Part shown: positions 1 through 64,000 of the stretch, piece after piece
Layout of the letters: the number at the start of each line of letters is the position of its first letter
Position numbering within the stretch: position 1 is the first letter of the stretch
NCBI RefSeq assembly: GCF_006716345.1
Contig: NZ_VFOX01000001.1
Span: 124,001-188,000 of the forward strand
Reading direction: 5' to 3'
DNA length: 64,000 bases
Source of the DNA: Microbacterium saperdae
GTDB taxonomy: Bacteria; Actinomycetota; Actinomycetes; Actinomycetales; Microbacteriaceae
Translations under genes and position numbers: made by a program
The notes under the pieces: generated by a model
What the model was told of the DNA's origin: nothing
The model's input: the letters and a program-made list of their open reading frames with translations, nothing else
Database searches by the model: none

Positions 1-194
1 GACTGATCCGTGAAGCTCAGGATGATGCCGTGGATGATCGGCCAGACCAGGAACAGCGCGAAGGCGATCAGGAACGGGGCGAGGAACGCCCAGCTGACCA
101 GTTGCTCCCGGTTGCGCGAGCCTGCGCGTCGGGGGCGGAAGTCGGCGGCGCTGCCCGTGACGATCGTGCGGGTGGTGGCTGCTGTCGTGGTCAT
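1..194 (-). CDS. CUT1 sugar ABC transporter permease, N-terminal part (cut by window edge)
   Basis: Only the first 64 residues are present; the reading frame runs off the left edge. After a charged cytoplasmic leader (MTTTAATTRTIVTGSAADF...) comes a first membrane segment, WAFLAPFLIAFALFLVWPI, and then the HGIILSFTD stretch that is typical of MalF-type permeases. The ATG shares four bases with the TGA of the upstream substrate-binding protein gene (ATGA overlap), so the two are translationally coupled. It should form the membrane channel for the sugar captured by that binding protein. The sugar cannot be named from what is visible. Confidence 0.85.
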   Translation of the reverse strand, partial: MTTTAATTRTIVTGSAADFRPRRAGSRNREQLVSWAFLAPFLIAFALFLVWPIIHGIILSFTDQ

Positions 195-1528
195 GGCTTC
201 CACGTCCCCTCGGGATCGGCGGGGTTGGGTTGGCGGAGCAGGGTGTTTACGCGGGTCTCGAAACGGTCGATCGCCGCGGCGGGGTCGTCGCCCGAGAGCA
301 GCACGCCCTGGACGGCCGCGCCGAACTCGCTCTGGAAGTTGGAGCCCGATCCGGTGAACCAGGCGGTCGGGTCGTAGACGACGTGCTCGGCTGCTTCGGC
401 GTAGTGCGCCTGCGGGATCAGGTCGGCGTAGGCGGGGGACGAGGTGACGGGGAGGAACGCCGGGATGTGTCCGGCCTCCGCCCACCCGAACGAGCCCTTC
501 AGCATGTCGGCGACGAACTGATACGTCAGGTCGCGGCGCACCGGATCGGCGTTCGTCTGATGCGGCAGCACGAAGGAGTGCGAGTCGGCGTACACCGCCG
601 GGGTTCCGTAGAGCGTGGGGATCATGGTCGCGTCGAAGGGGAGCTTCGCGTTCTGCATGGTGCGCAGCTCCCACACCCCGGTGAAGAGCATGCCGCTCTT
701 GCCCGTCGCGAACTCGGCCACCGCTCCGCCGTAGTCGGCCTGCGCCGCGGCGATCTCGCCGTCGAGGAGCGTCTGCATGAAGGTCAGGGATTCGACGGCG
801 GCATCCTTGTCGATCACGGCCTTGCCGCCGACGGGCAGTTCGATCGCGAGGCCGTGCTGGGCGTACAGCCCGTAGAACAGGCGCCACATCTGGGCACCGT
901 CGCCGAGGTAGCCGTACGACAGGGCGTGACCCTCGGCGGAACCGCCGATCGTGCGCAGCTGGTCCAGGAACTCCTCCGGAGAGGAGGTCTCCTGCAGGCG
1001 GCCGTCGGAGTCGAGCACGCCCGCCGCATCGCAGATCTCGGTGTTGAACATCGCGACGAAGGGGTGCGCGTCGAGAGCGACGCTGTACATGTTCTCGCCG
1101 ACGAAGCCCTTCTCCCAGATGGGGGTCGGGAAGGTGGAGGCGTCGACGCCGAGCGCGGCGAGCCGGTCGAGGTCCCAGGTGTCGAGCAGGCCGCCCGGCG
1201 CCCAGCCGACCGTGCGGGTGGCGTGCATGATCGCGACGTCCGGTGCCCGACCGCCGGCGCCGGCCATCGCGAGCTTCGTGTAGTACGGGGTGCCCCAGGC
1301 GAGCACGGTGGGGCGGATGCGGAACGCGGACTGCGCGCTGTTCACCTGGTCGAGCAGCGACGACATCGTGACGCCGTCACCTCCGGAGAGCAGATGCCAG
1401 AACTGCAGGGTCTCGGTGCGGGAGCCGGCGACGGCTCCGGGGGCGCAGCCGGCGAGCAGCACGGTGCCGGCGGCGAGGGAGGCGGCAGTGAGGAACTGCC
1501 TTCTGGACAGATCGAGCGGGGGCGTCAT
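191..1528 (-). CDS. CUT1 extracellular sugar-binding lipoprotein
   Basis: A 445-residue family 1 solute-binding protein. The start at 1528 is chosen because AAGGAG lies five bases upstream and because the protein then begins with a combined Tat and lipoprotein signal: RRQF at residues 9-12 and lipobox LAGC with Cys28. A longer reading from 1567 would begin inside the operator and adds 13 residues without a ribosome site. The mature part has the usual CUT1 landmarks (FWHLLSGGDG near the N-terminus, GKSGMLFTGVWEL in the C-lobe). It delivers a sugar to the permease encoded immediately downstream. No ATPase gene is visible; such systems often share a distant MsmK-type ATPase. Confidence 0.9.
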   Translation of the reverse strand: MTPPLDLSRRQFLTAASLAAGTVLLAGCAPGAVAGSRTETLQFWHLLSGGDGVTMSSLLDQVNSAQSAFRIRPTVLAWGTPYYTKLAMAGAGGRAPDVAIMHATRTVGWAPGGLLDTWDLDRLAALGVDASTFPTPIWEKGFVGENMYSVALDAHPFVAMFNTEICDAAGVLDSDGRLQETSSPEEFLDQLRTIGGSAEGHALSYGYLGDGAQMWRLFYGLYAQHGLAIELPVGGKAVIDKDAAVESLTFMQTLLDGEIAAAQADYGGAVAEFATGKSGMLFTGVWELRTMQNAKLPFDATMIPTLYGTPAVYADSHSFVLPHQTNADPVRRDLTYQFVADMLKGSFGWAEAGHIPAFLPVTSSPAYADLIPQAHYAEAAEHVVYDPTAWFTGSGSNFQSEFGAAVQGVLLSGDDPAAAIDRFETRVNTLLRQPNPADPEGTWKP

Positions 1529-1563
1529 CGTCACTCCTTCGTGACTGTGAGGTGGACGACTCA

Positions 1564-1592
1564 TCATTACATCGATGTAATGGCGGGCGCAA
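1564..1592 (-). promoter_or_regulatory. Promoter with LacI-type operator for the CUT1 sugar operon
   Basis: CATTACATCGATGTAATG at 1565-1582 is a perfect 18-base palindrome with the central CG step typical of LacI/GalR operators. On the minus strand it fills the spacer of a plausible promoter: -35 TTGCGC (1592-1587), 17-base spacer, -10 TAATGA (1569-1564). Its core TACATCGATGTA recurs at 2707-2718, upstream of the neighbouring lacI gene. Repression by that regulator is inferred. Confidence 0.75.
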
Positions 1593-1624
1593 GCATCATT
1601 CCGTGACCGGTCCCGGCAGGCTGA

Positions 1625-2668
1625 TCAGGGGTGGTGACCGGCGGGGCGCCCCGCGGTGCTGGCGCGCTCCAGCAGCCGGTGCGAGAGCGTGAGCGCCTGC
1701 GGCAGGGCAGCCCGGTCGTCCATGCGCGATTCCAGCAGCCCGAGGGCGGCGACGGCGAACGCGCGGCGATCGAAGGCGATCGTCGTCAGCGACGGCGAGG
1801 TGAACTTCGAGAACTCCACGTCGTCGAAGCCGGTCACGATCACGTCTTCCGGTACGCGGATGCCGTTCTCATGCAGCGTGTGCAGGGCCCCCAGCGCCAG
1901 GGTGTCGGTGAGCGCCACGATCGCGTCGAAGGCGACCTTGCGGTCGAGCAATGCGCGCACGGCATCCGCGCCTCCCGACATCGACCACGGGAGGCGGTTG
2001 ATCTCGAGGGCGGGGTCGCGGGGGATCCCCGCCTCACGGAGCGCGTCGTGGACTCCCTCGAGGCGCAGGCGGCTGGTCGCCGTCGCGACCGAGGGATCGT
2101 CATCCGCTCCCACCACGGCGATACGCCTGGCGCCGCGGGAAAGCACGTGGCGTGTGGCATCCGCGGCCGCGAGGCGGCTGTCGATGCGCACGTGATCCGC
2201 CCGGTTCTGCTCGACCTCGCCGATCACCACCAGGGGAGGCAGGCGGTCGGCGTACTTCAGCACACTGTCCTCGAGGCGGATCGGGTTCAGGATCAGGCCG
2301 TCGACCAGATGTGCTCTGGCGCGGGAGACCAGCTCCTTCTCGCGCTCCGGATCGGATGCCGTCTCCTCGATCTGCACCGCGAGGCCGCGTTCGTGCGCGG
2401 CCTCGACGATGCGATGCATGAGTTCGGCCGAGAATGCCGTGGCGAGATCGGGGAGGGCGACCGCGATGATGCCCGAGCGCCCCTTGCGCAGACCGCGGGC
2501 GCTGAGGTTCGGCACGAAGTCGAGCTGCAGCATCGCCGCCTCGACCTTGCTGCGCGTGTCCTCGTTCACCGGGACGGTGCCGGTGACCACGTTCGACACG
2601 GTCTTCGGCGAGACGCCCGCGAGTGCCGCGACGTCCTTCATCGTGGCCCGGGGCGGCATCGCAGTCAT
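1625..2668 (-). CDS. LacI-family transcriptional regulator
   Basis: A 347-residue LacI/GalR repressor. The N-terminal helix-turn-helix (MKDVAALAGVSPKTVSNVV, from residue 10) is followed by the hinge helix LSARGLRKGRSG and a periplasmic-binding-protein-like sensor domain ending in the usual GFDDVEFSKFTSPSLTTI motif. The ATG at 2668 appears leaderless: a -10 TAGGGT ends six bases upstream and a GTGACG -35 lies 17 bases further. It sits between the CUT1 operon and a divergent alditol oxidase gene, each with a TACATCGATGTA palindrome in its control region, so it probably represses both and itself. The inducer is unknown; a polyol or its sugar is a reasonable guess from the neighbour. Confidence 0.92.
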   Translation of the reverse strand: MTAMPPRATMKDVAALAGVSPKTVSNVVTGTVPVNEDTRSKVEAAMLQLDFVPNLSARGLRKGRSGIIAVALPDLATAFSAELMHRIVEAAHERGLAVQIEETASDPEREKELVSRARAHLVDGLILNPIRLEDSVLKYADRLPPLVVIGEVEQNRADHVRIDSRLAAADATRHVLSRGARRIAVVGADDDPSVATATSRLRLEGVHDALREAGIPRDPALEINRLPWSMSGGADAVRALLDRKVAFDAIVALTDTLALGALHTLHENGIRVPEDVIVTGFDDVEFSKFTSPSLTTIAFDRRAFAVAALGLLESRMDDRAALPQALTLSHRLLERASTAGRPAGHHP

Positions 2669-2674
2669 CCTGTC

Positions 2675-2738
2675 ACCCTATCCGGGAGGTCGCTGAGCGT
2701 CACGAGTACATCGATGTAGCGGGACGCATGACTACGAT
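2675..2738. promoter_or_regulatory. Divergent lacI/alditol oxidase control region with TACATCGATGTA operator
   Basis: The perfect 12-base palindrome TACATCGATGTA is at 2707-2718. Leftward, lacI has -35 GTGACG (2703-2698) and -10 TAGGGT (2680-2675) with a 17-base spacer. Rightward, TACGAT at 2733-2738 is six bases before the oxidase ATG, so the palindrome covers that promoter's -35 position. No good -35 hexamer is seen for the rightward promoter. Confidence 0.65.
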
Positions 2739-2744
2739 GACGGC

Positions 2745-4004
2745 ATGAGCAACGAACGCAACTGGGCGGGCAACCTCACGTATCGAGCAGCGACGCTCGC
2801 ACATCCGACCTCGGTCGACGAGGTGCGCGCACTGCTGGCGCAGGGCGGCCCGGTGCGCGTGCTCGGATCGCGGCACTGCTTCAACGACATCGCCGACACC
2901 GACGGCACGCTGATCGCGCTGGACCGTCTGCCTCGCGTGTTCGAGGTGAGCGAGGAGCGGGACGCGGTGCGCGTCTCGGCCGGCCTGCGCTACGGCGACA
3001 TCGCGCCACTGCTGGAGGCCGAGGGTCTCGCGCTCGCGAACCTCGCCTCGCTGCCGCACATCTCGATCGCCGGAGCCGTCGCGACCGGCACGCACGGCTC
3101 GGGCGATGCGATCGGGTCTCTGGCGAGCGCGGTCCGCGCGATCACGATCCTCACCGCCGCGGGGGAGATCCGCCGCCTCCGCCGCGGCGACGACGGCTTC
3201 GACGGCGCCGTGGTGAGCCTCGGGACGCTCGGCGTGGTGCTCGACGTCACGCTCGACGTGGAACCGACCTACCAGGTGTCGCAGTTCGTGTTCGAGCACC
3301 CGAGCTGGGATGCCGTGCTCGCCGACTTCGACGAGGTGACGTCGATCGGCACCAGTGTGAGCCTGTTCTCGACGTGGGAGCGCACCGACTTCGTCGACCA
3401 GATCTGGGTCAAGCAACGGCAGCCGGAGGCGCGGGAGGCCGCGCGGGAGTCGCTGTTCGAGCGCCTGGGCGCGGAGCCGGCGACGGCGAAGCGGCATCCG
3501 ATCCTCGGCGTGGACCCCGTCGCCTGCACCGAGCAGCTCGGGGTGGCGGCGCCGTGGTTCGAGCGCCTCACCCACTTCAAGCTCGAATACACCCCGTCGG
3601 CCGGCGCCGAGCTGCAGAGCGAGTACCTCGTGCCCCGCGCCGATGCGGTCGCGGCGATCCAGGCGGTGCGGATGCTGGCAGGACAGATCGCGCCGCTGCT
3701 GCTGGTCAACGAGATCCGCACTGTCCGCGCGGACGACCTGTGGCTGAGTTCCTCGCACGGCACGGATGCCGTCGGCATCCACTTCACCTGGAAGCCCGAG
3801 GAGGAAGCCGTCCGCGCGCTGCTCCCCACGATCGAGGCCGCGCTGCCCGAGACCGCGCGCCCGCACTGGGGCAAGGTGTTCACGCTCGACCCGGCCGAGG
3901 TGCGCTCCCGCTATCCGCGATGGGACGACTTCGCCGCTCTCGCCGCCGCGTACGACCCCGAGCGCCGCCTCGTGAACCCGTACCTGCAGCGGCTGGGTCT
4001 GTAG
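2745..4004 (+). CDS. FAD-dependent alditol (xylitol-type) oxidase
   Basis: A 419-residue VAO-family flavoprotein closely resembling Streptomyces coelicolor alditol oxidase AldO, which oxidises the terminal hydroxyl of xylitol, sorbitol and similar polyols to the aldose and makes hydrogen peroxide. The N-terminus NWAGNLTYRA matches AldO's opening. His44 in GSRHCFN corresponds to the histidine carrying covalent FAD. Glu323 and Arg325 (NEIRT), Thr348 (HFTW) and Lys377 (HWGKVF) correspond to AldO active-site residues, and PHIS with Ser107 is kept. No signal peptide is seen, so it is cytoplasmic. The start looks leaderless. It is divergent from lacI and shares its operator with a sugar importer, which suggests polyol use. 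Other aldonolactone oxidases are the alternative, but AldO is the better fit. Confidence 0.88.
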   Translation: MSNERNWAGNLTYRAATLAHPTSVDEVRALLAQGGPVRVLGSRHCFNDIADTDGTLIALDRLPRVFEVSEERDAVRVSAGLRYGDIAPLLEAEGLALANLASLPHISIAGAVATGTHGSGDAIGSLASAVRAITILTAAGEIRRLRRGDDGFDGAVVSLGTLGVVLDVTLDVEPTYQVSQFVFEHPSWDAVLADFDEVTSIGTSVSLFSTWERTDFVDQIWVKQRQPEAREAARESLFERLGAEPATAKRHPILGVDPVACTEQLGVAAPWFERLTHFKLEYTPSAGAELQSEYLVPRADAVAAIQAVRMLAGQIAPLLLVNEIRTVRADDLWLSSSHGTDAVGIHFTWKPEEEAVRALLPTIEAALPETARPHWGKVFTLDPAEVRSRYPRWDDFAALAAAYDPERRLVNPYLQRLGL

Positions 4005-4092
4005 AACGAACGTCGCTCCCGCCGCGACACGACAGCGGAATCCGAGGATTCGACTGACGTATCGCGACGGGAGCGTCGCGGAGCGGAAGCGA

Positions 4093-6996
4093 TCAGCAGG
4101 TCTTGGCGGCGAACGTCTCCGTGACCGTCGAGCCAGACACCGTCGCCTGCACCTCGCCCGCGGCCACCGAGGCGGCACGCGTGCTGAAGGTCACCGTCGA
4201 GGTCTTGCCCCCGGCGAGGTCCACGACCTGGGTGCCGTAGGCGGACGACACCGTGACCCGCGCGGCATCCGTGCCGGCATTGGCGACCTTCACCGTGAGG
4301 ACGACCTTGCCCGCCACACAGCGCGTCGACAGGTCGAGTCCGATGCCCGGGGTGACGGTGACCGTCGCCGTGACCGGCATGCGCGAGGCGTCCTGGGCGA
4401 CCCCGCGCACCGTGAAGGTGCCGGCTGCCGCGTAATCGGCCGGGTCGACGCCCTCCCACGCGACATCGACCGACGTGGTGGCACCGCTCGCCGTCGTCAA
4501 CGTCGCCTTCGGCAGCACGGGCGCGCTGCCGGCGCGGGTCGACACGGCGAGCGGGGCGACGTCGGTCACCGCGATCTCGGGCGCGAAACCCTCCAGCACC
4601 GTCTGGTACTCCGCGCGGGTCACCGGGATCACCGTGCCGTGCCGCGGCTTGCCGCCGTCGCTGTTCTGGGGCAGGTTCGCCCGCAGCGTCGAACCGAGCG
4701 CCTGCCACGACGAGCCGTCGGTGATGTCGTCGGATCCGAACGGGATGTAGTGGTTCGGTCCGCCGTGGTACGACGGCTGATCGATGAACAGATACCAGGA
4801 CAGGCCGTTCACGTCACCGGGGTTCGCGGCGAAGATGTTCGGTCCCTCACCGCTGGAGTAGGTGCCGCCGGGTTCGCCGTTCGGCAGCCCGGTCGCGATC
4901 CGCTCCTTCACCAGGGTCCACTCGTCGGCGCTGCCGCTCGTACCGGGCAGCGCACCGCTGATCGTGGCGAGCAGGTCGGTCGACTTCTCCTCGCGGATCG
5001 TCATCGATGCCTCGTCCTTCGTGAAGCGGTAGTAGACGCCGTCCTCTTCCGCGACGGTCGAGTCGATCAGACCGAGTCCCGTTCCGCGCCGCACGTCCGA
5101 CCAGATCTGCGGCTCGGAGAACGTCACGAAGTCATCCGTCGTCGCGTACATCATGCGGTTGTACGTCACGGCGGTGCGGGTGGACGCATCCGTGGTCGGG
5201 TAGAGGTTCGACGCCCAGAAGACGACGTAGCGCTGGATCTGCTCATCCCAGTACGCCTCCGGCGCCCAGGTGTTGCCCGCATACGCCGACGACACCTTCA
5301 CATGGCGCTGAGCGGACCAGTTCACGATGTCGGTGGACTCCCACACCTCGATGTACTGCGATCCCGAGATCTGCGCGGTCGAGAAGCCGCCGGCCAGGCC
5401 GTCGATCTTCAGGTCGGTCGCGAGCATGTAGAACTTGTCGCCCTCGTGCGAGCGGATGATGAAGGGATCGCGCAGACCCTGCGTGCCCTGGGTCGAGGTG
5501 AAGATCGGCTCGCCGCCGTTCAGCGTGTTCCAGCGCAGCGCGTCGTCGCCCTTCGACGCGGCGAGACTCACGCGCTCCGCGCCGGCACCTTCGCCGGTGA
5601 AGAACGTCCAGACGTAGGCTTCCTTCTCGGCGTCGTCCGCCGGCTGAGGGCGCACGGTCAGCGCGAACGTGCGCGTCGCCGTGGCGTTCCCGACGGATGC
5701 CGTGACCGAGAGCGTCGCGGATGCCGATGCCGAGCCGGCCGCCGGGCGGGTGATCGACACGGTCGCGGATCCGTCACGCACTCCCGCACGGAGCGCAGCG
5801 GACGCGGAACCTGCCGTGACGGTCCAGCTCAGAGTCGAACCGTTCGCGCCGGTCGTCGGGACCGAGAACGAGGCCCTGAGGTCGTCGGCATCGGCCACCG
5901 CGACGGCAGCCAGATCGGCATCGACCTTGGCCTGGTCGGAGAGCGCGGCGGGCACCGTGACCGTGAACGTCCGGGTGGTCAGCGCGCCGCCGACCGTGAA
6001 CGTCGCGGTGAGCGTGGCCACGGCATCCTCCGACCCGGGGGCGGGGCGGAGCACCGCCGCGGCACCGCCGGTGATCTGCACCGCGGGGCTGTCGGAGTCC
6101 CAGGAGATCGCGACCCCGCTCGTCGTGGTCGGCAGCGTGAACGCCTCGGTCGCGCTGGACGGGACAGTGACCGAGGCCACGGCCCGCTCGAGCGCCTGAT
6201 CCGAGAAGATCTGCTGCACCTGTGCGGAGCTGAGCGCGCTCCCGTAGACGGCGAAGTCGTCGACATCGCCCGCCCAGCCCGCGTCGTTGTACGTCGAGCG
6301 CCCGAGGTAGCCGACCAGGGACGAGCCGAACGACGACACGTCGCGCCCGATCGTGACCGACGAGATCTGCGCACCGTTGACGTACGTCGTCAGGGTGCCG
6401 GCGGTGCCGTCGATCACGCTCGTGTACAGCGACATCCCGGCGGGTGTGCGCGCCCCGGAGGTCGCGGCGTTCGTCGCGCCGGCGCCGACCTCGGTGCCCC
6501 ACGGAGCCCCCGCGTTCGTGGTGTTCGTCACGACGGACTTCACGTAGCCGCTCGGGTTGGCCGGGTTGAGCAGCCAGTAGCCGCTGGAGTAGCTCGCTCC
6601 CGAGGCGACGGGAGCACCGAGGAACGCCGCCGCCGTGTTGGCAGGACCCGTGCGTCCGCTCAGCCAGGTCGAGACCGTCAGCGTCTTCTTGCCGACGAGC
6701 CCCGAGGTCGGGATCTCGAGGTAGCCCGCGCTCGACGCGCTGCCTCCGGGCAGCGAGAGCTGTCCGTTCTCGACCTTGGCGCCGTTCTGCCTGAGCGTGG
6801 CGTCGTACCCGTTGCCGGTGGCGTCACCGACCGTCGCGCCGGAGGCGGCATCGAATGTGTAGTGGATGAGGGGCGTCGGCCCCTCGGCGGCGACCGAGGC
6901 CGTGTGCGTCGACACGGCTCCGATCGCCACCACGGTCGCGGCAGCGGCGGCCACGGCCGTCGCCTTGCGGATGCTCCTGGTGAGCAGACTCGTCAT
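4093..6996 (-). CDS. Secreted LamG-Ig-GH43 glycoside hydrolase
   Basis: A 967-residue exported enzyme. Residues 1-37 form a Sec signal peptide. Then come a LamG/concanavalin-like sandwich (about 42-265), two atrophied bacterial Ig domains (about 270-350 and 355-450), a five-bladed GH43 propeller (about 460-800), a Big_4 Ig domain (about 805-885) and a C-terminal two-cysteine module (892-967, Cys893 and Cys967) shared with three neighbours. GH43 catalytic residues read as Asp510 (GLRDPF), Asp645 (LIDST) and Glu717 (SGEGPN). GH43 enzymes mostly remove arabinofuranose, xylose or galactose residues; the subfamily cannot be fixed here. It lies 14 bases behind a related GH43 gene and is probably co-transcribed with it from the promoter near 10,060. 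Confidence 0.88.
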   Translation of the reverse strand: MTSLLTRSIRKATAVAAAAATVVAIGAVSTHTASVAAEGPTPLIHYTFDAASGATVGDATGNGYDATLRQNGAKVENGQLSLPGGSASSAGYLEIPTSGLVGKKTLTVSTWLSGRTGPANTAAAFLGAPVASGASYSSGYWLLNPANPSGYVKSVVTNTTNAGAPWGTEVGAGATNAATSGARTPAGMSLYTSVIDGTAGTLTTYVNGAQISSVTIGRDVSSFGSSLVGYLGRSTYNDAGWAGDVDDFAVYGSALSSAQVQQIFSDQALERAVASVTVPSSATEAFTLPTTTSGVAISWDSDSPAVQITGGAAAVLRPAPGSEDAVATLTATFTVGGALTTRTFTVTVPAALSDQAKVDADLAAVAVADADDLRASFSVPTTGANGSTLSWTVTAGSASAALRAGVRDGSATVSITRPAAGSASASATLSVTASVGNATATRTFALTVRPQPADDAEKEAYVWTFFTGEGAGAERVSLAASKGDDALRWNTLNGGEPIFTSTQGTQGLRDPFIIRSHEGDKFYMLATDLKIDGLAGGFSTAQISGSQYIEVWESTDIVNWSAQRHVKVSSAYAGNTWAPEAYWDEQIQRYVVFWASNLYPTTDASTRTAVTYNRMMYATTDDFVTFSEPQIWSDVRRGTGLGLIDSTVAEEDGVYYRFTKDEASMTIREEKSTDLLATISGALPGTSGSADEWTLVKERIATGLPNGEPGGTYSSGEGPNIFAANPGDVNGLSWYLFIDQPSYHGGPNHYIPFGSDDITDGSSWQALGSTLRANLPQNSDGGKPRHGTVIPVTRAEYQTVLEGFAPEIAVTDVAPLAVSTRAGSAPVLPKATLTTASGATTSVDVAWEGVDPADYAAAGTFTVRGVAQDASRMPVTATVTVTPGIGLDLSTRCVAGKVVLTVKVANAGTDAARVTVSSAYGTQVVDLAGGKTSTVTFSTRAASVAAGEVQATVSGSTVTETFAAKTC

Positions 6997-7010
6997 GGTC
7001 GCTTCTCCGA

Positions 7011-9974
7011 TCAGTTGCAGGTGCCTGCGGCGAGAGGGCTGGATCCGGTGAAGCTCTGGTCGCCCGGTCCGGTCGCCGTCACCGTGATGCTGCCGGCGGG
7101 AACGCTGGCGAGACGGGTGGCGAACGACGCCGAGGACGATGCGCCCGCGGCGAGCGACAGCGTCTTCGAGCCGTAGGGCGTCGAGACCGTCACGGATGCG
7201 GCGACCGTCGCCGCGTTGTGCACGTTGACCACGACCTGAGCCTTGCCGAGCACGCAGCGCAGGCTCGATGTGGTGGTGATGGTCAGCGTGCTGACGGGGA
7301 CCTCGGCCGAGGCCGACGTGGTGACCAGGCCGTCGCTGTAGCCGTCGTAGGTCGCCGTGACACCCGTGACCTCGGAGGGGATGTCGACCGCCGCGGTGCC
7401 TTCGGAGAGGGGGACCGTCGCGCTCCAGGCGCCGCCCGTGAACGTGACGGTTCCTGCGACGTCGCCGCCGTCGGCCGCCGTGACGGTTGCCGTGGCGCGG
7501 CGTGCCTCGACCTCGAGCGCGGTGGTCGACGTGACCGCCTCGATCGACGTCCAGTCGTGCATCGCGGTGAGCACGGTCTGAGGCACGCTGACGAAGGCGC
7601 CGTGACGCGGGCTCGCCGGGAGCCCGCCCGCGGGGCGGACGTTCCAGGTCGAACGCTGCGAGAGACGGTCGGACTGGCTGCTCGACGCGATCTCCGCACC
7701 CGTGGTGAGGAAGGCGCGGTATCCGCCCGCGCTGTAGTTGTCGACGAGGAAGACGTAGCCGTCACCCGAGGTGTTGTTCGGGTCACCCGCGTTGAGCTTG
7801 ATGATCTCGGGTCCTTCGCCCGCCTGCCCGGTCTCGAGCGTGGTCATCCGGGTGTCGGTGAGCTGCCAGGTCGTGGTCGGGTCGGCGCTCCAGTTCGACG
7901 AGGTCGTCGGTGCGGTCAGCACGGTCGAGCGCTCGAGGAAGATGTCCTTGCCGGCCTCGAGCGTGCCGGCGGCGCCGGACTCCTCGTTCTTGGTGAAGCG
8001 GTAGTAGTAGTCGCCGATCTTCGTGACCGTGGAGTCGATGCGCGCGTAGCCCGTGTCCTGCCAGCTGGTCGGCGGGTAGGTGAAGGTCCGGAAGTCGCGG
8101 GTGGTCACGTAGAACATCCGGGCGTACAGGTTGTCGCTGTTCGTGTGGCTCGCGTCGGAGTACTTCCGGGAGGCGAAGAACACCACGTACGATTCCAGAT
8201 CGTCATCCCAGTACGCCTCGGGCGCCCAGGTCATGCCCGCCTCGGGCTGGTTGATCGTGATGCCCGTGTTCTCGCCGTTGGTGCGCGTCCACGAGACCAT
8301 GTCGGTCGACTCCCAGACCTCGACCTTGAGGCTGCCCTGCGACTGGGCGGGACCCCAGCCGGTGCCGCAGCTGATGCAGAGGTCGGTGGCGATCATGTAG
8401 TACTTGTCGCCGTCGTGCGAGCGCAGGATGTACGGGTCGCGCAGACCGGTGGTGTCGGCGGTCGACGTGATCACGGCCTTGCCGTCGTTCACGGGCGAGA
8501 ACGTGAAGAAGTCGTTGCCGCTCGTCGCCGCCTGGTAGATCTTCTCGTCGCCATCCGACTTGAAGTAGGCGCTGGCGTAGCCGGCATCCGGCGCGGTGCG
8601 CGCGTGCTCGGCGACCGTCACCGTGAACTCGCGCGACAGCGTCGTGCCGTTCAGCGTCGCGCGGGCGGTGAGGGTGACGTCGCGGTCGCCCGTGCCGTAT
8701 GCCGGGCGCTCCACGATGCCGCCGCCGCGGTACGGATCGGCCGCGCCGACGGAGGGGGCGACGTAGGCGGCATCCGTGGCGGTGACCAGGTCCTCGTCCG
8801 AGGACGACCAGGTGATGGTCGAACCATCGACCGCGCCCTTCGTCACCAGCGCGAGATTCTCGGTGGTGCGCTCGGACAGGTCGATCGCGTCGAGATCGGC
8901 GGAAGCGGATGCGGCAGCCACGGTCACGGTGAAGGTGATCGGCGACCCGGAGGCCGGCGTCGCGGTGATCGTCACCGTGGTGTCGGTCGAGACCGCACGC
9001 GAGACCACGCCGGTGTTCGAGATCACCGAGGCGTCGGACGACGACCAGGTGAGGGACACGCCGTTCGAGGACGCGGGGAAGGTGAGGTTGCTGCGCACCG
9101 CGTCGAGCGTGGCGTTGGCTCCCTTGATGACGGGCAGCAGATCTCCGCGGAGCAGCGCCTGCGTGGTCGCGGACTTCTCCGACGAGGTCGGCATGCTCGC
9201 CGTCACCTGGTCGGCGGTCAGTGACGTGTCCCAGAACCGCACGTCGGTGACGTCGGCGGCGAGCAGCGCGTCGCCCGTGTAGAGCGAGCGGCCCAGGTAG
9301 CCGAGGGTGCCGGAGGTGGGCACGATGGAGCTGAGGCTGGAGGAGTGCGTGGTCGTCGAGATGACCTGGCCGTCGCGATACAGCGTGAGGGTGTTGCCGC
9401 TGCCGACCATGGTGAGTGTCGTGAAGCCGGGGTTGAGGCCGCCGCCGGCGGGAAGGCGGACCTCGCCGTTGCCCGTGGGGGTCTTGACCCGGATTCCGGA
9501 GAGCACCTGGTTGCTGTAGCCGCCCTCGCCCGAACGCGGGTTCACGAAGACGTGGTTGCCGAGGGCGGTGGTGTTCCATGCTCCGACGCCGTTGCCGATC
9601 ACCCAGCCGAACTGATTCCCGGCCGTCTGCGTGGCCACGGTGTACTCGACCGTGAAGTCGTTGTCTGCACCGGAGACGAGACCCTGGGGGAGTGCCGCGT
9701 AGCCGTCCTTCTTGAAGCGCAGCACATCGTCGCCCGCCGCGTCGACGAACGAGGCGTCCGTGAACCCGGTCAGTGTGGCATTGCGCCCGTTGCCTGAGAC
9801 GTCGAGCAGCGTGGCGCCCGAGTGCGACATGTCGTAGTGCGCGCTGGGCGTCGGCACGTCGGCGGCGAACGCCGCGGACGGGGTCAGGGCGCACAGCGAT
9901 GCGGCGAGGGTCCCGACGACGGCTGCGGCTGTCAGCCGCCTGCGCGGGGGTGGGGAGGGGCGGGATGCGCTCAC
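7011..9974 (-). CDS. Secreted LamG-Ig-GH43 glycoside hydrolase
   Basis: A 987-residue paralogue of the next gene downstream. It starts at GTG, with AGGAGA seven bases upstream. Residues 1-37 are a Sec signal peptide ending SAAFA; then LamG (about 42-262), two Ig-like repeats of the NGVSLTWSSSD type (about 265-352 and 355-455), a GH43 propeller (about 460-800), a Big-type Ig stretch and the C-terminal module (about 905-987, Cys907 and Cys986). The catalytic triad reads Asp513 (GLRDPY), Asp647 (RIDST) and Glu720 (AGEGPE). First gene of a two-gene operon behind a TGTTNNCGSTAACA-type operator. The role is extracellular removal of (probably arabinose) side chains from plant polysaccharide; exact specificity is not visible. 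Confidence 0.88.
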   Translation of the reverse strand: MSASRPSPPPRRRLTAAAVVGTLAASLCALTPSAAFAADVPTPSAHYDMSHSGATLLDVSGNGRNATLTGFTDASFVDAAGDDVLRFKKDGYAALPQGLVSGADNDFTVEYTVATQTAGNQFGWVIGNGVGAWNTTALGNHVFVNPRSGEGGYSNQVLSGIRVKTPTGNGEVRLPAGGGLNPGFTTLTMVGSGNTLTLYRDGQVISTTTHSSSLSSIVPTSGTLGYLGRSLYTGDALLAADVTDVRFWDTSLTADQVTASMPTSSEKSATTQALLRGDLLPVIKGANATLDAVRSNLTFPASSNGVSLTWSSSDASVISNTGVVSRAVSTDTTVTITATPASGSPITFTVTVAAASASADLDAIDLSERTTENLALVTKGAVDGSTITWSSSDEDLVTATDAAYVAPSVGAADPYRGGGIVERPAYGTGDRDVTLTARATLNGTTLSREFTVTVAEHARTAPDAGYASAYFKSDGDEKIYQAATSGNDFFTFSPVNDGKAVITSTADTTGLRDPYILRSHDGDKYYMIATDLCISCGTGWGPAQSQGSLKVEVWESTDMVSWTRTNGENTGITINQPEAGMTWAPEAYWDDDLESYVVFFASRKYSDASHTNSDNLYARMFYVTTRDFRTFTYPPTSWQDTGYARIDSTVTKIGDYYYRFTKNEESGAAGTLEAGKDIFLERSTVLTAPTTSSNWSADPTTTWQLTDTRMTTLETGQAGEGPEIIKLNAGDPNNTSGDGYVFLVDNYSAGGYRAFLTTGAEIASSSQSDRLSQRSTWNVRPAGGLPASPRHGAFVSVPQTVLTAMHDWTSIEAVTSTTALEVEARRATATVTAADGGDVAGTVTFTGGAWSATVPLSEGTAAVDIPSEVTGVTATYDGYSDGLVTTSASAEVPVSTLTITTTSSLRCVLGKAQVVVNVHNAATVAASVTVSTPYGSKTLSLAAGASSSASFATRLASVPAGSITVTATGPGDQSFTGSSPLAAGTCN

Positions 9975-10051
9975 AGCGAGATCTCCTGTCGTCGTTGACT
10001 GAATGCCCCGCTGACGCGGTCATCCGGGGGTGCCCTTCGGGCGGGCTCTTC

Positions 10052-10073
10052 GGAATGTTAGCGGACACATTCC
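10052..10073 (-). promoter_or_regulatory. LacI-type operator/-10 region of the GH43 operon
   Basis: Minus strand reads GGAATGTGTCCGCTAACATT followed by CC, a 22-base inverted repeat (GGAATGT/ACATTCC arms). It contains TGTGTCCGCTAACA, a version of the TGTTNNCGSTAACA motif seen at five other sites. On the minus strand TAACAT (10060-10055) can serve as the -10, as at three other sites; the -35 is weak. In the 357-base gap 9975-10331 this site serves the leftward GH43 operon; the rest holds the next promoter and nothing else recognisable. Confidence 0.65.
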
Positions 10074-10133
10074 CGGAAATACAGGGGTGATCGGAAAACC
10101 GAGCGATCAGGTCCCTCGGTCGCGCGTCGCTAC

Positions 10134-10182
10134 TTGACGTGCAGATGACGGGGATCGTAGGGTATCGATGTTCCCGCTAACA
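10134..10182 (+). promoter_or_regulatory. Promoter and operator of the WxL-like surface cluster
   Basis: A -35 TTGACG (10134-10139), 18-base spacer and -10 TAGGGT (10158-10163) precede TGTTCCCGCTAACA at 10169-10182, which matches the regional operator consensus and would overlap the transcription start. It leaves a leader of about 160 bases before the gene at 10332. The shared operator puts this surface cluster in the same regulon as the GH43 enzymes (inference). Confidence 0.65.
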
Positions 10183-10331
10183 ACCTGGGGACGGCTGCAC
10201 TCCACTGGGGGAGTGCGCCGGGCAAGGGCGCCCACGCAGTTCCTGCCCGATGCCTGAAGCGAACCCGACAGCCATCAGGCTGACATCGATTCGGCGCGGT
10301 ACCCGCCGGCCGAGGAACTGGAGAGACCAAC

Positions 10332-10958
10332 ATGAGCAAGAAGAGCATGGCCGCGCGCTGCGCCGTCGGAGTCGTCGGCGGTCTGATGCTCGCCGGTGTG
10401 GGCGTCGCCGCCTTCGCCGACCCGAGCGAGAACGGATCCGGCGACGTCGATGTCACGGTCGACATCGCCTCCACCGAGACCGGCGCGCTGAGCCTCACCG
10501 TCGCGGGAACCGAGACGTCGCTCACGGAGACCGGGTCGACCGCGTCGTTCCGGCAGTTCACGGGGGCCCTGCCGAACGTCACGGTGACGGACACCCGCGA
10601 GGACGTCGACGCCGGGGTCTTCTGGTACGTCACCGGTCAGGCGAGCGACTTCGTCGGCGCCGCGGGCCAGGCGAGCATCACCCCCGATCACCTCGGCTGG
10701 ACGCCGAGCATCGTGACCGCCAATGACGGCGAGGTCGCCGAAGGAGACACGGTCGGCACCTCGATCGACGGCGGCGTGAACGGCGTCGGCCTGGTCGGCC
10801 AGGAGCTGCTCGCCCTCGCCCTCGACTCGGCGGACGCGCAGGCGGCATCCGGGCAGTGGACCGCGACGGCGAACCTCGTGCTGAAGACCCCGGTCACCGT
10901 CGCGCCCGGCTCGTACACCTCGACGCTGACGCTGTCGCTGTTCGAAGACTCGTACTGA
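10332..10958 (+). CDS. Secreted WxL-domain-like surface protein
   Basis: A 208-residue exported protein with a Sec signal peptide (cleavage after AAFA, residue 29). The mature part is beta-rich: LPNVTVTDTRED...AGVFWYVTGQASDFVG, then GWTPSIV, and a C-terminal strand YTSTLTLSLFED. This layout resembles actinobacterial relatives of the WxL cell-wall-binding domain, with LTLSL in place of the Firmicutes LTWxL motif. It heads a tight cluster with a DUF916-like protein (25 bases downstream) and a small LAGTG-anchored protein, the partners that accompany WxL proteins in Firmicutes csc clusters. It probably binds the cell surface and helps hold or present polysaccharide; it has no catalytic domain. 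The assignment is by pattern and context, not by a profile search. Confidence 0.7.
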   Translation: MSKKSMAARCAVGVVGGLMLAGVGVAAFADPSENGSGDVDVTVDIASTETGALSLTVAGTETSLTETGSTASFRQFTGALPNVTVTDTREDVDAGVFWYVTGQASDFVGAAGQASITPDHLGWTPSIVTANDGEVAEGDTVGTSIDGGVNGVGLVGQELLALALDSADAQAASGQWTATANLVLKTPVTVAPGSYTSTLTLSLFEDSY

Positions 10959-10983
10959 GTCCCCCTCGTCCGCCGGAGACATC

Positions 10984-12060
10984 ATGACGACCCGCCCCCG
11001 CACGTGGATCGCGTCGAGCGCCGCGGCTCTGCTCGCGCTGCTCGCAAGCGTGGCGCTCCCCTCGAGCGCGCTCGCCGAGGATGCGCAGGCTGACGCGGTC
11101 TCGTGGTCGGTGTCTCCGGCGGACAGTACCGGCGCAGACGGCCGCGTCACGATCGAGCACCAGCTGGACCCCGGCGAGAGCGTCGAGGAGCACGTGCTCG
11201 TGCGCAACCTCGGCGCGGGCGATGTCGTCTTCTCGCTCTCCGCTGCGGACGGCTTCTACACCGAGGCGGGCAGGTTCGACATGCTCGCCTCCGATCAGGA
11301 GTCGACAGGTGCCGGCACCTGGATCGCCATCCCGGACGACGTCGAGATCCCGGCGGGTGGCTCTGCGGTCATCCCCTTCACGATCACCGTGCCCGAGAAC
11401 GCGGAACCCGGAGATCACGCGGCCGGTGTCGCGGCATCCGTCATGTCGGTCAAGACGGACGACTCCGGGACGACGGGGGTCGGTGTCGAGAGTCGTGTCG
11501 GGGTCAAGGTCATCACCCGCGTCGCGGGAGCGATCACCCCTGCTTTCACCGTCGGCGGTGTGCAGACCGACTTCCGGGTCGACGCGAACCCCTTCGAGGC
11601 CGGTGAGCTCACGGTCACCTTCGATGTGCAGAACACCGGAAATGCACGGATGGATGCCGCGGGCACCCTGAGCATCGCGGGTCAGCAGGTCGCCTTCCCC
11701 GCCGAGGGTCAGCGCCCGCAGGTGCTGCTCCCCGGTGAGACCCGCTCGTTCACGCTCGCGATGACCGGCGTCTGGCCCCTCGTCCTCCTCTCGGGTGATC
11801 TGACGGTCGCACCTGTCGCCGCATCGCTCGACGGAGAGACGCTCGCCGTGGCGTCCTCGACGACGCCGGTCACGGTCTGGGCGATGCCCTGGCCGCAGCT
11901 GCTCGTCGTCGCCGGGGTCGCGCTGCTGGTGTTCGCCCTGCTCTGGAACCGCATCCGCTCCCGTCGTCGGGTCGAGGACCTGATCTCGCAGGCCGTCGAG
12001 CGCGGCCGCAAAGAGGCTCTGGCTCTCCCGGACCACGGCCGAGAGAAGATCGCCGGATGA
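10984..12060 (+). CDS. DUF916-like membrane-anchored surface protein
   Basis: A 358-residue protein with a Sec signal peptide (ends SSALAED, about residue 32), two Ig-like beta domains with DUF916/WxL-partner features (LDPGESVEEHVLVRNLGAGDV, then IPAGGSAVIPFTITVPENAE and PGDHAAGVAAS; second domain about 185-285), one membrane helix (about 300-322) and a basic cytoplasmic tail (RIRSRRR). A GGAGA site is four bases before the ATG. In Firmicutes, DUF916/DUF3324 proteins bind WxL proteins and peptidoglycan and are encoded beside them; the same arrangement is seen here. It likely ties the preceding WxL-like protein to the envelope. It overlaps the next gene by ATGA. Confidence 0.72.
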   Translation: MTTRPRTWIASSAAALLALLASVALPSSALAEDAQADAVSWSVSPADSTGADGRVTIEHQLDPGESVEEHVLVRNLGAGDVVFSLSAADGFYTEAGRFDMLASDQESTGAGTWIAIPDDVEIPAGGSAVIPFTITVPENAEPGDHAAGVAASVMSVKTDDSGTTGVGVESRVGVKVITRVAGAITPAFTVGGVQTDFRVDANPFEAGELTVTFDVQNTGNARMDAAGTLSIAGQQVAFPAEGQRPQVLLPGETRSFTLAMTGVWPLVLLSGDLTVAPVAASLDGETLAVASSTTPVTVWAMPWPQLLVVAGVALLVFALLWNRIRSRRRVEDLISQAVERGRKEALALPDHGREKIAG

Positions 12061-12287
12061 CGTTCCCCCTCGCGCTCGCCGACGATACGGATGTCGATGC
12101 CACCGGCCGGTTCGGCGGTGTGCAGATCCACGTCGAGATCCTGCCGCTCCGCACTCCGCCGCCCGTCGAAGGCCTCGCCGGCACCGGTGCGGATCTGCCG
12201 CTGCTGCTGATCGCCGCCGGCATCGCACTGCTCGTCGTCGGTGCGATCGTCCTCGGCCGGTGGGTCAGGAGGCGATCCGCGGCCTGA
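12057..12287 (+). CDS. Small sortase-signal (LAGTG) membrane protein
   Basis: A 76-residue protein overlapping the DUF916-like gene by four bases. The C-terminus is a complete sorting signal: LAGTG at residues 40-44, a hydrophobic helix (about 48-68) and the tail RWVRRRSAA. LAxTG is the motif preferred by actinobacterial class E sortases. The N-terminal 35 residues contain a short strand, VQIHVEI. No N-terminal signal peptide is visible (MTFPLALADD...), which is odd for a sortase substrate; no alternative start giving one was found upstream in the frame. It corresponds in position and size to the small LPxTG protein of Firmicutes csc/WxL clusters. Confidence 0.75.
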   Translation: MTFPLALADDTDVDATGRFGGVQIHVEILPLRTPPPVEGLAGTGADLPLLLIAAGIALLVVGAIVLGRWVRRRSAA

Positions 12288-12402
12288 CCTCCTTCCGCCG
12301 GTGTGCCGGCCCGCCGGAAGTCGCCGTAGGCGGCATCCGACGATCGCGCCTCTCGCGCACTATCGTTGTACCGTTCGCGGTCATCGTGCGAGGGGGGCTT
12401 CC

Positions 12403-13428
12403 ATGACCACCGATTCCGCACCAGCCGGCGGTTCACGCAAGCCGAGCATCTACGACGTCGCCGATCGTGCGGGTGTCTCGCACATGACGGTCTCGCGCGT
12501 GCTCAACGGCCATCCGAACATCCGCGCGTCCACCAGGGACAAGGTGATGACGGCGATCGACGAGATGCACTACACGCGCAGCTCGATCGCCCGCGCCCTC
12601 GCGACCAACCGGGCCATGCGGATCGGCGTGATCATCGACAATCCCGGCTTCTACGGTCCGAACAGCGTCCTGCGCGCGATCGAGGTTGCCGCCAGGCAGA
12701 ACGGCTACGCCGTGAGCAGCTTCTCGGTCGGCGAGGCGGATGGCCGCCGGGTCGATGCCGGTGTCGTCGAACTGGTGACGCAGGGCGTCGATGCCCTGTG
12801 CGTGATCGCGCCGCGCGCCTCTTCCCTCGATCTGCTGCGCCAGCAGGCGATCTCGGTGCCCACGCTGGTCGTCAAGGAGGAGCCGGACGCGCAGATGCAC
12901 ACGGCATCCGTCGACCAGCGGGCGGGGGCGACGGCGGCCGTGCGTCATCTGATCGACCTCGGGCACCGCACGATCCTGCACATCGCGGGCCCGCCCGACT
13001 GGTTCGATGCGAAGGCCCGCACCGAGGCCTGGCAGGCGGCGCTCGAGGCGGAGGGGCTGCCGGTCGTGCCGCCTCTCATCGGCGACTGGTCCTCCGATTC
13101 CGGCTACGCCTTCGGCCGCGAGCTCGAGCTCGGAGGCGCGACGGCGGTCTTCGTCGCCAATGACCAGATGGCGCTCGGTGTCATGCACGGGCTGGCGGAG
13201 CGCGGCATCCGTGTACCGGACGACGTGAGCGTCGTCGGTTTCGACGATGTGCCGGATGCGCGGCACTACCAGCCGCCGCTCACCACGGTGCGCCAGCACT
13301 TCGCGCTGCTGGGCGAGGTCGTCATCGGCGAACTGGTCGCCGCGATCGAGGGCGAGGAGACCGGGGAGCGCGAGCTGATCCAGCCCGAACTCCGCGTACG
13401 CTCCTCGACGGCGGCCCCTCGGGCCTGA
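12403..13428 (+). CDS. LacI-family transcriptional regulator
   Basis: A 341-residue LacI/GalR regulator. The ATG at 12403 follows a GAGGGGGG purine-rich site. The helix-turn-helix is IYDVADRAGVSHMTVSRVLNG, the hinge segment SSIARALATNRAM, and the sensor domain ends with VVGFDDVPDARHYQPPLTTV. It strongly resembles the regulators at 21771 and 37081 (shared GVDALCVIAPR, HIAGP-DW and VANDQMALG segments). It sits between the WxL-like cluster and the GH30-like gene, so it probably controls arabinan/arabinogalactan functions, either through the TGTTNNCGSTAACA sites or the two GTTGACGTCAAC sites just downstream. Which motif it reads cannot be decided from sequence alone. Confidence 0.92.
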   Translation: MTTDSAPAGGSRKPSIYDVADRAGVSHMTVSRVLNGHPNIRASTRDKVMTAIDEMHYTRSSIARALATNRAMRIGVIIDNPGFYGPNSVLRAIEVAARQNGYAVSSFSVGEADGRRVDAGVVELVTQGVDALCVIAPRASSLDLLRQQAISVPTLVVKEEPDAQMHTASVDQRAGATAAVRHLIDLGHRTILHIAGPPDWFDAKARTEAWQAALEAEGLPVVPPLIGDWSSDSGYAFGRELELGGATAVFVANDQMALGVMHGLAERGIRVPDDVSVVGFDDVPDARHYQPPLTTVRQHFALLGEVVIGELVAAIEGEETGERELIQPELRVRSSTAAPRA

Positions 13429-13475
13429 GCTCCCCGCGCGCACGTCGCCTCGTATCGGTCCCGTCCGAACGGACG

Positions 13476-13535
13476 GTTGACGTCAACAGAGGGCTTCCCT
13501 ATGCTCATTGTTACCGCTCACTGTTGACGTCAACA
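13476..13535 (+). promoter_or_regulatory. Promoter of the GH30-like gene with two GTTGACGTCAAC operators
   Basis: A near-ideal promoter, -35 TTGACG (13477-13482), 17-base spacer, -10 TATGCT (13500-13505), is flanked by two copies of one palindrome: GTTGACGTCAAC at 13476-13487, embedding the -35, and TGTTGACGTCAACA at 13522-13535, just after the expected start near 13512. Centres are 47 bases apart. A half-site TGTTACC (13509-13515) lies between them. The layout suggests repression by a LacI-type protein bound at both sites, possibly with looping. Confidence 0.8.
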
Positions 13536-13552
13536 CACTCTGAGGACAGACG

Positions 13553-16500
13553 ATGAAGTCGAAGAGAACCATTTCCGCGCTCGGGATCGGCGGCATCGCC
13601 GCGGGCATGCTCGTCGCGGGCAGCCCCGCGGCCGTAGCGGCCGCCGTCCCCCTGACGATCACACCCAATCCGGCCTACGCGTCCGAGCCCTTCGAGGGGT
13701 GGGGAACCAGCCTCGTCTGGTTCGCCAACGCCACGGGCGGTTATCCGGAGGACGTCCGCCAGGACCTCCTCGACAAGGTGTTCGGTGAGGAGGGGCTCAA
13801 CCTCAACATCGCCAGATACAACATCGGCGGGGGCAACGCCACCGATGTTCCCGGGTACCTGCGCCCCGGCGGCGCGGTCGACGGCTGGTGGAACCCCGAT
13901 CTGGCCAGCTCCACGTACGCCGACCGTGCCGACTATCGTGCCGCCTGGGACGGCGACGACCCGGCGAGCTACGACTTCGACGCGGATGCCACGCAGCGCT
14001 GGTGGATCGACGCGCTCAAGGACAAGATCACGCACTGGGAGGCGTTCAGCAACTCCCCGCCCTACTTCCTCACCCAGAGCGGCTACGTGTCGGGCGGTAT
14101 CGGGAACGGGACCAGCGAGCAGCTCGCCCCGGCCGATATGGAGGCGTTCGCCGACTATCTCGTCACGGTGGTCGAACGCATCGAGCAGGAGCACGGGATC
14201 GACTTCGAGAGCCTCGATCCGTTCAACGAGCCCAACACGAACTACTGGTCCACGACGCTGGGCGGCAACGGCTGGCCCACCTCGGCGAGCCGCCAGGAGG
14301 GCGCCCACGTCGGGCCCGTCGCGCAGGACCAGATGATCAAGGTCCTCGCCGCGCGGCTGGCCGAGGACGGGACCACCACCGACGTCCCCATCTCGGCGAT
14401 GGACGAGACCAACCCGGGGATCTTCGCGACGAACTGGAACGCGTGGAGCGACGAGGCCAAGGCCGAGGTCGCACAGCTCAACGTGCACACGTACGGCACC
14501 TCGGGCCGGCTCGTGGTGCGCGATATCGCCAAGAGCGCCGGCAAGCCGCTCTGGATGAGCGAGGTCGAGGGCGACTGGGACGGAACCGGGTACAACCTCA
14601 CCAACATCGAGAACGGTCTCGGCATGGCCGGGCGCATCGTCGACGACCTGCGCGAGCTCGAGCCGAGCGCCTGGGTCTTCTGGCAGCCGGTCGAGGACAC
14701 GTACAACATGGAGAAGGTCGAGGACAAGAACTGGGGTTCGGTGTTCGTCGACTTCGACTGCAATGCCGACGGCGACTCGGAGCGGCGCATCGCCGACGGC
14801 GATGCCGACCCGAGCTGCCAGGTGCAGACCAACGCGAAGTACAACACCGTGCGCAACTTCACGCACTACATCCAGCCCGGTGACGCGCTGATCCCGACCG
14901 ACAACACGCAGACCACTGCGGCTGTCGACGCCGACGGCGACGGTCTCACGCTCGTCCACGTGAACTCCGAGCCCACAGAGCGCCGGATCACGATCGACCT
15001 CTCGCGCTTCGGCTCAGTGGGTGCGGGTGCGACGGTGACCCCGATCGTGACCACGCAGTCCAAGACCGAGAACCCCGAGAGCAACGCCCTCGTGCAGGGC
15101 GCCGCCGTGGCGGTCGACGCCGCGAACCGCACCGCGACGATCACGGTGCCCGCGAAGTCGGTCACCACGCTCCTCGTCTCCGACGTCTCGGGCGTCGCGG
15201 ACTCCGCCACCGCGCTGCGCGACGGGCGCGACTATCAGCTCTTCGGGGTGCAGAGCGGCAAGGCCCTCGCTGCGAACGGCACGGCTGCCGTCATCCGCAC
15301 CTCGGCCACCACCGCGGATGCCGCCACCGCGCAGACCTGGACCGTGCAGAGCCTCGAGGGTGAGGGCACCGACCGTCATCGGTTCGCCCTGCGCGCGGGT
15401 GACGGCCGCTATCTCGCCGAGTCGGGAGGCGCGGTCGCCGTCGTCAGCGCGAGTGCCGAGGATGCGGCATCCGACCCTGCTCTGCAGTGGATCTCGTCGA
15501 CCACGGACGGCAAGACCTTCTCGATGCTCAGCGTCTCGAGCGAGCGGGTGCTCGACGTCAACGGCCAGAGCAGCGCCGATGGCGCGAGCGTGGGGTTGTG
15601 GACGTCGAACGACGGCTCGAATCAGCGGTGGACCCTCGCCGACACCGAGATGCTCTCGGTGAAGGACGTCGCGACCGGCACCGCGCCCGGCGTCGCCCCC
15701 GCGCTCCCCGCCACCGTCACGCTGAGGTATCGCGGCGGCATCGAGCGCACGGCCGCTGTCACCTGGGCGACCGCGGGCGTCGACTGGTCATCGCCCGGTG
15801 CCCGCACGGTCAGCGGCTCCGGAACCGACCTGTTCGGCGCGCCCTTCCAGGCCACTGCGACGGTCGAGATCGGCAGTGTCGGCTTCTCTGAGCCCGTGTC
15901 CGTCACGACCTATGCGGGGGTGCCGCTCGCCACCGTGCAGGCTTCCGCGCCCGGCACGGTTCCTGCTGTGGTCGGCGCGAGCGATCAGCGGATCGACACC
16001 GCCGTCACGTGGAACTGGGGCGGGATCTCCGCCGCGTCGTTCGCGAGCCCCGGGGTCGTCACTGTTCCGGGAAGCGCGCAGGCGCCCGGCGGCATCGCAC
16101 TGACGGCGACGCTGTCGGTCATCGTCACCGAGCCGACCGCGGCGAACGTGGCACCGGCGAGCACGGCATCCGCCACGTTCACCGAGAGCTCGAGCTATGG
16201 CGTCGATCGCACCAAGAACGGCGTGACGACCGACAAGGGCTGGTCGAACTGGAGGTCCGGCACCAAGAACGCGCAGGACACGCTGACCTACACGCTCGCC
16301 GCGAGCTCGACCATGCAGAACGCGAAGCTCTTCTTCTACAAGGACGGCTCGTCGAACACGTGGCCCCAGTCGCTGTCGGTCGAGTACCGCCTGGGAACGG
16401 GGGCATGGACGTCGCTCGGTGCGGTCGATGTGCCCGTGCCCGCCGACGGCTCGGCCCCGATCGTCGAGGTGCCGATGAAGGGCGTGCAGGCGGATGCCGT

Positions 16501-17125
16501 GCGCGTGGTGATGAACGCCCGCTCCGCGACCCACCTGGTCGTGTCCGAGGTCGAGCTCTCCGCCTCGGCGCCCGGCGTCTCGTCGGTCGCCGCGCTCGCC
16601 GCAGTATCGCTCGACGGCACGCCGCTGGCCGGCTTCTCGCCCGAGGTCACCGAGTACGAGGTGCCGTGGCGAGCGGGAGAGCGCCCCACCGTGCGCGCTG
16701 TCGCCGTCGACCGGGCAGCGTCGGCGGAGGTCTCGCAGCCGGATGCCGACGGAGAGGCGGTGATCGTCGTCACGGCGCCGTCGGGTGCGACGCGCACCTA
16801 CACGCTCGCCTTCGTGGATGCGGTGGAGCCCTCACTCGGTGCGACCGTCGCGACCAGCGTGCGCTGCGTCGCCGGCAAGGCGCAGCTGGTGCTCTCGGTC
16901 ACCAACTCCAGTGACGTCGCCACCGACATCACGCTGACGACGCCGTACGGCACGAAGTCGCTCAGGGGCGTGGAGCCGGGCGCGCGCCCCTCGGCGATCG
17001 CGCAGGCCACCAGGCTCGTATCGTTCCCGGCGGGCAGTGTGCAGGTGGACCTGGCTGCGGATGCCGGCGGCACCCGCGTCACGGAGAGCCTGCAGGTGGC
17101 GTACCTGCCCGGCTCCTGCGGCTGA
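13553..17125 (+). CDS. Secreted modular GH30-family hydrolase, probable endo-beta-1,6-galactanase
   Basis: A 1190-residue exported enzyme. Signal peptide 1-30. The catalytic TIM barrel with side beta-sheet (about 35-540) opens with FEGWGTSLVWFAN, very like GH30 endo-beta-1,6-galactanases, and ends with a beta strand region ending VTTLLVSDV. Acid/base Glu226 (FNEPNTNYW) and nucleophile Glu337 (WMSEVEGDWDG) are present. Then a ricin-type trefoil (about 555-700, QRWTL repeats), two Big_4-type Ig domains (about 700-860), a discoidin-like sandwich (about 865-1005), a cadherin-like segment (about 1010-1085) and the shared C-terminal module (1103-1190, Cys1105 and Cys1189). It would cut the beta-1,6-galactan side chains of type II arabinogalactan after GH43 trimming. 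Another GH30 specificity is possible. Confidence 0.8.
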   Translation: MKSKRTISALGIGGIAAGMLVAGSPAAVAAAVPLTITPNPAYASEPFEGWGTSLVWFANATGGYPEDVRQDLLDKVFGEEGLNLNIARYNIGGGNATDVPGYLRPGGAVDGWWNPDLASSTYADRADYRAAWDGDDPASYDFDADATQRWWIDALKDKITHWEAFSNSPPYFLTQSGYVSGGIGNGTSEQLAPADMEAFADYLVTVVERIEQEHGIDFESLDPFNEPNTNYWSTTLGGNGWPTSASRQEGAHVGPVAQDQMIKVLAARLAEDGTTTDVPISAMDETNPGIFATNWNAWSDEAKAEVAQLNVHTYGTSGRLVVRDIAKSAGKPLWMSEVEGDWDGTGYNLTNIENGLGMAGRIVDDLRELEPSAWVFWQPVEDTYNMEKVEDKNWGSVFVDFDCNADGDSERRIADGDADPSCQVQTNAKYNTVRNFTHYIQPGDALIPTDNTQTTAAVDADGDGLTLVHVNSEPTERRITIDLSRFGSVGAGATVTPIVTTQSKTENPESNALVQGAAVAVDAANRTATITVPAKSVTTLLVSDVSGVADSATALRDGRDYQLFGVQSGKALAANGTAAVIRTSATTADAATAQTWTVQSLEGEGTDRHRFALRAGDGRYLAESGGAVAVVSASAEDAASDPALQWISSTTDGKTFSMLSVSSERVLDVNGQSSADGASVGLWTSNDGSNQRWTLADTEMLSVKDVATGTAPGVAPALPATVTLRYRGGIERTAAVTWATAGVDWSSPGARTVSGSGTDLFGAPFQATATVEIGSVGFSEPVSVTTYAGVPLATVQASAPGTVPAVVGASDQRIDTAVTWNWGGISAASFASPGVVTVPGSAQAPGGIALTATLSVIVTEPTAANVAPASTASATFTESSSYGVDRTKNGVTTDKGWSNWRSGTKNAQDTLTYTLAASSTMQNAKLFFYKDGSSNTWPQSLSVEYRLGTGAWTSLGAVDVPVPADGSAPIVEVPMKGVQADAVRVVMNARSATHLVVSEVELSASAPGVSSVAALAAVSLDGTPLAGFSPEVTEYEVPWRAGERPTVRAVAVDRAASAEVSQPDADGEAVIVVTAPSGATRTYTLAFVDAVEPSLGATVATSVRCVAGKAQLVLSVTNSSDVATDITLTTPYGTKSLRGVEPGARPSAIAQATRLVSFPAGSVQVDLAADAGGTRVTESLQVAYLPGSCG

Positions 17126-17136
17126 GCATCGAGATC

Positions 17137-17172
17137 GGAAGGCCCTGCGGACGCTGTCCGTGGGGCCTTTCC
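17137..17172 (+). terminator. Stem-loop terminator after the GH30-like gene
   Basis: A 14-pair stem with two G-U pairs (AAGGCCCTGCGGAC with GTCCGTGGGGCCTT, loop GCT) can be extended outward by GG/TC-type pairs. It lies 12 bases after the stop codon and separates this gene from the next promoter. Confidence 0.65.
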
Positions 17173-17200
17173 GCGTGGCGGGGGTGGGAGGAGAAGGGCA

Positions 17201-17231
17201 TCGACGTCACGGAATGTTTCCGCTAACATTC
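17201..17231 (+). promoter_or_regulatory. Promoter/operator of the double-GH43 gene
   Basis: GAATGTTTCCGCTAACATTC (17212-17231) is an inverted repeat with seven-base arms and contains TGTTTCCGCTAACA, matching the regional operator. The operator's TAACAT (17224-17229) is also a plausible -10, 17 bases after TCGACG (17201-17206), so a bound repressor would block the promoter directly. Confidence 0.68.
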
Positions 17232-17279
17232 TGGGAGAGTCGCGCTGAGGCGGCTCGCCCACGAACCGAGGACTCATCG

Positions 17280-20200
17280 ATGACGCTGCCTCCCCTCCCC
17301 CCTGTCGCTTCGCGCGTACGCCGCACCGGTGCGCGCCGCTCCCTCGTCGCCGGGCTCGCCCTGAGCGCGATCGTCGCGTCCCCGCTCGCCGCGGTGACTC
17401 CGGCCTCCGCGGCGGAAGACGAGCATCTGCAGCTCCGATACGCCTTCGACGAGACGGCAGGCACGACGGCGCACGACAGCTCCGGCAACGGCCGTGACGG
17501 CGTCATCGTCGGCGGGGCGGCGCTCACCGGCACCGAGGGGATCGCTCTGGACGGCGTCGACGACCACGTGGCGCTGCCGGCGAACACGCTCGCCGGGCTC
17601 ACCTCGATCACGGTCAGCACCGAGGTGCTGGTCGCCCCGGCGCAGAAGACGGCGTACATGATCTGGGCGATGGGCAACACCGACGCCTCGGGCGTCGGCA
17701 ACGGATATCTGTTCTCCACCGGCGACGCCTACCGGGCCGCGATCGCTTCGGGGAACTGGTCGACCGAGCAGGGCGTGAACAGCGCGGCGAACCTCGCCCG
17801 CGGTTCGTGGAAGACCCTCACCTACACGCTCGACGACGCCACCGACACGAGCAGGCTCTACCTCGACGGGGTGCAGGTCGCCCAGAACACCGGCGTCACG
17901 ACCACCCCCGCGCAGATCGGCTCCGGCGTCACTGCGGCCAACTACATCGGGCGCTCGGTCTACTCCGCTGACAGATTCCTGCTGGGCAACGTGCGCGACT
18001 TCCGCATCTACGACGTCGCACTGTCGGCCGGTGAGGTCGCAGCGCTGGTCACCGACGACGCCGTGCGGGTGCAACGCGACCGCGCCGCGCTGAGCATCGG
18101 CGACACCGGTGCGGTGACCGCCGACCTCGTGCTGCCCTCCACCGGGGTGAACGGCACGACGGTGACCTGGTCGTCGAGCGACGCCGACGCCGTCTCTGAT
18201 GCGGGCATCGTCACGCGTCCCGCCGCAGGGGACGCCGATGCGACGGTGACGCTCACGGCGACCCTGACCCGAGGCGGATCCTCGGCCACGAAGGAGTTCG
18301 CCGTCACCGTTCTGGCACAGCCCGGAGCGGATGCGCGCGCGCAGGCCGACCTCGATGCGATCGTGATCCCCGGTGCCGCCGACATCCGTGGCAACATCAC
18401 CCTGCCGACCGATGGCGCAGTGAACGGCTCGGCCGTCACCTGGAGCGCTTCGCCCGCAGGCGCCATCACGACCCGTGCGCAGGACGGCAAGGCCGCAGGC
18501 GTGGTCACCCGAGGCACCGCCGACCAGCAGGTCGTGCTCACCGCGACCGTCGCCGGAACCACCGCGACCCGCAGCATCCCGGTGACGGTCACCGCTGCGC
18601 CGCAGGGCCTCGACACCGACTACACCGCCGGGTACCTGTGGACGCACTTCGCGACCGAGGGCGGATACGAGAAGATCTTCCTCGGCTACAGCCAGGACGG
18701 CCTCCAGTGGTCGAAGCTCAACGACGACGCCGCGATCCTCGCGAACCTGGCCGGCGACCTCGGGGTGCGCGACCCCCACCTGGTCCGTGCCCCCGAGGGG
18801 GACAAGTACTGGATCATCGGCACCGATCTGCATGCGGAGGGCGGCGGGACCGGCGGCTCCGGCTGGGACCAGCTCAACGCCAGCCAGAACATCGTGGTCT
18901 GGGAATCGACCGACCTCGTGAACTGGAGCGACCAGCGCATCGTCTTCGCCGGGTTCGACCAGGCCGGATGCGTGTGGGCACCGGAGGCGACCTACAACGA
19001 GGCGACCGGCGAGTACTACGTGTACTGGTCCGCCCGCGATCGCAGCGAGAACGGCACCGACGACTGGGCGCTGCGCGTGTACCTGACCAAGACCCGCGAC
19101 TTCGTCACGTTCTCGGAGCCCGAGGTCTGGCTCTCGCTCAACGAACAGGGCGACGGCGCCGGCGGCGCGAACATTATCGACACGACGATCGCCGAGAAGG
19201 ACGGCGTCTTCTACCGGTTCTCGACCTCCGACTGGCAGACCGTGGTCGACACGGCCACGAGCCTCGACGGTCCCTGGACCCGTGTGATCGATCGCGGGGA
19301 GGCGGCGGCTCACGGACTCAAGGCCTCGATGGAGGGGCTGACCGTGTATCAGCTGCCCGACGGACGCTGGGCGGTGATGGGCGACCAGAGCGGATACTAC
19401 GCACACGTCGCCGACTCGCTGGCGAGCCTCGACTTCACCCAGTTGGCGGTCGGCACCGGGGCTGACCAGTACTCCTTCGACAAGGCGTTCCGGCATGGGT
19501 CCGTGCTCCGACTCTCGGCGCAGGAGCAGGAGCGGCTACTGGCCGCCTACGGCGAGAACCCGGTCGAGCCGGAGCAACCGTCCGAGGAGGCGATCGCCGA
19601 GTACACCTTCGACGACGGCACGCTCCAGGACTCGGCGGGCTCGGCGGATCTGACCGCATCGGGCACCGCGGCCGTGGTCACGGATGCGGAGCGGGGCAAG
19701 GTGCTCCGCGTCGACGGATCGACCAACGGCTTCGCATCGTTCCCGCAGGGCTTCTTCGACGGTCGCCGCACCATGACGGTGTCGATGGATGTGAAGAGCG
19801 AGAAGTCCAGCGGCAACTTCTTCACGTTCGCGTTCGGCAAGGACTCGAACGCGTACTACTTCCTCCGGGTGCGGGGTGCTGACGTGCGCAGCGCCATCAC
19901 GAAGGCCTCGTACCAGAACGAGTCGGCGGTGACCGGGTCGGTCTCCTCCGGGCAGTGGCACCACTACGACCTCGTCTTCGACGGGGCGCGGATGACGGTG
20001 TACGTCGATGGAGTGAGACTCGGCGAGAATGCCGCGCTGAACACCGCCGTCGACGGTCTCGGGACGAACCTTCTCGGCTACCTCGGCAAGTCGATGTACG
20101 GCGCCGACGGCTACTTCCAGGGCTCCTTCGACGATGTGAAGGTCTACAACCGGGCGCTCACCGCATCCGAGATCCTCACCCAGGCCGGGGCGTTCGACCA

Positions 20201-21644
20201 GCTCACCGGTATCTCGCTCGCAGACGCGTCGGCCCTCAAGCTCGCCCCGATCGCCGACGGCGCCGACCGCACGGCGGTACTGCCGCTGGTCAAGGGCACG
20301 GATGTCTCGGCACTCGCCCCGACGTTCACCGCCGCCGAAGGGGTGACGGTCTCGCCGGCATCCGGAACCGTCGTCGACCTGTCCTCACCGGTCGAGTACA
20401 CGCTCACCGCACCGGACGGCTCGGAGGCGATCTGGACGGTCACGGCGCAGATCGTGAACTCGCCGGTGCTCGACGGTCTGTATGCGGATCCGAACATCGC
20501 CGTCTTCGGAGACACCTATTACATCTACGCCACGACCGACGGATACGCCGGGTGGGGCGGGAAGGACTTCTACGTCTGGTCGTCGAAGGACCTCGTGGAC
20601 TGGACCCGCTCGGAGGAGCCCTTCCTGACCCTCGATGGAGCGAACGGCAACGTTCCGTGGGCGACGGGGAATGCCTGGGCGCCGACCATCATCGAGCGCG
20701 GAGGTAAGTACTACTTCTACTTCTCCGGCCACAACCCCACCTATGACCGCAAGACCATCGGAGTGGCCGTCGCCGACAGTCCTGTCGGTCCCTTCGTCGC
20801 GCAGCCCACGGCGATGATCGTGAACAACGAGTCCGTCACCTCGGGGCAGGCGATCGACCCGGCCGCGTTCCACGATCCGGTCACCGGCAAGTACTACCTC
20901 TCGTGGGGCAACGGCAGCCCGGTCATCGCCGAGCTCAACGACGACATGGTCTCGATCAAAGCGGGCACCTACCAGCGGATCAACGGTCTGACCGACTTCC
21001 GCGAGGGCGTCTTCCTCAACTACCGCAAGGGGCTGTATCACCTGACGTATTCGATCGATGACACCGGATCCGAGAACTATCGCGTCGGTTACGCCACGGC
21101 CACGAGCATCAACGGTCCGTGGACGTATCGCGGCGTGATCCTGCAGAAGGACCCTTCGCTGGGGATCCTGGCCACGGGGCACAGCTCGATCATCAACGTG
21201 CCGGGCACGGATGACTGGTACATCGCCTACCACCGCTTCGCGATGCCGGGTGGAGACGGGCAGAACCGTGAGACGACCATCGACCGCGTGACGATCGGCG
21301 CCGATGGGCTCTTCCAGACCGTGCAGCCCACCCTCACGGGTGTCGCCGCGCAGACCGTCGGTGCGCGGCTCGATGTCACTGCGACCACCGCGACGCGGTG
21401 TGTGGCCGGCAAGCTCACGCTCGTGGTCACGGTCACCAACGGTTCGGATCGTGCGGTCACCGCGTCGATCGATGGCGCGTACGGAAGCAAGGACGTCGTG
21501 ATCGCGGCCGGGAAGACGGCGTCGGCGACGTTCGCCACGCGGCTGGCAGCGATCCCGGCCGGCGCCGTGACGGTCAGCGCGACCGCGGAGGGAGCCACGG
21601 ATGCGTCCGTGAGGGCGACGGTCGCGGCTGGTTCCTGCGGCTGA
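17280..21644 (+). CDS. Secreted protein with two GH43 domains and two LamG domains
   Basis: A 1454-residue exported enzyme starting at ATG 17280; a longer upstream reading would run through the operator. Signal peptide 1-45. Order: LamG (about 48-262), two Ig-like repeats (265-345, 350-440), GH43 domain 1 (about 445-760; Asp498 in VRDPH, Asp634 in IIDTT, Glu685 in SMEG), LamG 2 (about 770-965), a short Ig-like linker (975-1058), GH43 domain 2 (about 1062-1360; Asp1070 in YADPN, Asp1193 in AIDPAAF, Glu1242 in FREGVF), and the shared C-terminal module (1373-1454, Cys1374 and Cys1453). Domain 1 is of the type in the two minus-strand GH43 proteins; domain 2 looks like an arabinofuranosidase/xylosidase-type GH43. 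Both triads are intact, so it is probably bifunctional. Confidence 0.88.
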   Translation: MTLPPLPPVASRVRRTGARRSLVAGLALSAIVASPLAAVTPASAAEDEHLQLRYAFDETAGTTAHDSSGNGRDGVIVGGAALTGTEGIALDGVDDHVALPANTLAGLTSITVSTEVLVAPAQKTAYMIWAMGNTDASGVGNGYLFSTGDAYRAAIASGNWSTEQGVNSAANLARGSWKTLTYTLDDATDTSRLYLDGVQVAQNTGVTTTPAQIGSGVTAANYIGRSVYSADRFLLGNVRDFRIYDVALSAGEVAALVTDDAVRVQRDRAALSIGDTGAVTADLVLPSTGVNGTTVTWSSSDADAVSDAGIVTRPAAGDADATVTLTATLTRGGSSATKEFAVTVLAQPGADARAQADLDAIVIPGAADIRGNITLPTDGAVNGSAVTWSASPAGAITTRAQDGKAAGVVTRGTADQQVVLTATVAGTTATRSIPVTVTAAPQGLDTDYTAGYLWTHFATEGGYEKIFLGYSQDGLQWSKLNDDAAILANLAGDLGVRDPHLVRAPEGDKYWIIGTDLHAEGGGTGGSGWDQLNASQNIVVWESTDLVNWSDQRIVFAGFDQAGCVWAPEATYNEATGEYYVYWSARDRSENGTDDWALRVYLTKTRDFVTFSEPEVWLSLNEQGDGAGGANIIDTTIAEKDGVFYRFSTSDWQTVVDTATSLDGPWTRVIDRGEAAAHGLKASMEGLTVYQLPDGRWAVMGDQSGYYAHVADSLASLDFTQLAVGTGADQYSFDKAFRHGSVLRLSAQEQERLLAAYGENPVEPEQPSEEAIAEYTFDDGTLQDSAGSADLTASGTAAVVTDAERGKVLRVDGSTNGFASFPQGFFDGRRTMTVSMDVKSEKSSGNFFTFAFGKDSNAYYFLRVRGADVRSAITKASYQNESAVTGSVSSGQWHHYDLVFDGARMTVYVDGVRLGENAALNTAVDGLGTNLLGYLGKSMYGADGYFQGSFDDVKVYNRALTASEILTQAGAFDQLTGISLADASALKLAPIADGADRTAVLPLVKGTDVSALAPTFTAAEGVTVSPASGTVVDLSSPVEYTLTAPDGSEAIWTVTAQIVNSPVLDGLYADPNIAVFGDTYYIYATTDGYAGWGGKDFYVWSSKDLVDWTRSEEPFLTLDGANGNVPWATGNAWAPTIIERGGKYYFYFSGHNPTYDRKTIGVAVADSPVGPFVAQPTAMIVNNESVTSGQAIDPAAFHDPVTGKYYLSWGNGSPVIAELNDDMVSIKAGTYQRINGLTDFREGVFLNYRKGLYHLTYSIDDTGSENYRVGYATATSINGPWTYRGVILQKDPSLGILATGHSSIINVPGTDDWYIAYHRFAMPGGDGQNRETTIDRVTIGADGLFQTVQPTLTGVAAQTVGARLDVTATTATRCVAGKLTLVVTVTNGSDRAVTASIDGAYGSKDVVIAAGKTASATFATRLAAIPAGAVTVSATAEGATDASVRATVAAGSCG

Positions 21645-21661
21645 GCGACCGCACCGGCTGA

Positions 21662-21694
21662 CCGGGCCCCGCCGCCTCGCGCGGCGGGGCCCGG
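21662..21694 (+). terminator. Stem-loop terminator after the double-GH43 gene
   Basis: CCGGGCCCCGCCGC (21662-21675) and GCGGCGGGGCCCGG (21681-21694) form a perfect 14-pair GC stem with a five-base loop, 17 bases after the stop. There is no T-run, as is usual in high-GC actinobacteria. Confidence 0.75.
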
Positions 21695-21711
21695 CACGCC
21701 CGCTGCGCCGA

Positions 21712-21741
21712 TTGCACCGTGAAGCCTGTTCTCGGTAACAT
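21712..21741 (+). promoter_or_regulatory. Promoter/operator of the LacI-ATPase operon
   Basis: TGTTCTCGGTAACA (21727-21740) matches the regional operator. Its TAACAT (21736-21741) can be the -10, 18 bases after -35 TTGCAC (21712-21717). This is the same operator-on-minus-10 design as at 17,224 and 24,412 and implies autoregulation of the following lacI gene. Confidence 0.7.
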
Positions 21742-21770
21742 CTCTCCAGGCGGGACCGACGGAGGTGCTC

Positions 21771-22790
21771 ATGGCCAGCCTCGGCTCCGACAAGCCCGGC
21801 ATCCGCCACGTGGCAGATCTCGCCGGCGTCTCGCACATGACGGTGTCGCGGGTGCTCAACGGTCATCCGAACATCAAGCCGGACACGCGTCGGCGCGTGC
21901 TCGAGGCGATCGAGGAGCTCGACTACCGCCCGAACATGGTGGCCAGGGCTCTGGCGACTCAGCGCACCCACCGCATCGGCGTCATCATCGAGAGTGCCGT
22001 GTCGTTCGGGCCGACCAGCATCCTGCGCGCCGTCGAGATGGCCGCGCGCACCTCGGGCTATTCAGTCAGTGCCGTCGCCCTGCATGAGGGCGACACGCTG
22101 ACACCGCAGGACGCGGTCGACAACCTCACCACCCAGGGCGTCGACGCGCTGTGCGTGATCGCTCCCCGGTCGTCGTCGGTGGCGGCACTCCGGCGCATCT
22201 CGCTGAGCGTGCCCATGCTCGTCGTCAAGGCGGATGCCGACCCCACCTTCCTCACGGTCTCGATCGATCAGCACGCGGGCACCTCGCTCGTGGTCGATCA
22301 TCTCGTCGCCCTCGGGCATCGCGACATCCTCCATATCGCCGGTCCGCTCGATTGGCTCGACGCCAGGGCCCGCGAACGCGCGTTCCACACCAGGGCCAAG
22401 TCCTGGGGCATCCGTGAGCGCCCCATCGTCGTCGGCGACTGGACCGCGGACTTCACCTATGACTTCGCGAAGGGGCTCACCCGGCTGCCCGACTACACGG
22501 CTGTCTTCGTCGCGAACGACGACATGGCGATCGGTCTCATCCACGGACTGCACGACCGCGGATTCGAGGTTCCCAAGGACCTCAGCGTGGTCGGTTTCGA
22601 CGACGTGCCGTTCGCCCGCCACTTCCTGCCGCCGTTGACCACCGTCCGGCAGGACTTCGCGGCCCTCGGTGCCGCCGTCGTCGAGATGCTTCGCGCCGCC
22701 CTCGAAGAGCGCGAGCTGCCGAAGCTGACCCGCATCCCGACCGAACTCGTCGCCCGCGGCTCCAGTGCCGCCCCCCGGCAGGTGCGCTGA
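21771..22790 (+). CDS. LacI-family transcriptional regulator
   Basis: A 339-residue LacI/GalR regulator. ATG 21771 is preferred to GTG 21765 because the GTG lies inside the GGAGG ribosome site. Helix-turn-helix: IRHVADLAGVSHMTVSRVLNG; hinge: NMVARALATQRTH; sensor domain ends VVGFDDVPFARHFLPPLTTV. A TGTTNNCGSTAACA operator covers its own promoter, and the same motif precedes the adjacent furanose importer and the GH43/WxL genes, making this protein the best candidate for the regional regulator. The stop codon overlaps the next start (TGATG), so it is translationally coupled to a CUT2 ATPase, an unusual pairing for a regulator. Confidence 0.92.
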   Translation: MASLGSDKPGIRHVADLAGVSHMTVSRVLNGHPNIKPDTRRRVLEAIEELDYRPNMVARALATQRTHRIGVIIESAVSFGPTSILRAVEMAARTSGYSVSAVALHEGDTLTPQDAVDNLTTQGVDALCVIAPRSSSVAALRRISLSVPMLVVKADADPTFLTVSIDQHAGTSLVVDHLVALGHRDILHIAGPLDWLDARARERAFHTRAKSWGIRERPIVVGDWTADFTYDFAKGLTRLPDYTAVFVANDDMAIGLIHGLHDRGFEVPKDLSVVGFDDVPFARHFLPPLTTVRQDFAALGAAVVEMLRAALEERELPKLTRIPTELVARGSSAAPRQVR

Positions 22791-24331
22791 TGGCATCGCG
22801 CGCCCACACCCCGATCGTCGAGCTCACCGGCATCCGTGTCGAGTTCTCCGATGTCGTCGCGCTCGACGACATCGACTTCCGGTTGTTCCCCGGTGAGGTG
22901 CACGCGCTGATGGGCGAGAACGGTGCCGGCAAGTCGACCCTGATCGGCGTGCTCACCGGAACGCGGACCCCGGTCGCCGGAACCGTCGTCGTCGCGGGGG
23001 AGGAGCGCCGGTTCTCGGGCGTCGCCGACGCGCGGGCGGCCGGCATCGCAACCGTGTTCCAGGAGACCCAGCTCGGTCCAACGCTCAGCGTGGCGGAGAA
23101 CGTCATGCTCGGCCGGGAGCGTCGCGGACGCTTCGGCATCGACTGGAAGCGCACGAGGGCGGATGCCGCGGACGCGCTGTCCCGACTCGGTCTGGACGAC
23201 ATGGATCCGCGGACGCCCATGGGGATGTTGTCGCCCGCACAGAAGCAGCTGGTCGCGCTCGCCCGCTCGATGGTCGACGACCCGCGCATCCTCGTCCTCG
23301 ACGAGCCGACGTCGAGCCTGGATCGCCCCGAGGTCGATCTGCTGATGCGGGTGATCAGGGGGCTCCGCGACCGCGGGGTCGCGATCCTGTTCGTGTCGCA
23401 CTTCCTCGAGCAGGCCTTCGCGATCAGCGACCGGATGACGGTGCTGCGCGGTGGGCGTCGGATCGCCGAGACCCCCACGCGCGAGCTCGAGCGGGCCGAC
23501 CTCATCTCGCAGATGCTGGGCAAGGATCTCGAGGCGCTGCGCGCGCTCGGCTCCGAACGCAAGGCTCATCACTACGCGGCCGATGGTGAACCTGCACTGC
23601 GGGCGACGGGGGTCGGTCGCCGCGGGGAGCTCGATCCCACCGACATCGACGTGTACCGGGGAGAGATCGTCGGGCTCGCAGGGCTCCGCGGCTCCGGACG
23701 CACCGAACTCGCCTCGCTGCTGGGCGGGTCGCTCCGCGCGGACAGCGGTCAGCTCAGGGTCGACGGCGACCGTGTGCAGCTGCGCAGTCCCTCGGCCGCG
23801 TTGAAGAGCCGGATCGCGATGTCGGTCGAGAACAGGAGAACGGACGGCATTATCGCCGAGCTGACCGCGCGCGAGAACATCGTGCTCTCGCTGCAGGCAC
23901 TGCGCGGATGGACGAGACCGCTGTCTCCGTCGGAGATCGCGGCGCTCGCCGACACCTACGTCGAGACGCTGCACCTGGACCCCGCGGATCTCGCGCGACC
24001 GGCGGGTCACCTCTCCGGAGGCACGCAGCAGAAGGTGCTGCTCGCGCGCGCGTTGGCGACCAGGCCTCACGTGCTGATCCTCGACGAGCCCACGCGTGGC
24101 ATCGACATCGCCGCGAAGCTCGACATCCAGCGGCGGGTCAGCCAGCTCGCCGGAGACGGTGTCGGAGTGGTCTTCATCTCTTCCGAGCTCGAAGAGGTCG
24201 TGCGCCTCAGCGACCGGATCGTGGTGCTCAAGGACCGCGACAAGATCGGCGAACTCAGCAACGGTCCCGCGGTGACGGTCGACAGCGTCGTGGAGTTGAT
24301 CGCCGCGGAACTGGATCCGCTGGACGACTGA
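22790..24331 (+). CDS. CUT2 sugar ABC transporter ATPase (duplicated nucleotide-binding domains), orphan
   Basis: A 513-residue RbsA/AraG/YtfR-type protein with two ABC domains. The first has Walker A GENGAGKST, a degenerate signature LSPAQKQLVALARS and Walker B ILVLDEPTSS. The second has the usual degenerate CUT2 Walker A (GLRGSGRTELASLL), signature LSGGTQQKVLLAR and Walker B ILDEPTRGID. It would energise uptake of a pentose or furanose. No permease or binding protein of its own is adjacent; the next gene downstream begins a complete CUT2 system that already has an ATPase. It may serve that system as an alternative subunit or be left over from a duplication. Confidence 0.9.
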   Translation: MASRAHTPIVELTGIRVEFSDVVALDDIDFRLFPGEVHALMGENGAGKSTLIGVLTGTRTPVAGTVVVAGEERRFSGVADARAAGIATVFQETQLGPTLSVAENVMLGRERRGRFGIDWKRTRADAADALSRLGLDDMDPRTPMGMLSPAQKQLVALARSMVDDPRILVLDEPTSSLDRPEVDLLMRVIRGLRDRGVAILFVSHFLEQAFAISDRMTVLRGGRRIAETPTRELERADLISQMLGKDLEALRALGSERKAHHYAADGEPALRATGVGRRGELDPTDIDVYRGEIVGLAGLRGSGRTELASLLGGSLRADSGQLRVDGDRVQLRSPSAALKSRIAMSVENRRTDGIIAELTARENIVLSLQALRGWTRPLSPSEIAALADTYVETLHLDPADLARPAGHLSGGTQQKVLLARALATRPHVLILDEPTRGIDIAAKLDIQRRVSQLAGDGVGVVFISSELEEVVRLSDRIVVLKDRDKIGELSNGPAVTVDSVVELIAAELDPLDD

Positions 24332-24333
24332 GG

Positions 24334-24417
24334 TGTGTCCGGTAACAACGAATTCATCACGAACCGCCCCCGAATCTCCGGATGTGCTTGTGTTCCGAAA
24401 ATTGTTCCCGGTAACAT
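24334..24417 (+). promoter_or_regulatory. Tandem operators and promoter of the furanose importer
   Basis: Two copies of the regional motif: TGTGTCCGGTAACA (24334-24347) directly after the ATPase stop, and TGTTCCCGGTAACA (24403-24416). The second overlaps a plausible promoter, -35 TTGTGT (24388-24393), 18-base spacer, -10 TAACAT (24412-24417). Centres are 69 bases apart, so cooperative binding or looping is possible. A 97-base leader follows; nothing else is recognised in it. Confidence 0.7.
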
Positions 24418-24513
24418 GATCCACGCGACGCCCCTCCAGGCGTCCTGTCATCACATCTGGACCGGCACGGTCCACCCCCGGGAAACGACCCGGAATCTCG
24501 AGGAGGAGATCAA

Positions 24514-25515
24514 ATGTCTGCAATGAAGCGCACTCGTACAGTTCTGGGGCTCGTCGCCGTCGGCGCGCTCGCGCTCGGTCTGACCGCATGCTCGAGCGGA
24601 GACTCCGGCGATGCCGGTGACTCCGGCGACTCGGGAGAGCTCACCACGGTCGGTTTCGTCGCCGTCGGCCCCGAGGGCGCATGGCGTCAGGCGAACGAGA
24701 GCAACATCCAGGACACGTTCACGGAAGAGGCCGGCTTCAACCTGAAGTACGCCCCCGCCACGAACCTCGACCAGAAGTCGCAGATCGACGCGTTCACGTC
24801 GTTCGTCGATGAGGACGTCGATGTGATCCTCCTGTCGGCGACCGAGGCCAGCGGCTGGGAGGACTCCCTCAAGCTCGCGCAGGAGGCTGAGATCCCCGTC
24901 ATCCTGCTCGACCGCGGCATCGAGCCCAACGACACGAGCCTGTACGTCACCCGCATCGCCCCCGACAACATCGAGGTCGCCAAGGAGGTCGGAACCTGGG
25001 CGGCAGCCGAGTTCCCCGACGGCGGCAACTACGTGGTCCTCGAAGGACCGGCCGGTGTCGGCGTCGTGAACGAGCGCAACCAGGGCTTCGACGAGGGCCT
25101 CGGCGACTCCACGCTGAACAAGGTCGACGCCCAGACCGCGAACTGGTCGGCGGAGGAGGGCAAGAGCGTCTTCGAGACCATGCTCAAGGCCAACAACAAC
25201 GACATCCAGTTCGTCTTCGCCCAGAACGACGAGATGGGTCTCGGCGCAGCTCAGGCCGCAGAGGAAGCCGGTCTGGTCATCGGCACCGACGTGAAGATCG
25301 CCACGATCGACGGTACGAAGAACGCGATGCAGGCGCTCGCCGACGGTCAGCTCAGCTACGTGCACGAGTACAACCCGCTGTTCGGTGAGACGGCACTCGA
25401 GGTCGTCGAGAAGGCTCTGGCCGGCGACTCGGTCGAGTCCTACATCATCGTTCCGAGCGAGGCGTTCGACTCGGCGGATGCGGCCAAGGCCGTTCTGGCG
25501 GACCGCAAGTACTGA
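24514..25515 (+). CDS. YtfQ-like furanose-binding lipoprotein
   Basis: A 333-residue periplasmic-binding-type lipoprotein with lipobox LTAC (Cys26) and a start preceded by GAGGAGGAG. It aligns by eye with E. coli YtfQ, the galactofuranose-binding protein: LTTVGFVAVGPEGAWRQANESN, ATEASGWEDSLKLAQEAEIPVILLDRGIE, LYVTRIAPDNIEVAKEVGTW and FAQNDEMGLGAAQAAEEAGL all have clear counterparts. With the ATPase and two permeases downstream it makes a complete YtfQRT-YjfF-type importer. Given the arabinan setting, L-arabinofuranose or free arabinose is the likely ligand (inference). A hairpin follows the gene, which would raise its expression over the downstream subunits. Confidence 0.9.
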   Translation: MSAMKRTRTVLGLVAVGALALGLTACSSGDSGDAGDSGDSGELTTVGFVAVGPEGAWRQANESNIQDTFTEEAGFNLKYAPATNLDQKSQIDAFTSFVDEDVDVILLSATEASGWEDSLKLAQEAEIPVILLDRGIEPNDTSLYVTRIAPDNIEVAKEVGTWAAAEFPDGGNYVVLEGPAGVGVVNERNQGFDEGLGDSTLNKVDAQTANWSAEEGKSVFETMLKANNNDIQFVFAQNDEMGLGAAQAAEEAGLVIGTDVKIATIDGTKNAMQALADGQLSYVHEYNPLFGETALEVVEKALAGDSVESYIIVPSEAFDSADAAKAVLADRKY

Positions 25516-25529
25516 GCACCACCCCGTGA

Positions 25530-25564
25530 CCTCGGGGACGGCGCCGACGGCGTCGTCCCCGAGG
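25530..25564 (+). terminator. Intra-operon hairpin after the binding-protein gene
   Basis: CCTCGGGGACG (25530-25540) pairs perfectly with CGTCCCCGAGG (25554-25564); the loop contains a further CGCC/GGCG stem. It stands between the binding protein and ATPase genes, the usual place for a partial terminator or mRNA-stabilising hairpin that gives more binding protein than membrane subunits. Confidence 0.7.
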
Positions 25565-25586
25565 CCGGACAGACGGAGAGACAACG

Positions 25587-27221
25587 ATGAACGAAGAACT
25601 GCCCATCGTCGAGATGCGCGGGATCACCATCGAATTCCCCGGCGTGAAGGCACTCGACGGAGTCGACTTCCGCCTCTTCCAGGGCGAGGTCCACGCGCTC
25701 ATGGGAGAGAACGGCGCGGGCAAGTCGACGCTGATCAAGGCCCTCACCGGTGTCTACCGGATCGATGCAGGCTCGATCGTCGTCGCCGGCCAGGAGCGCA
25801 GCTTCGCCGGCACGGGCGACGCGCAGGCCGCCGGGATCTCGACCGTCTACCAGGAGGTGAACCTCGCCCCCAACCTCACCATCGGTGAGAACGTCATGCT
25901 CGGGCACGAGGTGCGCGGTGTCCTCGGCGTCAACTGGCGGGCCACCCACCGCGCCGCCACCGAGGCGCTCGCCCGGCTCGGGCTGGACCATCTCGACACC
26001 CACCAGCCGCTCTCCACGCTCTCGATCGCGATGCAGCAGCTCGTCGCGATCAGCAGGGCCATGGCGATCAAGGCCAAGGTCCTCATCCTCGATGAGCCGA
26101 CGTCGAGTCTCGACGCCGCGGAGGTCGAGGGTCTCTTCACCGTGATGCGCACCCTGCGCGACCAGGGCGTCGCGATCCTCTTCGTCTCGCACTTCCTCGA
26201 CCAGATCTATGCGATCAGCGACCGTCTCACGGTCCTGCGCAACGGGCAGTACGAGGGCGAGTACCTCACCCGCGACCTCGACAGGCATGCGCTCATCTCC
26301 CGGATGATCGGCAAGGACCTCGATGCGCTGAAGTCGCTCGGCGGCAACCGCCGTACCACCCCGCGCGACGCCGACGAGGCGGCGTTCCTCTCGGCATCCG
26401 GCATCTCGCGCGCCGGCGCGGTGCACGCCACCGACCTCGAGATCCGTCCAGGGGAGGTCGTCGGCTTCGCCGGGCTCCTCGGCTCGGGGCGCACCGAACT
26501 CGCGCGTCTGCTCTACGGCGCAGACCGCAGCGAGTCCGGCGAGATCACCGTCAAGGGGCGCAAGGTCGATCTCTCCTCGCCGTCCGCCGCTCTCTCGCAG
26601 CGCATCGCCTTCTCGACCGAGAACCGTCGGGACGAGGGCATCATCGGCGACCTCACGATCCGCGAGAACATGATCCTCGCCGTCCAGGCCAAGCGCGGGT
26701 GGGCGCGGCCCATGCCGCGCAAGGAGCAGGACGCGATCGTCGACAAGTACATCGCGGCGCTCAACGTGCGACCGGCCGATCCGGAGCGGATGATCAAGAA
26801 CCTCTCGGGCGGCAACCAGCAGAAGGTGCTCCTCGGACGGTGGCTCGCCACCGAGCCGGAACTCCTGATCCTGGATGAACCCACCCGAGGCATCGATGTC
26901 GGCGCGAAGGCCGAGATCCAGGAGGCCGTCGCGGAGCTCGCAGACCAGGGCGTCGCCGTCGTCTTCGTCTCGTCCGAGCTCGAGGAGGTCGTGCGTCTCT
27001 CCGAGCGGATCGTCGTGCTCAAGGACCACAGCAAGATCGGTGAGATCCAGAACGGCCCCGACGTCACGGCGCAGGAGATCGTCGACGTGATCGCCGCGCA
27101 CGGTGTGGAGGCCGCGGCGACGACTCTCGAGCAGGAGCTCGACGCGATCGAGGTCGTCCACGTCGCACCCGTCGCCGCTTCCGATGTGCAGCCAGAGACC
27201 CTCGAGGGGGAGACCCGATGA
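25587..27221 (+). CDS. YtfR-like CUT2 ABC transporter ATPase
   Basis: A 544-residue protein with two ABC domains: Walker A GENGAGKST, Walker B LILDEPTSS, then degenerate GLLGSGRTELARLL, signature LSGGNQQKVLLGR and LILDEPTRGID. It hydrolyses ATP for the furanose importer whose binding protein precedes it and whose permeases follow; it overlaps the first permease start by ATGA. It has an acidic C-terminal extension of about 40 residues (EQELDAIEVVHVAPVAAS...). It is clearly a paralogue of the orphan ATPase at 22790. Confidence 0.92.
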   Translation: MNEELPIVEMRGITIEFPGVKALDGVDFRLFQGEVHALMGENGAGKSTLIKALTGVYRIDAGSIVVAGQERSFAGTGDAQAAGISTVYQEVNLAPNLTIGENVMLGHEVRGVLGVNWRATHRAATEALARLGLDHLDTHQPLSTLSIAMQQLVAISRAMAIKAKVLILDEPTSSLDAAEVEGLFTVMRTLRDQGVAILFVSHFLDQIYAISDRLTVLRNGQYEGEYLTRDLDRHALISRMIGKDLDALKSLGGNRRTTPRDADEAAFLSASGISRAGAVHATDLEIRPGEVVGFAGLLGSGRTELARLLYGADRSESGEITVKGRKVDLSSPSAALSQRIAFSTENRRDEGIIGDLTIRENMILAVQAKRGWARPMPRKEQDAIVDKYIAALNVRPADPERMIKNLSGGNQQKVLLGRWLATEPELLILDEPTRGIDVGAKAEIQEAVAELADQGVAVVFVSSELEEVVRLSERIVVLKDHSKIGEIQNGPDVTAQEIVDVIAAHGVEAAATTLEQELDAIEVVHVAPVAASDVQPETLEGETR

Positions 27222-28294
27222 GCGCATCCGCTCGTGCGTCCATGTGGCGCGACCTGATCCGCAAACCGTTCTTCTGGGGCATCGTCGCGATCGTCGCGCT
27301 GCTCGCGCTGAACGTGCTGAAGGATCCGACATATCTCGCGATCTCGATCAACCCGAACAACGGCAACCTCGTCGGCAACCTGATCGACATCCTCCGCCAG
27401 GCGGCACCGATCATGATGATCGCGATCGGCATGTCGCTCGTGATCGCGACCGGCGGCATCGACCTCTCGGTCGGCTCGCTGATGGCCGTCGCCGGAGCAG
27501 TGTCGATGGAGTTCCTCGCAGCGGCGAACGACTCCGGCTCGGTCGGCGTCGCCCTCGCCGCCGTGGGGCTCGCGTTGCTCGTCACGGCGATCCTCGGCGC
27601 GGTGAACGGCATCCTCGTCGCCTACGTCGGGCTGCAACCGTTCATCGCGACCCTCGTGCTGATGCTCGCCGGGCGAGGCATCGCCAAGGTCATCACCGGC
27701 GGCCAGAACACGGCGGCGTCGAGCGATCCGTTCCGGTGGATCGCGAACGGCTTCGTCATCGGCATCCCCGTGGTGTTCCTCCTCGCCGTGGTGATCGTCC
27801 TGGTCGTGGCGTGGGTGGTGCGCCGCAGCGCCCTCGGCCTCATGATCGAGGCCATCGGCATCAACCCCAAGGCGAGCCGGATGGCCGGGATCAAGCCGAA
27901 GGGCCTCCTGCTGACGACCTACGTGCTCAGCGGCATCCTCGCGGGCATCGCCGGGGTGATGTCGGTCGGCAGCGTCATGACGGTCGACATCTCCCGCACC
28001 GGCTACCAGCTCGAGCTGGACGCGATCCTCGCCGTCGTCATCGGAGGAGCCTCGCTCGCGGGTGGCAAGTTCTCGCTCAGCGGCGCCTTCGTCGGTGCCC
28101 TCCTGATCGCGACCCTCGACAAGACCGTGCTGTTCCTCGGCGTCTCGTCGTCCGCCACCCCGGCATTCAAGGCGATCGTGATCGTCGCCATCTGCCTGCT
28201 GCAGTCCGAGCGGGTGCGCAGCTGGTTCCAACGTCGCAAGAAGGCGCAGACCCCTTCGCCGCGAGTCGAGATCATGAAGGAGGCGGCAGCATGA
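27218..28294 (+). CDS. YtfT-like CUT2 ABC transporter permease
   Basis: A 358-residue BPD_transp_2-family permease with about eight to ten membrane helices. The conserved MIAIGMSLVIATGGIDLSVGS block near residue 70 and GGASLAGGKFSLSGAFVGAL near the C-terminus are CUT2 signatures. The AIGINPKASRMAGI loop is the region that contacts the ATPase. It overlaps both neighbours (ATGA at each end) and should pair with the next gene as a heterodimeric channel for furanose uptake. Confidence 0.92.
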   Translation: MSASARASMWRDLIRKPFFWGIVAIVALLALNVLKDPTYLAISINPNNGNLVGNLIDILRQAAPIMMIAIGMSLVIATGGIDLSVGSLMAVAGAVSMEFLAAANDSGSVGVALAAVGLALLVTAILGAVNGILVAYVGLQPFIATLVLMLAGRGIAKVITGGQNTAASSDPFRWIANGFVIGIPVVFLLAVVIVLVVAWVVRRSALGLMIEAIGINPKASRMAGIKPKGLLLTTYVLSGILAGIAGVMSVGSVMTVDISRTGYQLELDAILAVVIGGASLAGGKFSLSGAFVGALLIATLDKTVLFLGVSSSATPAFKAIVIVAICLLQSERVRSWFQRRKKAQTPSPRVEIMKEAAA

Positions 28295-29328
28295 GCGTCA
28301 TCGCAGCAGCACCCGTCCAGAGTGCCGGCCCGAGCTTCCTCGATCGGATGCGTCGTCAGCTCACCGCGAATCCGTCGGTCGTCCCGACCATCGCCTCGGT
28401 GATCATCTTCGTCGGCATGATCGTGTACGGCGAGATCGCCTACGGGAAGATCGTGCAGGCGAGCACCCTGTCGAACCTGCTGATCAACAACGCGCACCTC
28501 ATCGTGCTCGCCGTCGCCCTCACGTTCGTCATCCTCACCGGCGGCATCGACCTGTCGGTCGGCTCGGTCATCGCGGTCTCGTCGGTCGCGGGCGTCATGC
28601 TCTCGAACGCCGGGTGGAATCCGCTCGTCGTGATCGTGCTCATGATCGTCATCGGAGGGCTCTTCGGACTCGTCTCCGGCGTCTTGATCCGATACTTCAA
28701 CGTGCAGCCGTTCATCGCGACCCTCGCCATGATGTTCCTCGGGCGCGGCCTCGCGTCCCTGCTGAGCACCAAGCCGGAGCAGCTCCCGGCCGAGTCGCCG
28801 ATCCGGCTGATCGCCGAGAAGATCAAGATCATCGACGGACCGAAGGTGAACGACCTCGTCATCACCCCGGCCGTGATCATCGCGATCGTCGTGGTGCTCG
28901 TCGCCTTCTTCGTGCTGCACCGCACCCGGACAGGACGCACCGTCTACGCGATCGGCGGATCCGAGAACTCCGCGCTGCTGATGGGGCTCCCCGTGCCGCG
29001 CACCAAGGTCCTCGTCTACGTGATCAGCGGCTCGCTCGCCGGGCTCGCCGCCGTGCTCTACACGGCCCGGCTCGGGACGGCCCAGAACATCACCGGCATC
29101 GGCTGGGAGCTCGACGCGATCGCCGCCGCCGTCATCGGAGGAACGGTTCTCACCGGTGCCTACGGCTACGTGCTCGGCTCGGTCGTCGGAGCGCTCGTGC
29201 TCGGCCTCATGACCGTGCTCATCACCCGCGACGGCGGCATCCCCCCGGAGATGACCACCATCATCACGGGCGGCATCCTGCTGGTCTTCGTGCTGCTGCA
29301 GCGCGTGGTGACGCGCAAGAAGGAATAG
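28291..29328 (+). CDS. YjfF-like CUT2 ABC transporter permease
   Basis: A 345-residue permease of the same family as the preceding gene, overlapping it by ATGA. Signatures: LIVLAVALTFVILTGGIDL, FNVQPFIATLAMMFLGRGL, YAIGGSENSALLMGLPV and IAAAVIGGTVLTGAYGYVLG. Two different permeases plus one duplicated ATPase is the YtfT/YjfF arrangement. It is the last gene of the importer operon and is followed by a strong stem-loop. Confidence 0.92.
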   Translation: MSVIAAAPVQSAGPSFLDRMRRQLTANPSVVPTIASVIIFVGMIVYGEIAYGKIVQASTLSNLLINNAHLIVLAVALTFVILTGGIDLSVGSVIAVSSVAGVMLSNAGWNPLVVIVLMIVIGGLFGLVSGVLIRYFNVQPFIATLAMMFLGRGLASLLSTKPEQLPAESPIRLIAEKIKIIDGPKVNDLVITPAVIIAIVVVLVAFFVLHRTRTGRTVYAIGGSENSALLMGLPVPRTKVLVYVISGSLAGLAAVLYTARLGTAQNITGIGWELDAIAAAVIGGTVLTGAYGYVLGSVVGALVLGLMTVLITRDGGIPPEMTTIITGGILLVFVLLQRVVTRKKE

Positions 29329-29342
29329 CGAGCGCGTCCGCT

Positions 29343-29383
29343 CGAACGCTCCACCCGACCGCTGAGTTCGGGTGGAGCGTTCG
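29343..29383. terminator. Bidirectional stem-loop terminator
   Basis: CGAACGCTCCACCCGA (29343-29358) and TCGGGTGGAGCGTTCG (29368-29383) are perfect 16-base inverted arms around a nine-base loop. It lies between the convergent importer operon and the minus-strand membrane protein gene, so it can stop transcription from both sides. Confidence 0.85.
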
Positions 29384-29388
29384 TCGTC

Positions 29389-29823
29389 TCAGGCGCGCGG
29401 TGTCCGCGCGAGGAACGGCCGCGGCCACGCCCCGAGGGCGAGCACCGCGAGGATCGTCTGGAGCAGCCCCGTGACGAAGTAGATCCCGTGCAGGGGAGAC
29501 CACACGAGCATGATCGCGATCTCCACGAAGATCCAGATCATCATCGTCAGGCCGGCGGCGGCGTGCAGGCCCCAGGCGACGCGGTAGCCGCGCAGCTGCG
29601 AGAGCAGTGCGAGCACCTGCACCCCGCCGACGACGATCCCGAGGATGACGCCGGGCCAGAAGTACGACGAGAAGATGCTCCCCTCGATCCATGCGAGCGG
29701 GAGCCCCATCCCGCCACCGACGGTCAGGCCCACCATGCCGGCCAGCGCCGAGAGCAGGTTGAAGGCTGCGATGCCGATGAGGCCGAACCGGAGGGCGCGG
29801 GGCGGGCGCTGAGTCGAACGCAT
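29389..29823 (-). CDS. Small integral membrane protein of unknown function
   Basis: 144 residues with four predicted membrane helices (LIGIAAFNLLSALAGMVGL, YFWPGVILGIVVGGVQVLALL, AGLTMMIWIFVEIAIML and IYFVTGLLQTILAVLALG). No catalytic or transport motif is recognised. It stands alone between a terminator and the end of the GH127 gene, 73 bases from that gene's stop, and could be its distal co-transcribed neighbour. Function unknown. Confidence 0.7.
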   Translation of the reverse strand: MRSTQRPPRALRFGLIGIAAFNLLSALAGMVGLTVGGGMGLPLAWIEGSIFSSYFWPGVILGIVVGGVQVLALLSQLRGYRVAWGLHAAAGLTMMIWIFVEIAIMLVWSPLHGIYFVTGLLQTILAVLALGAWPRPFLARTPRA

Positions 29824-29896
29824 GGCTCCACGGTAGCGCCGGGACGCGCGCCGCCGAGGTCACGGGACCGGGAGAAATCCCCGGTCCCGCGCCTGA

Positions 29897-31765
29897 TCAG
29901 ACCGTCGGCACCCAGACCCGCATGGTCGAAGGGCCGCGCTGCGCCCAGTCGTGATACGGCACCAGCGGCACCTCGGCGACCTCGCCCGAGGACCGGCGCC
30001 GCAGCGGCAGCGCCACCCGTCCCTCGACCTCGACAGGGTCTCCGGCGACGACGGCCTCTGCCACATCCGCCCCGAAATCGACCGATTCCAGCGCCCACAC
30101 CTCGGGTCCGCGCTCGACGACCACGCATCCGCGTACCGCGTCGATCATGGGATGCGGCGCGCTCACCCGTGCGACCAGGGGCAGCACGAGCTCGACGACG
30201 TCGCCGACGCGGAACGCCCGCTCCACCGCCGCGGTCCCCGGCAGCACGGACTTCTCCGAGAGCCCCTCTTCCGTCGTCACCCGCAGCACCGCGTCCGACG
30301 CCCAGGAGGGCACCCGCAGCGTCAGCACGAACTCCGCGTCCTCGACGATCGTGATCCGGATGGTGCCGTCGACGGGATACCCGGTCGCGACGTCGAAGGC
30401 CACGGCTCGTCCGTCTGGCAAGCTCGTGCGCACCTGTGCGGGGGCATACTGATGCAGCTGCACGCCCTCGTCATCGGCCGTGGCGACATACGCGGCGAGA
30501 CTGGCGAAGGTGCGCGCCACGTTCGGCGGGCAGCACGATACTTCGAACCACGGCGCCCGCAGCGACGACGAGGCCCGCGGCGAGGTGCCCTCCGGGTCGG
30601 CCGGAACACCCGGAACGCGCTGATGCAGCGTGTTGGCGTAGTAGAACGCCTTCCCGTCCGGCGCCGGCGAGGTCGCCACGACGTTGAACAGCGTGCGCTC
30701 GATCAGGTCGGCGTGTGCCGTCTCGCCGGTCGCCAGCAGCAGACGCCACGAGAACATCACCGAGCCGATGCCCGCGCAGGTCTCGGAATAGGCGCGGTCC
30801 GGCGGCAGCTCCCAGTCGTCGCCGAAGGCCTCGTCCTGATGGTGCGAACCCTGGCCGCCGGTCACGTAGGTGCGGCGCTCGACCGTGCGTTCCCACTGGC
30901 CCCGCAGCGCGTCGAGCAGGGCGGCGTCGTCGCGCTCGACCGCGACATCGGTCGCCCCGGACGCCAGGTAGTTCGCCCGCACGGCGTGCCCGCGCAGCGC
31001 CTCGGCGTCACGCACCGGCACGTCGTCCTGGAAGTACTCCTGCCCCCACTCGATCTCGCGCAGGGAGCCGCGCCCGTGCCGTTCCACGAACAGCGCGGCC
31101 TGGTCGATGTAGCGCTGCTCGTCGAGCGCACGGCCGAGCTCGGCGAGGCCGACCTCCACCTCGGCGTGACCGCAGATCGCATCGCGTCCGTCCGCCCCGA
31201 ACTCCCGGCACACCAGGTCGGCGGCACGGCGGGCGATGCCGACCAGCCCGTCGTCGGCGTCCGGACGGGTGCGGTGGCGGGCCACGGCCGCCTGGAACAG
31301 GTGCCCGAGGCAGTACAGCTCGTGTCCCCACTCCAGATCCGACCACCGGTCGCCCTGTCCGGGCCGACCGAAGCGCGTGTTCAGGTAGCCGTCGGACTCC
31401 TGGGCGGCGGCGATCCGGGAGACCACGGCGCGGAACCGCTGCTCGAGCGGGTCGGCGGCGGCGGCATCCGTACGCCCGATCTCCCAGGCGAGGGCCTCGA
31501 GATACTTGTAGACCTCCGAGTCCGCGAACTCCCGCCCGCGGCGTCCTTCGGGGAGCGCGCCCGCGGCGGCGAGGTCGAAGTTCGGCAGCCACCCCTCGGA
31601 CTCGAGCCGCGATTCGATGTGCGTGAGCGTCGCCGCGCCGTTCACGTCCTGGCGCTCGCCCCAGAACCCTCCCGTGATGCGTACCTCGGAGAGGCCGAGC
31701 GGGCGCAGGCGCCCATGGCGGGGAACCACCGGGGCGACCGGTGCAGTGCTGTCGAACATCGTCAT
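29897..31765 (-). CDS. GH127 beta-L-arabinofuranosidase
   Basis: A 622-residue GH127 (DUF1680) enzyme, close in length to Bifidobacterium HypBA1. The zinc/thiolate site is complete: Glu328 and Cys330 (SETCAG) and Cys411-Cys412 (VSCCPPN), with Glu312 in the place of the general acid. The family uses a cysteine nucleophile to release beta-L-arabinofuranose. There is no signal peptide, so it acts on imported substrate. The start at 31765 overlaps the upstream permease stop by ATGA, making it the last gene of an ABC importer operon: binding protein, two permeases, hydrolase. The likely substrate is a beta-arabino-oligosaccharide, such as from extensin-like glycoproteins, taken up by that importer. 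Confidence 0.92.
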   Translation of the reverse strand: MTMFDSTAPVAPVVPRHGRLRPLGLSEVRITGGFWGERQDVNGAATLTHIESRLESEGWLPNFDLAAAGALPEGRRGREFADSEVYKYLEALAWEIGRTDAAAADPLEQRFRAVVSRIAAAQESDGYLNTRFGRPGQGDRWSDLEWGHELYCLGHLFQAAVARHRTRPDADDGLVGIARRAADLVCREFGADGRDAICGHAEVEVGLAELGRALDEQRYIDQAALFVERHGRGSLREIEWGQEYFQDDVPVRDAEALRGHAVRANYLASGATDVAVERDDAALLDALRGQWERTVERRTYVTGGQGSHHQDEAFGDDWELPPDRAYSETCAGIGSVMFSWRLLLATGETAHADLIERTLFNVVATSPAPDGKAFYYANTLHQRVPGVPADPEGTSPRASSSLRAPWFEVSCCPPNVARTFASLAAYVATADDEGVQLHQYAPAQVRTSLPDGRAVAFDVATGYPVDGTIRITIVEDAEFVLTLRVPSWASDAVLRVTTEEGLSEKSVLPGTAAVERAFRVGDVVELVLPLVARVSAPHPMIDAVRGCVVVERGPEVWALESVDFGADVAEAVVAGDPVEVEGRVALPLRRRSSGEVAEVPLVPYHDWAQRGPSTMRVWVPTV

Positions 31766-32658
31766 CCCTTGAAAGCGCCGGACATGAATCCGCGCACATA
31801 GTGTCGTTGGAGGATCAGGAAGAGCACGATGCAGGGCAGCGCCAGTACGACGACCCCCGCCTCGGTCGCGCCGTAGTCGACGACGCCCTGCACCTGACCG
31901 CGGAGGTTCGTCACCGCGAGAGGCAGCGTCATCCGGTTGGAATCGTTGATCAGGATCAGCGGCGCCATGAAGTCGTTCCACGCCGTCAGGAAGGCGAACA
32001 GGCCGACCGTGACCAGGCCCGGCTTCACGGCCGGCAGCAGCACGCGCCACAGGGCGCCCCAGCTGGAGCAGCCGTCGACCATCGCCGCCTCGTCCATCTC
32101 CTTCGGCACGGACTCGAACGAGATGCGCATCATGAACATCGAGAACGGCAGTTGGAACATCGTGATCACCAGCGCGACGCCGACCAGCGAGTTCTGCAGG
32201 CCCACCGCGTTCAGGATCACGTACAGCGGGATCAGGAGCGTCGCGTAAGGCACCATCAGGATCGCCAGGGTCAGCAGGAACAGTGCGTTCTTGCCGGGGA
32301 ACGAGAACCGCGCGAACGCGTATCCGCCCAGCAGCGAGATGAACAGCGTGAGGGCGACCGTGAGCACCGAGACGAACAGGGAGTTGCCGAGGTACACCCA
32401 GATGCCCGCCTGGTATTCGCCGAGCGCGGCGTAGTTGCCGAAGCCCCAGCCGTCGGTCTGGCTGGTGCCGGCCCTCGGGCTCACCGACGAGACGCCGGTC
32501 CAGATGAGCGGGTAGAGGAAGATCACCGCGAGAGCCGTCGTGAACACCCAGTAGGGGATGCCGAAGATGATGCGCGTCGTCTTCGAGCGGTAGCGCGGCA
32601 CGGTCGGCTGATGATTCGGCGCGACGATCGTGCGCGTCAGGGTCTGATTGTTCGACAT
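31762..32658 (-). CDS. CUT1 sugar ABC transporter permease (MalG type)
   Basis: A 298-residue permease with about six helices and the ATPase-contact loop EAAMVDGCSSWGALWRVLLPAVKP (the EAA motif) near residue 200. It starts at ATG 32658, five bases after the stop of the partner permease, and is coupled by ATGA to the GH127 gene. It forms the channel with the preceding permease. No ATPase gene accompanies the operon, so a shared ATPase elsewhere is expected. Confidence 0.92.
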   Translation of the reverse strand: MSNNQTLTRTIVAPNHQPTVPRYRSKTTRIIFGIPYWVFTTALAVIFLYPLIWTGVSSVSPRAGTSQTDGWGFGNYAALGEYQAGIWVYLGNSLFVSVLTVALTLFISLLGGYAFARFSFPGKNALFLLTLAILMVPYATLLIPLYVILNAVGLQNSLVGVALVITMFQLPFSMFMMRISFESVPKEMDEAAMVDGCSSWGALWRVLLPAVKPGLVTVGLFAFLTAWNDFMAPLILINDSNRMTLPLAVTNLRGQVQGVVDYGATEAGVVVLALPCIVLFLILQRHYVRGFMSGAFKG

Positions 32659-32663
32659 GGTGC

Positions 32664-33569
32664 TCAGCTCTCGTCCGGACGCCGGAAGGCGCGCAGCTGG
32701 AAGACGTTGATGACGATCAGTGCCAGCAGCACGATCACCGAGAGGGCGCCGGCGATGCCGAGGCTGTTCTGGCCCTGGAAGGCGACGTTGTAGATCAGCT
32801 GCACCACGGTCATGGTGCTGTTGTCGGGTCCGCCCTTGGTCAGGATGTAGAACTGCTCGAAGGCGAGCAGCGATCCGGTGACGCACATCACGGTGGTCAG
32901 CGCGAATGTCGGCTTGAGTAGCGGAACCGTGATGTCGCGGAAGGTCTGCCAGCGGCTGGCGCCGTCGATGCGGGCGGCCTCGTAGACGTCATCCGGGATG
33001 CCCTGCAGGCCGACCAGCATCAGCAGCATGTAGAAGCCGGCGAAGCGCCACACGATCAGGAAGATCGTCGACCACAGTGCGCCCTCGGGGGTGCCGAGGA
33101 ACGTGATCCCCCAGGACTTCATCAGGGCGGCGAACGGGCCGGCGATGGGGGAGTAGAGCACGTAGAACAGCAGCGAGGCGGAGGCCAGGCCCAGCGCGCT
33201 CGGGATGAGGAACGCCGTGCGGAGGAACCCCTTCCACCGCGTGGACTCCTGCACCAGCAGGGCGAGGCCCAGTCCGAGGCCGATCAGGATCACGGTCGTG
33301 ATGACGGTGTACAGCAGGGTGAAGCGGATCGAGTCCCAGAACAGGCGGTGGGTGACGGCGTCCACGTAGTTCTCGGGGAAGTTCAGGCCGCGGTTGCCGC
33401 TCAGCAGCGGCCAGTCGGATGCCGACATCTGCAGCACCAGCACGAGCGGCACCACGAACAGCAGCGCCACGAAGATCGCCGTCGGTGCGGCGTACAGCCA
33501 TCCCTGCACGGGGCCGCCGAACCCGGTGCGCGCGCGGCGTCGGCGCAGCGGCGTTGCGGTCGAAGTCAT
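32664..33569 (-). CDS. CUT1 sugar ABC transporter permease (MalF type)
   Basis: A 301-residue permease with about six helices and the EAA loop YEAARIDGASRWQTFRDITVPLLKP. The start at 33569 is preceded by a weak AGAG site. It lies between the binding-protein gene (65 bases upstream) and the MalG-type partner. The conserved FEQFYILTKGGP segment is typical of CUT1 MalF-like subunits for oligosaccharides. Confidence 0.92.
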   Translation of the reverse strand: MTSTATPLRRRRARTGFGGPVQGWLYAAPTAIFVALLFVVPLVLVLQMSASDWPLLSGNRGLNFPENYVDAVTHRLFWDSIRFTLLYTVITTVILIGLGLGLALLVQESTRWKGFLRTAFLIPSALGLASASLLFYVLYSPIAGPFAALMKSWGITFLGTPEGALWSTIFLIVWRFAGFYMLLMLVGLQGIPDDVYEAARIDGASRWQTFRDITVPLLKPTFALTTVMCVTGSLLAFEQFYILTKGGPDNSTMTVVQLIYNVAFQGQNSLGIAGALSVIVLLALIVINVFQLRAFRRPDES

Positions 33570-33634
33570 CTGGGTCTCTTTCACTACGTCGTCGGAGGGT
33601 GGGGGCGACGGTGTGCGCCGCCCCCACCGGGGGA

Positions 33635-34930
33635 TCACTGCGAGAGGATCGCGGTGATCTCGTCGTTGTCGGCGTCGACGGAGTCGTCCCCGTTGAGCAC
33701 GCGGTTGCGGATGAGCGAGAGCCACGGGCTGCCCGGTGCGTTGAACGCCTGCTGGAAGTTCAGCGCGACCGGCGTGCTGCCCTGCGCTGCGACCTCGTTG
33801 ATCGTGACCAGGCGCGGGTCGGCAGCGGCGTACTCGTTGTTCGCCAGATCGCCGCGGGAGACGGCGTTGCCGTCCTTCGCGAGCACCTCGACCTGCGCAT
33901 CCTCCGACATCATCCAGTTGAGGAAGTTCCAGGCCTGCGCGGACTTCTTCGAGTCCTTCGAGATGCCGATGCCGTCGCCGCCGACGAACGTCGAGACCCC
34001 GCCGTCGACACCGGGGATGCCGGCCACACCGGCGTCGAACTCGAGAGACGGCAGCAGCGTGGCGGGGAACGGCATCACGCCGACCTTGCCCTCGCTGAAG
34101 GCCGCAGTCCACGTCGGGCCCGCCTCGTCCGTCGAGCTGGGGAGCACGGCTCCCGCCTCCTCCAGATCGGCCCAGGTGTCGTACACGGCCTGGGCGGAGT
34201 CGCCGTTCAGCAGGGACTCGGTGCCGTCCTCGTTCATGACCTGGTCGCCGGAGGCCCAGACCGACGGGAACCAGGTGAAGACCAGGCATCCGCCGCAGTT
34301 GAGGCCGGTCGCGGTGCCGTAGGTGTCGGGCTTGTTCAGGGCCTGCACGGCCTTGGCCGCATCCGCGAACTCCTCGAGCGTGGCCGGTGCCTTGTCGGGG
34401 TCTAGGCCGGCTTCGGTGAACAGCTCCTTGTTCCAGAACAGCATCGAGAGGTCCAGGGCGAACGGCAGCACGTACTCGGCGCCGTCGACCGTGCCGGCTG
34501 CGAGGTGACCCTGGTTGATCTCGTCCTTGAAGTCGAGGCCGTCGATCTGCTCCGAGATGTCGGCGAAGAGCCCCTGCTGCGCCCAGTTGGGGACGTAGAC
34601 GATGTCGGCGGCGAACAGGTCGGGGAGGCCGTTGGAGCCGGCTGCGGCTCCCACCTTGGCGACGTAGTCGTCGTTGGGGACGACCGTGAGCTCGACCTGG
34701 TTCTCGTGGCTGTCGTTGTAGGCGTCGACGAGCAGCTTGGCCTGGCGCTCGATCGGAGCGCGGGTCCACAGCGTCAGGGTCGAGCCGTCGTCGGTGCCTT
34801 CGGCCGTGATCGGCTCGTCGGAGGTGTCGTCGGCGGCGGGCGCGCAGGCGGCGAGTGCGCCGGCGAGCAGTCCGGCCGCGACGACCGCAGCGGATGCGCG
34901 GCGCACGGCGTGGGTGCGGGTGGTGTTCAT
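33635..34930 (-). CDS. CUT1 oligosaccharide-binding lipoprotein
   Basis: A 431-residue family 1 binding protein. Lipobox LAAC with Cys29, then a low-complexity acidic linker and the mature fold (LTLWTRAPIERQAKLLVDAYN, PDLFAADIVYVPNWAQQGL, GKVGVMPFPATLLPSL). AGGAG precedes the ATG by about nine bases. First gene of the operon ending in GH127, so it should bind an arabinose-containing oligosaccharide. Divergent from a LacI gene with which it shares a control region. Confidence 0.92.
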   Translation of the reverse strand: MNTTRTHAVRRASAAVVAAGLLAGALAACAPAADDTSDEPITAEGTDDGSTLTLWTRAPIERQAKLLVDAYNDSHENQVELTVVPNDDYVAKVGAAAGSNGLPDLFAADIVYVPNWAQQGLFADISEQIDGLDFKDEINQGHLAAGTVDGAEYVLPFALDLSMLFWNKELFTEAGLDPDKAPATLEEFADAAKAVQALNKPDTYGTATGLNCGGCLVFTWFPSVWASGDQVMNEDGTESLLNGDSAQAVYDTWADLEEAGAVLPSSTDEAGPTWTAAFSEGKVGVMPFPATLLPSLEFDAGVAGIPGVDGGVSTFVGGDGIGISKDSKKSAQAWNFLNWMMSEDAQVEVLAKDGNAVSRGDLANNEYAAADPRLVTINEVAAQGSTPVALNFQQAFNAPGSPWLSLIRNRVLNGDDSVDADNDEITAILSQ

Positions 34931-35024
34931 GGGTGGGAGCTCCTCTTGGCTCGTCCTCGAGCGGGTGCGGTGTGGCGCTTCGACAGTGCAGCGCGGGTGT
35001 GGAGATCAGGTTCTTCGAAATCTA

Positions 35025-35072
35025 CGAAAACCCTTTCGAGAAGGTATAGCGTGGTTTCGGCGAGGGCGTCAA
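35025..35072 (-). promoter_or_regulatory. Promoter and operator of the GH127 importer operon
   Basis: On the minus strand -35 TTGACG (35072-35067), 18-base spacer, -10 TATACC (35048-35043). CGAAAACCCTTTCG (35025-35038), with CGAAA/TTTCG arms, sits at the expected start site and is a plausible LacI-type operator. The adjacent divergent LacI protein is the likely binder. Confidence 0.65.
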
Positions 35073-35109
35073 CCCTCGTTCCGATAACCTTTCAGCAACA
35101 GGGAGTGGG

Positions 35110-36132
35110 ATGAGCGACGCGACTGGAGCACGGGCGGTGACCCTCGGCGATGTCGCCGCGCGCGCCGGGGTGTCGATCTCGACGGCATCCAAGGCGCTGA
35201 ACGACCGGGGCGATGTCTCCGCCGTGACCAGGGCCAGGGTGCAGGCGATCGCCGATGAGCTCTCCTTCACGCCCAACGCGATGGCGCGCGGCCTGCTCGC
35301 GGGGCGCACCGGCACCGTCGGACTGCTCACGAGCGACCTGGAAGGCCGCTTCATGATCCCGATCCTGATGGGCGCGGAAGACGCCTTCGGCGCCGGGCGG
35401 ATCAACGTGTTCCTGTGCGATGCGCGCGGCGACGCCATCCGCGAGCAGCACCACCTCAAGGAGCTGCTGAGTCGGCGCGTCGACGGCATCATCGTGGTGG
35501 GCAGGCAGACCGACCCCCGCCCCTCGCTCGGCCAGGACATCCCGGTGCCGGTGGTCTACGCCTACGCGCCGTCGGACGATCCGCGCGACCTCTCGCTCAC
35601 CCCCGACAACTACGCCGGCGGACGTCTCGCGATCGAGCACCTCCTCGCGTGCGGGCGGCGGCGCATCGCGCACATCTCGGGGGAGCCGTCCTACGCGGCG
35701 GCGCAGGACCGTCTCGCCGGAGCCAGGGCCGCGCTCGGCGAGGCCGGGCTCGAACTGGTCGGCGAGCCGATGCTCTCGGAGTGGACGGAGCACTGGGGTC
35801 GCGACGCCGGCGCGCTGCTGCTGCAGCGGCATCCCGACATCGACGCGGTCTTCTGCGGCTCCGACCAGATCGCCCGCGGTGTGCTCGATTCCGCGCGTGA
35901 CCTCGGTCGCTCCGTGCCCGACGACCTCGCGGTGATCGGCTACGACAACTGGGAGGTGCTCGCCACCAACGCGCGCCCCGAGCTCACCAGCATCGACGCG
36001 AACCTGCAGCAGCTCGGACGCCAGGCCGCCCAGCGGGTGTTCGACGCGATCGACGGTGTCGACATCGGCGAGGGCGCGCACCACATGCCCGTACGGCTGG
36101 TGATCCGCGGCTCGACCATCGCCCGCCGCTGA
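35110..36132 (+). CDS. LacI-family regulator of the GH127 importer operon
   Basis: A 340-residue LacI/GalR regulator. Helix-turn-helix TLGDVAARAGVSISTASKALND, hinge NAMARGLLAGRTG, and a sensor domain ending VIGYDNWEVLATNARPELTSI. This YDNWE ending differs from the FDDVP ending of the other four LacI proteins here, so it belongs to a different subfamily that often goes with CUT1/GH127-type operons. It is divergent from the binding-protein gene and is inferred to repress that operon. Confidence 0.9.
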   Translation: MSDATGARAVTLGDVAARAGVSISTASKALNDRGDVSAVTRARVQAIADELSFTPNAMARGLLAGRTGTVGLLTSDLEGRFMIPILMGAEDAFGAGRINVFLCDARGDAIREQHHLKELLSRRVDGIIVVGRQTDPRPSLGQDIPVPVVYAYAPSDDPRDLSLTPDNYAGGRLAIEHLLACGRRRIAHISGEPSYAAAQDRLAGARAALGEAGLELVGEPMLSEWTEHWGRDAGALLLQRHPDIDAVFCGSDQIARGVLDSARDLGRSVPDDLAVIGYDNWEVLATNARPELTSIDANLQQLGRQAAQRVFDAIDGVDIGEGAHHMPVRLVIRGSTIARR

Positions 36133-36148
36133 GTTCGGCGTCGCGCGG

Positions 36149-36173
36149 GGTCCCTGAGCCCGTCGAAGGGCCC
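36149..36173. repeat. Interspersed CCTTCGAC-type repeat copy
   Basis: This 25-base stretch, read on the minus strand, begins GGGCCCTTCGACGGGCTCAG. It belongs to the CCTTCGACNNGCTCNGGG family scattered in many actinobacterial genomes. A second copy, matching at 21 of 25 positions, lies inside a coding region at 59836-59860. It stands between two convergent genes. Confidence 0.6.
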
Positions 36174-36177
36174 GCGG

Positions 36178-37023
36178 TCAGACGTGGTCGCGCCAGGAGT
36201 GCTGCGGGTCGTACCCCAGCACGCGGCGCGCCTTGTCGATCGACAACAGCGTCTCGTTCGGCCCGACCTCGCGCGTGAGCGGCACGTCGGGGAAGACCTC
36301 GGCGAGCAGTTCCGCGTTCGGACGCGACATCGCGGTGTCGGCGGCCGCGATGATGAACCGGTCGAAGCCGGGGGCGGCGCCCTCGAGCGCCCGCTGCACC
36401 GCCTGGGCGCCGTCACGGGCGTCGATGTAGCCCCACAGGTTCCACTTGCGGCGCAGGGCGTCGGCGTCGAACTCCGGGAACTCGGCGTAGTCCTCGGGGG
36501 CCATGACGTTCGAGAAGCGCAGGGCCGTGATCGACACGTCGGGGTACCAGCGCACCAGCTCGCTCGCGAGCTGCTCCTCGAGCGTCTTCACCAGTGAGTA
36601 CACCGATTCCGGTCGGGCGGGGTAGTCCTCGTCGACCGGAGCATAGGGCGGCGGTACATCGAACGGCAGGCCGAGCACGGTCTCGCTCGATGCGTAGACG
36701 ATGCGGCGGATGCCGAGCCGCACTGCGGCCCAGAACACGTTGAACGTGGCGGGCATGTTGTTGTGGAAGGTCGCGACATCGCTGCGGATGCCGGGGGCAG
36801 GGATCGCCCCCAGATGCACGACGGCATCGATGCCGTCGTGACGGTCGCCCACGCCCGTGAAAGCGTCGATGACCTGGCCGTAGTCGGTGAGATCGACCTG
36901 CACGAAGTGGGGACCGCGGGTGCCGGCGACGTCCATGCCGATGACCTCATGGCCGTTCGCACGGAGCTCCCGCGCGACGACGCTGCCGAGCTTGCCGGAT
37001 GAGCCAGTGAGAGCGATGCGCAT
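36178..37023 (-). CDS. NAD-dependent epimerase/dehydratase (extended SDR)
   Basis: A 281-residue extended short-chain dehydrogenase. The Rossmann motif GSSGKLG is at residues 7-13, Asp31 follows the second strand (NAD preference), and the catalytic Tyr142-x3-Lys146 (YSLVK) with SSE at 112-114 is intact. This resembles sugar-nucleotide epimerases and uronate/aldose dehydrogenases; the substrate cannot be fixed. Divergent, 57 bases apart, from a LacI gene just before araDBA, so a role in sugar metabolism such as arabinose or uronate oxidation is plausible. Confidence 0.85.
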   Translation of the reverse strand: MRIALTGSSGKLGSVVARELRANGHEVIGMDVAGTRGPHFVQVDLTDYGQVIDAFTGVGDRHDGIDAVVHLGAIPAPGIRSDVATFHNNMPATFNVFWAAVRLGIRRIVYASSETVLGLPFDVPPPYAPVDEDYPARPESVYSLVKTLEEQLASELVRWYPDVSITALRFSNVMAPEDYAEFPEFDADALRRKWNLWGYIDARDGAQAVQRALEGAAPGFDRFIIAAADTAMSRPNAELLAEVFPDVPLTREVGPNETLLSIDKARRVLGYDPQHSWRDHV

Positions 37024-37080
37024 GTCACCAGAGTGGCACGGCGGCGAGGCGGTGGCATCCGTCGTCGTACACTCGTCGGC

Positions 37081-38085
37081 GTGAGTGACACGAGCAGCGA
37101 GCCCCGTCGAACCGTCGGCGTGCGCGATGTCGCCGCCCTCGCCGGAGTCTCCCGACAGACCGTGTCGCGGGTGCTGAACGACCACCCCGACGTCGCTCCC
37201 GAGACGCAGGAGCGCGTGCGCGCGGCCATGACGGAGCTCGGCTACCGCATTAACAACGCGGCGCGCGCGCTGGGCACCCGGCGCTCCCGCACGCTCGGCG
37301 TGCTCGCCTCCGACGCGCTGCAGTACGGCCCGTCGCGCAGCATCGCGGCACTCGAGGCCTCGGCGCGCGATGCCGGGTACTGGGTCAGCGCGGCATTCGC
37401 GGATGCCGGGGACGCGGCTGCCGTCGTCGCGGCCGTCGACCACCTGGTCGCGCAGGGTGTCGAGGGCATCGTGGTCGTCGCACCGCACGCCCGCACCCTG
37501 GCCGTGCTCGACGACCTGCGCATCGACGTACCGGTGATCACGCTGCATTCCGCCGGCCAGGGCGCGCGGGGGCTGTCTGTCGATCAGGCCGCGGGCGCCC
37601 GCCTCGCCGTCGCGGCTCTGGCCGACGCCGGGCACACGCGCATCGCGCATCTGGCCGGTCCTGCCGACTGGCTCGAGGCCGAGTCGCGGGCGGACGGTTT
37701 CGCCGCCGAGCTCGCCGCGCGGGGCCTGGACGCCGGGCCCGTGATCGAGGGTGACTGGTCGGCCGGATCCGGGTACGCGGCCGTCGCCGCCGTGCGGTCC
37801 TCGGGTGTCACAGCGGTCTTCGCGGCGAACGACCAGATGGCGCTCGGTCTGCTCGGCGGGTTGCACGAGGCGGGGCTCTCGGTGCCCGGTGACATCAGCG
37901 TGGTCGGGTTCGACGACATCCCGGACGCCGCGTACTACTGGCCGCAGCTCACCACGGTCCGTCAAGACTTCGACGAGCTCGCGCGCCGGGCCGTGGCCGC
38001 CGTGATCGGCGGGGTGGCGACCGAGGCCCTGGCGCCGGTCGCCCCCGAGCTGATCGCCCGCGCCTCGGTGGCTCCGCCCCGCTGA
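37081..38085 (+). CDS. LacI-family regulator, candidate for the ara operon
   Basis: A 334-residue LacI/GalR regulator beginning at GTG 37081. TACACT (37068-37073) ends seven bases before the GTG, suggesting a leaderless transcript. Helix-turn-helix VRDVAALAGVSRQTVSRVLND, hinge NNAARALGTRRSR, and sensor domain ending VVGFDDIPDAAYYWPQLTTV. It is divergent from an SDR gene and directly upstream of araD, where a perfect CTGTGACCGGTCACAG palindrome covers the promoter; it is the obvious candidate to bind it. Confidence 0.9.
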   Translation: MSDTSSEPRRTVGVRDVAALAGVSRQTVSRVLNDHPDVAPETQERVRAAMTELGYRINNAARALGTRRSRTLGVLASDALQYGPSRSIAALEASARDAGYWVSAAFADAGDAAAVVAAVDHLVAQGVEGIVVVAPHARTLAVLDDLRIDVPVITLHSAGQGARGLSVDQAAGARLAVAALADAGHTRIAHLAGPADWLEAESRADGFAAELAARGLDAGPVIEGDWSAGSGYAAVAAVRSSGVTAVFAANDQMALGLLGGLHEAGLSVPGDISVVGFDDIPDAAYYWPQLTTVRQDFDELARRAVAAVIGGVATEALAPVAPELIARASVAPPR

Positions 38086-38155
38086 CGCCCGCTGGCGTCG
38101 AGCCGCCGCACATCCGGCGCCCCGCCGCGCATCCGCTCCCGCGCGAGACCTCCAG

Positions 38156-38241
38156 AACTCCGGAGATCCGCCACACGTGGGGTGGCGGCTCGGCGTGGTT
38201 CCGCGCCGCGCGCCGTGCTCCAGCCCCGGATCTCCGGAGTT
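38156..38241. repeat. Intergenic inverted repeat with 15-base arms
   Basis: AACTCCGGAGATCCG (38156-38170) and CGGATCTCCGGAGTT (38227-38241) are perfect inverted arms 56 bases apart. It occupies much of the 260-base gap between the lacI and araD genes and could terminate the former. The spacer includes CCACACGTGGGG, itself partly self-complementary. Confidence 0.65.
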
Positions 38242-38269
38242 GTGGAGCGGCGCGGAGGCGAGCGTGTGC

Positions 38270-38327
38270 TTGACGTGCCCGCAACCCCCGTGACACACTT
38301 CTGTGACCGGTCACAGTGAGCGGTCAC
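38270..38327 (+). promoter_or_regulatory. araDBA promoter with CTGTGACCGGTCACAG operator
   Basis: -35 TTGACG (38270-38275) and a weak -10 CACACT (38294-38299, 18-base spacer) precede a perfect 16-base palindrome, CTGTGACCGGTCACAG (38301-38316), at the expected start; a half-site CGGTCAC follows at 38321-38327. Likely LacI-type control of the arabinose operon. Confidence 0.75.
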
Positions 38328-38345
38328 GAACCCCCAGAGGTACCT

Positions 38346-39065
38346 GTGAGCAACGACGCCCCCCCGTTCGATCCCACCGTCGAGCGCGCGATCGCCTCCG
38401 TCCGCGCCGATGTCGCCCGATTGCACGGCGAACTCGTGCGTTACGGGCTCGTCGTCTGGACGGGCGGCAACGTCTCCGGCCGCGTGCCCGGTGCCGACCT
38501 GTTCGTGATCAAGCCGTCCGGCGTCTCCTATGACGACCTCACGCCCGAGAACATGATCCTGTGCGATCTCGACGGTGCCGTCATCCCCGGCACTCTGGGC
38601 AGCGACCGCTCGCCCTCCAGCGACACCGCCGCGCATGCCTACGTCTACCGGAACATGCCGGAGGTCGGCGGAGTCGTGCACACGCACTCGACCTACGCGG
38701 TGGCCTGGGCAGCCCGCGGGGAGGAGATCCCCTGCGTGATCACGGCCATGGCGGACGAGTTCGGCGGCCCGGTTCCGATCGGTCCGTTCGCGATCATCGG
38801 CGACGACTCGATCGGGCGCGGCATCGTCGAGACCCTCAGCGGTCATCGCTCCCGAGCCGTGCTCATGCAGAACCACGGTCCGTTCACGATCGGCGCCGAC
38901 GCGAAGGATGCCGTGAAGGCAGCGGTCATGGTCGAGGACGTCGCCCGCACCGTGCATCTGGCCCGCGAGGCCGGACCGCTCATCCCCATCCCGCAGGAGG
39001 CGATCGACCGGCTCTACGACCGATACCAGAACGTGTACGGCCAGAGTGCGGATGCCCGCCGATGA
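38346..39065 (+). CDS. araD: L-ribulose-5-phosphate 4-epimerase
   Basis: A 239-residue class II aldolase-fold enzyme converting L-ribulose 5-phosphate to D-xylulose 5-phosphate. Zinc ligands His112 and His114 (VVHTHSTYAVAWA) and His177 (MQNHGPF) are present, with Asp93 in the conserved upstream position. GTG 38346 is chosen because AGAGG lies five bases before it; the in-frame ATG 38316 would begin within the operator. First gene of a D-B-A order operon, overlapping araB by ATGA. Its product joins the pentose phosphate pathway at the same point as XylB's product. Confidence 0.93.
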   Translation: MSNDAPPFDPTVERAIASVRADVARLHGELVRYGLVVWTGGNVSGRVPGADLFVIKPSGVSYDDLTPENMILCDLDGAVIPGTLGSDRSPSSDTAAHAYVYRNMPEVGGVVHTHSTYAVAWAARGEEIPCVITAMADEFGGPVPIGPFAIIGDDSIGRGIVETLSGHRSRAVLMQNHGPFTIGADAKDAVKAAVMVEDVARTVHLAREAGPLIPIPQEAIDRLYDRYQNVYGQSADARR

Positions 39066-40645
39066 GCACACGCGATGACATCGCCGCCGGACGCACGAGC
39101 CTCGGCATCGAGCTGGGCTCCACGCGCATCAAGGCCTGCCTGATCGGCCCCGACGCGACCGACGTGCTCGCGACCGGATCGTTCGCCTGGGAGAACCGGC
39201 TCGAAGACGGCCTGTGGACGTACGCCCTCGACGAGGTCTGGACCGGGCTGCAGGCCGCCTACGCCGACCTCGTCACCGACGCGGAGGCGCAGCACGGCAT
39301 CCGTCCCGACACGTTCGGGGCCATCGGCATCTCGGCGATGATGCACGGCTACCTCGCCTTCGATGCGCAGGGCGAGTTGCTCGTGCCCTTCCGCACCTGG
39401 CGCAACACGAACACCGGCGTCGCCGCGGCCGCGCTGAGCGAGACCCTCGGTGTGAACATCCCGCTGCGCTGGTCGATCGCACACCTGCACCAGGCGGTCG
39501 TGGATGCGGAACCGCACGTGCCGCAGCTCGACTTCGTGACCACGCTCGCCGGATACGTGCACTGGCGGCTCACCGGGGAGCGGGTGCTCGGAGTCGGCGA
39601 CGCCTCGGGCATGTTCCCGATCGATTCCGCGACGGCCGACTACGACGCCGCGATGCTCGAGGACTACGCCGCGCTGGTGGGGGACCGCCTTCCCGCGTCG
39701 CTGACCGCGCTGCTCCCGGCCGTCCAGGCGGCGGGCGCGGATGCCGGTGCGCTCACGGCCCCCGGTGCCGCGCTGCTGGATCCCACCGGAACACTGCGTG
39801 CCGGTATTCCGCTCTGCCCGCCCGAGGGCGACGCCGGCACCGGGATGGTGGCGACCAACGCCGTCGCACCGCGCACCGGCAACGTGAGCGCGGGCACGAG
39901 CATCTTCGCGATGGTGGTGCTGGAGCGCCCGCTGTCCGAGGCGCACGAGGAACTCGACCTCGTCACGACGCCCGCCGGCGATGCCGTGGCGATGGTGCAC
40001 TGCAACAACGGCGCCAGCGAGCTCGCGGCGTGGGCGGGACTCTTCACGCGCTTCTCCGCCGCCGCCGGCCAGCCGCTCGACGATGATGCCGTGTTCGACG
40101 TGCTGTTCCGCGAAGCGCTCGCGGGTGAGACGGATGCCGGGGGACTGCTCGCGTACAACCACCTCGCGGGCGAACCGATCGCCGGGCTCACCGCCGGACG
40201 GCCGCTGTTCGTGCGCACGCCTGACAGCGACTTCAGCCTCGCCAACTTCGTGCGCGCGCAGCTGTACGGCGTGTTCGGGACGCTCGCCCTGGGCATGCAG
40301 ACGCTGACCGCCGAGGGCGTCGGACTGGACCGGATGTTCGCGCACGGGGGCATGTTCCGCACCGCCGGAGTCGCCCAGCGCTTCCTCGCGGGGGCGCTCG
40401 CGGCGCCGGTCGCGGTCGGCGAACTCGCCTCGGAAGGCGGGGCGTGGGGCATCGCGGTGCTCGCGTCGTACCTCGCGCACGCCGACGACCTCTCGCTGGG
40501 CGCGTATCTCGACGAACACGTCTTCGCCGCGGCATCCGTCTCGGTCGCCGACCCCGATCCGGCCGATGTCGCCGGCTTCTCCTCCTACCTCGATCGCTAC
40601 CGGGCAGGTCTGGCCGTCGAGGCCGCCGCCGTCGCATCGCTCTGA
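39062..40645 (+). CDS. araB: Ribulokinase-type FGGY sugar kinase
   Basis: A 527-residue FGGY-family kinase. The N-terminal phosphate loop ([16 protein letters not shown]), mid-protein [33 protein letters not shown], the [13 protein letters not shown] motif and the C-terminal [19 protein letters not shown] motif are present. It differs in sequence from E. coli AraB and belongs to an actinobacterial-type kinase, but its place between araD and araA makes L-ribulokinase the clear assignment: it phosphorylates L-ribulose made by AraA. It overlaps araD by ATGA. Confidence 0.88.
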
Positions 40646-40673
40646 ACTTCCGCACCTCTTGAAAGGCACTTCC

Positions 40674-42188
40674 ATGGCACTCACCACCTCCCTCGACGGC
40701 TACGAGGTCTGGTTCCTGACCGGCAGCCAGCACCTCTACGGTCCCGAGACGCTCGCCCAGGTGGCCGAGCAGTCGCAGCAGATCGCGCGGCTGCTCGACG
40801 AGTCGGCCGAGGTGCCGGTGAAGATCGTCTGGAAGCCGGTGCTGACGGATGCCGCCGCCATCAAGCGCACCGCGCTCGAGGCCAACGCCGATGACCGCGT
40901 GATCGGACTCGTCGCATGGATGCACACGTTCAGCCCCGCGAAGATGTGGATCGCCGGACTCGACGCACTGCAGAAGCCGCTCGCGCATCTGCACACGCAG
41001 GCCAACGTCGAGCTGCCCTGGGCCGACATCGACTTCGACTTCATGAACCTGAACCAGGCCGCGCACGGCGACCGTGAGTTCGGGTACATCCAGACCCGCC
41101 TGGGCGTGCCGCGCAAGACCATCGTCGGCCACGCCTCCGACCCTCGTCTGCGCCGTGAGCTGGGCACCTGGCAGCGGGCGGCGGCGGGCCTCGCGGCCTC
41201 GCGCGACCTGAAGCTGGCGCGCTTCGGCGACAACATGCGCTTCGTCGCGGTGACCGAGGGCGACAAGACCGAGGCCGAGCTGCGCTTCGGGGTGCAGGTC
41301 AACACCTGGGGTGTGAACGAGCTGGCTGAGGCCGTGGCCGCGGCATCCGACGCGGCGATCGACGCCCTGATCGCCGAGTACGAGGAACTGTACGAGGTCG
41401 CCCCCGAGCTGCGCCGCGGGGGCGACCGGCACTCCTCGCTGCGCGACGGCGCCGCGATCGAGGTCGGGCTGCGCTCCTTCCTCGAGGAGGGCGGCTTCGG
41501 CGCCTTCACCACGTCGTTCGAGGACCTCGGCGCCCTGAAGCAGCTGCCCGGTCTCGCGGTGCAGCGCCTCATGGCCGAGGGGTACGGCTTCGGCGCAGAG
41601 GGCGACTGGAAGACCGCCGTGCTCGTGCGCATCGCGAACGTGATGGGTTCCGGTCTGCCCGGCGGCGCGAGCCTCATGGAGGACTACACCTACGACATGA
41701 CCCCGGGTGACGAGCTGATCCTCGGCGCGCACATGCTCGAGGTGTCTCCGTCGCTGACGACCGCGAAGCCCACGCTCGAGATCCACCCGCTCGGCATCGG
41801 CGGCAAGGACGACCCGGTGCGTCTGGTGTTCACGGCCGACCCCGGCCCCGCCATCGTGGTCGCGCTGAGCGACATGCGCGACCGGTTCCGTCTCACCGCG
41901 AACGTGGTCGAGAACGTGCCCCCGCGCGCCTCGCTCCCGAAGCTCCCGGTGGGGCGCGCGGTGTGGAAGCCGCAGCCGGACTTCACGACCAGCGCCGCCG
42001 CCTGGCTGACCGCCGGAGCCGCGCACCACACGGTGATGTCGACCGCGGTCGGCATCGAGGCTTTCCGCGACTTCGCCGAGATGGCCGAGGTCGAGCTGCT
42101 CGTGATCGACGACAGCACCACGCTGCCGGAGTTCCAGAAGCAGGTCCGCTGGAACCAGGCCTACTACCGTCTGGCGCAGGGCCTCTGA
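40674..42188 (+). CDS. araA: L-arabinose isomerase
   Basis: A 504-residue isomerase converting L-arabinose to L-ribulose, with the diagnostic N-terminus ([18 protein letters not shown]) and the usual length of about 500. The central [40 protein letters not shown] and C-terminal [12 protein letters not shown] segments are characteristic. AAAGG lies upstream of ATG 40674. It is 28 bases after araB, and its stop overlaps the aldose epimerase start (TGATG). First enzymatic step for arabinose released by the GH43 and GH127 enzymes. Confidence 0.96.
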
Positions 42189-43102
42189 TGCCCCCGCGCT
42201 CAGGGCGGCAGCTGCGCATCACGGGTCACGGCTACGAGGCGGACATCGCGAGCGTCGGAGCATCATTGCGCGCACTGACCTTCGACGGGCGTGATCTGGT
42301 CGTGCCGTTCGACGCCGACGAGGTGCGGCCGGGCTACCGCGGTGCGACCCTCGCGCCGTGGCCCAACCGCATCGTGGACGGCCGTTACCGCTTCGACGGG
42401 GTCGAGCATCAGCTCGCGCTGACCGAGCCCGCGCGCGCCCAGGCGCTGCACGGCCTCCTCGCCTGGGTCGAGTTCGAGGACCGTCTCGTGCTCGACGACC
42501 GCATCGCGCTCGCCGCGGTGATCGAGCCGCAGACCGGCTACCCGTTCCGCATCGAGGTCGAGGTCGAATACCGTCTGGAGGCCGACGGACTGCGTCAGAC
42601 CGTGACCGCGCGCAACATCGGGGCGGATGCCGCGCCCTGGGGTACCGGACCGCATCCGTACCTGGTCGCCGGTCCCGGTCGCGTCGACGACTGGACGCTC
42701 ACGCTCCCGGCATCCGAGGTGCTCACCGTGACGCCCGACCGGCTGAGCCCGGTGGCGGTGGAGCCGGTGACGGAGCATCCGGAGTGGGACTTTCGCGACG
42801 CGCGGACGATCGGCGACGTGTTCATCGATCACGCCTTCACCCAGCTCACGCGCACGGAGGGCATCGCAGAGGTGCGTCTCGTGACGGCGGACGGGGCCGG
42901 AGTCGGACTCGCGTGGGACGAGGGATGCCCGTGGGTGCAGGTGCACACCGCCGACACCCCCGCTGTTCCCGCGACGCACCGCATCGGGCTCGCTGTCGAG
43001 CCGATGACGTGTCCGCCCGACGCCTTCAACTCGGGTGTCGACCTGGTGACCTTGGCGCCCGGTGCGACGCATGCCGCATCCTGGCGGCTCTTCGCCGTCT
43101 AG
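42188..43102 (+). CDS. Aldose 1-epimerase (mutarotase family)
   Basis: A 304-residue GalM-family protein: YRGATLAPWPNRIVDGRYRFDG near residue 50, LHGLLAW (family His), GPHPYLVAG (second family His) and a C-terminal GLAVEPMTCPPDAFN with the catalytic-type Glu. It interconverts alpha and beta anomers of aldoses, here probably arabinose before isomerisation. Coupled to araA by TGATG. Last gene of the ara operon, followed by a hairpin. Confidence 0.9.
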   Translation: MPPRSGRQLRITGHGYEADIASVGASLRALTFDGRDLVVPFDADEVRPGYRGATLAPWPNRIVDGRYRFDGVEHQLALTEPARAQALHGLLAWVEFEDRLVLDDRIALAAVIEPQTGYPFRIEVEVEYRLEADGLRQTVTARNIGADAAPWGTGPHPYLVAGPGRVDDWTLTLPASEVLTVTPDRLSPVAVEPVTEHPEWDFRDARTIGDVFIDHAFTQLTRTEGIAEVRLVTADGAGVGLAWDEGCPWVQVHTADTPAVPATHRIGLAVEPMTCPPDAFNSGVDLVTLAPGATHAASWRLFAV

Positions 43103-43108
43103 GCCCAG

Positions 43109-43137
43109 GCGGGATGTCCGAAGCTCCGGCATCCCGC
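43109..43137 (+). terminator. Stem-loop after the ara operon
   Basis: GCGGGATG (43109-43116) pairs with CATCCCGC (43130-43137), eight pairs with a 13-base loop that can add TCCG/CCGG-type pairing. It lies six bases after the aldose epimerase stop and is a moderate terminator candidate. Confidence 0.55.
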
Positions 43138-43151
43138 ATGAACGCGATCCA

Positions 43152-43216
43152 CAGGAGATCTCGCGACCTGCAGGACGAATCCCGACGGATGCTCCTGCAT
43201 TCCGTGAGATCTCCTG
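43152..43216. repeat. Imperfect intergenic palindrome
   Basis: CAGGAGATCTCGCG (43152-43165) pairs with CGTGAGATCTCCTG (43203-43216) with one mismatch, and the inside adds CTGCAGGA/TCCTGCAT. It sits between convergent ara and xyl operons and can act as a two-way terminator. It resembles in plan the elements at 38156 and 61424. Confidence 0.6.
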
Positions 43217-43252
43217 CAGGCCGTGCGGCCGAAGGACCGCACCTGCGCCGCA

Positions 43253-44563
43253 CTACCGCAGCAGCAGCGCCGCAGCCTGGCGGGCGGCGCCGAGCGCGAC
43301 GTATTCGTCGGCCTCCGGCACCTCCACCGGGATGCCGAACACCTCCGGCGCGATCGCCCGTACCGCGGCCGACTGCGCCCCGCCGCCGATCAGCAGTGCG
43401 CGCTGCAGAGGCACCCCCGCCTCGCGCAGCGCGTCGAGACCGGCGCCGAGTCCGGACAGCATCCCCTCGACCGCGGCGCGGGCCAGGTTCTCCCGTGTCG
43501 TCGAAGCGAGGGTCATGCCGCTGAGCGTGGCGGTCGCGTCGGGCAGGTTCGGCGTGCGCTCACCCTCGAAGTAGGGCACGAGCGTGAGTCCGGCGGCGCC
43601 GGCCGACGCCGCCAGTGCGAGGCGGCTCAGCTCGTCATGGTCGACGCCGAGCAACGCCGCGGTGACATCGAGCACCCGCGCCGCGTTGAGCGTGCACACG
43701 AGAGGCAGGAAGTGGCCGTCTGCCGAGGCGAAGCCCGCGATGATGCCCGAAGGGTCCGCCGAGGGGCGCTCGCTCACACCGAAGACCGTGCCGCTGGTGC
43801 CGATCGACACCACCACGTCACCAGGGCCGGCGCCGAGTCCCCGCGCGGCGGCGGCGTTGTCGCCGGCACCGGGGCCGACGAGCCGACCGTCGGCATCCTG
43901 CACCGACTCCTCGGCGCCGAGCACGCGCGGCAGCACCGCGTCGTGACCCAGCGCGGCGACCAGCAGTGCCCGGTCGTACTCGCCGGTGGCCGGGTTCCAG
44001 TACCCCGTGCCCGAGGCATCGGAGCGGTCGGTGACCAGCTCCTCGAGCGCCGGGCCGAGCGGAGCGGCCTCCGCACCGACCGGACCGTACCCGCGCAGGC
44101 GCCAGGTCAGCCAGTCGTGCGGAAGAGCGACCGCCGCCACCCGTGCCGCGTTGTCGGGCTCGTGGTCGCGCAGCCAGCGCAGCTTGGAGATCGTGAAGGA
44201 TGCCACGGGCACGAGGCCGGTGCGCGCGACCAGGTCCTGTGTGCCGAACTCGGCCACGAGGTCGGCCGCGGCGTCCGCGGAGCGGGTGTCGTTCCACAGC
44301 AGGGCGTCGCGGATGACTGCGCCGGAGGCATCGAGCGCCACCATCCCGTGCTGCTGTCCACCGATGGCCCAGGCCTCGATGTCGTCGAGTCCTCCAGCCT
44401 CGGCGATCGCGGCCGACAGCGCCGTCCACCACGACTCGGGGTCGACCGAGGTGCCGTCCGGGTGCGCGGCGCGGCCGGTGCGCACCACCGTGCCGGTCGC
44501 CGCATCCGTGACGACCACCTTGCAGGACTGGGTCGAGGAATCGACCCCGAGTGCGAGTGCCAT
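43253..44563 (-). CDS. xylB: Xylulokinase
   Basis: A 436-residue FGGY kinase with the N-terminal loop [16 protein letters not shown], the xylulokinase-type [55 protein letters not shown] and C-terminal [20 protein letters not shown]. It phosphorylates D-xylulose to D-xylulose 5-phosphate. It is eight bases downstream of xylA's stop in a two-gene operon divergent from a ROK regulator. At 436 residues it is shorter than the roughly 480-500 of many homologues but is within the actinobacterial range. Confidence 0.94.
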
Positions 44564-44571
44564 GCTCGGAC

Positions 44572-45762
44572 TCAGCGGGCGCCGAGGAGGTGCTCCGTGG
44601 CGAGCTGCTGCAGCCGCACGAATCCGAAGCCCTTGCCGCCGAAGTAGGCGTTCGCATCGAAGTCCTCGTAGGCGCTGCGGTCGGCGAGCAGGTCGTCGTA
44701 TGACTCGCCCTCGCCCAGGGTGGGAGCGGCGAGTTCGATCACGCGCGCGGCGGCCAGGGCCTCCTGCACCTCGGGGTCGGCGCGGAACGCCGCGGCCCGC
44801 TCCTTGAGCAGCAGGTACGTGCGCATGTTGGCGGCGGCCGAGTCCCAGACGCCGGTCTCGTCTTCGGTGCGGCTCGGCTTGTAGTCGAAGTGACGCGGGC
44901 CGTCGTAGGCGGGGATGCCGTTCGGGCCGCCGTTCTCGAGCAGGTCGACGAGCGAGAACGCGTTGTGCAGGTCGCCGTGGCCGAACACCAGGTCCTGGTC
45001 GTACTTGATGCCGCGCTGGCCGTTGAGGTCGATGTGGAAGAGCTTGCCGTGGAACAGCGCCTGGGCGATCCCGGCGGTGAAGTTGAGTCCCGCCATCTGC
45101 TCGTGGCCGACTTCGGGGTTCACGCCGACGAGTTCGGGGCGCTCGAGCGAGTCGATGAACGCGATCGCGTGGCCGAGCGTGGGCAGCAGGATGTCGCCGC
45201 GCGGCTCGTTCGGCTTCGGCTCGATGGCGAAGCGGATGTCGTAGCCCTTGTCCGTCACGTAGTCGCCGAGCAGGTTGACGGCTTCGCGGTAGCGCTCGAG
45301 TGCACTGCGGACGTCCTTCGCCGAGTCGTACTCCGCACCCTCACGGCCGCCCCACATCACGAACGTCTTGGCGCCGAGCTCGGCGGCGAGGTCGAGGTTG
45401 CGCAGCACTTTGCGCAGCGCGAACCGGCGCACCTGGCGGTCGTTGGAGGTGAAGCCGCCGTCTTTGAAGACCGGGGCGGAGAAGAGGTTGGTGGTCACCA
45501 TGGGCACGATCAGGCCGGTGTCGGCGAGCGCACCCTTGAGGCGATCGATCTGGGTCTGACGCTCGGCGTCGGTGGAGCCGAAGGCGAACAGGTCGTCGTC
45601 GTGGAAAGTGAGTCCGTACGCGCCCAGCTCGGAGAGCTTCTCGACCGCGTGCACGACGTCGAGCGCCGGGCGGGTGGGTCCGCCGAACGGGTCGGCGCCG
45701 TTGTAGCCGATGGTCCACAGGCCGAACGAGAACTTGTCGGCGCGGGTGGGGGTGAGGCTCAT
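44572..45762 (-). CDS. xylA: Xylose isomerase
   Basis: A 396-residue actinobacterial-type xylose isomerase. Catalytic His54 and Asp57 (TFHDDDLF), metal ligand Glu181 with Lys183 ([11 protein letters not shown]), the [11 protein letters not shown] loop and [24 protein letters not shown] with downstream metal ligands are intact; numbering is the same as in Streptomyces and Actinoplanes enzymes. It isomerises D-xylose to D-xylulose. ATG 45762 is chosen over a much longer in-frame reading that would cross the operator. First gene of xylA-xylB. Confidence 0.96.
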
Positions 45763-45803
45763 GATGCTCCTTCGCATGGTGCCGCACGGCGGCTTCCCGT
45801 AAA

Positions 45804-45822
45804 ATGTTGTGAGCAACAACAT
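45804..45822. promoter_or_regulatory. xylA/ROK intergenic operator
   Basis: ATGTTGTGAGCAACAACAT has arms ATGTTG and CAACAT around seven bases, in the AT-rich centre of the divergent xylA and ROK-regulator region. It has the look of a ROK/XylR operator, but no confident promoter hexamers were assigned. Confidence 0.55.
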
Positions 45823-45886
45823 ATAACCTGAGGATGACGATGTCCAGCCTTCTAGACTGAGACGCCGAACCCCGATGGAGGACGAT

Positions 45887-47050
45887 GTGACGACGGATGC
45901 TGCGCCGAAGGACAACGGCGACGGCGTGCGCGCCCGCAATCTCGCCCGCATCCTGCGCCTGGTGCATCTGGGGGGTCCGCAGTCGCGCGCCCAGCTGACG
46001 ACGGCGACCGGGTTGAACAGGTCGACCGTCGCCGATCTCGTCGGCGAGCTGGTCGGCGACGGGTGGGTCGTGGAGCGGGAGCCCGATCCCGTCGGCCGGG
46101 TCGGCCGCCCTTCGCCCGTGGTGGAGGCGTCGCCCCGGCGCGTGGTCATCGCGGTGAACCCCGAGGTCGACGCGATCGAGATCGCCGCGGTGGATCTCGC
46201 CAGGGGCATCGCGCTGCGCGAACGGATCGAATCGGATGCCCTCCTGAGTGCGGAGGCGACCGCCGAGCTCGTCGCGGAGGTCATCGCACGCTGGCGCGAC
46301 GAGGCGCTGCGCGGCTTCCGCCTCGTCGGCATCGGGATCGCGGTGCCGGGCCTGGTGCGTGCGGCCGACGGGCTGGTGCGCAACGCCCCGCACCTCGGCT
46401 GGGTCGATGCGCCGCTGCGCGCCCTGGTCGCTTCGCAGACGGGCCTGCCGGTGGCGGTGGGCAATGACGCGAGCCTGGGCGCACTCGCCGAGCATCTCTT
46501 CGGTGCTGCGGCGGGTGCGGATGACGTCATCTATCTCAACGGCGGCCCCTCGGGCATCGGCGGCGGGATCATCGTCCACGGCCTGCCGGTCGGGGGCGTC
46601 GGGGGATACGCCGGCGAGTTCGGGCAGAACCGCGTGCGCGCCGCCGGAGCGGAGGGGCCGGAGCCCATCGTGCTCGAGGACACCGTGAGCCGGGCGCGAC
46701 TGCTCGCCGTGCTCGGGCTCCAGACGGCGGACGACCCGACGCTCGCCGAGGCGCTGGCCGCGGCGTCCGAGACCGCGGGCGATGTACAGGGGGAGAGTCG
46801 GCGCCAGCGGGTGGTGCTCGCGCAGGCGATCGCGGATGCCGTGAACATCCTCAACCCCTCCGTGGTCGTGCTCGGCGGTTTCCTCGCGATGCTCGTCGAG
46901 AGCGACCCCGAGGGCTTCGCCACCGCCGTCGCGACCGGGGCGATGGCGGAGAACGCCGAGGGGCTGCGCATCCTCTCGGCATCCCTCGCCGCCGACCGAC
47001 TGCTGCTGGGTGCGGCCGAGCTCGCGTTCACCTCGGTCGGGGTGATCTGA
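45887..47050 (+). CDS. ROK-family transcriptional regulator (XylR-like)
   Basis: A ROK repressor of 387 residues from GTG 45887, which has GGAGG five bases upstream; ATG 45875, four codons earlier, has no visible ribosome site. A winged helix ([39 protein letters not shown]) precedes the sugar-kinase-like ROK domain with [27 protein letters not shown] and [17 protein letters not shown]. The zinc-site cysteines common in ROK proteins are absent; the region reads [13 protein letters not shown]. Divergent from xylAB and therefore probably its xylose-responsive repressor. Confidence 0.88.
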
Positions 47051-47070
47051 GCCCGGTCAGCGCGCGAGTC

Positions 47071-47736
47071 TCAGGCCAGCGCGCTCAGCAGTGCCTGGGC
47101 CGCAGATGTCGAGGACTGCGGGTTCTGTCCGGTGATGAGCAGGCCGTCGACGACGGTGTGGTCGCTCCATGGTGCCGCGATCTCGACCTCGGCCCCGAGC
47201 GCACGCAGTGACGTCTCGAGCAGGTACGGCGCGCGATCCGCGAGTCCGCCGAGGCGCTCCTCCTCATCGGAGAATCCGGTGATCCGTCGTCCGGCCACCA
47301 CCGACTCGCCCTCGGCGGAGCGGGCGGGCAGGAACGCGGCGAGCCCATGGCACACGGCAGCGAGCGGTCGGCCGCCGGCGACCGTCGCGGCGATCAGGGC
47401 CGCAGAGTCGGCGTCGACGGCGAGATCCTGCATGGGTCCGTGTCCGCCGGGGTAGTACACCGCGTCGAACGCGGCCGGCTCGACCTCGGCGAGCACGAGC
47501 GGGGTCGAGAGCGCGTCGATGTGCGCGATCGCCTCGGCGTCGCCGTCGGTCAGGCTCGTGGAGTCGACGGCAGGGATGACGCCGCCGGGGGTGGCGAAGG
47601 CGACATCGTGTCCGGCCTCCGTGAGGATGCGGTAGGGAGCGAGCAGTTCTTCGGCCCAGTAGCCGGTGGGGTGAGCGGTGCCGTCGTCGAGGGTCCAGGT
47701 GCGGGCGCCGGTGACGACGAAGAGGATGGTGGACAT
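47071..47736 (-). CDS. DJ-1/PfpI-family protein (Hsp31-like)
   Basis: A 221-residue class I glutamine amidotransferase-like protein. The nucleophile elbow is AAVCHG with Cys129 and His130, Glu29/Glu30 lies in the conserved early position (GYWAEELLAPY), and the YYPGGHGPMQDL loop is typical of Hsp31/chaperone-glyoxalase members. It may detoxify reactive aldehydes or protect proteins under stress. Divergent from a LysR gene that probably controls it; its C-terminus converges with the ROK gene 20 bases away. Confidence 0.88.
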   Translation of the reverse strand: MSTILFVVTGARTWTLDDGTAHPTGYWAEELLAPYRILTEAGHDVAFATPGGVIPAVDSTSLTDGDAEAIAHIDALSTPLVLAEVEPAAFDAVYYPGGHGPMQDLAVDADSAALIAATVAGGRPLAAVCHGLAAFLPARSAEGESVVAGRRITGFSDEEERLGGLADRAPYLLETSLRALGAEVEIAAPWSDHTVVDGLLITGQNPQSSTSAAQALLSALA

Positions 47737-47810
47737 GCGATCTCCCGGGGTGAGGCGGCGGATGCCGCGCGTGTGCGGATACTCGGGACAACGAGCGCCT
47801 CTATGTGCTG

Positions 47811-47844
47811 ATTCCGATAGATTGCCGATATGAGCAATCGGAAT
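47811..47844. promoter_or_regulatory. Operator-like inverted repeat across the LysR start codon
   Basis: ATTCCGAT (47811-47818) and ATCGGAAT (47837-47844) are perfect inverted arms, with ATTGC/GCAAT nested inside. The repeat spans the LysR ATG at 47830. TAGATT (47818-47823) ends six bases before that ATG, so the lysR message may be leaderless and the repeat may serve autorepression. Confidence 0.5.
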
Positions 47845-48735
47845 ACCGATGGTTTGCAGGATCTCGGCCTGTGGCGCACGTTCCTGGCGGCATACCGCGC
47901 CGGGTCGGTGTCCGGGGCCGCGCGGATGCTCGGGCTCGCCCAGTCCTCGGTCACGGCGCAGCTGCAGTCGCTCGAGGCGACGCTCGGTGAGCCGCTGTTC
48001 GCCCGGCACGCGCGCGGCATCCGTCCCACCGCGCGCGCCGACGATCTCGCGGCGCGTCTGGCCGGCCCGCTCGACGCTGTGGCCATCGCGATCGGCGCAG
48101 ATCCCTCCCGCCCTGTCGAGATCGCCCCCGTGAGGCTCGGCGGCGCCGCCGAGTTCCTCGCCACGGTCGTCATGCCGGCGCTGGCTCCGGCGGTCGCCGG
48201 CGGCCTTCGGCTCACGGTCACCGCCGGACTCGCGGACGATCTCCTGGAGCGGCTCGGTGCAGGCAGTCTCGATGTCGTGCTCTCCGCCGTCCGGCCGCGC
48301 GGGCGGCGGCTGCCCGCGGTCCCCTTGTTCGACGAGGAGTTCGTCCTGGTGGCCTCGCCCTCGCTCGGCATCCCGGCGGCGGCAGACCTGCGCGCCGAGG
48401 CGCTCGCCTCCCACCCCCTCCTCGCGTACGCGCAGGATGTGCCGATCCTGAGACGCTACTGGCGTCATGTGTTCGGCGCGCGCCTGGAGCGCGAACCTTC
48501 GCTCGTGGTCCCCGATCTGCGCGGTCTCGCCGCGGCCGCCGTCGCCGGAGCGGGGGTGACGGTGCTGCCCAGCTACCTGATCGCCGATGAACGGGCGGAC
48601 GGTCGACTGATCGTGCTCCGCGAGACCGAGGATCCCCCCATCAACACGGTGTATCTGGTTCGCCGTCCCGGAGCCGTCGGCGAGGCGGTCACCGCGGTGG
48701 AGCGGATGCTGCGCGACGCCGCCCGGAGCCTGTGA
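47830..48735 (+). CDS. LysR-family transcriptional regulator
   Basis: A 301-residue LysR regulator. The N-terminal winged helix (LWRTFLAAYRAGSVSGAARMLGLAQSSVTAQLQSLEATLGEPLFAR) and type 2 periplasmic-binding co-inducer domain (VRLGGAAEFLATVVMPAL to the end) are complete. No Shine-Dalgarno sequence is seen, in line with a leaderless start. Divergent from the DJ-1/PfpI gene, its most likely target. Confidence 0.9.
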   Translation: MSNRNTDGLQDLGLWRTFLAAYRAGSVSGAARMLGLAQSSVTAQLQSLEATLGEPLFARHARGIRPTARADDLAARLAGPLDAVAIAIGADPSRPVEIAPVRLGGAAEFLATVVMPALAPAVAGGLRLTVTAGLADDLLERLGAGSLDVVLSAVRPRGRRLPAVPLFDEEFVLVASPSLGIPAAADLRAEALASHPLLAYAQDVPILRRYWRHVFGARLEREPSLVVPDLRGLAAAAVAGAGVTVLPSYLIADERADGRLIVLRETEDPPINTVYLVRRPGAVGEAVTAVERMLRDAARSL

Positions 48736-48741
48736 ACCTGA

Positions 48742-49326
48742 TCAGCGGGCGAGCCAGCTCCGCAGCGAGCGGGTGACCCAGGGGAGCACCCAGTAGGTCA
48801 TGATCGGCGTCAGGACCAGGGTCGTGCACAGCACGCGGAGCCAGATCGGCAGCGCATCCCACCCCGGCACCGGGCTCATCGCAGAGGTGAAGGCCAGGTT
48901 CACCGGGAAGAAGCCCAACCAGATCGTGACGGCCTGCTTCCAGCGCGGCGGGGCGTTCACGACGGCGACGGTCGCCGTGCCCTCGGCAGTCGGCAGAGTG
49001 ATCGTGCCGGTGGAGGGCTCGTCGAACCATCCCTCGATGCCGCTGCGGCGCCGTGAGCGCTCGCTGCGGATGAAGCCCTCGCCCATCGACAGCCACCAGG
49101 CGCGTTCGCCCGACCGCTCCCACGCCACCAGGGTGTCCTCGTTCGCGAAGCGGTACAGCATGTGCCACACCTGCGAGTCCTCGCCGGCGCGCACCCAGCC
49201 GGAGCCGAGGAATCCCGGATACTTGTGCGCCATGTTGACCCCGGTCTGCACCCACGCCGTCGCCTCGGCGATGCGTGCGGGATCGACCTCGCGGCGGATG
49301 GAGACGGTGATGGGTTCGCTGGACAT
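48742..49326 (-). CDS. ABM-domain protein with C-terminal membrane hairpin
   Basis: A 194-residue protein. Residues 1-95 resemble an antibiotic-biosynthesis-monooxygenase (dimeric alpha/beta barrel) domain: ITVSIRREVDPARIAEATAWV and FLGSGWVRAGEDSQVWHMLYRFANEDTLVAWERS. Residues about 130-185 are two membrane helices (AVTIWLGFFPVNLAFTSAM and WLRVLCTTLVLTPIMTYWVL), as in the COG3224 group. Oxidase activity is unproven for this class. ATG 49326 is used; a longer in-frame reading has no support. It converges with lysR six bases away. Confidence 0.75.
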   Translation of the reverse strand: MSSEPITVSIRREVDPARIAEATAWVQTGVNMAHKYPGFLGSGWVRAGEDSQVWHMLYRFANEDTLVAWERSGERAWWLSMGEGFIRSERSRRRSGIEGWFDEPSTGTITLPTAEGTATVAVVNAPPRWKQAVTIWLGFFPVNLAFTSAMSPVPGWDALPIWLRVLCTTLVLTPIMTYWVLPWVTRSLRSWLAR

Positions 49327-49520
49327 GGCAGGTCCTCGGAGAGGGGCGATCCGGATCGCGGATGCGCCGAGCGGTGGGGAGCGCCGGGGTAGGGGCGTGC
49401 CGTCGATTCTATGCGCCTCCCGCCGGGAAAGCCGTGCGGGGAAGCCGCTGGCGGTAGTCGCGCGCGATGATCGCGGATCGGAAGGATACGCGCCGTATGT
49501 CGGTGCGATGACCCCTACAT

Positions 49521-49552
49521 GCGGGGGATTGCCCCCGCGTTCCTTGCGGGGG
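49521..49552. other. Three-arm alternative hairpin in the upstream region of the response regulator
   Basis: GCGGGGG (49521-49527), CCCCCGC (49532-49538) and GCGGGGG (49546-49552) share one complementary middle arm that can pair with either flank, giving two mutually exclusive hairpins (4- and 7-base loops). This lies in the 413-base gap 49327-49739, the largest in the window; the rest of the gap shows no gene. It could be an attenuator or simply a GC-rich terminator. Confidence 0.45.
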
Positions 49553-49739
49553 TGTCCTGACGGCGGGTAGACCCGATGGTGGCGGTCACGACCGCCGTGA
49601 GGGACCCTTCCTCCCCGGGGGGCCTCAGGGCTGCGGGGGATGGCATCTCCTCGCAGCCCACTGTCGTCCAGGGGAGGCGCGTGCAAGGGGACACCATGGG
49701 ACGCACGCGAAGCAGAACGCCGGAGGAAGTAGGAGCAAT

Positions 49740-50393
49740 TTGGGGAACGAAAATCGTATGGTCGTGTGCGTCGGGATCATCGATGACCATCGGGCGATGC
49801 TGCTGGGCACGACGGCGATCGTCAACGGTCATCCGGGAATGCACGTGGTCGCGATGGGCAAGACGGTCGCCGAACTCGTCGCATTCCGGCAGCGGATGGA
49901 TGTCATCCTGCTCGGCCTGACGCTGTCGGACGGGTCGACGCCGGCGCAGAACATCGCGGCACTGTCCTGGACGGGAGCGCGGGTGCTGGCCTATGCCGCG
50001 GATGAGCAGATCGGGCTCATCCGCGAGGCGGCGAGAGCGGGGGCCGTAGGAATGATCAAGAAGTCGGACGAGGCGCCGCAGCTCGTCGCTACGTTGCGGG
50101 CCGCGGCACGTGGCCAGTTGGTCGCCGGCGCGGACTGGGTGCGGGGCGGCAGAGGAGACGCGTCGGGCGCGCGAATCAACCTCTCGACGAGGGAGAGCGA
50201 GGTGCTCGCGCTGTATGCCGCGGGGGAGACGGCGGAGCGGGTGGCGCAGGCGCTGTTCGTGTCACGCGAGACAGTGCTCGATCACATCCGCCGCATCCGG
50301 GTGAAGTACGCCGCGGTGGGTCGCCCTGCTCTCACGAAGGTCGACCTGTTCCGGAGGGCCGTCGAAGACGGATTCGTCCAACAGGACTCCTGA
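49740..50393 (+). CDS. LuxR-type response regulator with degenerate receiver domain
   Basis: 217 residues from TTG 49740, preceded by AGGAG; ATG 49758 is an alternative that removes six residues. An N-terminal receiver-like domain (CVGIIDDHRAMLLG, acidic pair at 15-16) keeps the conserved Lys (MIKKSDE), but the phospho-acceptor position reads VILLGLTLSDGS: Gly59 instead of Asp. The C-terminal LuxR helix-turn-helix (LSTRESEVLALYAAGETAERVAQALFVSRETVLDHIRRI) is intact. No histidine kinase is nearby. It probably binds DNA independently of phosphorylation. Confidence 0.85.
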   Translation: MGNENRMVVCVGIIDDHRAMLLGTTAIVNGHPGMHVVAMGKTVAELVAFRQRMDVILLGLTLSDGSTPAQNIAALSWTGARVLAYAADEQIGLIREAARAGAVGMIKKSDEAPQLVATLRAAARGQLVAGADWVRGGRGDASGARINLSTRESEVLALYAAGETAERVAQALFVSRETVLDHIRRIRVKYAAVGRPALTKVDLFRRAVEDGFVQQDS

Positions 50394-50433
50394 CTTCTGT
50401 GCCCGCGCCGATCGGCGGGCGCAGAATGGGGAG

Positions 50434-51618
50434 ATGAGCACACGCAGCGAAGCGGTCCTGGTCGATGTCGTCCGTACGCCGGTCGGACGAGGGAAGGCGG
50501 GGGGCGCACTGTCGGGCGTGCATCCGATCGACCTCGCCGCCGGAGTGCTCTCTGCTGTCCTCGCGCGGAACGGCCTGGAGTCGCGCCAGATCGATGACGT
50601 GCTGTTGGGTTGCGTGAGCCAGGTCGGCGAGCAGTCGATGAACATCGGGCGGCAGGCGGTGCTCGCGGCGGGATTCGATGAGACCGTCCCGGCATTCACG
50701 ATCGATCGGCAGTGCGGATCGAGTCAGCAGGCCGTGCACATCGCCGCCCAGGGGATCATCGCCGGGTCCTACGACATCGTGATCGCCGGCGGGGTCGAGT
50801 CGATGAGCCGCGTGCCGTTGGGGGCATCCGCTGCCGGTGGCTCTCCGATCTCTCCGCGCCTGCGGGCCCGTTACCCCGAGGGCCTGGTGAACCAGGGGGT
50901 GTCCGCCGAGTTGATCGCGCAGCGCTGGGAGCTCACCCGGGAGCAGCTGGATGCCTACGCCGCGGAGTCGCATCGTCGCGCCGCGGCGGCGTGGACCGAC
51001 GGATTCTTCGACAGGACGATGGTCGTGGTCCCCGAAGCGCCGGAGGCGGTGTCGGATGAGACCGTCCGCGCGGGAACGACGAGGGATCGGCTGGCCGCAC
51101 TCTCGCCCGCGTTCCGCACGGATGCTCTGGCCGCGCGCTTCCCCGACCTGGACTGGCGCATCACCGCGGGCAACTCCTCTCCGCTGACGGATGGGGCGTC
51201 GGCGGCGCTGCTGATGAGCGCCGAGCGGGCCGAGGCCCTCGGTCTCACTCCTCGTGCCCGGTTCCATGCCTTCTCCGTCGTCGGCGACGATCCCCTGATG
51301 ATGCTCACCGGTCCCATCCCCGCGACGCGACACGTGCTGGAGCGCGCGCGTCTCACGATCGACGATCTCGACGCGTACGAGGTCAATGAGGCATTCGCCT
51401 CGGTGCCGTTGGCCTGGGCGGCCGAGCTCGGGGCCGATGCGGAGAGGCTCAATCCGCGGGGAGGCGCGATCGCGCTCGGGCATGCGCTGGGCTCCTCCGG
51501 CACGCGGCTCCTCGGCACCCTCATCGACCACCTGGAGGCGACCGGCGGCCGATTCGGCCTGCAGACCATGTGCGAGGGCGGTGGCATGGCGAACGCCACG
51601 ATCATCGAGCGGCTGTGA
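50434..51618 (+). CDS. Thiolase (acetyl-CoA C-acyltransferase)
   Basis: A 394-residue thiolase with nucleophile Cys94 (DRQCGSSQQA), His350 (GHALGSSGTR) and second Cys380 (MCEGGGMA), all in the expected places. It cleaves or condenses acyl-CoA with CoA/acetyl-CoA. Members of this subgroup serve fatty acid beta-oxidation or acetoacetyl-CoA metabolism; the acyl chain cannot be told. A CGCCGATCGGCG palindrome lies 16 bases upstream. It is followed by a strong terminator, so it is separate from the valine operon beside it. Confidence 0.92.
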   Translation: MSTRSEAVLVDVVRTPVGRGKAGGALSGVHPIDLAAGVLSAVLARNGLESRQIDDVLLGCVSQVGEQSMNIGRQAVLAAGFDETVPAFTIDRQCGSSQQAVHIAAQGIIAGSYDIVIAGGVESMSRVPLGASAAGGSPISPRLRARYPEGLVNQGVSAELIAQRWELTREQLDAYAAESHRRAAAAWTDGFFDRTMVVVPEAPEAVSDETVRAGTTRDRLAALSPAFRTDALAARFPDLDWRITAGNSSPLTDGASAALLMSAERAEALGLTPRARFHAFSVVGDDPLMMLTGPIPATRHVLERARLTIDDLDAYEVNEAFASVPLAWAAELGADAERLNPRGGAIALGHALGSSGTRLLGTLIDHLEATGGRFGLQTMCEGGGMANATIIERL

Positions 51619-51650
51619 GCGACGGCATCCGCGACTGACTCCGCACGGAG

Positions 51651-51684
51651 AAGACCCCCGCCGACCCGATTCGGCGGGGGTCTT
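51651..51684 (+). terminator. Rho-independent terminator after the thiolase
   Basis: AAGACCCCCGCCGA (51651-51664) and TCGGCGGGGGTCTT (51671-51684) form a perfect 14-pair stem with a six-base loop, followed by T. The rest of the 303-base gap to 51922 holds the valine operon's promoter region, in which a CGACAT/ATGTCG inverted repeat (51883-51888 and 51896-51901) is the only clear site. Confidence 0.85.
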
Positions 51685-51921
51685 TGCGGTGCGGGACCGC
51701 TGCGGGAGCGTGAGCCGCTCACCGCGGCGCGGAAACCTGTGACTACCCGATCCGGTCTGAGTCTCTCCGCGCATCTGCAGTTGTAATCGATCGATGTGGA
51801 CGCGGGGTGAACGGGTGAGGAACACCGTCGACGTGATAAATACATGGACGTCCTAGTAATTCTCCGGATGTCAGAGTAAAGTCGACATAGTGCCAATGTC
51901 GGCACGAAGGGACGTCACAAA

Positions 51922-53421
51922 ATGACTCGTACTATCCCGCACTTCGTGGGCGGATCGCACCTCACGCCGGATGCCGGACGCTTCGCCGACGTGTTCGACC
52001 CCAGCACGGGAGCCGTGCAGGCCCGGGTGCCGCTCGCCTCGGCCGACGAGGTCCGTGCCGTGATCGCGAACGCGGAGGCCGCCCAGCTCGCCTGGGCGGC
52101 GACGAACCCGCAGAAGCGGGCGCGCGTGCTGCTGCGCTTTCTCGACCTGGTCCAGCGAGAGATGACCCCGCTCGCCGAGCTGCTCGCCAGCGAGCACGGC
52201 AAGACCGTCGACGACGCCAAGGGCGACATCCAGCGCGGTCTCGAGGTCATCGAGTTCTCCGCGGGAGCTCCGCACCTGCTCAAGGGGGAGTACTCGACGG
52301 GCGCGGGCGCCGGGATCGACGTGTATTCGATGCGGCAGCCGCTCGGGGTCGTCGCGGCGATCACCCCGTTCAACTTCCCGGCCATGATCCCGCTGTGGAA
52401 GGCGGGGCCGGCGCTCGCCGCCGGCAACGCGGTGGTGCTGAAGCCCAGCGAGCGCGACCCCTCGGTGCCGGTGCGCCTGGCCGAGCTGTTCCTCGAGGCG
52501 GGACTGCCCGCCGGAGTTCTGAACGTCGTGCACGGCGATAAAGAGGCCGTCGACACGCTGCTCACGGATGACCGTATCCGCGCGATCGGCTTCGTGGGTT
52601 CGACCCCCATCGCGGAGTACATCTACGCCACCGCCGCCGCGCACGGCAAGCGGGCGCAGTGCTTCGGCGGCGCCAAGAACCACATGATCGTGATGCCTGA
52701 CGCCGACCTGGACCAGGCGGTGGACGCCCTCATCGGCGCCGGTTACGGCTCGGCGGGGGAGCGCTGCATGGCGATCTCGGTCGCGGTTCCCGTCGGCCGG
52801 CAGACGGCGGACGCTCTCGCGGCGAAGCTCACCGAGCGCGTCGCGCAGCTCCGCGTCGGCCCTTCCCTCTCCGCCGACGTCGACTACGGTCCGCTCGTGA
52901 CACGCGCGGCGGTGGAGCGCGTCGAGGGCTACATCCAGCAGGGAGTCGACGAGGGGGCGACGCTGCTCGCCGATGGGCGCGGGTTCTCGGTGCCGGGGCA
53001 CGAGGAGGGTTTCTACCTCGGCCCCACCCTGTTCGACCACGTCACGACCGACATGGCGATCTACCGCGAGGAGATCTTCGGTCCCGTGCTCGTGATCGCG
53101 CGCGCCGCCGACTACGAAGAGGCGCTGCGGATGGCCTCCGAGCACGAGTACGGCAACGGCGTCGCGATCTTCACCCGCGACGGTGACGCCGCCAGGGACT
53201 TCGCTGCACGCGTCGAGGTCGGGATGGTCGGCGTCAACGTGCCGATCCCCGTGCCGATCGCGTATTACACATTCGGCGGATGGAAGCGCAGCGGCTTCGG
53301 CGACCTGAACCAGCACGGCACCGACGCCTTCCGCTTCTACACCAAGACCAAGACCGTCACGAGTCGCTGGCCGTCGGGGATCCGCGACGGCGCCAGCTTC
53401 GTCATCCCCACCATGCACTGA
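51922..53421 (+). CDS. mmsA: Methylmalonate-semialdehyde dehydrogenase (acylating)
   Basis: A 499-residue aldehyde dehydrogenase of the CoA-acylating MMSDH class. Catalytic Cys282 (GERCMAIS) and Asn152 (PFNFPAM) are present; the FGGAKNH segment replaces the ELGGKN of ordinary aldehyde dehydrogenases, so the general-base Glu is missing, a hallmark of MMSDH. It converts (S)-methylmalonate semialdehyde to propionyl-CoA with NAD and CoA at the end of valine breakdown. First gene of a four-gene operon with acyl-CoA dehydrogenase, mmsB and enoyl-CoA hydratase. Confidence 0.94.
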   Translation: MTRTIPHFVGGSHLTPDAGRFADVFDPSTGAVQARVPLASADEVRAVIANAEAAQLAWAATNPQKRARVLLRFLDLVQREMTPLAELLASEHGKTVDDAKGDIQRGLEVIEFSAGAPHLLKGEYSTGAGAGIDVYSMRQPLGVVAAITPFNFPAMIPLWKAGPALAAGNAVVLKPSERDPSVPVRLAELFLEAGLPAGVLNVVHGDKEAVDTLLTDDRIRAIGFVGSTPIAEYIYATAAAHGKRAQCFGGAKNHMIVMPDADLDQAVDALIGAGYGSAGERCMAISVAVPVGRQTADALAAKLTERVAQLRVGPSLSADVDYGPLVTRAAVERVEGYIQQGVDEGATLLADGRGFSVPGHEEGFYLGPTLFDHVTTDMAIYREEIFGPVLVIARAADYEEALRMASEHEYGNGVAIFTRDGDAARDFAARVEVGMVGVNVPIPVPIAYYTFGGWKRSGFGDLNQHGTDAFRFYTKTKTVTSRWPSGIRDGASFVIPTMH

Positions 53422-53461
53422 CCCATCGACACGTTCAGGGACTGAGGAATCAGGATTCGAC

Positions 53462-54643
53462 ATGACCATGACCACCACTGCCACCACCGCCGAGGAACGC
53501 GAGGCGATCCTCGGAGCCGTCCGCGAATTCGCCGAGACCGAGCTCGCGCCCTTCGCCGCCGAACGCGATGAGAAGCACATCTTCCCGCGCGAGTCGCTGG
53601 GCAAGGCCGGACAGCTCGGGCTCGGCGGCATCTACGTGCGCGAGGAATCGGGCGGTGCCGGCCTGGCCCGCGTCGACACCGTCGCGATCTTCGAAGAGCT
53701 CGCCAAGGGCGACCCCGCGGTCGCGGCCTACATCTCGATCCACAACATGGTGGTCTGGATGATCGACACCTACGGCACCGATGAGCAGATCGCGCGGTGG
53801 CTGCCCGATCTGACCGTGATGTCGGAATTCGGCGGCTACTGCCTGACCGAGCCCGGCGCCGGGTCCGACGCGGCGAACATCGCGACGAGCGCAGTCCTCG
53901 ACGGCGACGACTACGTGCTCACAGGGGTCAAGCAGTTCATCTCCGGAGCCGGTGAAGCCGCGGTCTACGTCGTGATGGCCCGGACGGGCGAGGCCGGCGC
54001 TCGCGGCATCAGTGCGTTCCTGGTCGCCGGTGACGCCGAGGGGCTGAGCTTCGGCGCTCCCGAGAAGAAGATGGGATGGCACGCGCAGCCCACCCGACAG
54101 GTCGTCCTCGACGGCGTGCGGGTGCCGTCATCCGCTCTCCTCGGCGAGGAGGGGCGCGGCTTCGCGATCGCGATGTCGGCGCTGAACGGCGGCCGCCTCA
54201 ACATCGCCGCCTGCTCGCTCGGGGGAGCGCAGTGGGCGCTCGACCGCGCCGTGCAGTACGTGCACGAGCGGGTGGCGTTCGGTGAGGCGCTCGCCGAGAA
54301 GCAGTCGATCCTGTTCGCGATCGCCGACATGCGCACCGACCTGCAGGCCGCACGGCTCATGGTCCGTGACGGCGCCGAAGCGGTCGACGCGCACGCCCCC
54401 GACGCCACGATGCGCTGCGCGATGGCCAAGCGCTTCGCGACCGATGCCGGCTTCGACGTCGCGAACCGGGCGCTGCAGCTGCACGGCGGCTACGGCTATC
54501 TGCAGGACTACGGCATCGAGAAGGTCGTGCGCGATCTGCGGGTGCATCAGATCCTGGAGGGGACGAACGAGATCATGCGGCTGATCGTCGGCCGCGAGAT
54601 GCTGCGGCCCTCCGGAGCGACTTCCGTCCGGAGCGCATCATGA
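53462..54643 (+). CDS. Acyl-CoA dehydrogenase, probably isobutyryl-CoA specific
   Basis: A 393-residue FAD flavoenzyme. FGGYCLTEPGAGSDAANIAT and FISGAGEAAVYVVMART are standard binding motifs, RVAFGEALAEKQSI and LHGGYGYLQDYGIEKVVRD are family blocks, and Glu366 (ILEGTNEIMR) is the catalytic base. Its place in an mmsA/mmsB operon points to isobutyryl-CoA as substrate in valine catabolism. It should pass electrons to the ETF encoded at 57980-59729. Its stop overlaps mmsB by ATGA. Confidence 0.92.
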   Translation: MTMTTTATTAEEREAILGAVREFAETELAPFAAERDEKHIFPRESLGKAGQLGLGGIYVREESGGAGLARVDTVAIFEELAKGDPAVAAYISIHNMVVWMIDTYGTDEQIARWLPDLTVMSEFGGYCLTEPGAGSDAANIATSAVLDGDDYVLTGVKQFISGAGEAAVYVVMARTGEAGARGISAFLVAGDAEGLSFGAPEKKMGWHAQPTRQVVLDGVRVPSSALLGEEGRGFAIAMSALNGGRLNIAACSLGGAQWALDRAVQYVHERVAFGEALAEKQSILFAIADMRTDLQAARLMVRDGAEAVDAHAPDATMRCAMAKRFATDAGFDVANRALQLHGGYGYLQDYGIEKVVRDLRVHQILEGTNEIMRLIVGREMLRPSGATSVRSAS

Positions 54644-55527
54644 CCCGCATCGCCTTCCTCGGGCTCGGCCACATGGGGTTGCCCATGGCGAAGAACCTCG
54701 TCGCCGCCGGGCACGAGGTGCACGGCTTCGACCTCGTGCCTGCGGCGATCGCCGCGGCCGGAGAGGCCGGCATCCCGGTCGCGGCGAGCGGGGCGGATGC
54801 CGTCGCCGATGCGGACGTGGTCATCACGATGTTCCCGGCGGGCAAGCACGTGATCGACGCCTACCGGGGTGAGCTGCTCGCCGCGGCGCGACCCGGAACG
54901 CTCTTCATCGAATCCTCCACGATCGCGGTCGACGAGGCGAGGGCGGCGCATGCGCTCGCGATCGCCGCCGGCCACCGCAACATCGATGCGCCCGTCTCGG
55001 GCGGCGTGGTCGGGGCCGAGAACGGCACACTCGCGTTCATGGTCGGCGGTGAGGATGACGACGTCGCGGCGGCGCTGCCGCTGCTCGAGGTCATGGGGAA
55101 GCGCATCGTGCACTGCGGGGGCCCGGGGCTCGGCCAGGCCGCGAAGGTCTGCAACAACATGGTGCTCGCGGTCTCGCAGATCGCGGTCGCCGAGGCCTTC
55201 GTGCTCGGCGAACGGCTGGGACTCGAGCACCAGGCGCTGTTCGACGTGGTGTCGCAGGCGTCGGGCCAGTGCTGGTCGATCACGACGAACTGCCCGGTAC
55301 CGGGACCTGTGCCGACGAGTCCGGCCAATCGCGACTACCAGCCCGGGTTCGCCGGGGCCCTGATGGCGAAGGACCTCGGACTCGCGCTGCAGGCGATCGA
55401 GCAGACAGCGACGGATGCGCAGATGGGCCGCTTGGCGCAGCAGATCTACGCCGCATTCGCGGCCGGCGACGGCGCGGGTCGGGACTTCTCGGGGATCATC
55501 ACCGACATCCGCGAAGACCGGGTGTGA
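54640..55527 (+). CDS. mmsB: 3-Hydroxyisobutyrate dehydrogenase
   Basis: A 295-residue beta-hydroxyacid dehydrogenase. Rossmann GLGHMG (8-13), substrate-binding DAPVSGG (117-122, preceded by N) and catalytic Lys169 (GQAAKVCNN) are intact. It oxidises 3-hydroxyisobutyrate to methylmalonate semialdehyde, the substrate of MmsA encoded two genes upstream. Overlaps the acyl-CoA dehydrogenase gene by ATGA. Confidence 0.94.
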
Positions 55528-55603
55528 TCCTGCCCGGTCGAGAGTCGCGACGATACGGAACGCGACGATACTGGGGAGACGACGACGTGGAGGCGGGAAC
55601 GAC

Positions 55604-56380
55604 ATGACCGAGTACGAGACGATCCTGGTCGAGCAGCGCGGGCGGGTGGGGTGGATCACCCTGAACCGCCCCGAGGCCCTGAATGCGCTGAACGGCCGCC
55701 TGGCGGATGAGGTCACGGCCGCCGCGCTCGCGTTCGACGCCGATGACGGCGTGGGCGCGATCGTCGTCACCGGATCCGAGAAGGCGTTCGCGGCCGGTGC
55801 CGACATCAAGGAGATGGAGGGGATGTCGGGCGCGGAGATGCTCGAGACCGACCACTTCGGCGTCTGGCATGCGTTCGCTGCCGTGCGCACCCCGGTCATC
55901 GCCGCCGTCTCCGGGTTCGCGCTCGGCGGCGGCTGCGAGCTCGCGATGATGTGCGACATCATCCTCGCGGCGGACACCGCGAAGTTCGGCCAGCCGGAGA
56001 TCAACCTCGGAGTCATCCCCGGCATGGGTGGCACGCAGCGACTGATCCGCGCTGTCGGCTACTACAAGGCGGCGGAGCTCGTGCTGTCCGGTCGGTTCAT
56101 GGGTGCGGAGGAGGCCGAGCGGGCCGGGCTCGTCTCGCGGGTGGTTCCGGCATCCGATCTGCTCGCCGAGACGACCACGCTCGCCGAGACCATCGCCTCG
56201 AAGTCCCTGCCGTCGCTGTACGCCGCGAAGGCCGCGCTGGATACCGCGATGGAGACCACCCTCGCCGAGGGGCTGGCTCACGAGAAGCGCGCGTTCGCCG
56301 CACTGTTCGACACGGCGGACCAGAAGGAAGGCATGTCCGCCTTCCGCGAGAAGCGCGCGCCCCGGTTCGAGAACCGCTGA
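55604..56380 (+). CDS. Enoyl-CoA hydratase
   Basis: A 258-residue crotonase. Oxyanion-hole segments (AAGADIKEM and SGFALGGG) and both catalytic glutamates, Glu112 (GGGCELAM) and Glu132 ([14 protein letters not shown]), are present, as in ordinary hydratases. In this operon it would hydrate methacrylyl-CoA to 3-hydroxyisobutyryl-CoA. The hydrolase that frees 3-hydroxyisobutyrate is not in the operon. ATG 55604 is used; 76 bases separate it from mmsB. Confidence 0.92.
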
Positions 56381-56390
56381 CGTGTCCCTC

Positions 56391-56834
56391 TCAGCCGCGC
56401 AGCGACTCGACGATCTTGGCGATGCGCCGGTCGCGCGTCTCCTCCTGCTTGGCGTCGGCGACCGTGCGGGCGTGCTCCTTGCGGACCGAGTAGCTCAGCG
56501 CGTCGAAGGCGGCGCGCAGCGCGGGGTCGGCGTCGAGGGCTTCGGCCAGTGCGGCGGGCACCTCGACCGTGCGCTCGGCGGCATCCACCCGGATCACGGC
56601 ATCGACCTCCTGGCCGATCTCGAGCCCCAGCTCGGCGCGGACGGCCTTGTTGAAGCCGATCATGTTCTCGCCGCCCATACGCGCCAGCCGCAGTCGCGCG
56701 GTCTGCCCGCCGATCGTGACGACCACAGGAAAGGCCTTGCCTCCGCCGAGGGAGGCGACCTGCTCGTCGCTGAGCAGGATCGCCGCAGCAGGACCACGGC
56801 CGGTGAGGACGGTGTGAAGTCGCAGTTCGCTCAT
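56391..56834 (-). CDS. DUF1905/YdeI-like protein
   Basis: 147 residues. The N-terminal half (LHTVLTGRGPAAAILLSDEQVASLGGGKAFPVVVTIGG) resembles DUF1905, and the C-terminal half (VPAALAEALDADPALRAAFDALSYSVRKEHARTVADAKQEETRDRRIAKIVESL) resembles the bacteriocin-protection YdeI/OmpD-associated helix domain. Function is unknown. Its ATG overlaps the stop of the SRPBCC gene, in a MarR-SRPBCC-DUF1905 operon. It converges with enoyl-CoA hydratase ten bases away. Confidence 0.85.
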   Translation of the reverse strand: MSELRLHTVLTGRGPAAAILLSDEQVASLGGGKAFPVVVTIGGQTARLRLARMGGENMIGFNKAVRAELGLEIGQEVDAVIRVDAAERTVEVPAALAEALDADPALRAAFDALSYSVRKEHARTVADAKQEETRDRRIAKIVESLRG

Positions 56835-57301
56835 GCCGTCAGCGTACGCCCGCGGCCCTCGATCTCGGAGACAAGGGCAGCGTTGCGCTCCGCGATGAGT
56901 CGGCGCATGTACGAGCGCAGGAACAGCGCGTCGACCGCGCGCCCCAGCGGCCCGAGCGGGGAGCGGAACGTGATCCTGTCGCTCATCAGCGTGCCGCGCG
57001 GATGCTCTTCGAAGACGTGCTCATGCAGGAACGAACCGAACGGACCGGCGAGCTGGCGGTCACGGAACCCGCGCGGCGGATCGATGTCGAACACGATCGT
57101 GCGCAGCCGGAACGGGATCCCGAAATGGCGAGCTCTCCAGGTCACCGTCGAGCCCTCCGCGAACCGGTTTCCCGCCGGCGCCTCGATCATCGTCTCGCCG
57201 TATCGAGCCATCGACCGCACGTGCAGGTCCGGGTCGAGGGACGCCGCGAACACGAGGGCAGGCGGCGCAGCGATGACCGTCTCGAGCACGAACCGCGCCA
57301 T
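56831..57301 (-). CDS. SRPBCC-fold protein
   Basis: A 156-residue START/Bet v 1-like protein: FVLETVIAAPPALVFAASLDPDLHVRSM at the N-terminus, central FLHEHVFEEHPRGTLMSDRITF and C-terminal helix LFLRSYMRRLIAERNAALV are the usual polyketide-cyclase/SRPBCC pattern. It binds a small hydrophobic ligand or acts as a lyase/cyclase; the ligand is unknown. It is one base after the MarR stop and overlaps the DUF1905 gene, so it is in one transcript with both. Confidence 0.85.
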   Translation of the reverse strand: MARFVLETVIAAPPALVFAASLDPDLHVRSMARYGETMIEAPAGNRFAEGSTVTWRARHFGIPFRLRTIVFDIDPPRGFRDRQLAGPFGSFLHEHVFEEHPRGTLMSDRITFRSPLGPLGRAVDALFLRSYMRRLIAERNAALVSEIEGRGRTLTA

Positions 57302-57302
57302 G

Positions 57303-57839
57303 TCAGAGCGGCTCGGGAAGCGGACGCGGCTCGGTGAAGTCGCCGGCGCCCTTGCGGAGCCGCGCCACGATCGCGACGAGCTCCGCGGCGTCCGCGGAGC
57401 TGATGCCCGGCGCGGCGAACACATCGGCGTTGAGCGCCGTCGTCGCGCGCTCGACCAGATCGCGTCCCTCATCGGTCAGGGCGAGAAGCGCCGCCCTGCC
57501 GTCGTGGGGATGCGGTTCGCGAACGATCAGACCGTCGCGCACGAGCCGGTCCGCCGTGCTCGTCACCGTGGTCGCGTGCACCTGGAGTCGTGCCACGACG
57601 CTCGACAGCGGCAGGCGCCCGGCACGGCTGAACGCCAGCAGACGCAGCACCTCGTAGCGGGCGAAGCTCAGCGCGAAGGGCTTGAGCGCGGAATCCACCC
57701 TGGCGAGCAGCAGCTGCTGTGCCCGCATGACCGAGGTGACCACGGCCATGCCGTCGGCGGCATCCGACCATCCGTGCGCGATCCACTGCCGCTTCGCCTC
57801 GGCGAGCGGATCAACGGGCAGCGGGCGGGATCGGACCAC
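57303..57839 (-). CDS. MarR-family transcriptional regulator
   Basis: A 178-residue MarR regulator starting at GTG 57839. The winged helix reads RYEVLRLLAFSRAGRLPLSSVVARLQVHATTVTSTADRLVRDGLIVREPHPHDGRAALLALTDEG, with the DGR wing motif. TAGCGT ends six bases before the GTG, suggesting a leaderless transcript. First gene of an operon with SRPBCC and DUF1905 proteins, which it probably represses. Divergent from etfB, 140 bases away. Confidence 0.9.
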   Translation of the reverse strand: MVRSRPLPVDPLAEAKRQWIAHGWSDAADGMAVVTSVMRAQQLLLARVDSALKPFALSFARYEVLRLLAFSRAGRLPLSSVVARLQVHATTVTSTADRLVRDGLIVREPHPHDGRAALLALTDEGRDLVERATTALNADVFAAPGISSADAAELVAIVARLRKGAGDFTEPRPLPEPL

Positions 57840-57979
57840 GCCTCTACGCTACCGGCGGGGGCCGGTGTCGCGGCTGCGGCGCGACGGGAGCAGTTCGCGC
57901 GCAGGGTGGATCTGCGTCGCAACAGAGGTGGCACTCAGTGTCGCGGGGCTAGAATCGGAGCAGTCGTGAGGAGCAATCG

Positions 57980-58756
57980 ATGAAGATCTTCGTCCTGGTC
58001 AAAGAGGTGCCGGACACCTATGGCGATCGCAAGCTGAATCTCGAGACCGGGCTGGCCGATCGTGCGGCCGGTGACGTCGTCCTCGACGAGATCACGGAAC
58101 GAGCGCTCGAGGTCGCACTGAGCCACGCCGACAAGAACGAGGGCGTCGAGGTGGTGGCGCTCTCGATGGCTCCCGAGACGTCGACCGCGTCGATCCGTCG
58201 GGCGCTCGCGATCGGTGCGGCATCCGCCGTGCACATCGCCGATCCCGCGCTCGCCGGTGCCGATCTCGGACTCACCGCGGAGGTGCTGGCCGCCGCCATC
58301 CGTCGCGGCGGACCCGATCTCGTGATCACCGGAAACCTGTCGACGGATGGCTCGGGCGGTGTGCTCCCGGCGATGCTCGCCGAGCACCTCGGATACGCGC
58401 AGGTCACGGCGCTCTCGTCCGTCGAGATCACCGCGGATGCCGTCTCCGGCAGTCGTGCCGCTGACGCCGGTGCCCAGCAGGTCTCGGCGGCGCTGCCGGC
58501 CGTGATCTCGATCACCGAGGCGCTGCCCGACGCGCGCTTCCCCAACTTCAAGGGCATCATGGCCGCGAAGAAGAAGCCGCTGGAGGTGCTGTCGCTGGCA
58601 GACCTCGACGTCTCCGCCGACCCCGCAGCGGCACCTCGCACGATCATGACCGCGGTGGCGGAGAAGCCGCCGCGCGCTGCGGGCGTGAAGATCACCGACG
58701 AAGGCGATGCCGGCACGAAGCTGGTCGAGTACCTCGTGCAGAACAGGCTGGTGTGA
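57980..58756 (+). CDS. etfB: Electron transfer flavoprotein beta subunit
   Basis: A 258-residue ETF beta subunit: [27 protein letters not shown] at the N-terminus, [31 protein letters not shown] nucleotide-binding segment and [25 protein letters not shown] near the C-terminus. It accepts electrons from acyl-CoA dehydrogenases such as that of the nearby valine operon. GAGGAGC precedes the ATG, and TAGAAT at 57950-57955 is a likely -10. The stop is one base before the etfA start. Confidence 0.95.
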
Positions 58757-58757
58757 G

Positions 58758-59729
58758 ATGACGTATCCCGAGAACCCGATCCTGGTCCTGGTCGATGTCG
58801 ATCCCGCGGGCAACGCCGCGAGCAGCACCGCGGCGCTGATCGGCGCCGCCTCCACCGTGGGGTCGCCGGTCGTGCTCGTCGTCGGCGGCACGCAGGCTGC
58901 CGTCGATCAGGCCGCCGCCGCGGGCGCCGCGTTCGTGCTCACCGCGGAAGGTGATCAGGCCGCACTCACCGTGCCGATCGTCGACGCCCTGCAGGCCGCG
59001 TTCGACCGCGTCGGACCGGACGCCGTGCTGATATCGAACTCCATCGCCGGTCGTGATGTCGCCGGTCGCTTCGCGGTGCGCACCAAGAGCGCACTGTCGG
59101 TCGACGCGATCGGGCTGTCCCGCGACGACGAGGGCATCGTCGCGCATCACTCGGTCTACGGCGGCGCCTACCTGGTGGACTCCGCGCCGACGTTCGGCGT
59201 GCCCGTGATCACGGTGCGCCAGGGAGCGGTGGATGCCCGAGCGGATGCCGTCGCCTCGCCCACGGTCGAGGTGATCGAGGTCGCCGCGTCGGGTGCTGTC
59301 GCCGCTACGGCCGGTGCGATCGAGGCCGTCGAGGTCGCCTCCTCGCGGCCAGAGCTGCGCGGCGCGACCAGAGTCGTGTCGGGCGGCCGCGGACTCGCCT
59401 CGAAGGAGAAGTTCGTGCTCGTCGAGGAGCTCGCCGACGCGCTCGGCGCCGCGGTCGGAGCCTCTCGTGCCGCCGTCGATGCGGGGTACATCCCGCAGTC
59501 GCATCAGGTGGGGCAGACCGGTGTCTCGGTGTCGCCGCAGCTGTATGTCGCGCTCGGGATCTCGGGTGCGATCCAGCACCGCGCGGGCATGCAGACCTCC
59601 AAGACCATCGTCGCGATCAACAAGGACGGCGAAGCGCCGATCTTCGACGTGGCCGACTTCGGCATCGTCGGCGACCTGTTCACGGTCGTGCCCCAGGTGA
59701 TCGCCGCCCTCGAGGCGCGGAAGAAGTAG
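58758..59729 (+). CDS. etfA: Electron transfer flavoprotein alpha subunit
   Basis: A 323-residue ETF alpha subunit with the C-terminal FAD domain signatures [70 protein letters not shown] and [24 protein letters not shown]. Forms the FAD-carrying heterodimer with EtfB. It is followed two bases later by a cytochrome b-like membrane protein gene, a possible quinone-side partner. Confidence 0.95.
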
Positions 59730-59731
59730 GC

Positions 59732-61405
59732 ATGGCGACGCGGATGCTGCGGCGCGGGCTGCCGCGTGTGGCGGGCGGGGAACCCTGGCCGCCCGCTGTC
59801 GAGATCGCGGATGCTGCTGCCGCCGTCGCGGGCGTGGACCCTTCGACGAGCTCGGGGCCCCCGGTCTCGGTCGCTGCGTCTGCGTCGGTCGTGGAGACCG
59901 CGCCGGTCGCTGAACCCGCGCCGGTCGCGGCGCCCGCGCCGGTCGCGGAGCCGGTCGAAACGTCTCCAGCCTCGCCGACCACCGTGCTCCGGCTCCGTCG
60001 GGGGCTCCCGCGCGTGCCGGGCGGTGAGCCCTGGCCTCCTGCCGAGGCGACCGCTGCCCCCGCGAGTGTTTCGCCGCCCCCGGCACCGGTGGATGCATCC
60101 GCTCCCCGGGAGGCGCCCACGGCAGCGGCCGTGACACCGCCGACCGCCGTCGCGGTACCAGCCACAGCGGCACCCGCCGAGCCTGCGGCAGGTGCAGCGG
60201 CGGCGCCGGTCGCAGCAGCAGCCGCCGCCACGATGGTGCGCCGCGGCCTCCCGCGAGTCGCTGGTGGGGAGCCATGGCCCCCGGCCGACACCGCTCCGAT
60301 GCGGGCGAGCACTTCGACGGGTGCAGAGGCGCAGGCTGTGGTGGCGGACGGCCCTTCGACCGGTTCGGGGGCGCAGGCCGTGGCCGTGCCCGCAGCGCGC
60401 GCGAGCGTGCTCGCCTCCGACATCGACACCCCGCTGCGCGGGACGCGCACGGTGTGGGACGGCAGTGCTCCGCGGCATCTTCCTGCGGCGCCGGCACCGG
60501 CATCCGCTCGCCCTCGTCCGACCTGGCCGCAGGCGATCGCCGTGCTCATGGGAGCCGCCGCACTCGGCGTGCTCGCCGGGGCCGTGATCGCGTTCGTGCG
60601 CACGCTGCTGAGCTTCCCGTTCATGCAGGACTTCCTCGCGGCGTTCCCCGGCGAGTACGAGTCGCCCATCGCGGTCGCCCCCGGGTTCGCACCCTGGATC
60701 GGCTGGCAGCACTTCTTCAACGTGTTCCTGATGGTGCTGATCATCCGCTCCGGTCTGCGGGTGCGCAGCGAGAAGCGGCCGACCGTGTTCTGGTCGCCGC
60801 GCAACAACCCCAAGGGCAAGATCAGCCTGACGCTCTGGTTCCACCAGGCGCTCGACATCCTGTGGCTCGTCAACGGCGTGATCTTCGTGGTGCTGCTGAT
60901 CGTCACCGGGCACTGGGTGCGCATCGTGCCGACCAGCTGGGAGGTCTTCCCGAACGCGCTGTCGGCGGCGCTGCAGTACGTCTCGTTCGACTGGCCGCAT
61001 GAGAACGGCTGGAACAACTACAACAGCCTGCAGCAGCTCGCGTACTTCGCGACGGTGTTCCTGGCGGCGCCGCTCGCGGCGATCACCGGTTTCCGCATGT
61101 CGGGCATGTGGCCCAAGAAGGCCGAGGGGCTGTCGAAGGCGTATCCGGTGGAGTGGGCCCGCGCCCTGCACTTCCCGGTGATGCTGTACTTCGTGGCGTT
61201 CATCATCGCCCACGTGGCGCTGGTGATGCTCACCGGATTCCTGCGCAACCTCAACCACATGTACGCCTCGCAGGACGCCGTCACCTGGACCGGATTCTGG
61301 GTGTTCGTGGCATCCCTCGTGGTGATCGCCGGGGCATGGTTCGCCGCGCGTCCGCTGGTGCTGGCGCCGATCGCCAAGACGATGGGCACCGTCTCCGGAC
61401 GCTGA
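59732..61405 (+). CDS. Cytochrome b/b6-like membrane protein with repetitive disordered N-terminus
   Basis: 557 residues. The N-terminal ~260 are Pro/Ala-rich and disordered, with three copies of RRGLPRV(A/P)GGEPWPP at about residues 7, 88 and 193. The C-terminal half has about five membrane helices in a cytochrome b561/b6-like arrangement with candidate haem-ligand histidines ([51 protein letters not shown]). It sits two bases after etfA, so it may take electrons from ETF into the quinone pool (inference); no canonical ETF-quinone oxidoreductase is visible. Parts of the N-terminus are translated copies of an interspersed repeat. Confidence 0.75.
59836..60372. repeat. CCTTCGAC-type repeat copies inside a coding region
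   Basis: CCTTCGACGAGCTCGGGG lies within 59836-59860 and is translated as PSTSSG; CCTTCGACCGGTTCGGGG lies within 60351-60372 and is translated as PSTGSG. More degenerate relatives occur near 60307 (STSTGAEA) and, inverted, near 59949 (EPVET). The intergenic copy is at 36149-36173. Confidence 0.55.
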
Positions 61406-61423
61406 GCCGGGTGCATCCGCTCC

Positions 61424-61511
61424 GTCGCCGAGACCCACCGCCAACGCCGAGACCCACCGTCACAGACATCTGCGGCGGTGGGTCTCGGCGTCACGGATGG
61501 GTCTCGGCGAC
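61424..61511. repeat. Nested intergenic palindrome, possible bidirectional terminator
   Basis: An outer pair GTCGCCGAGACCCA (61424-61437) with TGGGTCTCGGCGAC (61498-61511) encloses an inner perfect pair CGCCGAGACCCACCG (61445-61459) with CGGTGGGTCTCGGCG (61476-61490). The same ~14-base word is thus present four times, twice in each orientation. It lies between convergent genes and can terminate both. Confidence 0.75.
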
Positions 61512-61523
61512 CCCGTGCGCGGG

Positions 61524-62030
61524 TCAGCGGGTGAAGCGGACCTCGGTCAGCGTCTCGCCGAGGAACGGCTCGGTGTGCTGAGCGCCGTCGAGGGCGAAGC
61601 CGTTGCGCGTGTAGAAGCGGTGCGCGCGAGGGTTGTCCTCCGCGACCCACAGGTACAGCGGCTCGTCCTTCTCGACGGCCGCATCGAACAGCTTCTGGCC
61701 GATGCCGGTGGAGTGCCAGGCGTCGAGCAGATAGATGAAGTACAGCTCGCGGAACGCGGGAGCATCCTTGTCGCGGGCGGGACCGGAGCCGGCGAAGCCG
61801 ACGATCTCGCCGTCGACGAGCGCGGCGTTCATCTTGAAGTCCGGGCCCTGAGAAGCCCAGTGCGTCCACAGCTCCGCCATGCGGCGGGGGGACACCTTCT
61901 CGAGCGCGGCCTTGCTGATCAGGTGGTCGTAGGTCTCGTGCCAGCACTGGGCGTGCACGCGACCAAGGGCTTCCGCATCCACATCACGGACCGGACGGAC
62001 AATGACTTCAGGCTGGGCTTCGGCGCTCAT
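61524..62030 (-). CDS. GNAT-family N-acetyltransferase
   Basis: A 168-residue acetyltransferase. The acetyl-CoA motif is in LYFIYLLDAWHSTGIGQKLFDAAV (motif A, with S-T-G-I-G in place of R/Q-x2-G-x-G), followed by LYLWVAEDNPRAHRFYTRNGFALDG (motif B). The N-terminus VIVRPVRDVDAEALGRVHAQCWHETY is typical. The substrate is unknown. It converges with the cytochrome b-like gene across the nested palindrome. Confidence 0.9.
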   Translation of the reverse strand: MSAEAQPEVIVRPVRDVDAEALGRVHAQCWHETYDHLISKAALEKVSPRRMAELWTHWASQGPDFKMNAALVDGEIVGFAGSGPARDKDAPAFRELYFIYLLDAWHSTGIGQKLFDAAVEKDEPLYLWVAEDNPRAHRFYTRNGFALDGAQHTEPFLGETLTEVRFTR

Positions 62031-62160
62031 GCGGCGACTCTACGCGTGGCTCCCGTGATCAGGAAATCGAGCGGATGCCCTCCTACTCGCACCCGCGCGC
62101 ACTGGAGGTTTCCGACAACGGTATTCGCGATTCATGCACTTCTGGCTACGATCGATCCTC

Positions 62161-62721
62161 GTGAACGTGATCTGGCGCACTCTCCTGGTGATCCTCGGCG
62201 CTCGGCGTCGCGTACGACGGGGCAAGACCCTCGAACCGAACGCCGTCGGCAGCATCCGCCTGACGACGCTGCCGACCGACATCGACATCCTGCGGCACAT
62301 GAACAACGGCCGCTATCTGTCGTTGTTCGACCTCGGGCGCTGGGACCTCCTGATCCGCACCGGCCTGTTCGACGCGATGAACAAACGCGGCTGGTACGCG
62401 GTCGTCTCGAGCGAGACCGTCACCTTCCGCAAGTCGCTCGAGCTGTGGCAGCGCTTCGACGTGCAGTCGAGATTCGTCGGTCACGACGAGAAGGCGCTGT
62501 TCCTCGAGCATCGCGCGGTCGTGGACGGCGAGGTCTATGCCAAGGTCATCGTGCGGGCCCGGATGCTGCGCCGCAGCGGCGGCACGGTGTCGCACGAGGA
62601 GCTGTTCGGCGCCCTCGGCAAGCCCGAGGGCGTGCCGGAGATCGACGAGTGGATCCACGACTGGGCCGCGGCGTCCGCCCTGCCGCCGACCCGCAGCGCG
62701 GCACCGAGCGTCTGGCACTGA
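62161..62721 (+). CDS. Acyl-CoA thioesterase (hotdog fold)
   Basis: 186 residues from GTG 62161. The hotdog core LPTDIDILRHMNNGRYLSLFDLGRWDLLIRTGL carries the Asp-x-x-x-H-M-N-N-x-x-Y motif of 4HBT-type thioesterases, and VTFRKSLELWQRFDVQSRFVGHDEKALFLEHRAV follows. GTG 62161 is preferred because TACGAT (62147-62152) ends eight bases upstream, suggesting a leaderless start; ATG 62134 would add nine residues (MHFWLRSIL) and has no ribosome site. It probably hydrolyses acyl-CoA; specificity is unknown. Confidence 0.85.
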   Translation: MNVIWRTLLVILGARRRVRRGKTLEPNAVGSIRLTTLPTDIDILRHMNNGRYLSLFDLGRWDLLIRTGLFDAMNKRGWYAVVSSETVTFRKSLELWQRFDVQSRFVGHDEKALFLEHRAVVDGEVYAKVIVRARMLRRSGGTVSHEELFGALGKPEGVPEIDEWIHDWAAASALPPTRSAAPSVWH

Positions 62722-62756
62722 TCCGCACGATGCCCTCCTCGCGATAACTTAGGCGG

Positions 62757-64000
62757 GTGCTGGCAATCCTGAAGACCGCGGGTCACGTGCTCTGGAGGCA
62801 CTGGCCTGCGCTGATGGCGTGGTACTTGGCCGGAGTCCTGGTGCACTACGCGATCACCCAGATCGCCGGCACGATCGGCGCCTCCTCGGCCACCCTCGGG
62901 TTCCTCGTGCTCCCGCTGGCCATCCTCGCGCGACTGGTCAGCCTCGTCGCGATGTTCCTCGTGCTGCGCGACGGACTGCGCAATCTGCAGGAGGTCGCTC
63001 CGCTCCCGGAGTCCGCCGTCGACCGCCGACGCACCTTCCTGTCGGCGCTGCTCACCGGCATCCTCCCCTTCTTCGCGGTCTACTGGGCACAGGGGCTCCT
63101 GGGCGAGGATGTGCGGGCGTACTCATCGCGCGCGCTCGCCGTGCGAAGCAGCATCACCGCCGTGGCGGGGTTCAACGGGGAGCCTCCGATCAGCGATCAG
63201 GACACGGTGCTCAATCTGCCTCTCAACGGCTGGACGGTCGCGATCATCGTGCTCGCGTTCGCCGGTCGCTGGGCGTGGTCGAAATGGTCGTCGAAACTGG
63301 CCTCCTGGCTGTCGCCGGTCGCGGTCTACTTCGAGGTCGTGTGGGTCTTCTTCTCGGTGCTCCTGCTGGGCGACATCTTCGACGCGATCAAGGCCTGGGT
63401 CGACAGCCGCGCCGCGATGGCGTTCCTCGAGACGGTGCGCGAACAGATCCTCGATGCGATCGCGCCGCTGCGGTGGCTGTGGGACGGCATCGGATGGGTG
63501 CTCTCGGAGGCGGGACCCGTGCTGATCGCGCCGCTCGCCTGGCTCACCATCGCCGGTGTCGTGTTCGGACAGGCGATCGTCGCGGAGAAGCTCCGGGTGG
63601 AGAGCGAACTGGTCGCCCGGATCCGTGAGCACGCCGCGGTGATCCCGAATCCTCTGGTGCGGCGGCTGAAGGACCTCGGCGATGAGCTCGGCGCGCGTTT
63701 CCGCCCGATCGGGCGCGCGCTGCTGCTGATGTGGCGGGCGGGCCCGCTGCTGGTCGCGTCCTATGCGCTGCTGTACGTGATCGTCAAGGCGGCGGAGTCG
63801 TTCCTTGCGTTCGGTGTCACACGGCTGGTCGGTCCGCACGACTACTTCTTCTGGGCCATCGCCACACCCCTCGTGTCCCTCGTCCCGCTGCTGCTGATGG
63901 AGCCGGTGCGGATCGCCGTCATCAGTGGCGCCTATGACGCGACCCTCGGCCGTCTGCGCCGCAAGCAGCAGGAGCGCACGGAGGATGCGGGCCTCTCGCC
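62757..64000 (+). CDS. Polytopic membrane protein, C-terminus cut by window edge
   Basis: An open frame from GTG 62757 runs 414 codons to the window edge without a stop. It begins MLAILKTAGHVLWRHWPALM and has about seven or eight hydrophobic segments, among them GFLVLPLAILARLVSLVAMFLVL, WTVAIIVLAFAGRWAWS, VAVYFEVVWVFFSVLLLGDIF, LLVASYALLYVIVKAAESFL and FFWAIATPLVSLVPLLLMEPV. TAACTT ends six bases before the GTG, suggesting a leaderless transcript. No transporter or enzyme motif is recognised; codon use is like its neighbours. Function unknown. Confidence 0.8.
   Translation, partial: MLAILKTAGHVLWRHWPALMAWYLAGVLVHYAITQIAGTIGASSATLGFLVLPLAILARLVSLVAMFLVLRDGLRNLQEVAPLPESAVDRRRTFLSALLTGILPFFAVYWAQGLLGEDVRAYSSRALAVRSSITAVAGFNGEPPISDQDTVLNLPLNGWTVAIIVLAFAGRWAWSKWSSKLASWLSPVAVYFEVVWVFFSVLLLGDIFDAIKAWVDSRAAMAFLETVREQILDAIAPLRWLWDGIGWVLSEAGPVLIAPLAWLTIAGVVFGQAIVAEKLRVESELVARIREHAAVIPNPLVRRLKDLGDELGARFRPIGRALLLMWRAGPLLVASYALLYVIVKAAESFLAFGVTRLVGPHDYFFWAIATPLVSLVPLLLMEPVRIAVISGAYDATLGRLRRKQQERTEDAGLS

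Follow-up and report, generated by a model that had tools for sequence, protein, structure and literature searches.

A WxL-like gene trio among secreted arabinan-type hydrolases in Microbacterium saperdae: evidence for strand likeness and a possible wall-anchored assembly

The csc/WxL clusters of Bacillota (cscA to cscD) encode a WxLIP (DUF916) protein, a small WxL protein, a large WxL protein, and a small LPxTG protein. According to the accessible parts of the sources, over 91% of WxL sequences come from Bacillota and the WxL domain of the large protein is C-terminal (PMC9772566), while a hairpin strand of WxLIP is predicted to fill a gap in WxL, completing its beta-sandwich (PMC10599100). 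A Gram-positive precedent for strand donation is known from Bacillus subtilis, where TasA receives the N-terminus of TapA (PMC10151520, accessible part). The CscD-type LPxTG peptides were described as having very low mutual likeness and as not alignable, and their role was left open in 2006 (PMC1534035, accessible part).

The window analyzed here is a 64,000-nucleotide stretch (G000:C1:124001-188000) of the 4.3 Mb, two-contig genome of M. saperdae. As the preliminary description had placed them, three tightly packed ORFs designated g1, g2, and g3 lie on one strand (Table 1), g1 and g2 being 25 bp apart and g2 overlapping g3 by 4 bp (ATGA). Profile searches of the whole genome found one g1 and one g2. 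Elsewhere, 768 relatives of g1 and, among the best 7,998 candidates scored, at least 323 relatives of g2 were found at E ≤ 1e-3. The g2 profile was used to fetch 80 named genome loci, the best of 343 confirmed matches and thus a sample favouring close relatives, which together with the window make up a set of 81 loci. They represent Microbacterium, Agromyces, Rathayibacter, Frigoribacterium, Brachybacterium, Cellulomonas, Glycomyces, Arthrobacter, Tessaracoccus, and Bifidobacteriaceae; the nearest by g2 among these best 80 are Microbacterium (M. oxydans, 87% identical). In 68 of the 81 loci, g1 lies upstream of g2 at a distance of no more than 700 bp. Among the other 13, three start at a contig end (L006, L037, L074) and four have g1 1.5 to 4.4 kb upstream of g2 (L014, L043, L063, L075). 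Since relatives are numerous and the adjacency is conserved, g1 and g2 are genuine genes rather than chance frames. Divergent versions of the cluster were also observed in metagenome bins of Bifidobacteriaceae (L045, L048, L066, L069, L077, L081), the bin Pcl387_bin9 being the source of both L048 and L081.

Table 1. Positions of the trio, its sequence elements, and neighbouring features in the window
Feature	Positions	Strand	Basis
g1, secreted WxL-like protein, 208 aa	10332..10958	+	ORF, family, remote WxL homology, model
g1 N-terminal strand VDVTVDIAS, residues 39-47, candidate donor strand	10446..10472	+	predicted strand 39-48; g3 motif
g1 W98-Y99-V100, counterpart of first WxL motif	10623..10631	+	invariant in 41 sequences
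g1 LTLSL, counterpart of second WxL motif, Trp lost	10926..10940	+	sequence, alignment
g2, WxLIP (DUF916)-like protein, 358 aa	10984..12060	+	PF06030 in relatives; structural match
g2 low-confidence loop, residues 156-173, VGVESRVG conserved	11449..11502	+	pLDDT dip; invariant residues
g3, small LAGTG protein, 76 aa, CscD-like	12057..12287	+	ORF, sorting signal
g3 strand VQIHVEILP, like g1 N-terminal strand	12120..12146	+	motif comparison
LAGTG sorting motif of g3	12174..12188	+	sequence
LacI-type operator candidate before g1	10169..10182	.	motif search
Operator-type site TGTTGACGTCAACA before GH30-type gene	13522..13535	.	
Operator-type site before GH43 gene	17215..17228	.	
Operator-type site before second LacI (21771-22790)	21727..21740	.	
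Operator-type site before ABC transporter binding protein	24403..24416	.	
LacI-family regulator	12403..13428	+	
GH43-like/LamG secreted protein, GH43 below cut-off; CTD 4096-4335	4093..6996	-	
Secreted protein, aBig_2 domains (Ig-type) the only Pfam match; CTD 7014-7280	7011..9974	-	
GH30-type secreted enzyme with ricin-type lectin domain; CTD 16844-17122	13553..17125	+	
GH43/LamG secreted enzyme, start 17214 or, more likely, 17274; CTD 21375-21641	17214..21644	+	
YtfQ/YtfR/YtfT/YjfF-like sugar ABC transporter	22790..29328	+	best NCBIfam matches, below equivalog cut-offs

The WxL family model PF13731 was absent from the 12 Pfam families matched by any of 41 g1 sequences at E ≤ 1, and the assignment of g1 to this family by Pfam was dropped; the same model did match a Paenibacillus WxL protein. 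Alignment of the g1 profile to Bacillota WxL with hhalign (92.7%, E 4.2e-7, 148 columns) showed remote homology and brought the D-x-R turn and the C-terminal strand into register. Both Trp-x-Leu motifs are absent in g1, the first being replaced by WYV and the second by LTLSL, which has no Trp. The alteration of the WxL motif noted earlier thus applies to the second motif, whereas the first Trp is invariant in all 41 aligned sequences. The g1 protein was modelled as a beta-sandwich with a predicted fold resembling FimA, in which the N-terminal strand would lie just 4 residues before the next strand.

The g2 protein consists of an N-terminal hydrophobic segment, two Ig-like domains, and a C-terminal TM helix. 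All 43 aligned g2 sequences matched PF06030 at E ≤ 1 (best 2.3e-9); the g2 of the window scored 16.8 bits, below the cut-off of 27.3, and a genome-wide search with the Pfam model gave no PF06030 match at E ≤ 0.001. Its predicted structure has the two-domain WxLIP fold followed by the TM helix, in line with the DUF916-like character claimed for it, and its best structural matches are 9i25 and 9i1y, the WxLIP of Enterococcus faecium; fimbrial chaperones are also among the structural matches. PF11797 (DUF3324), expected as the second domain, did not match the g2 of the window at E ≤ 1 and was absent among the 25 of 39 families listed for 43 g2 relatives. Searches of g1 and g2 against the sequences of PDB chains, single and profile, yielded nothing at E < 0.03, and matches to thiolase, kinase, and other proteins were discarded as chance. 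Very probably, g1 and g2 are relatives of WxL and WxLIP. Residues G167, E169, S170, R171, and G173 are invariant in the low-confidence loop of g2, which from its position we infer to correspond to the hairpin of WxLIP that is predicted to insert into WxL.

No large WxL protein was found in this genome by profile search. Elsewhere in the order, WxL-like domains of the g1 type occur in long open frames, e.g., at G435:C2:917549, and some of these adjoin g2 paralogues (at 918129 in G435). Such frames are probably actinobacterial large WxL proteins, which therefore probably exist.

In g3, the LAGTG motif is followed by a hydrophobic (TM) segment and an RRR tail, and NCBIfam gave sub-threshold matches to two LAxTG models. 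Class E sortases prefer LAxTG, and the genome encodes such an enzyme (229 bits, cut-off 160), as the assignment of g3 to this sortase class presumed. A class C (pilus-type) sortase is also encoded, at G000:C2:88259-88633 (239 bits, cut-off 160). An obvious signal peptide is missing in the g3 of the window and apparent in some relatives. A g3 gene or a long g2 tail was found in 48 of the 81 loci, so that g3 is not universal beside g2; where g3 was seen, it mostly starts within the g2 stop codon. In nine loci (L024, L026, L028, L029, L033, L040, L052, L064, L077) the two genes appear to be naturally fused into a single frame, with a signal-peptide-like segment between the parts, followed by the strand and linker. 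Seven of these nine long tails contain an LPxTG or LAxTG motif.

Besides the sorting signal, g3 relatives have a common strand, VxVxVxIxP, and the same alternating pattern occurs near the mature N-terminus of g1 (VDVTVDIA). This likeness was evaluated with a set of 32 g3 sequences comprising 23 separate ORFs picked by the sorting signal alone and nine long g2 tails picked by length alone; it includes some near-identical kin, and related loci are not independent. The alternating strand was present in all 32, compared with 2.8% of shuffles. The motif built from this set had its best match in the N-terminal strand in 68 of 68 g1 proteins and, at loci outside the learning set, in 40 of 40. A first motif, derived from 48 g3 sequences, gave 67 of 68 but was partly circular, its separate g3 ORFs having been picked with the alternating-strand pattern. 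Part of the signal is plain valine alternation, since permutation of the columns of the first motif still gave a mean of 21 and a maximum of 64 of 68. On g2, unlike on g1, matches of the first motif were scattered. A noisy comparison of the best 9-mers of g3 and g1 pointed to the N-terminal region in 24 of 42 loci (6.1 expected), the match of the window's own g3 falling outside this region.

An analogous likeness was found in Bacillota. Twenty-two plasmid loci were fetched, 10 of which had a usable annotated or apparent CscD; L095, L103, and L104 are close kin, the CscD candidates of L093 and L107, without a sorting signal, were left out, and at L102 two WxL-type proteins were compared. Viral contigs provided no useful Bacillota cluster. 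The best 9-mer fell within the first 25 residues of mature WxL in 10 of 14 pairs (7 of 10 loci), compared with 2.1 pairs expected from shuffles, and eight of the 14 pairs (5 loci) exceeded their own shuffles at p < 0.05. Examples are CscD TEVRSVETEGTIGFTG beside WxL EVRNVTTDGTIEFTA and AYDSNGVTSFFG beside SYTSNGAVDFIP. The match to the start of WxL failed at L102, L105, and L106, while at L096 and L101 it was in place yet did not exceed shuffles. The type of strand differs between the phyla and tracks the partner (e.g., SNGxIxF in some Bacillota, DGVxVxVxI here), which argues for strand matching rather than a general composition effect.

The four secreted proteins flanking the trio end with a domain of about 90 residues (CTD) with the conserved pattern RC...GK...N...G...R...C, and these are the only copies found in the genome. 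Scanning of seven CTDs revealed no Pfam or NCBIfam family over the cut-off, and no dockerin model was among the matches. A relationship of the CTD to the domain of large WxL proteins was considered and dropped because its sequence has no Trp motifs. A CTD model iterated within the same 81 loci detected 171 copies in 72 of them, 167 being within 12 residues of the protein end. Among 44 CTD proteins surveyed with Pfam, one per locus and drawn from 58 loci eligible by having a complete protein of up to 1250 aa, GH43 was found in 29 and Laminin_G_3 in 27 at E ≤ 1e-3. In a draw of 198 genomes from the order, g2 was present in 24 of 28 genomes with the CTD and in 27 of 170 without it (p 5e-13, a value overstated by kinship), and the CTD was present in 18 of the 19 genomes that had a close g2. 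Within 25 kb of g1 or g2 were 81 of 129 tabulated CTD copies; this co-occurrence table omits CTD matches weaker than 1e-9 (G267, G278, G355, G421), g2 matches weaker than 1e-10 (G247), the CTD copies of four g2-less genomes, and some weak or isolated copies. Four genomes (G266, G308, G317, G417) had the CTD without g2, and in six further genomes, including G230, both were present with no CTD near g1 or g2. In a draw of 246 genomes from the phylum, the CTD was found in 5, once weakly, and g2 in 40. Because the large WxL protein of Bacillota has a C-terminal WxL domain and is missing here, we propose the CTD as its natural substitute; it may be a docking tag that takes the place of this protein.

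The trio and the enzymes had been supposed to carry the same operator. The exact 14-mer was found only before g1, whereas its form TGTTNNCGNNAACA precedes g1, the GH30-type and GH43 genes, the second LacI gene, and the binding protein gene. With up to three mismatches, the 14-mer has 10 matches at 8 places in the window (1.83 expected), and a two-mismatch copy at 10056 (minus strand) lies before the divergent gene 7011-9974. Of 68 loci, 34 have a site of the form TGTTNNCGNNAACA no more than 350 bp ahead of g1, compared with 0 of 6,800 mononucleotide shuffles; the site is missing before g1 in the other 34, including L003, the closest named relative among the best 80 of 343. Within the stretches fetched, 31 of the 81 loci showed a LacI-type helix-turn-helix, and the regulator acting at these sites is presumably of this type. 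At 40674 the window also encodes an L-arabinose isomerase (791 bits, over the cut-off). Since the operator-type site precedes the trio, two of the enzymes, and the binding protein of the transporter, and this isomerase is encoded as well, arabinan or arabinogalactan is the likely substrate. The transporter locus contains two YtfR-like ATPase genes, one before the binding protein gene (22790-24331) and one after it (25587-27221). The best NCBIfam match of the gene at 29897-31765 (minus strand) is aceric acid hydrolase (330 bits, cut-off 950); our guess is that it possibly encodes another arabinose-type glycosidase.

We consider a surface role of the trio in the use of arabinan or arabinogalactan to be probable. 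On balance, although by a modest measure, we favour a WxL-type surface assembly switched on by a LacI-type repressor together with the arabinan-type hydrolases. The earlier interpretation was thereby partly borne out: the remote WxL/WxLIP homology, the LAGTG motif, and the class E sortase are present, while the capture of arabinan we infer. Taken together with the published prediction for the WxLIP strand, the g3/g1 and CscD/WxL likenesses suggest joining by donor strands, with g3 as the wall-anchored donor. In such a scheme, g2 would be seated in the membrane and hold g1 by a lent strand, the mode of binding that has been predicted between WxLIP and WxL of Bacillota. The N-terminal strand of the g1 sandwich could fill its own groove or that of a neighbour; if g1 has a gap, three candidates would exist for one groove, namely this strand, the loop of g2, and the strand of g3. 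In g3, the strand of the ectodomain would be followed by the linker and sorting signal, through which the class E sortase would fix the protein to the wall. Thus g3 would be a covalently anchored donor strand seating g1 on the wall, singly or as a short chain, and the C-terminal CTD of the enzymes would be a candidate tag for docking to it, in the role that the large WxL protein would otherwise have. Binding of the g3 strand in the g1 groove has, in our judgement, an even chance of being correct; docking of the enzymes through the CTD is proposed tentatively, with the odds somewhat against it, and a long polymer of g1 is improbable.

A rival account draws on the published view of WxL and WxLIP (accessible parts of PMC9772566 and PMC10599100) and takes the trio for a plain adhesion platform of the kind put forward for Bacillota. 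In this case, g1 and g2 would bind peptidoglycan and hold each other, g3 would be a mere wall stub, and the strand likeness would stem from a preference shared in export or signal-peptidase cleavage around the mature N-termini. Secreted proteins may indeed resemble one another in composition at their mature start. However, the g3 motif finds the g1 strand in every g1 protein, the first motif was scattered over g2, and the likeness follows each phylum's own version, and we regard this account as rather unlikely. Many g1 subunits could also join into a true donor-strand fibre (pilus) comparable to TasA/TapA, in which g2 would act as the membrane chaperone and g3 would form the base. The short spacing between the first two strands in the g1 model may suit self-complementation instead, and no account of WxL fibres was found in a search of the literature outside subscription papers; a fibre appears unlikely too.

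The trio could also be a general envelope module without a glycan role, located here by chance, the CTD being an independent domain of actinobacterial hydrolases. This would accommodate the absence of the CTD from 27 of the 51 genomes with g2 in the draw from the order, the 4 of 28 CTD genomes without g2, and the 48 of 129 tabulated CTD copies away from g1 and g2. Such independence is hardly probable given the CTD in 72 of the 81 g2 loci and in nearly all genomes with a close g2, the recurrence of the operator-type site, and two plasmids on which GH43 genes adjoin a g1/g2 pair. Returning to the donor-strand assembly, its broadest form would apply to both phyla: CscD or g3 would be a wall-tethered copy of the WxL N-terminal strand, plugging a groove first held open by WxLIP, and in Actinomycetota this base would carry cellulosome-like arabinan hydrolases through a C-terminal docking domain. 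We put this forward as a speculation with less than even prospects; if true, WxL clusters would act as strand-exchange machines, chaperoned at the membrane and anchored covalently to the wall.

The homology by itself is no novelty, since databases already name some g1 and g2 relatives "DUF916" or "WxL domain-containing". A literature search outside subscription papers found no donor-strand reading of WxL clusters and no WxL study with Actinomycetota as its main subject; for the CTD, this search was indirect. The findings extend the WxL/WxLIP system from mainly Bacillota into Actinomycetota, at a locus that also displays the likely client enzymes. A strand like that of the partner provides a directly testable answer on the role of the short LPxTG protein, and the CTD provides a handle on how common actinobacteria may keep plant-polymer enzymes on the cell.

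The cellulosome is a dockerin-cohesin system in which many hydrolases carry a small C-terminal domain. Likewise, a small C-terminal domain is common to hydrolases encoded beside scaffold-like genes here, but no dockerin model was among the Pfam and NCBIfam matches of the seven CTDs, and CTD docking is putative. With TasA/TapA of B. subtilis and chaperone-usher pili the trio would share the strand-donating logic, if the proposal is right, and the modelled fold of g1 resembles FimA; in contrast to these systems, the trio would be anchored by sortase, and a chain of g1 is putative. WxL proteins of Lactobacillus brevis bind cellulose and arabinoxylan and are up-regulated on arabinoxylan plus xylanase, together with an LPxTG protein (PMC9026416, accessible part); that system belongs to Bacillota, and docking of enzymes is proposed for the locus described here. 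The WxLIP of E. faecium (PDB 9i1y, 9i25) has two Ig-like domains, as does g2, and is its best structural match over both, but the identity is 13% and PF11797, the second domain, was not found in g2. In the csc/WxL clusters of Bacillota, as in the trio, proteins of WxLIP and WxL type are encoded together with a very short sortase-signal protein, control is linked to sugars (CcpA/CRE there, a LacI-type site here), and a role in plant polysaccharide use has been proposed (PMC1534035, accessible part). The locus described here differs in belonging to Actinomycetota, in having no large WxL protein by profile search, in the loss of the second WxL Trp, in the LAxTG/class E sortase pair, and in having CTD enzymes instead.
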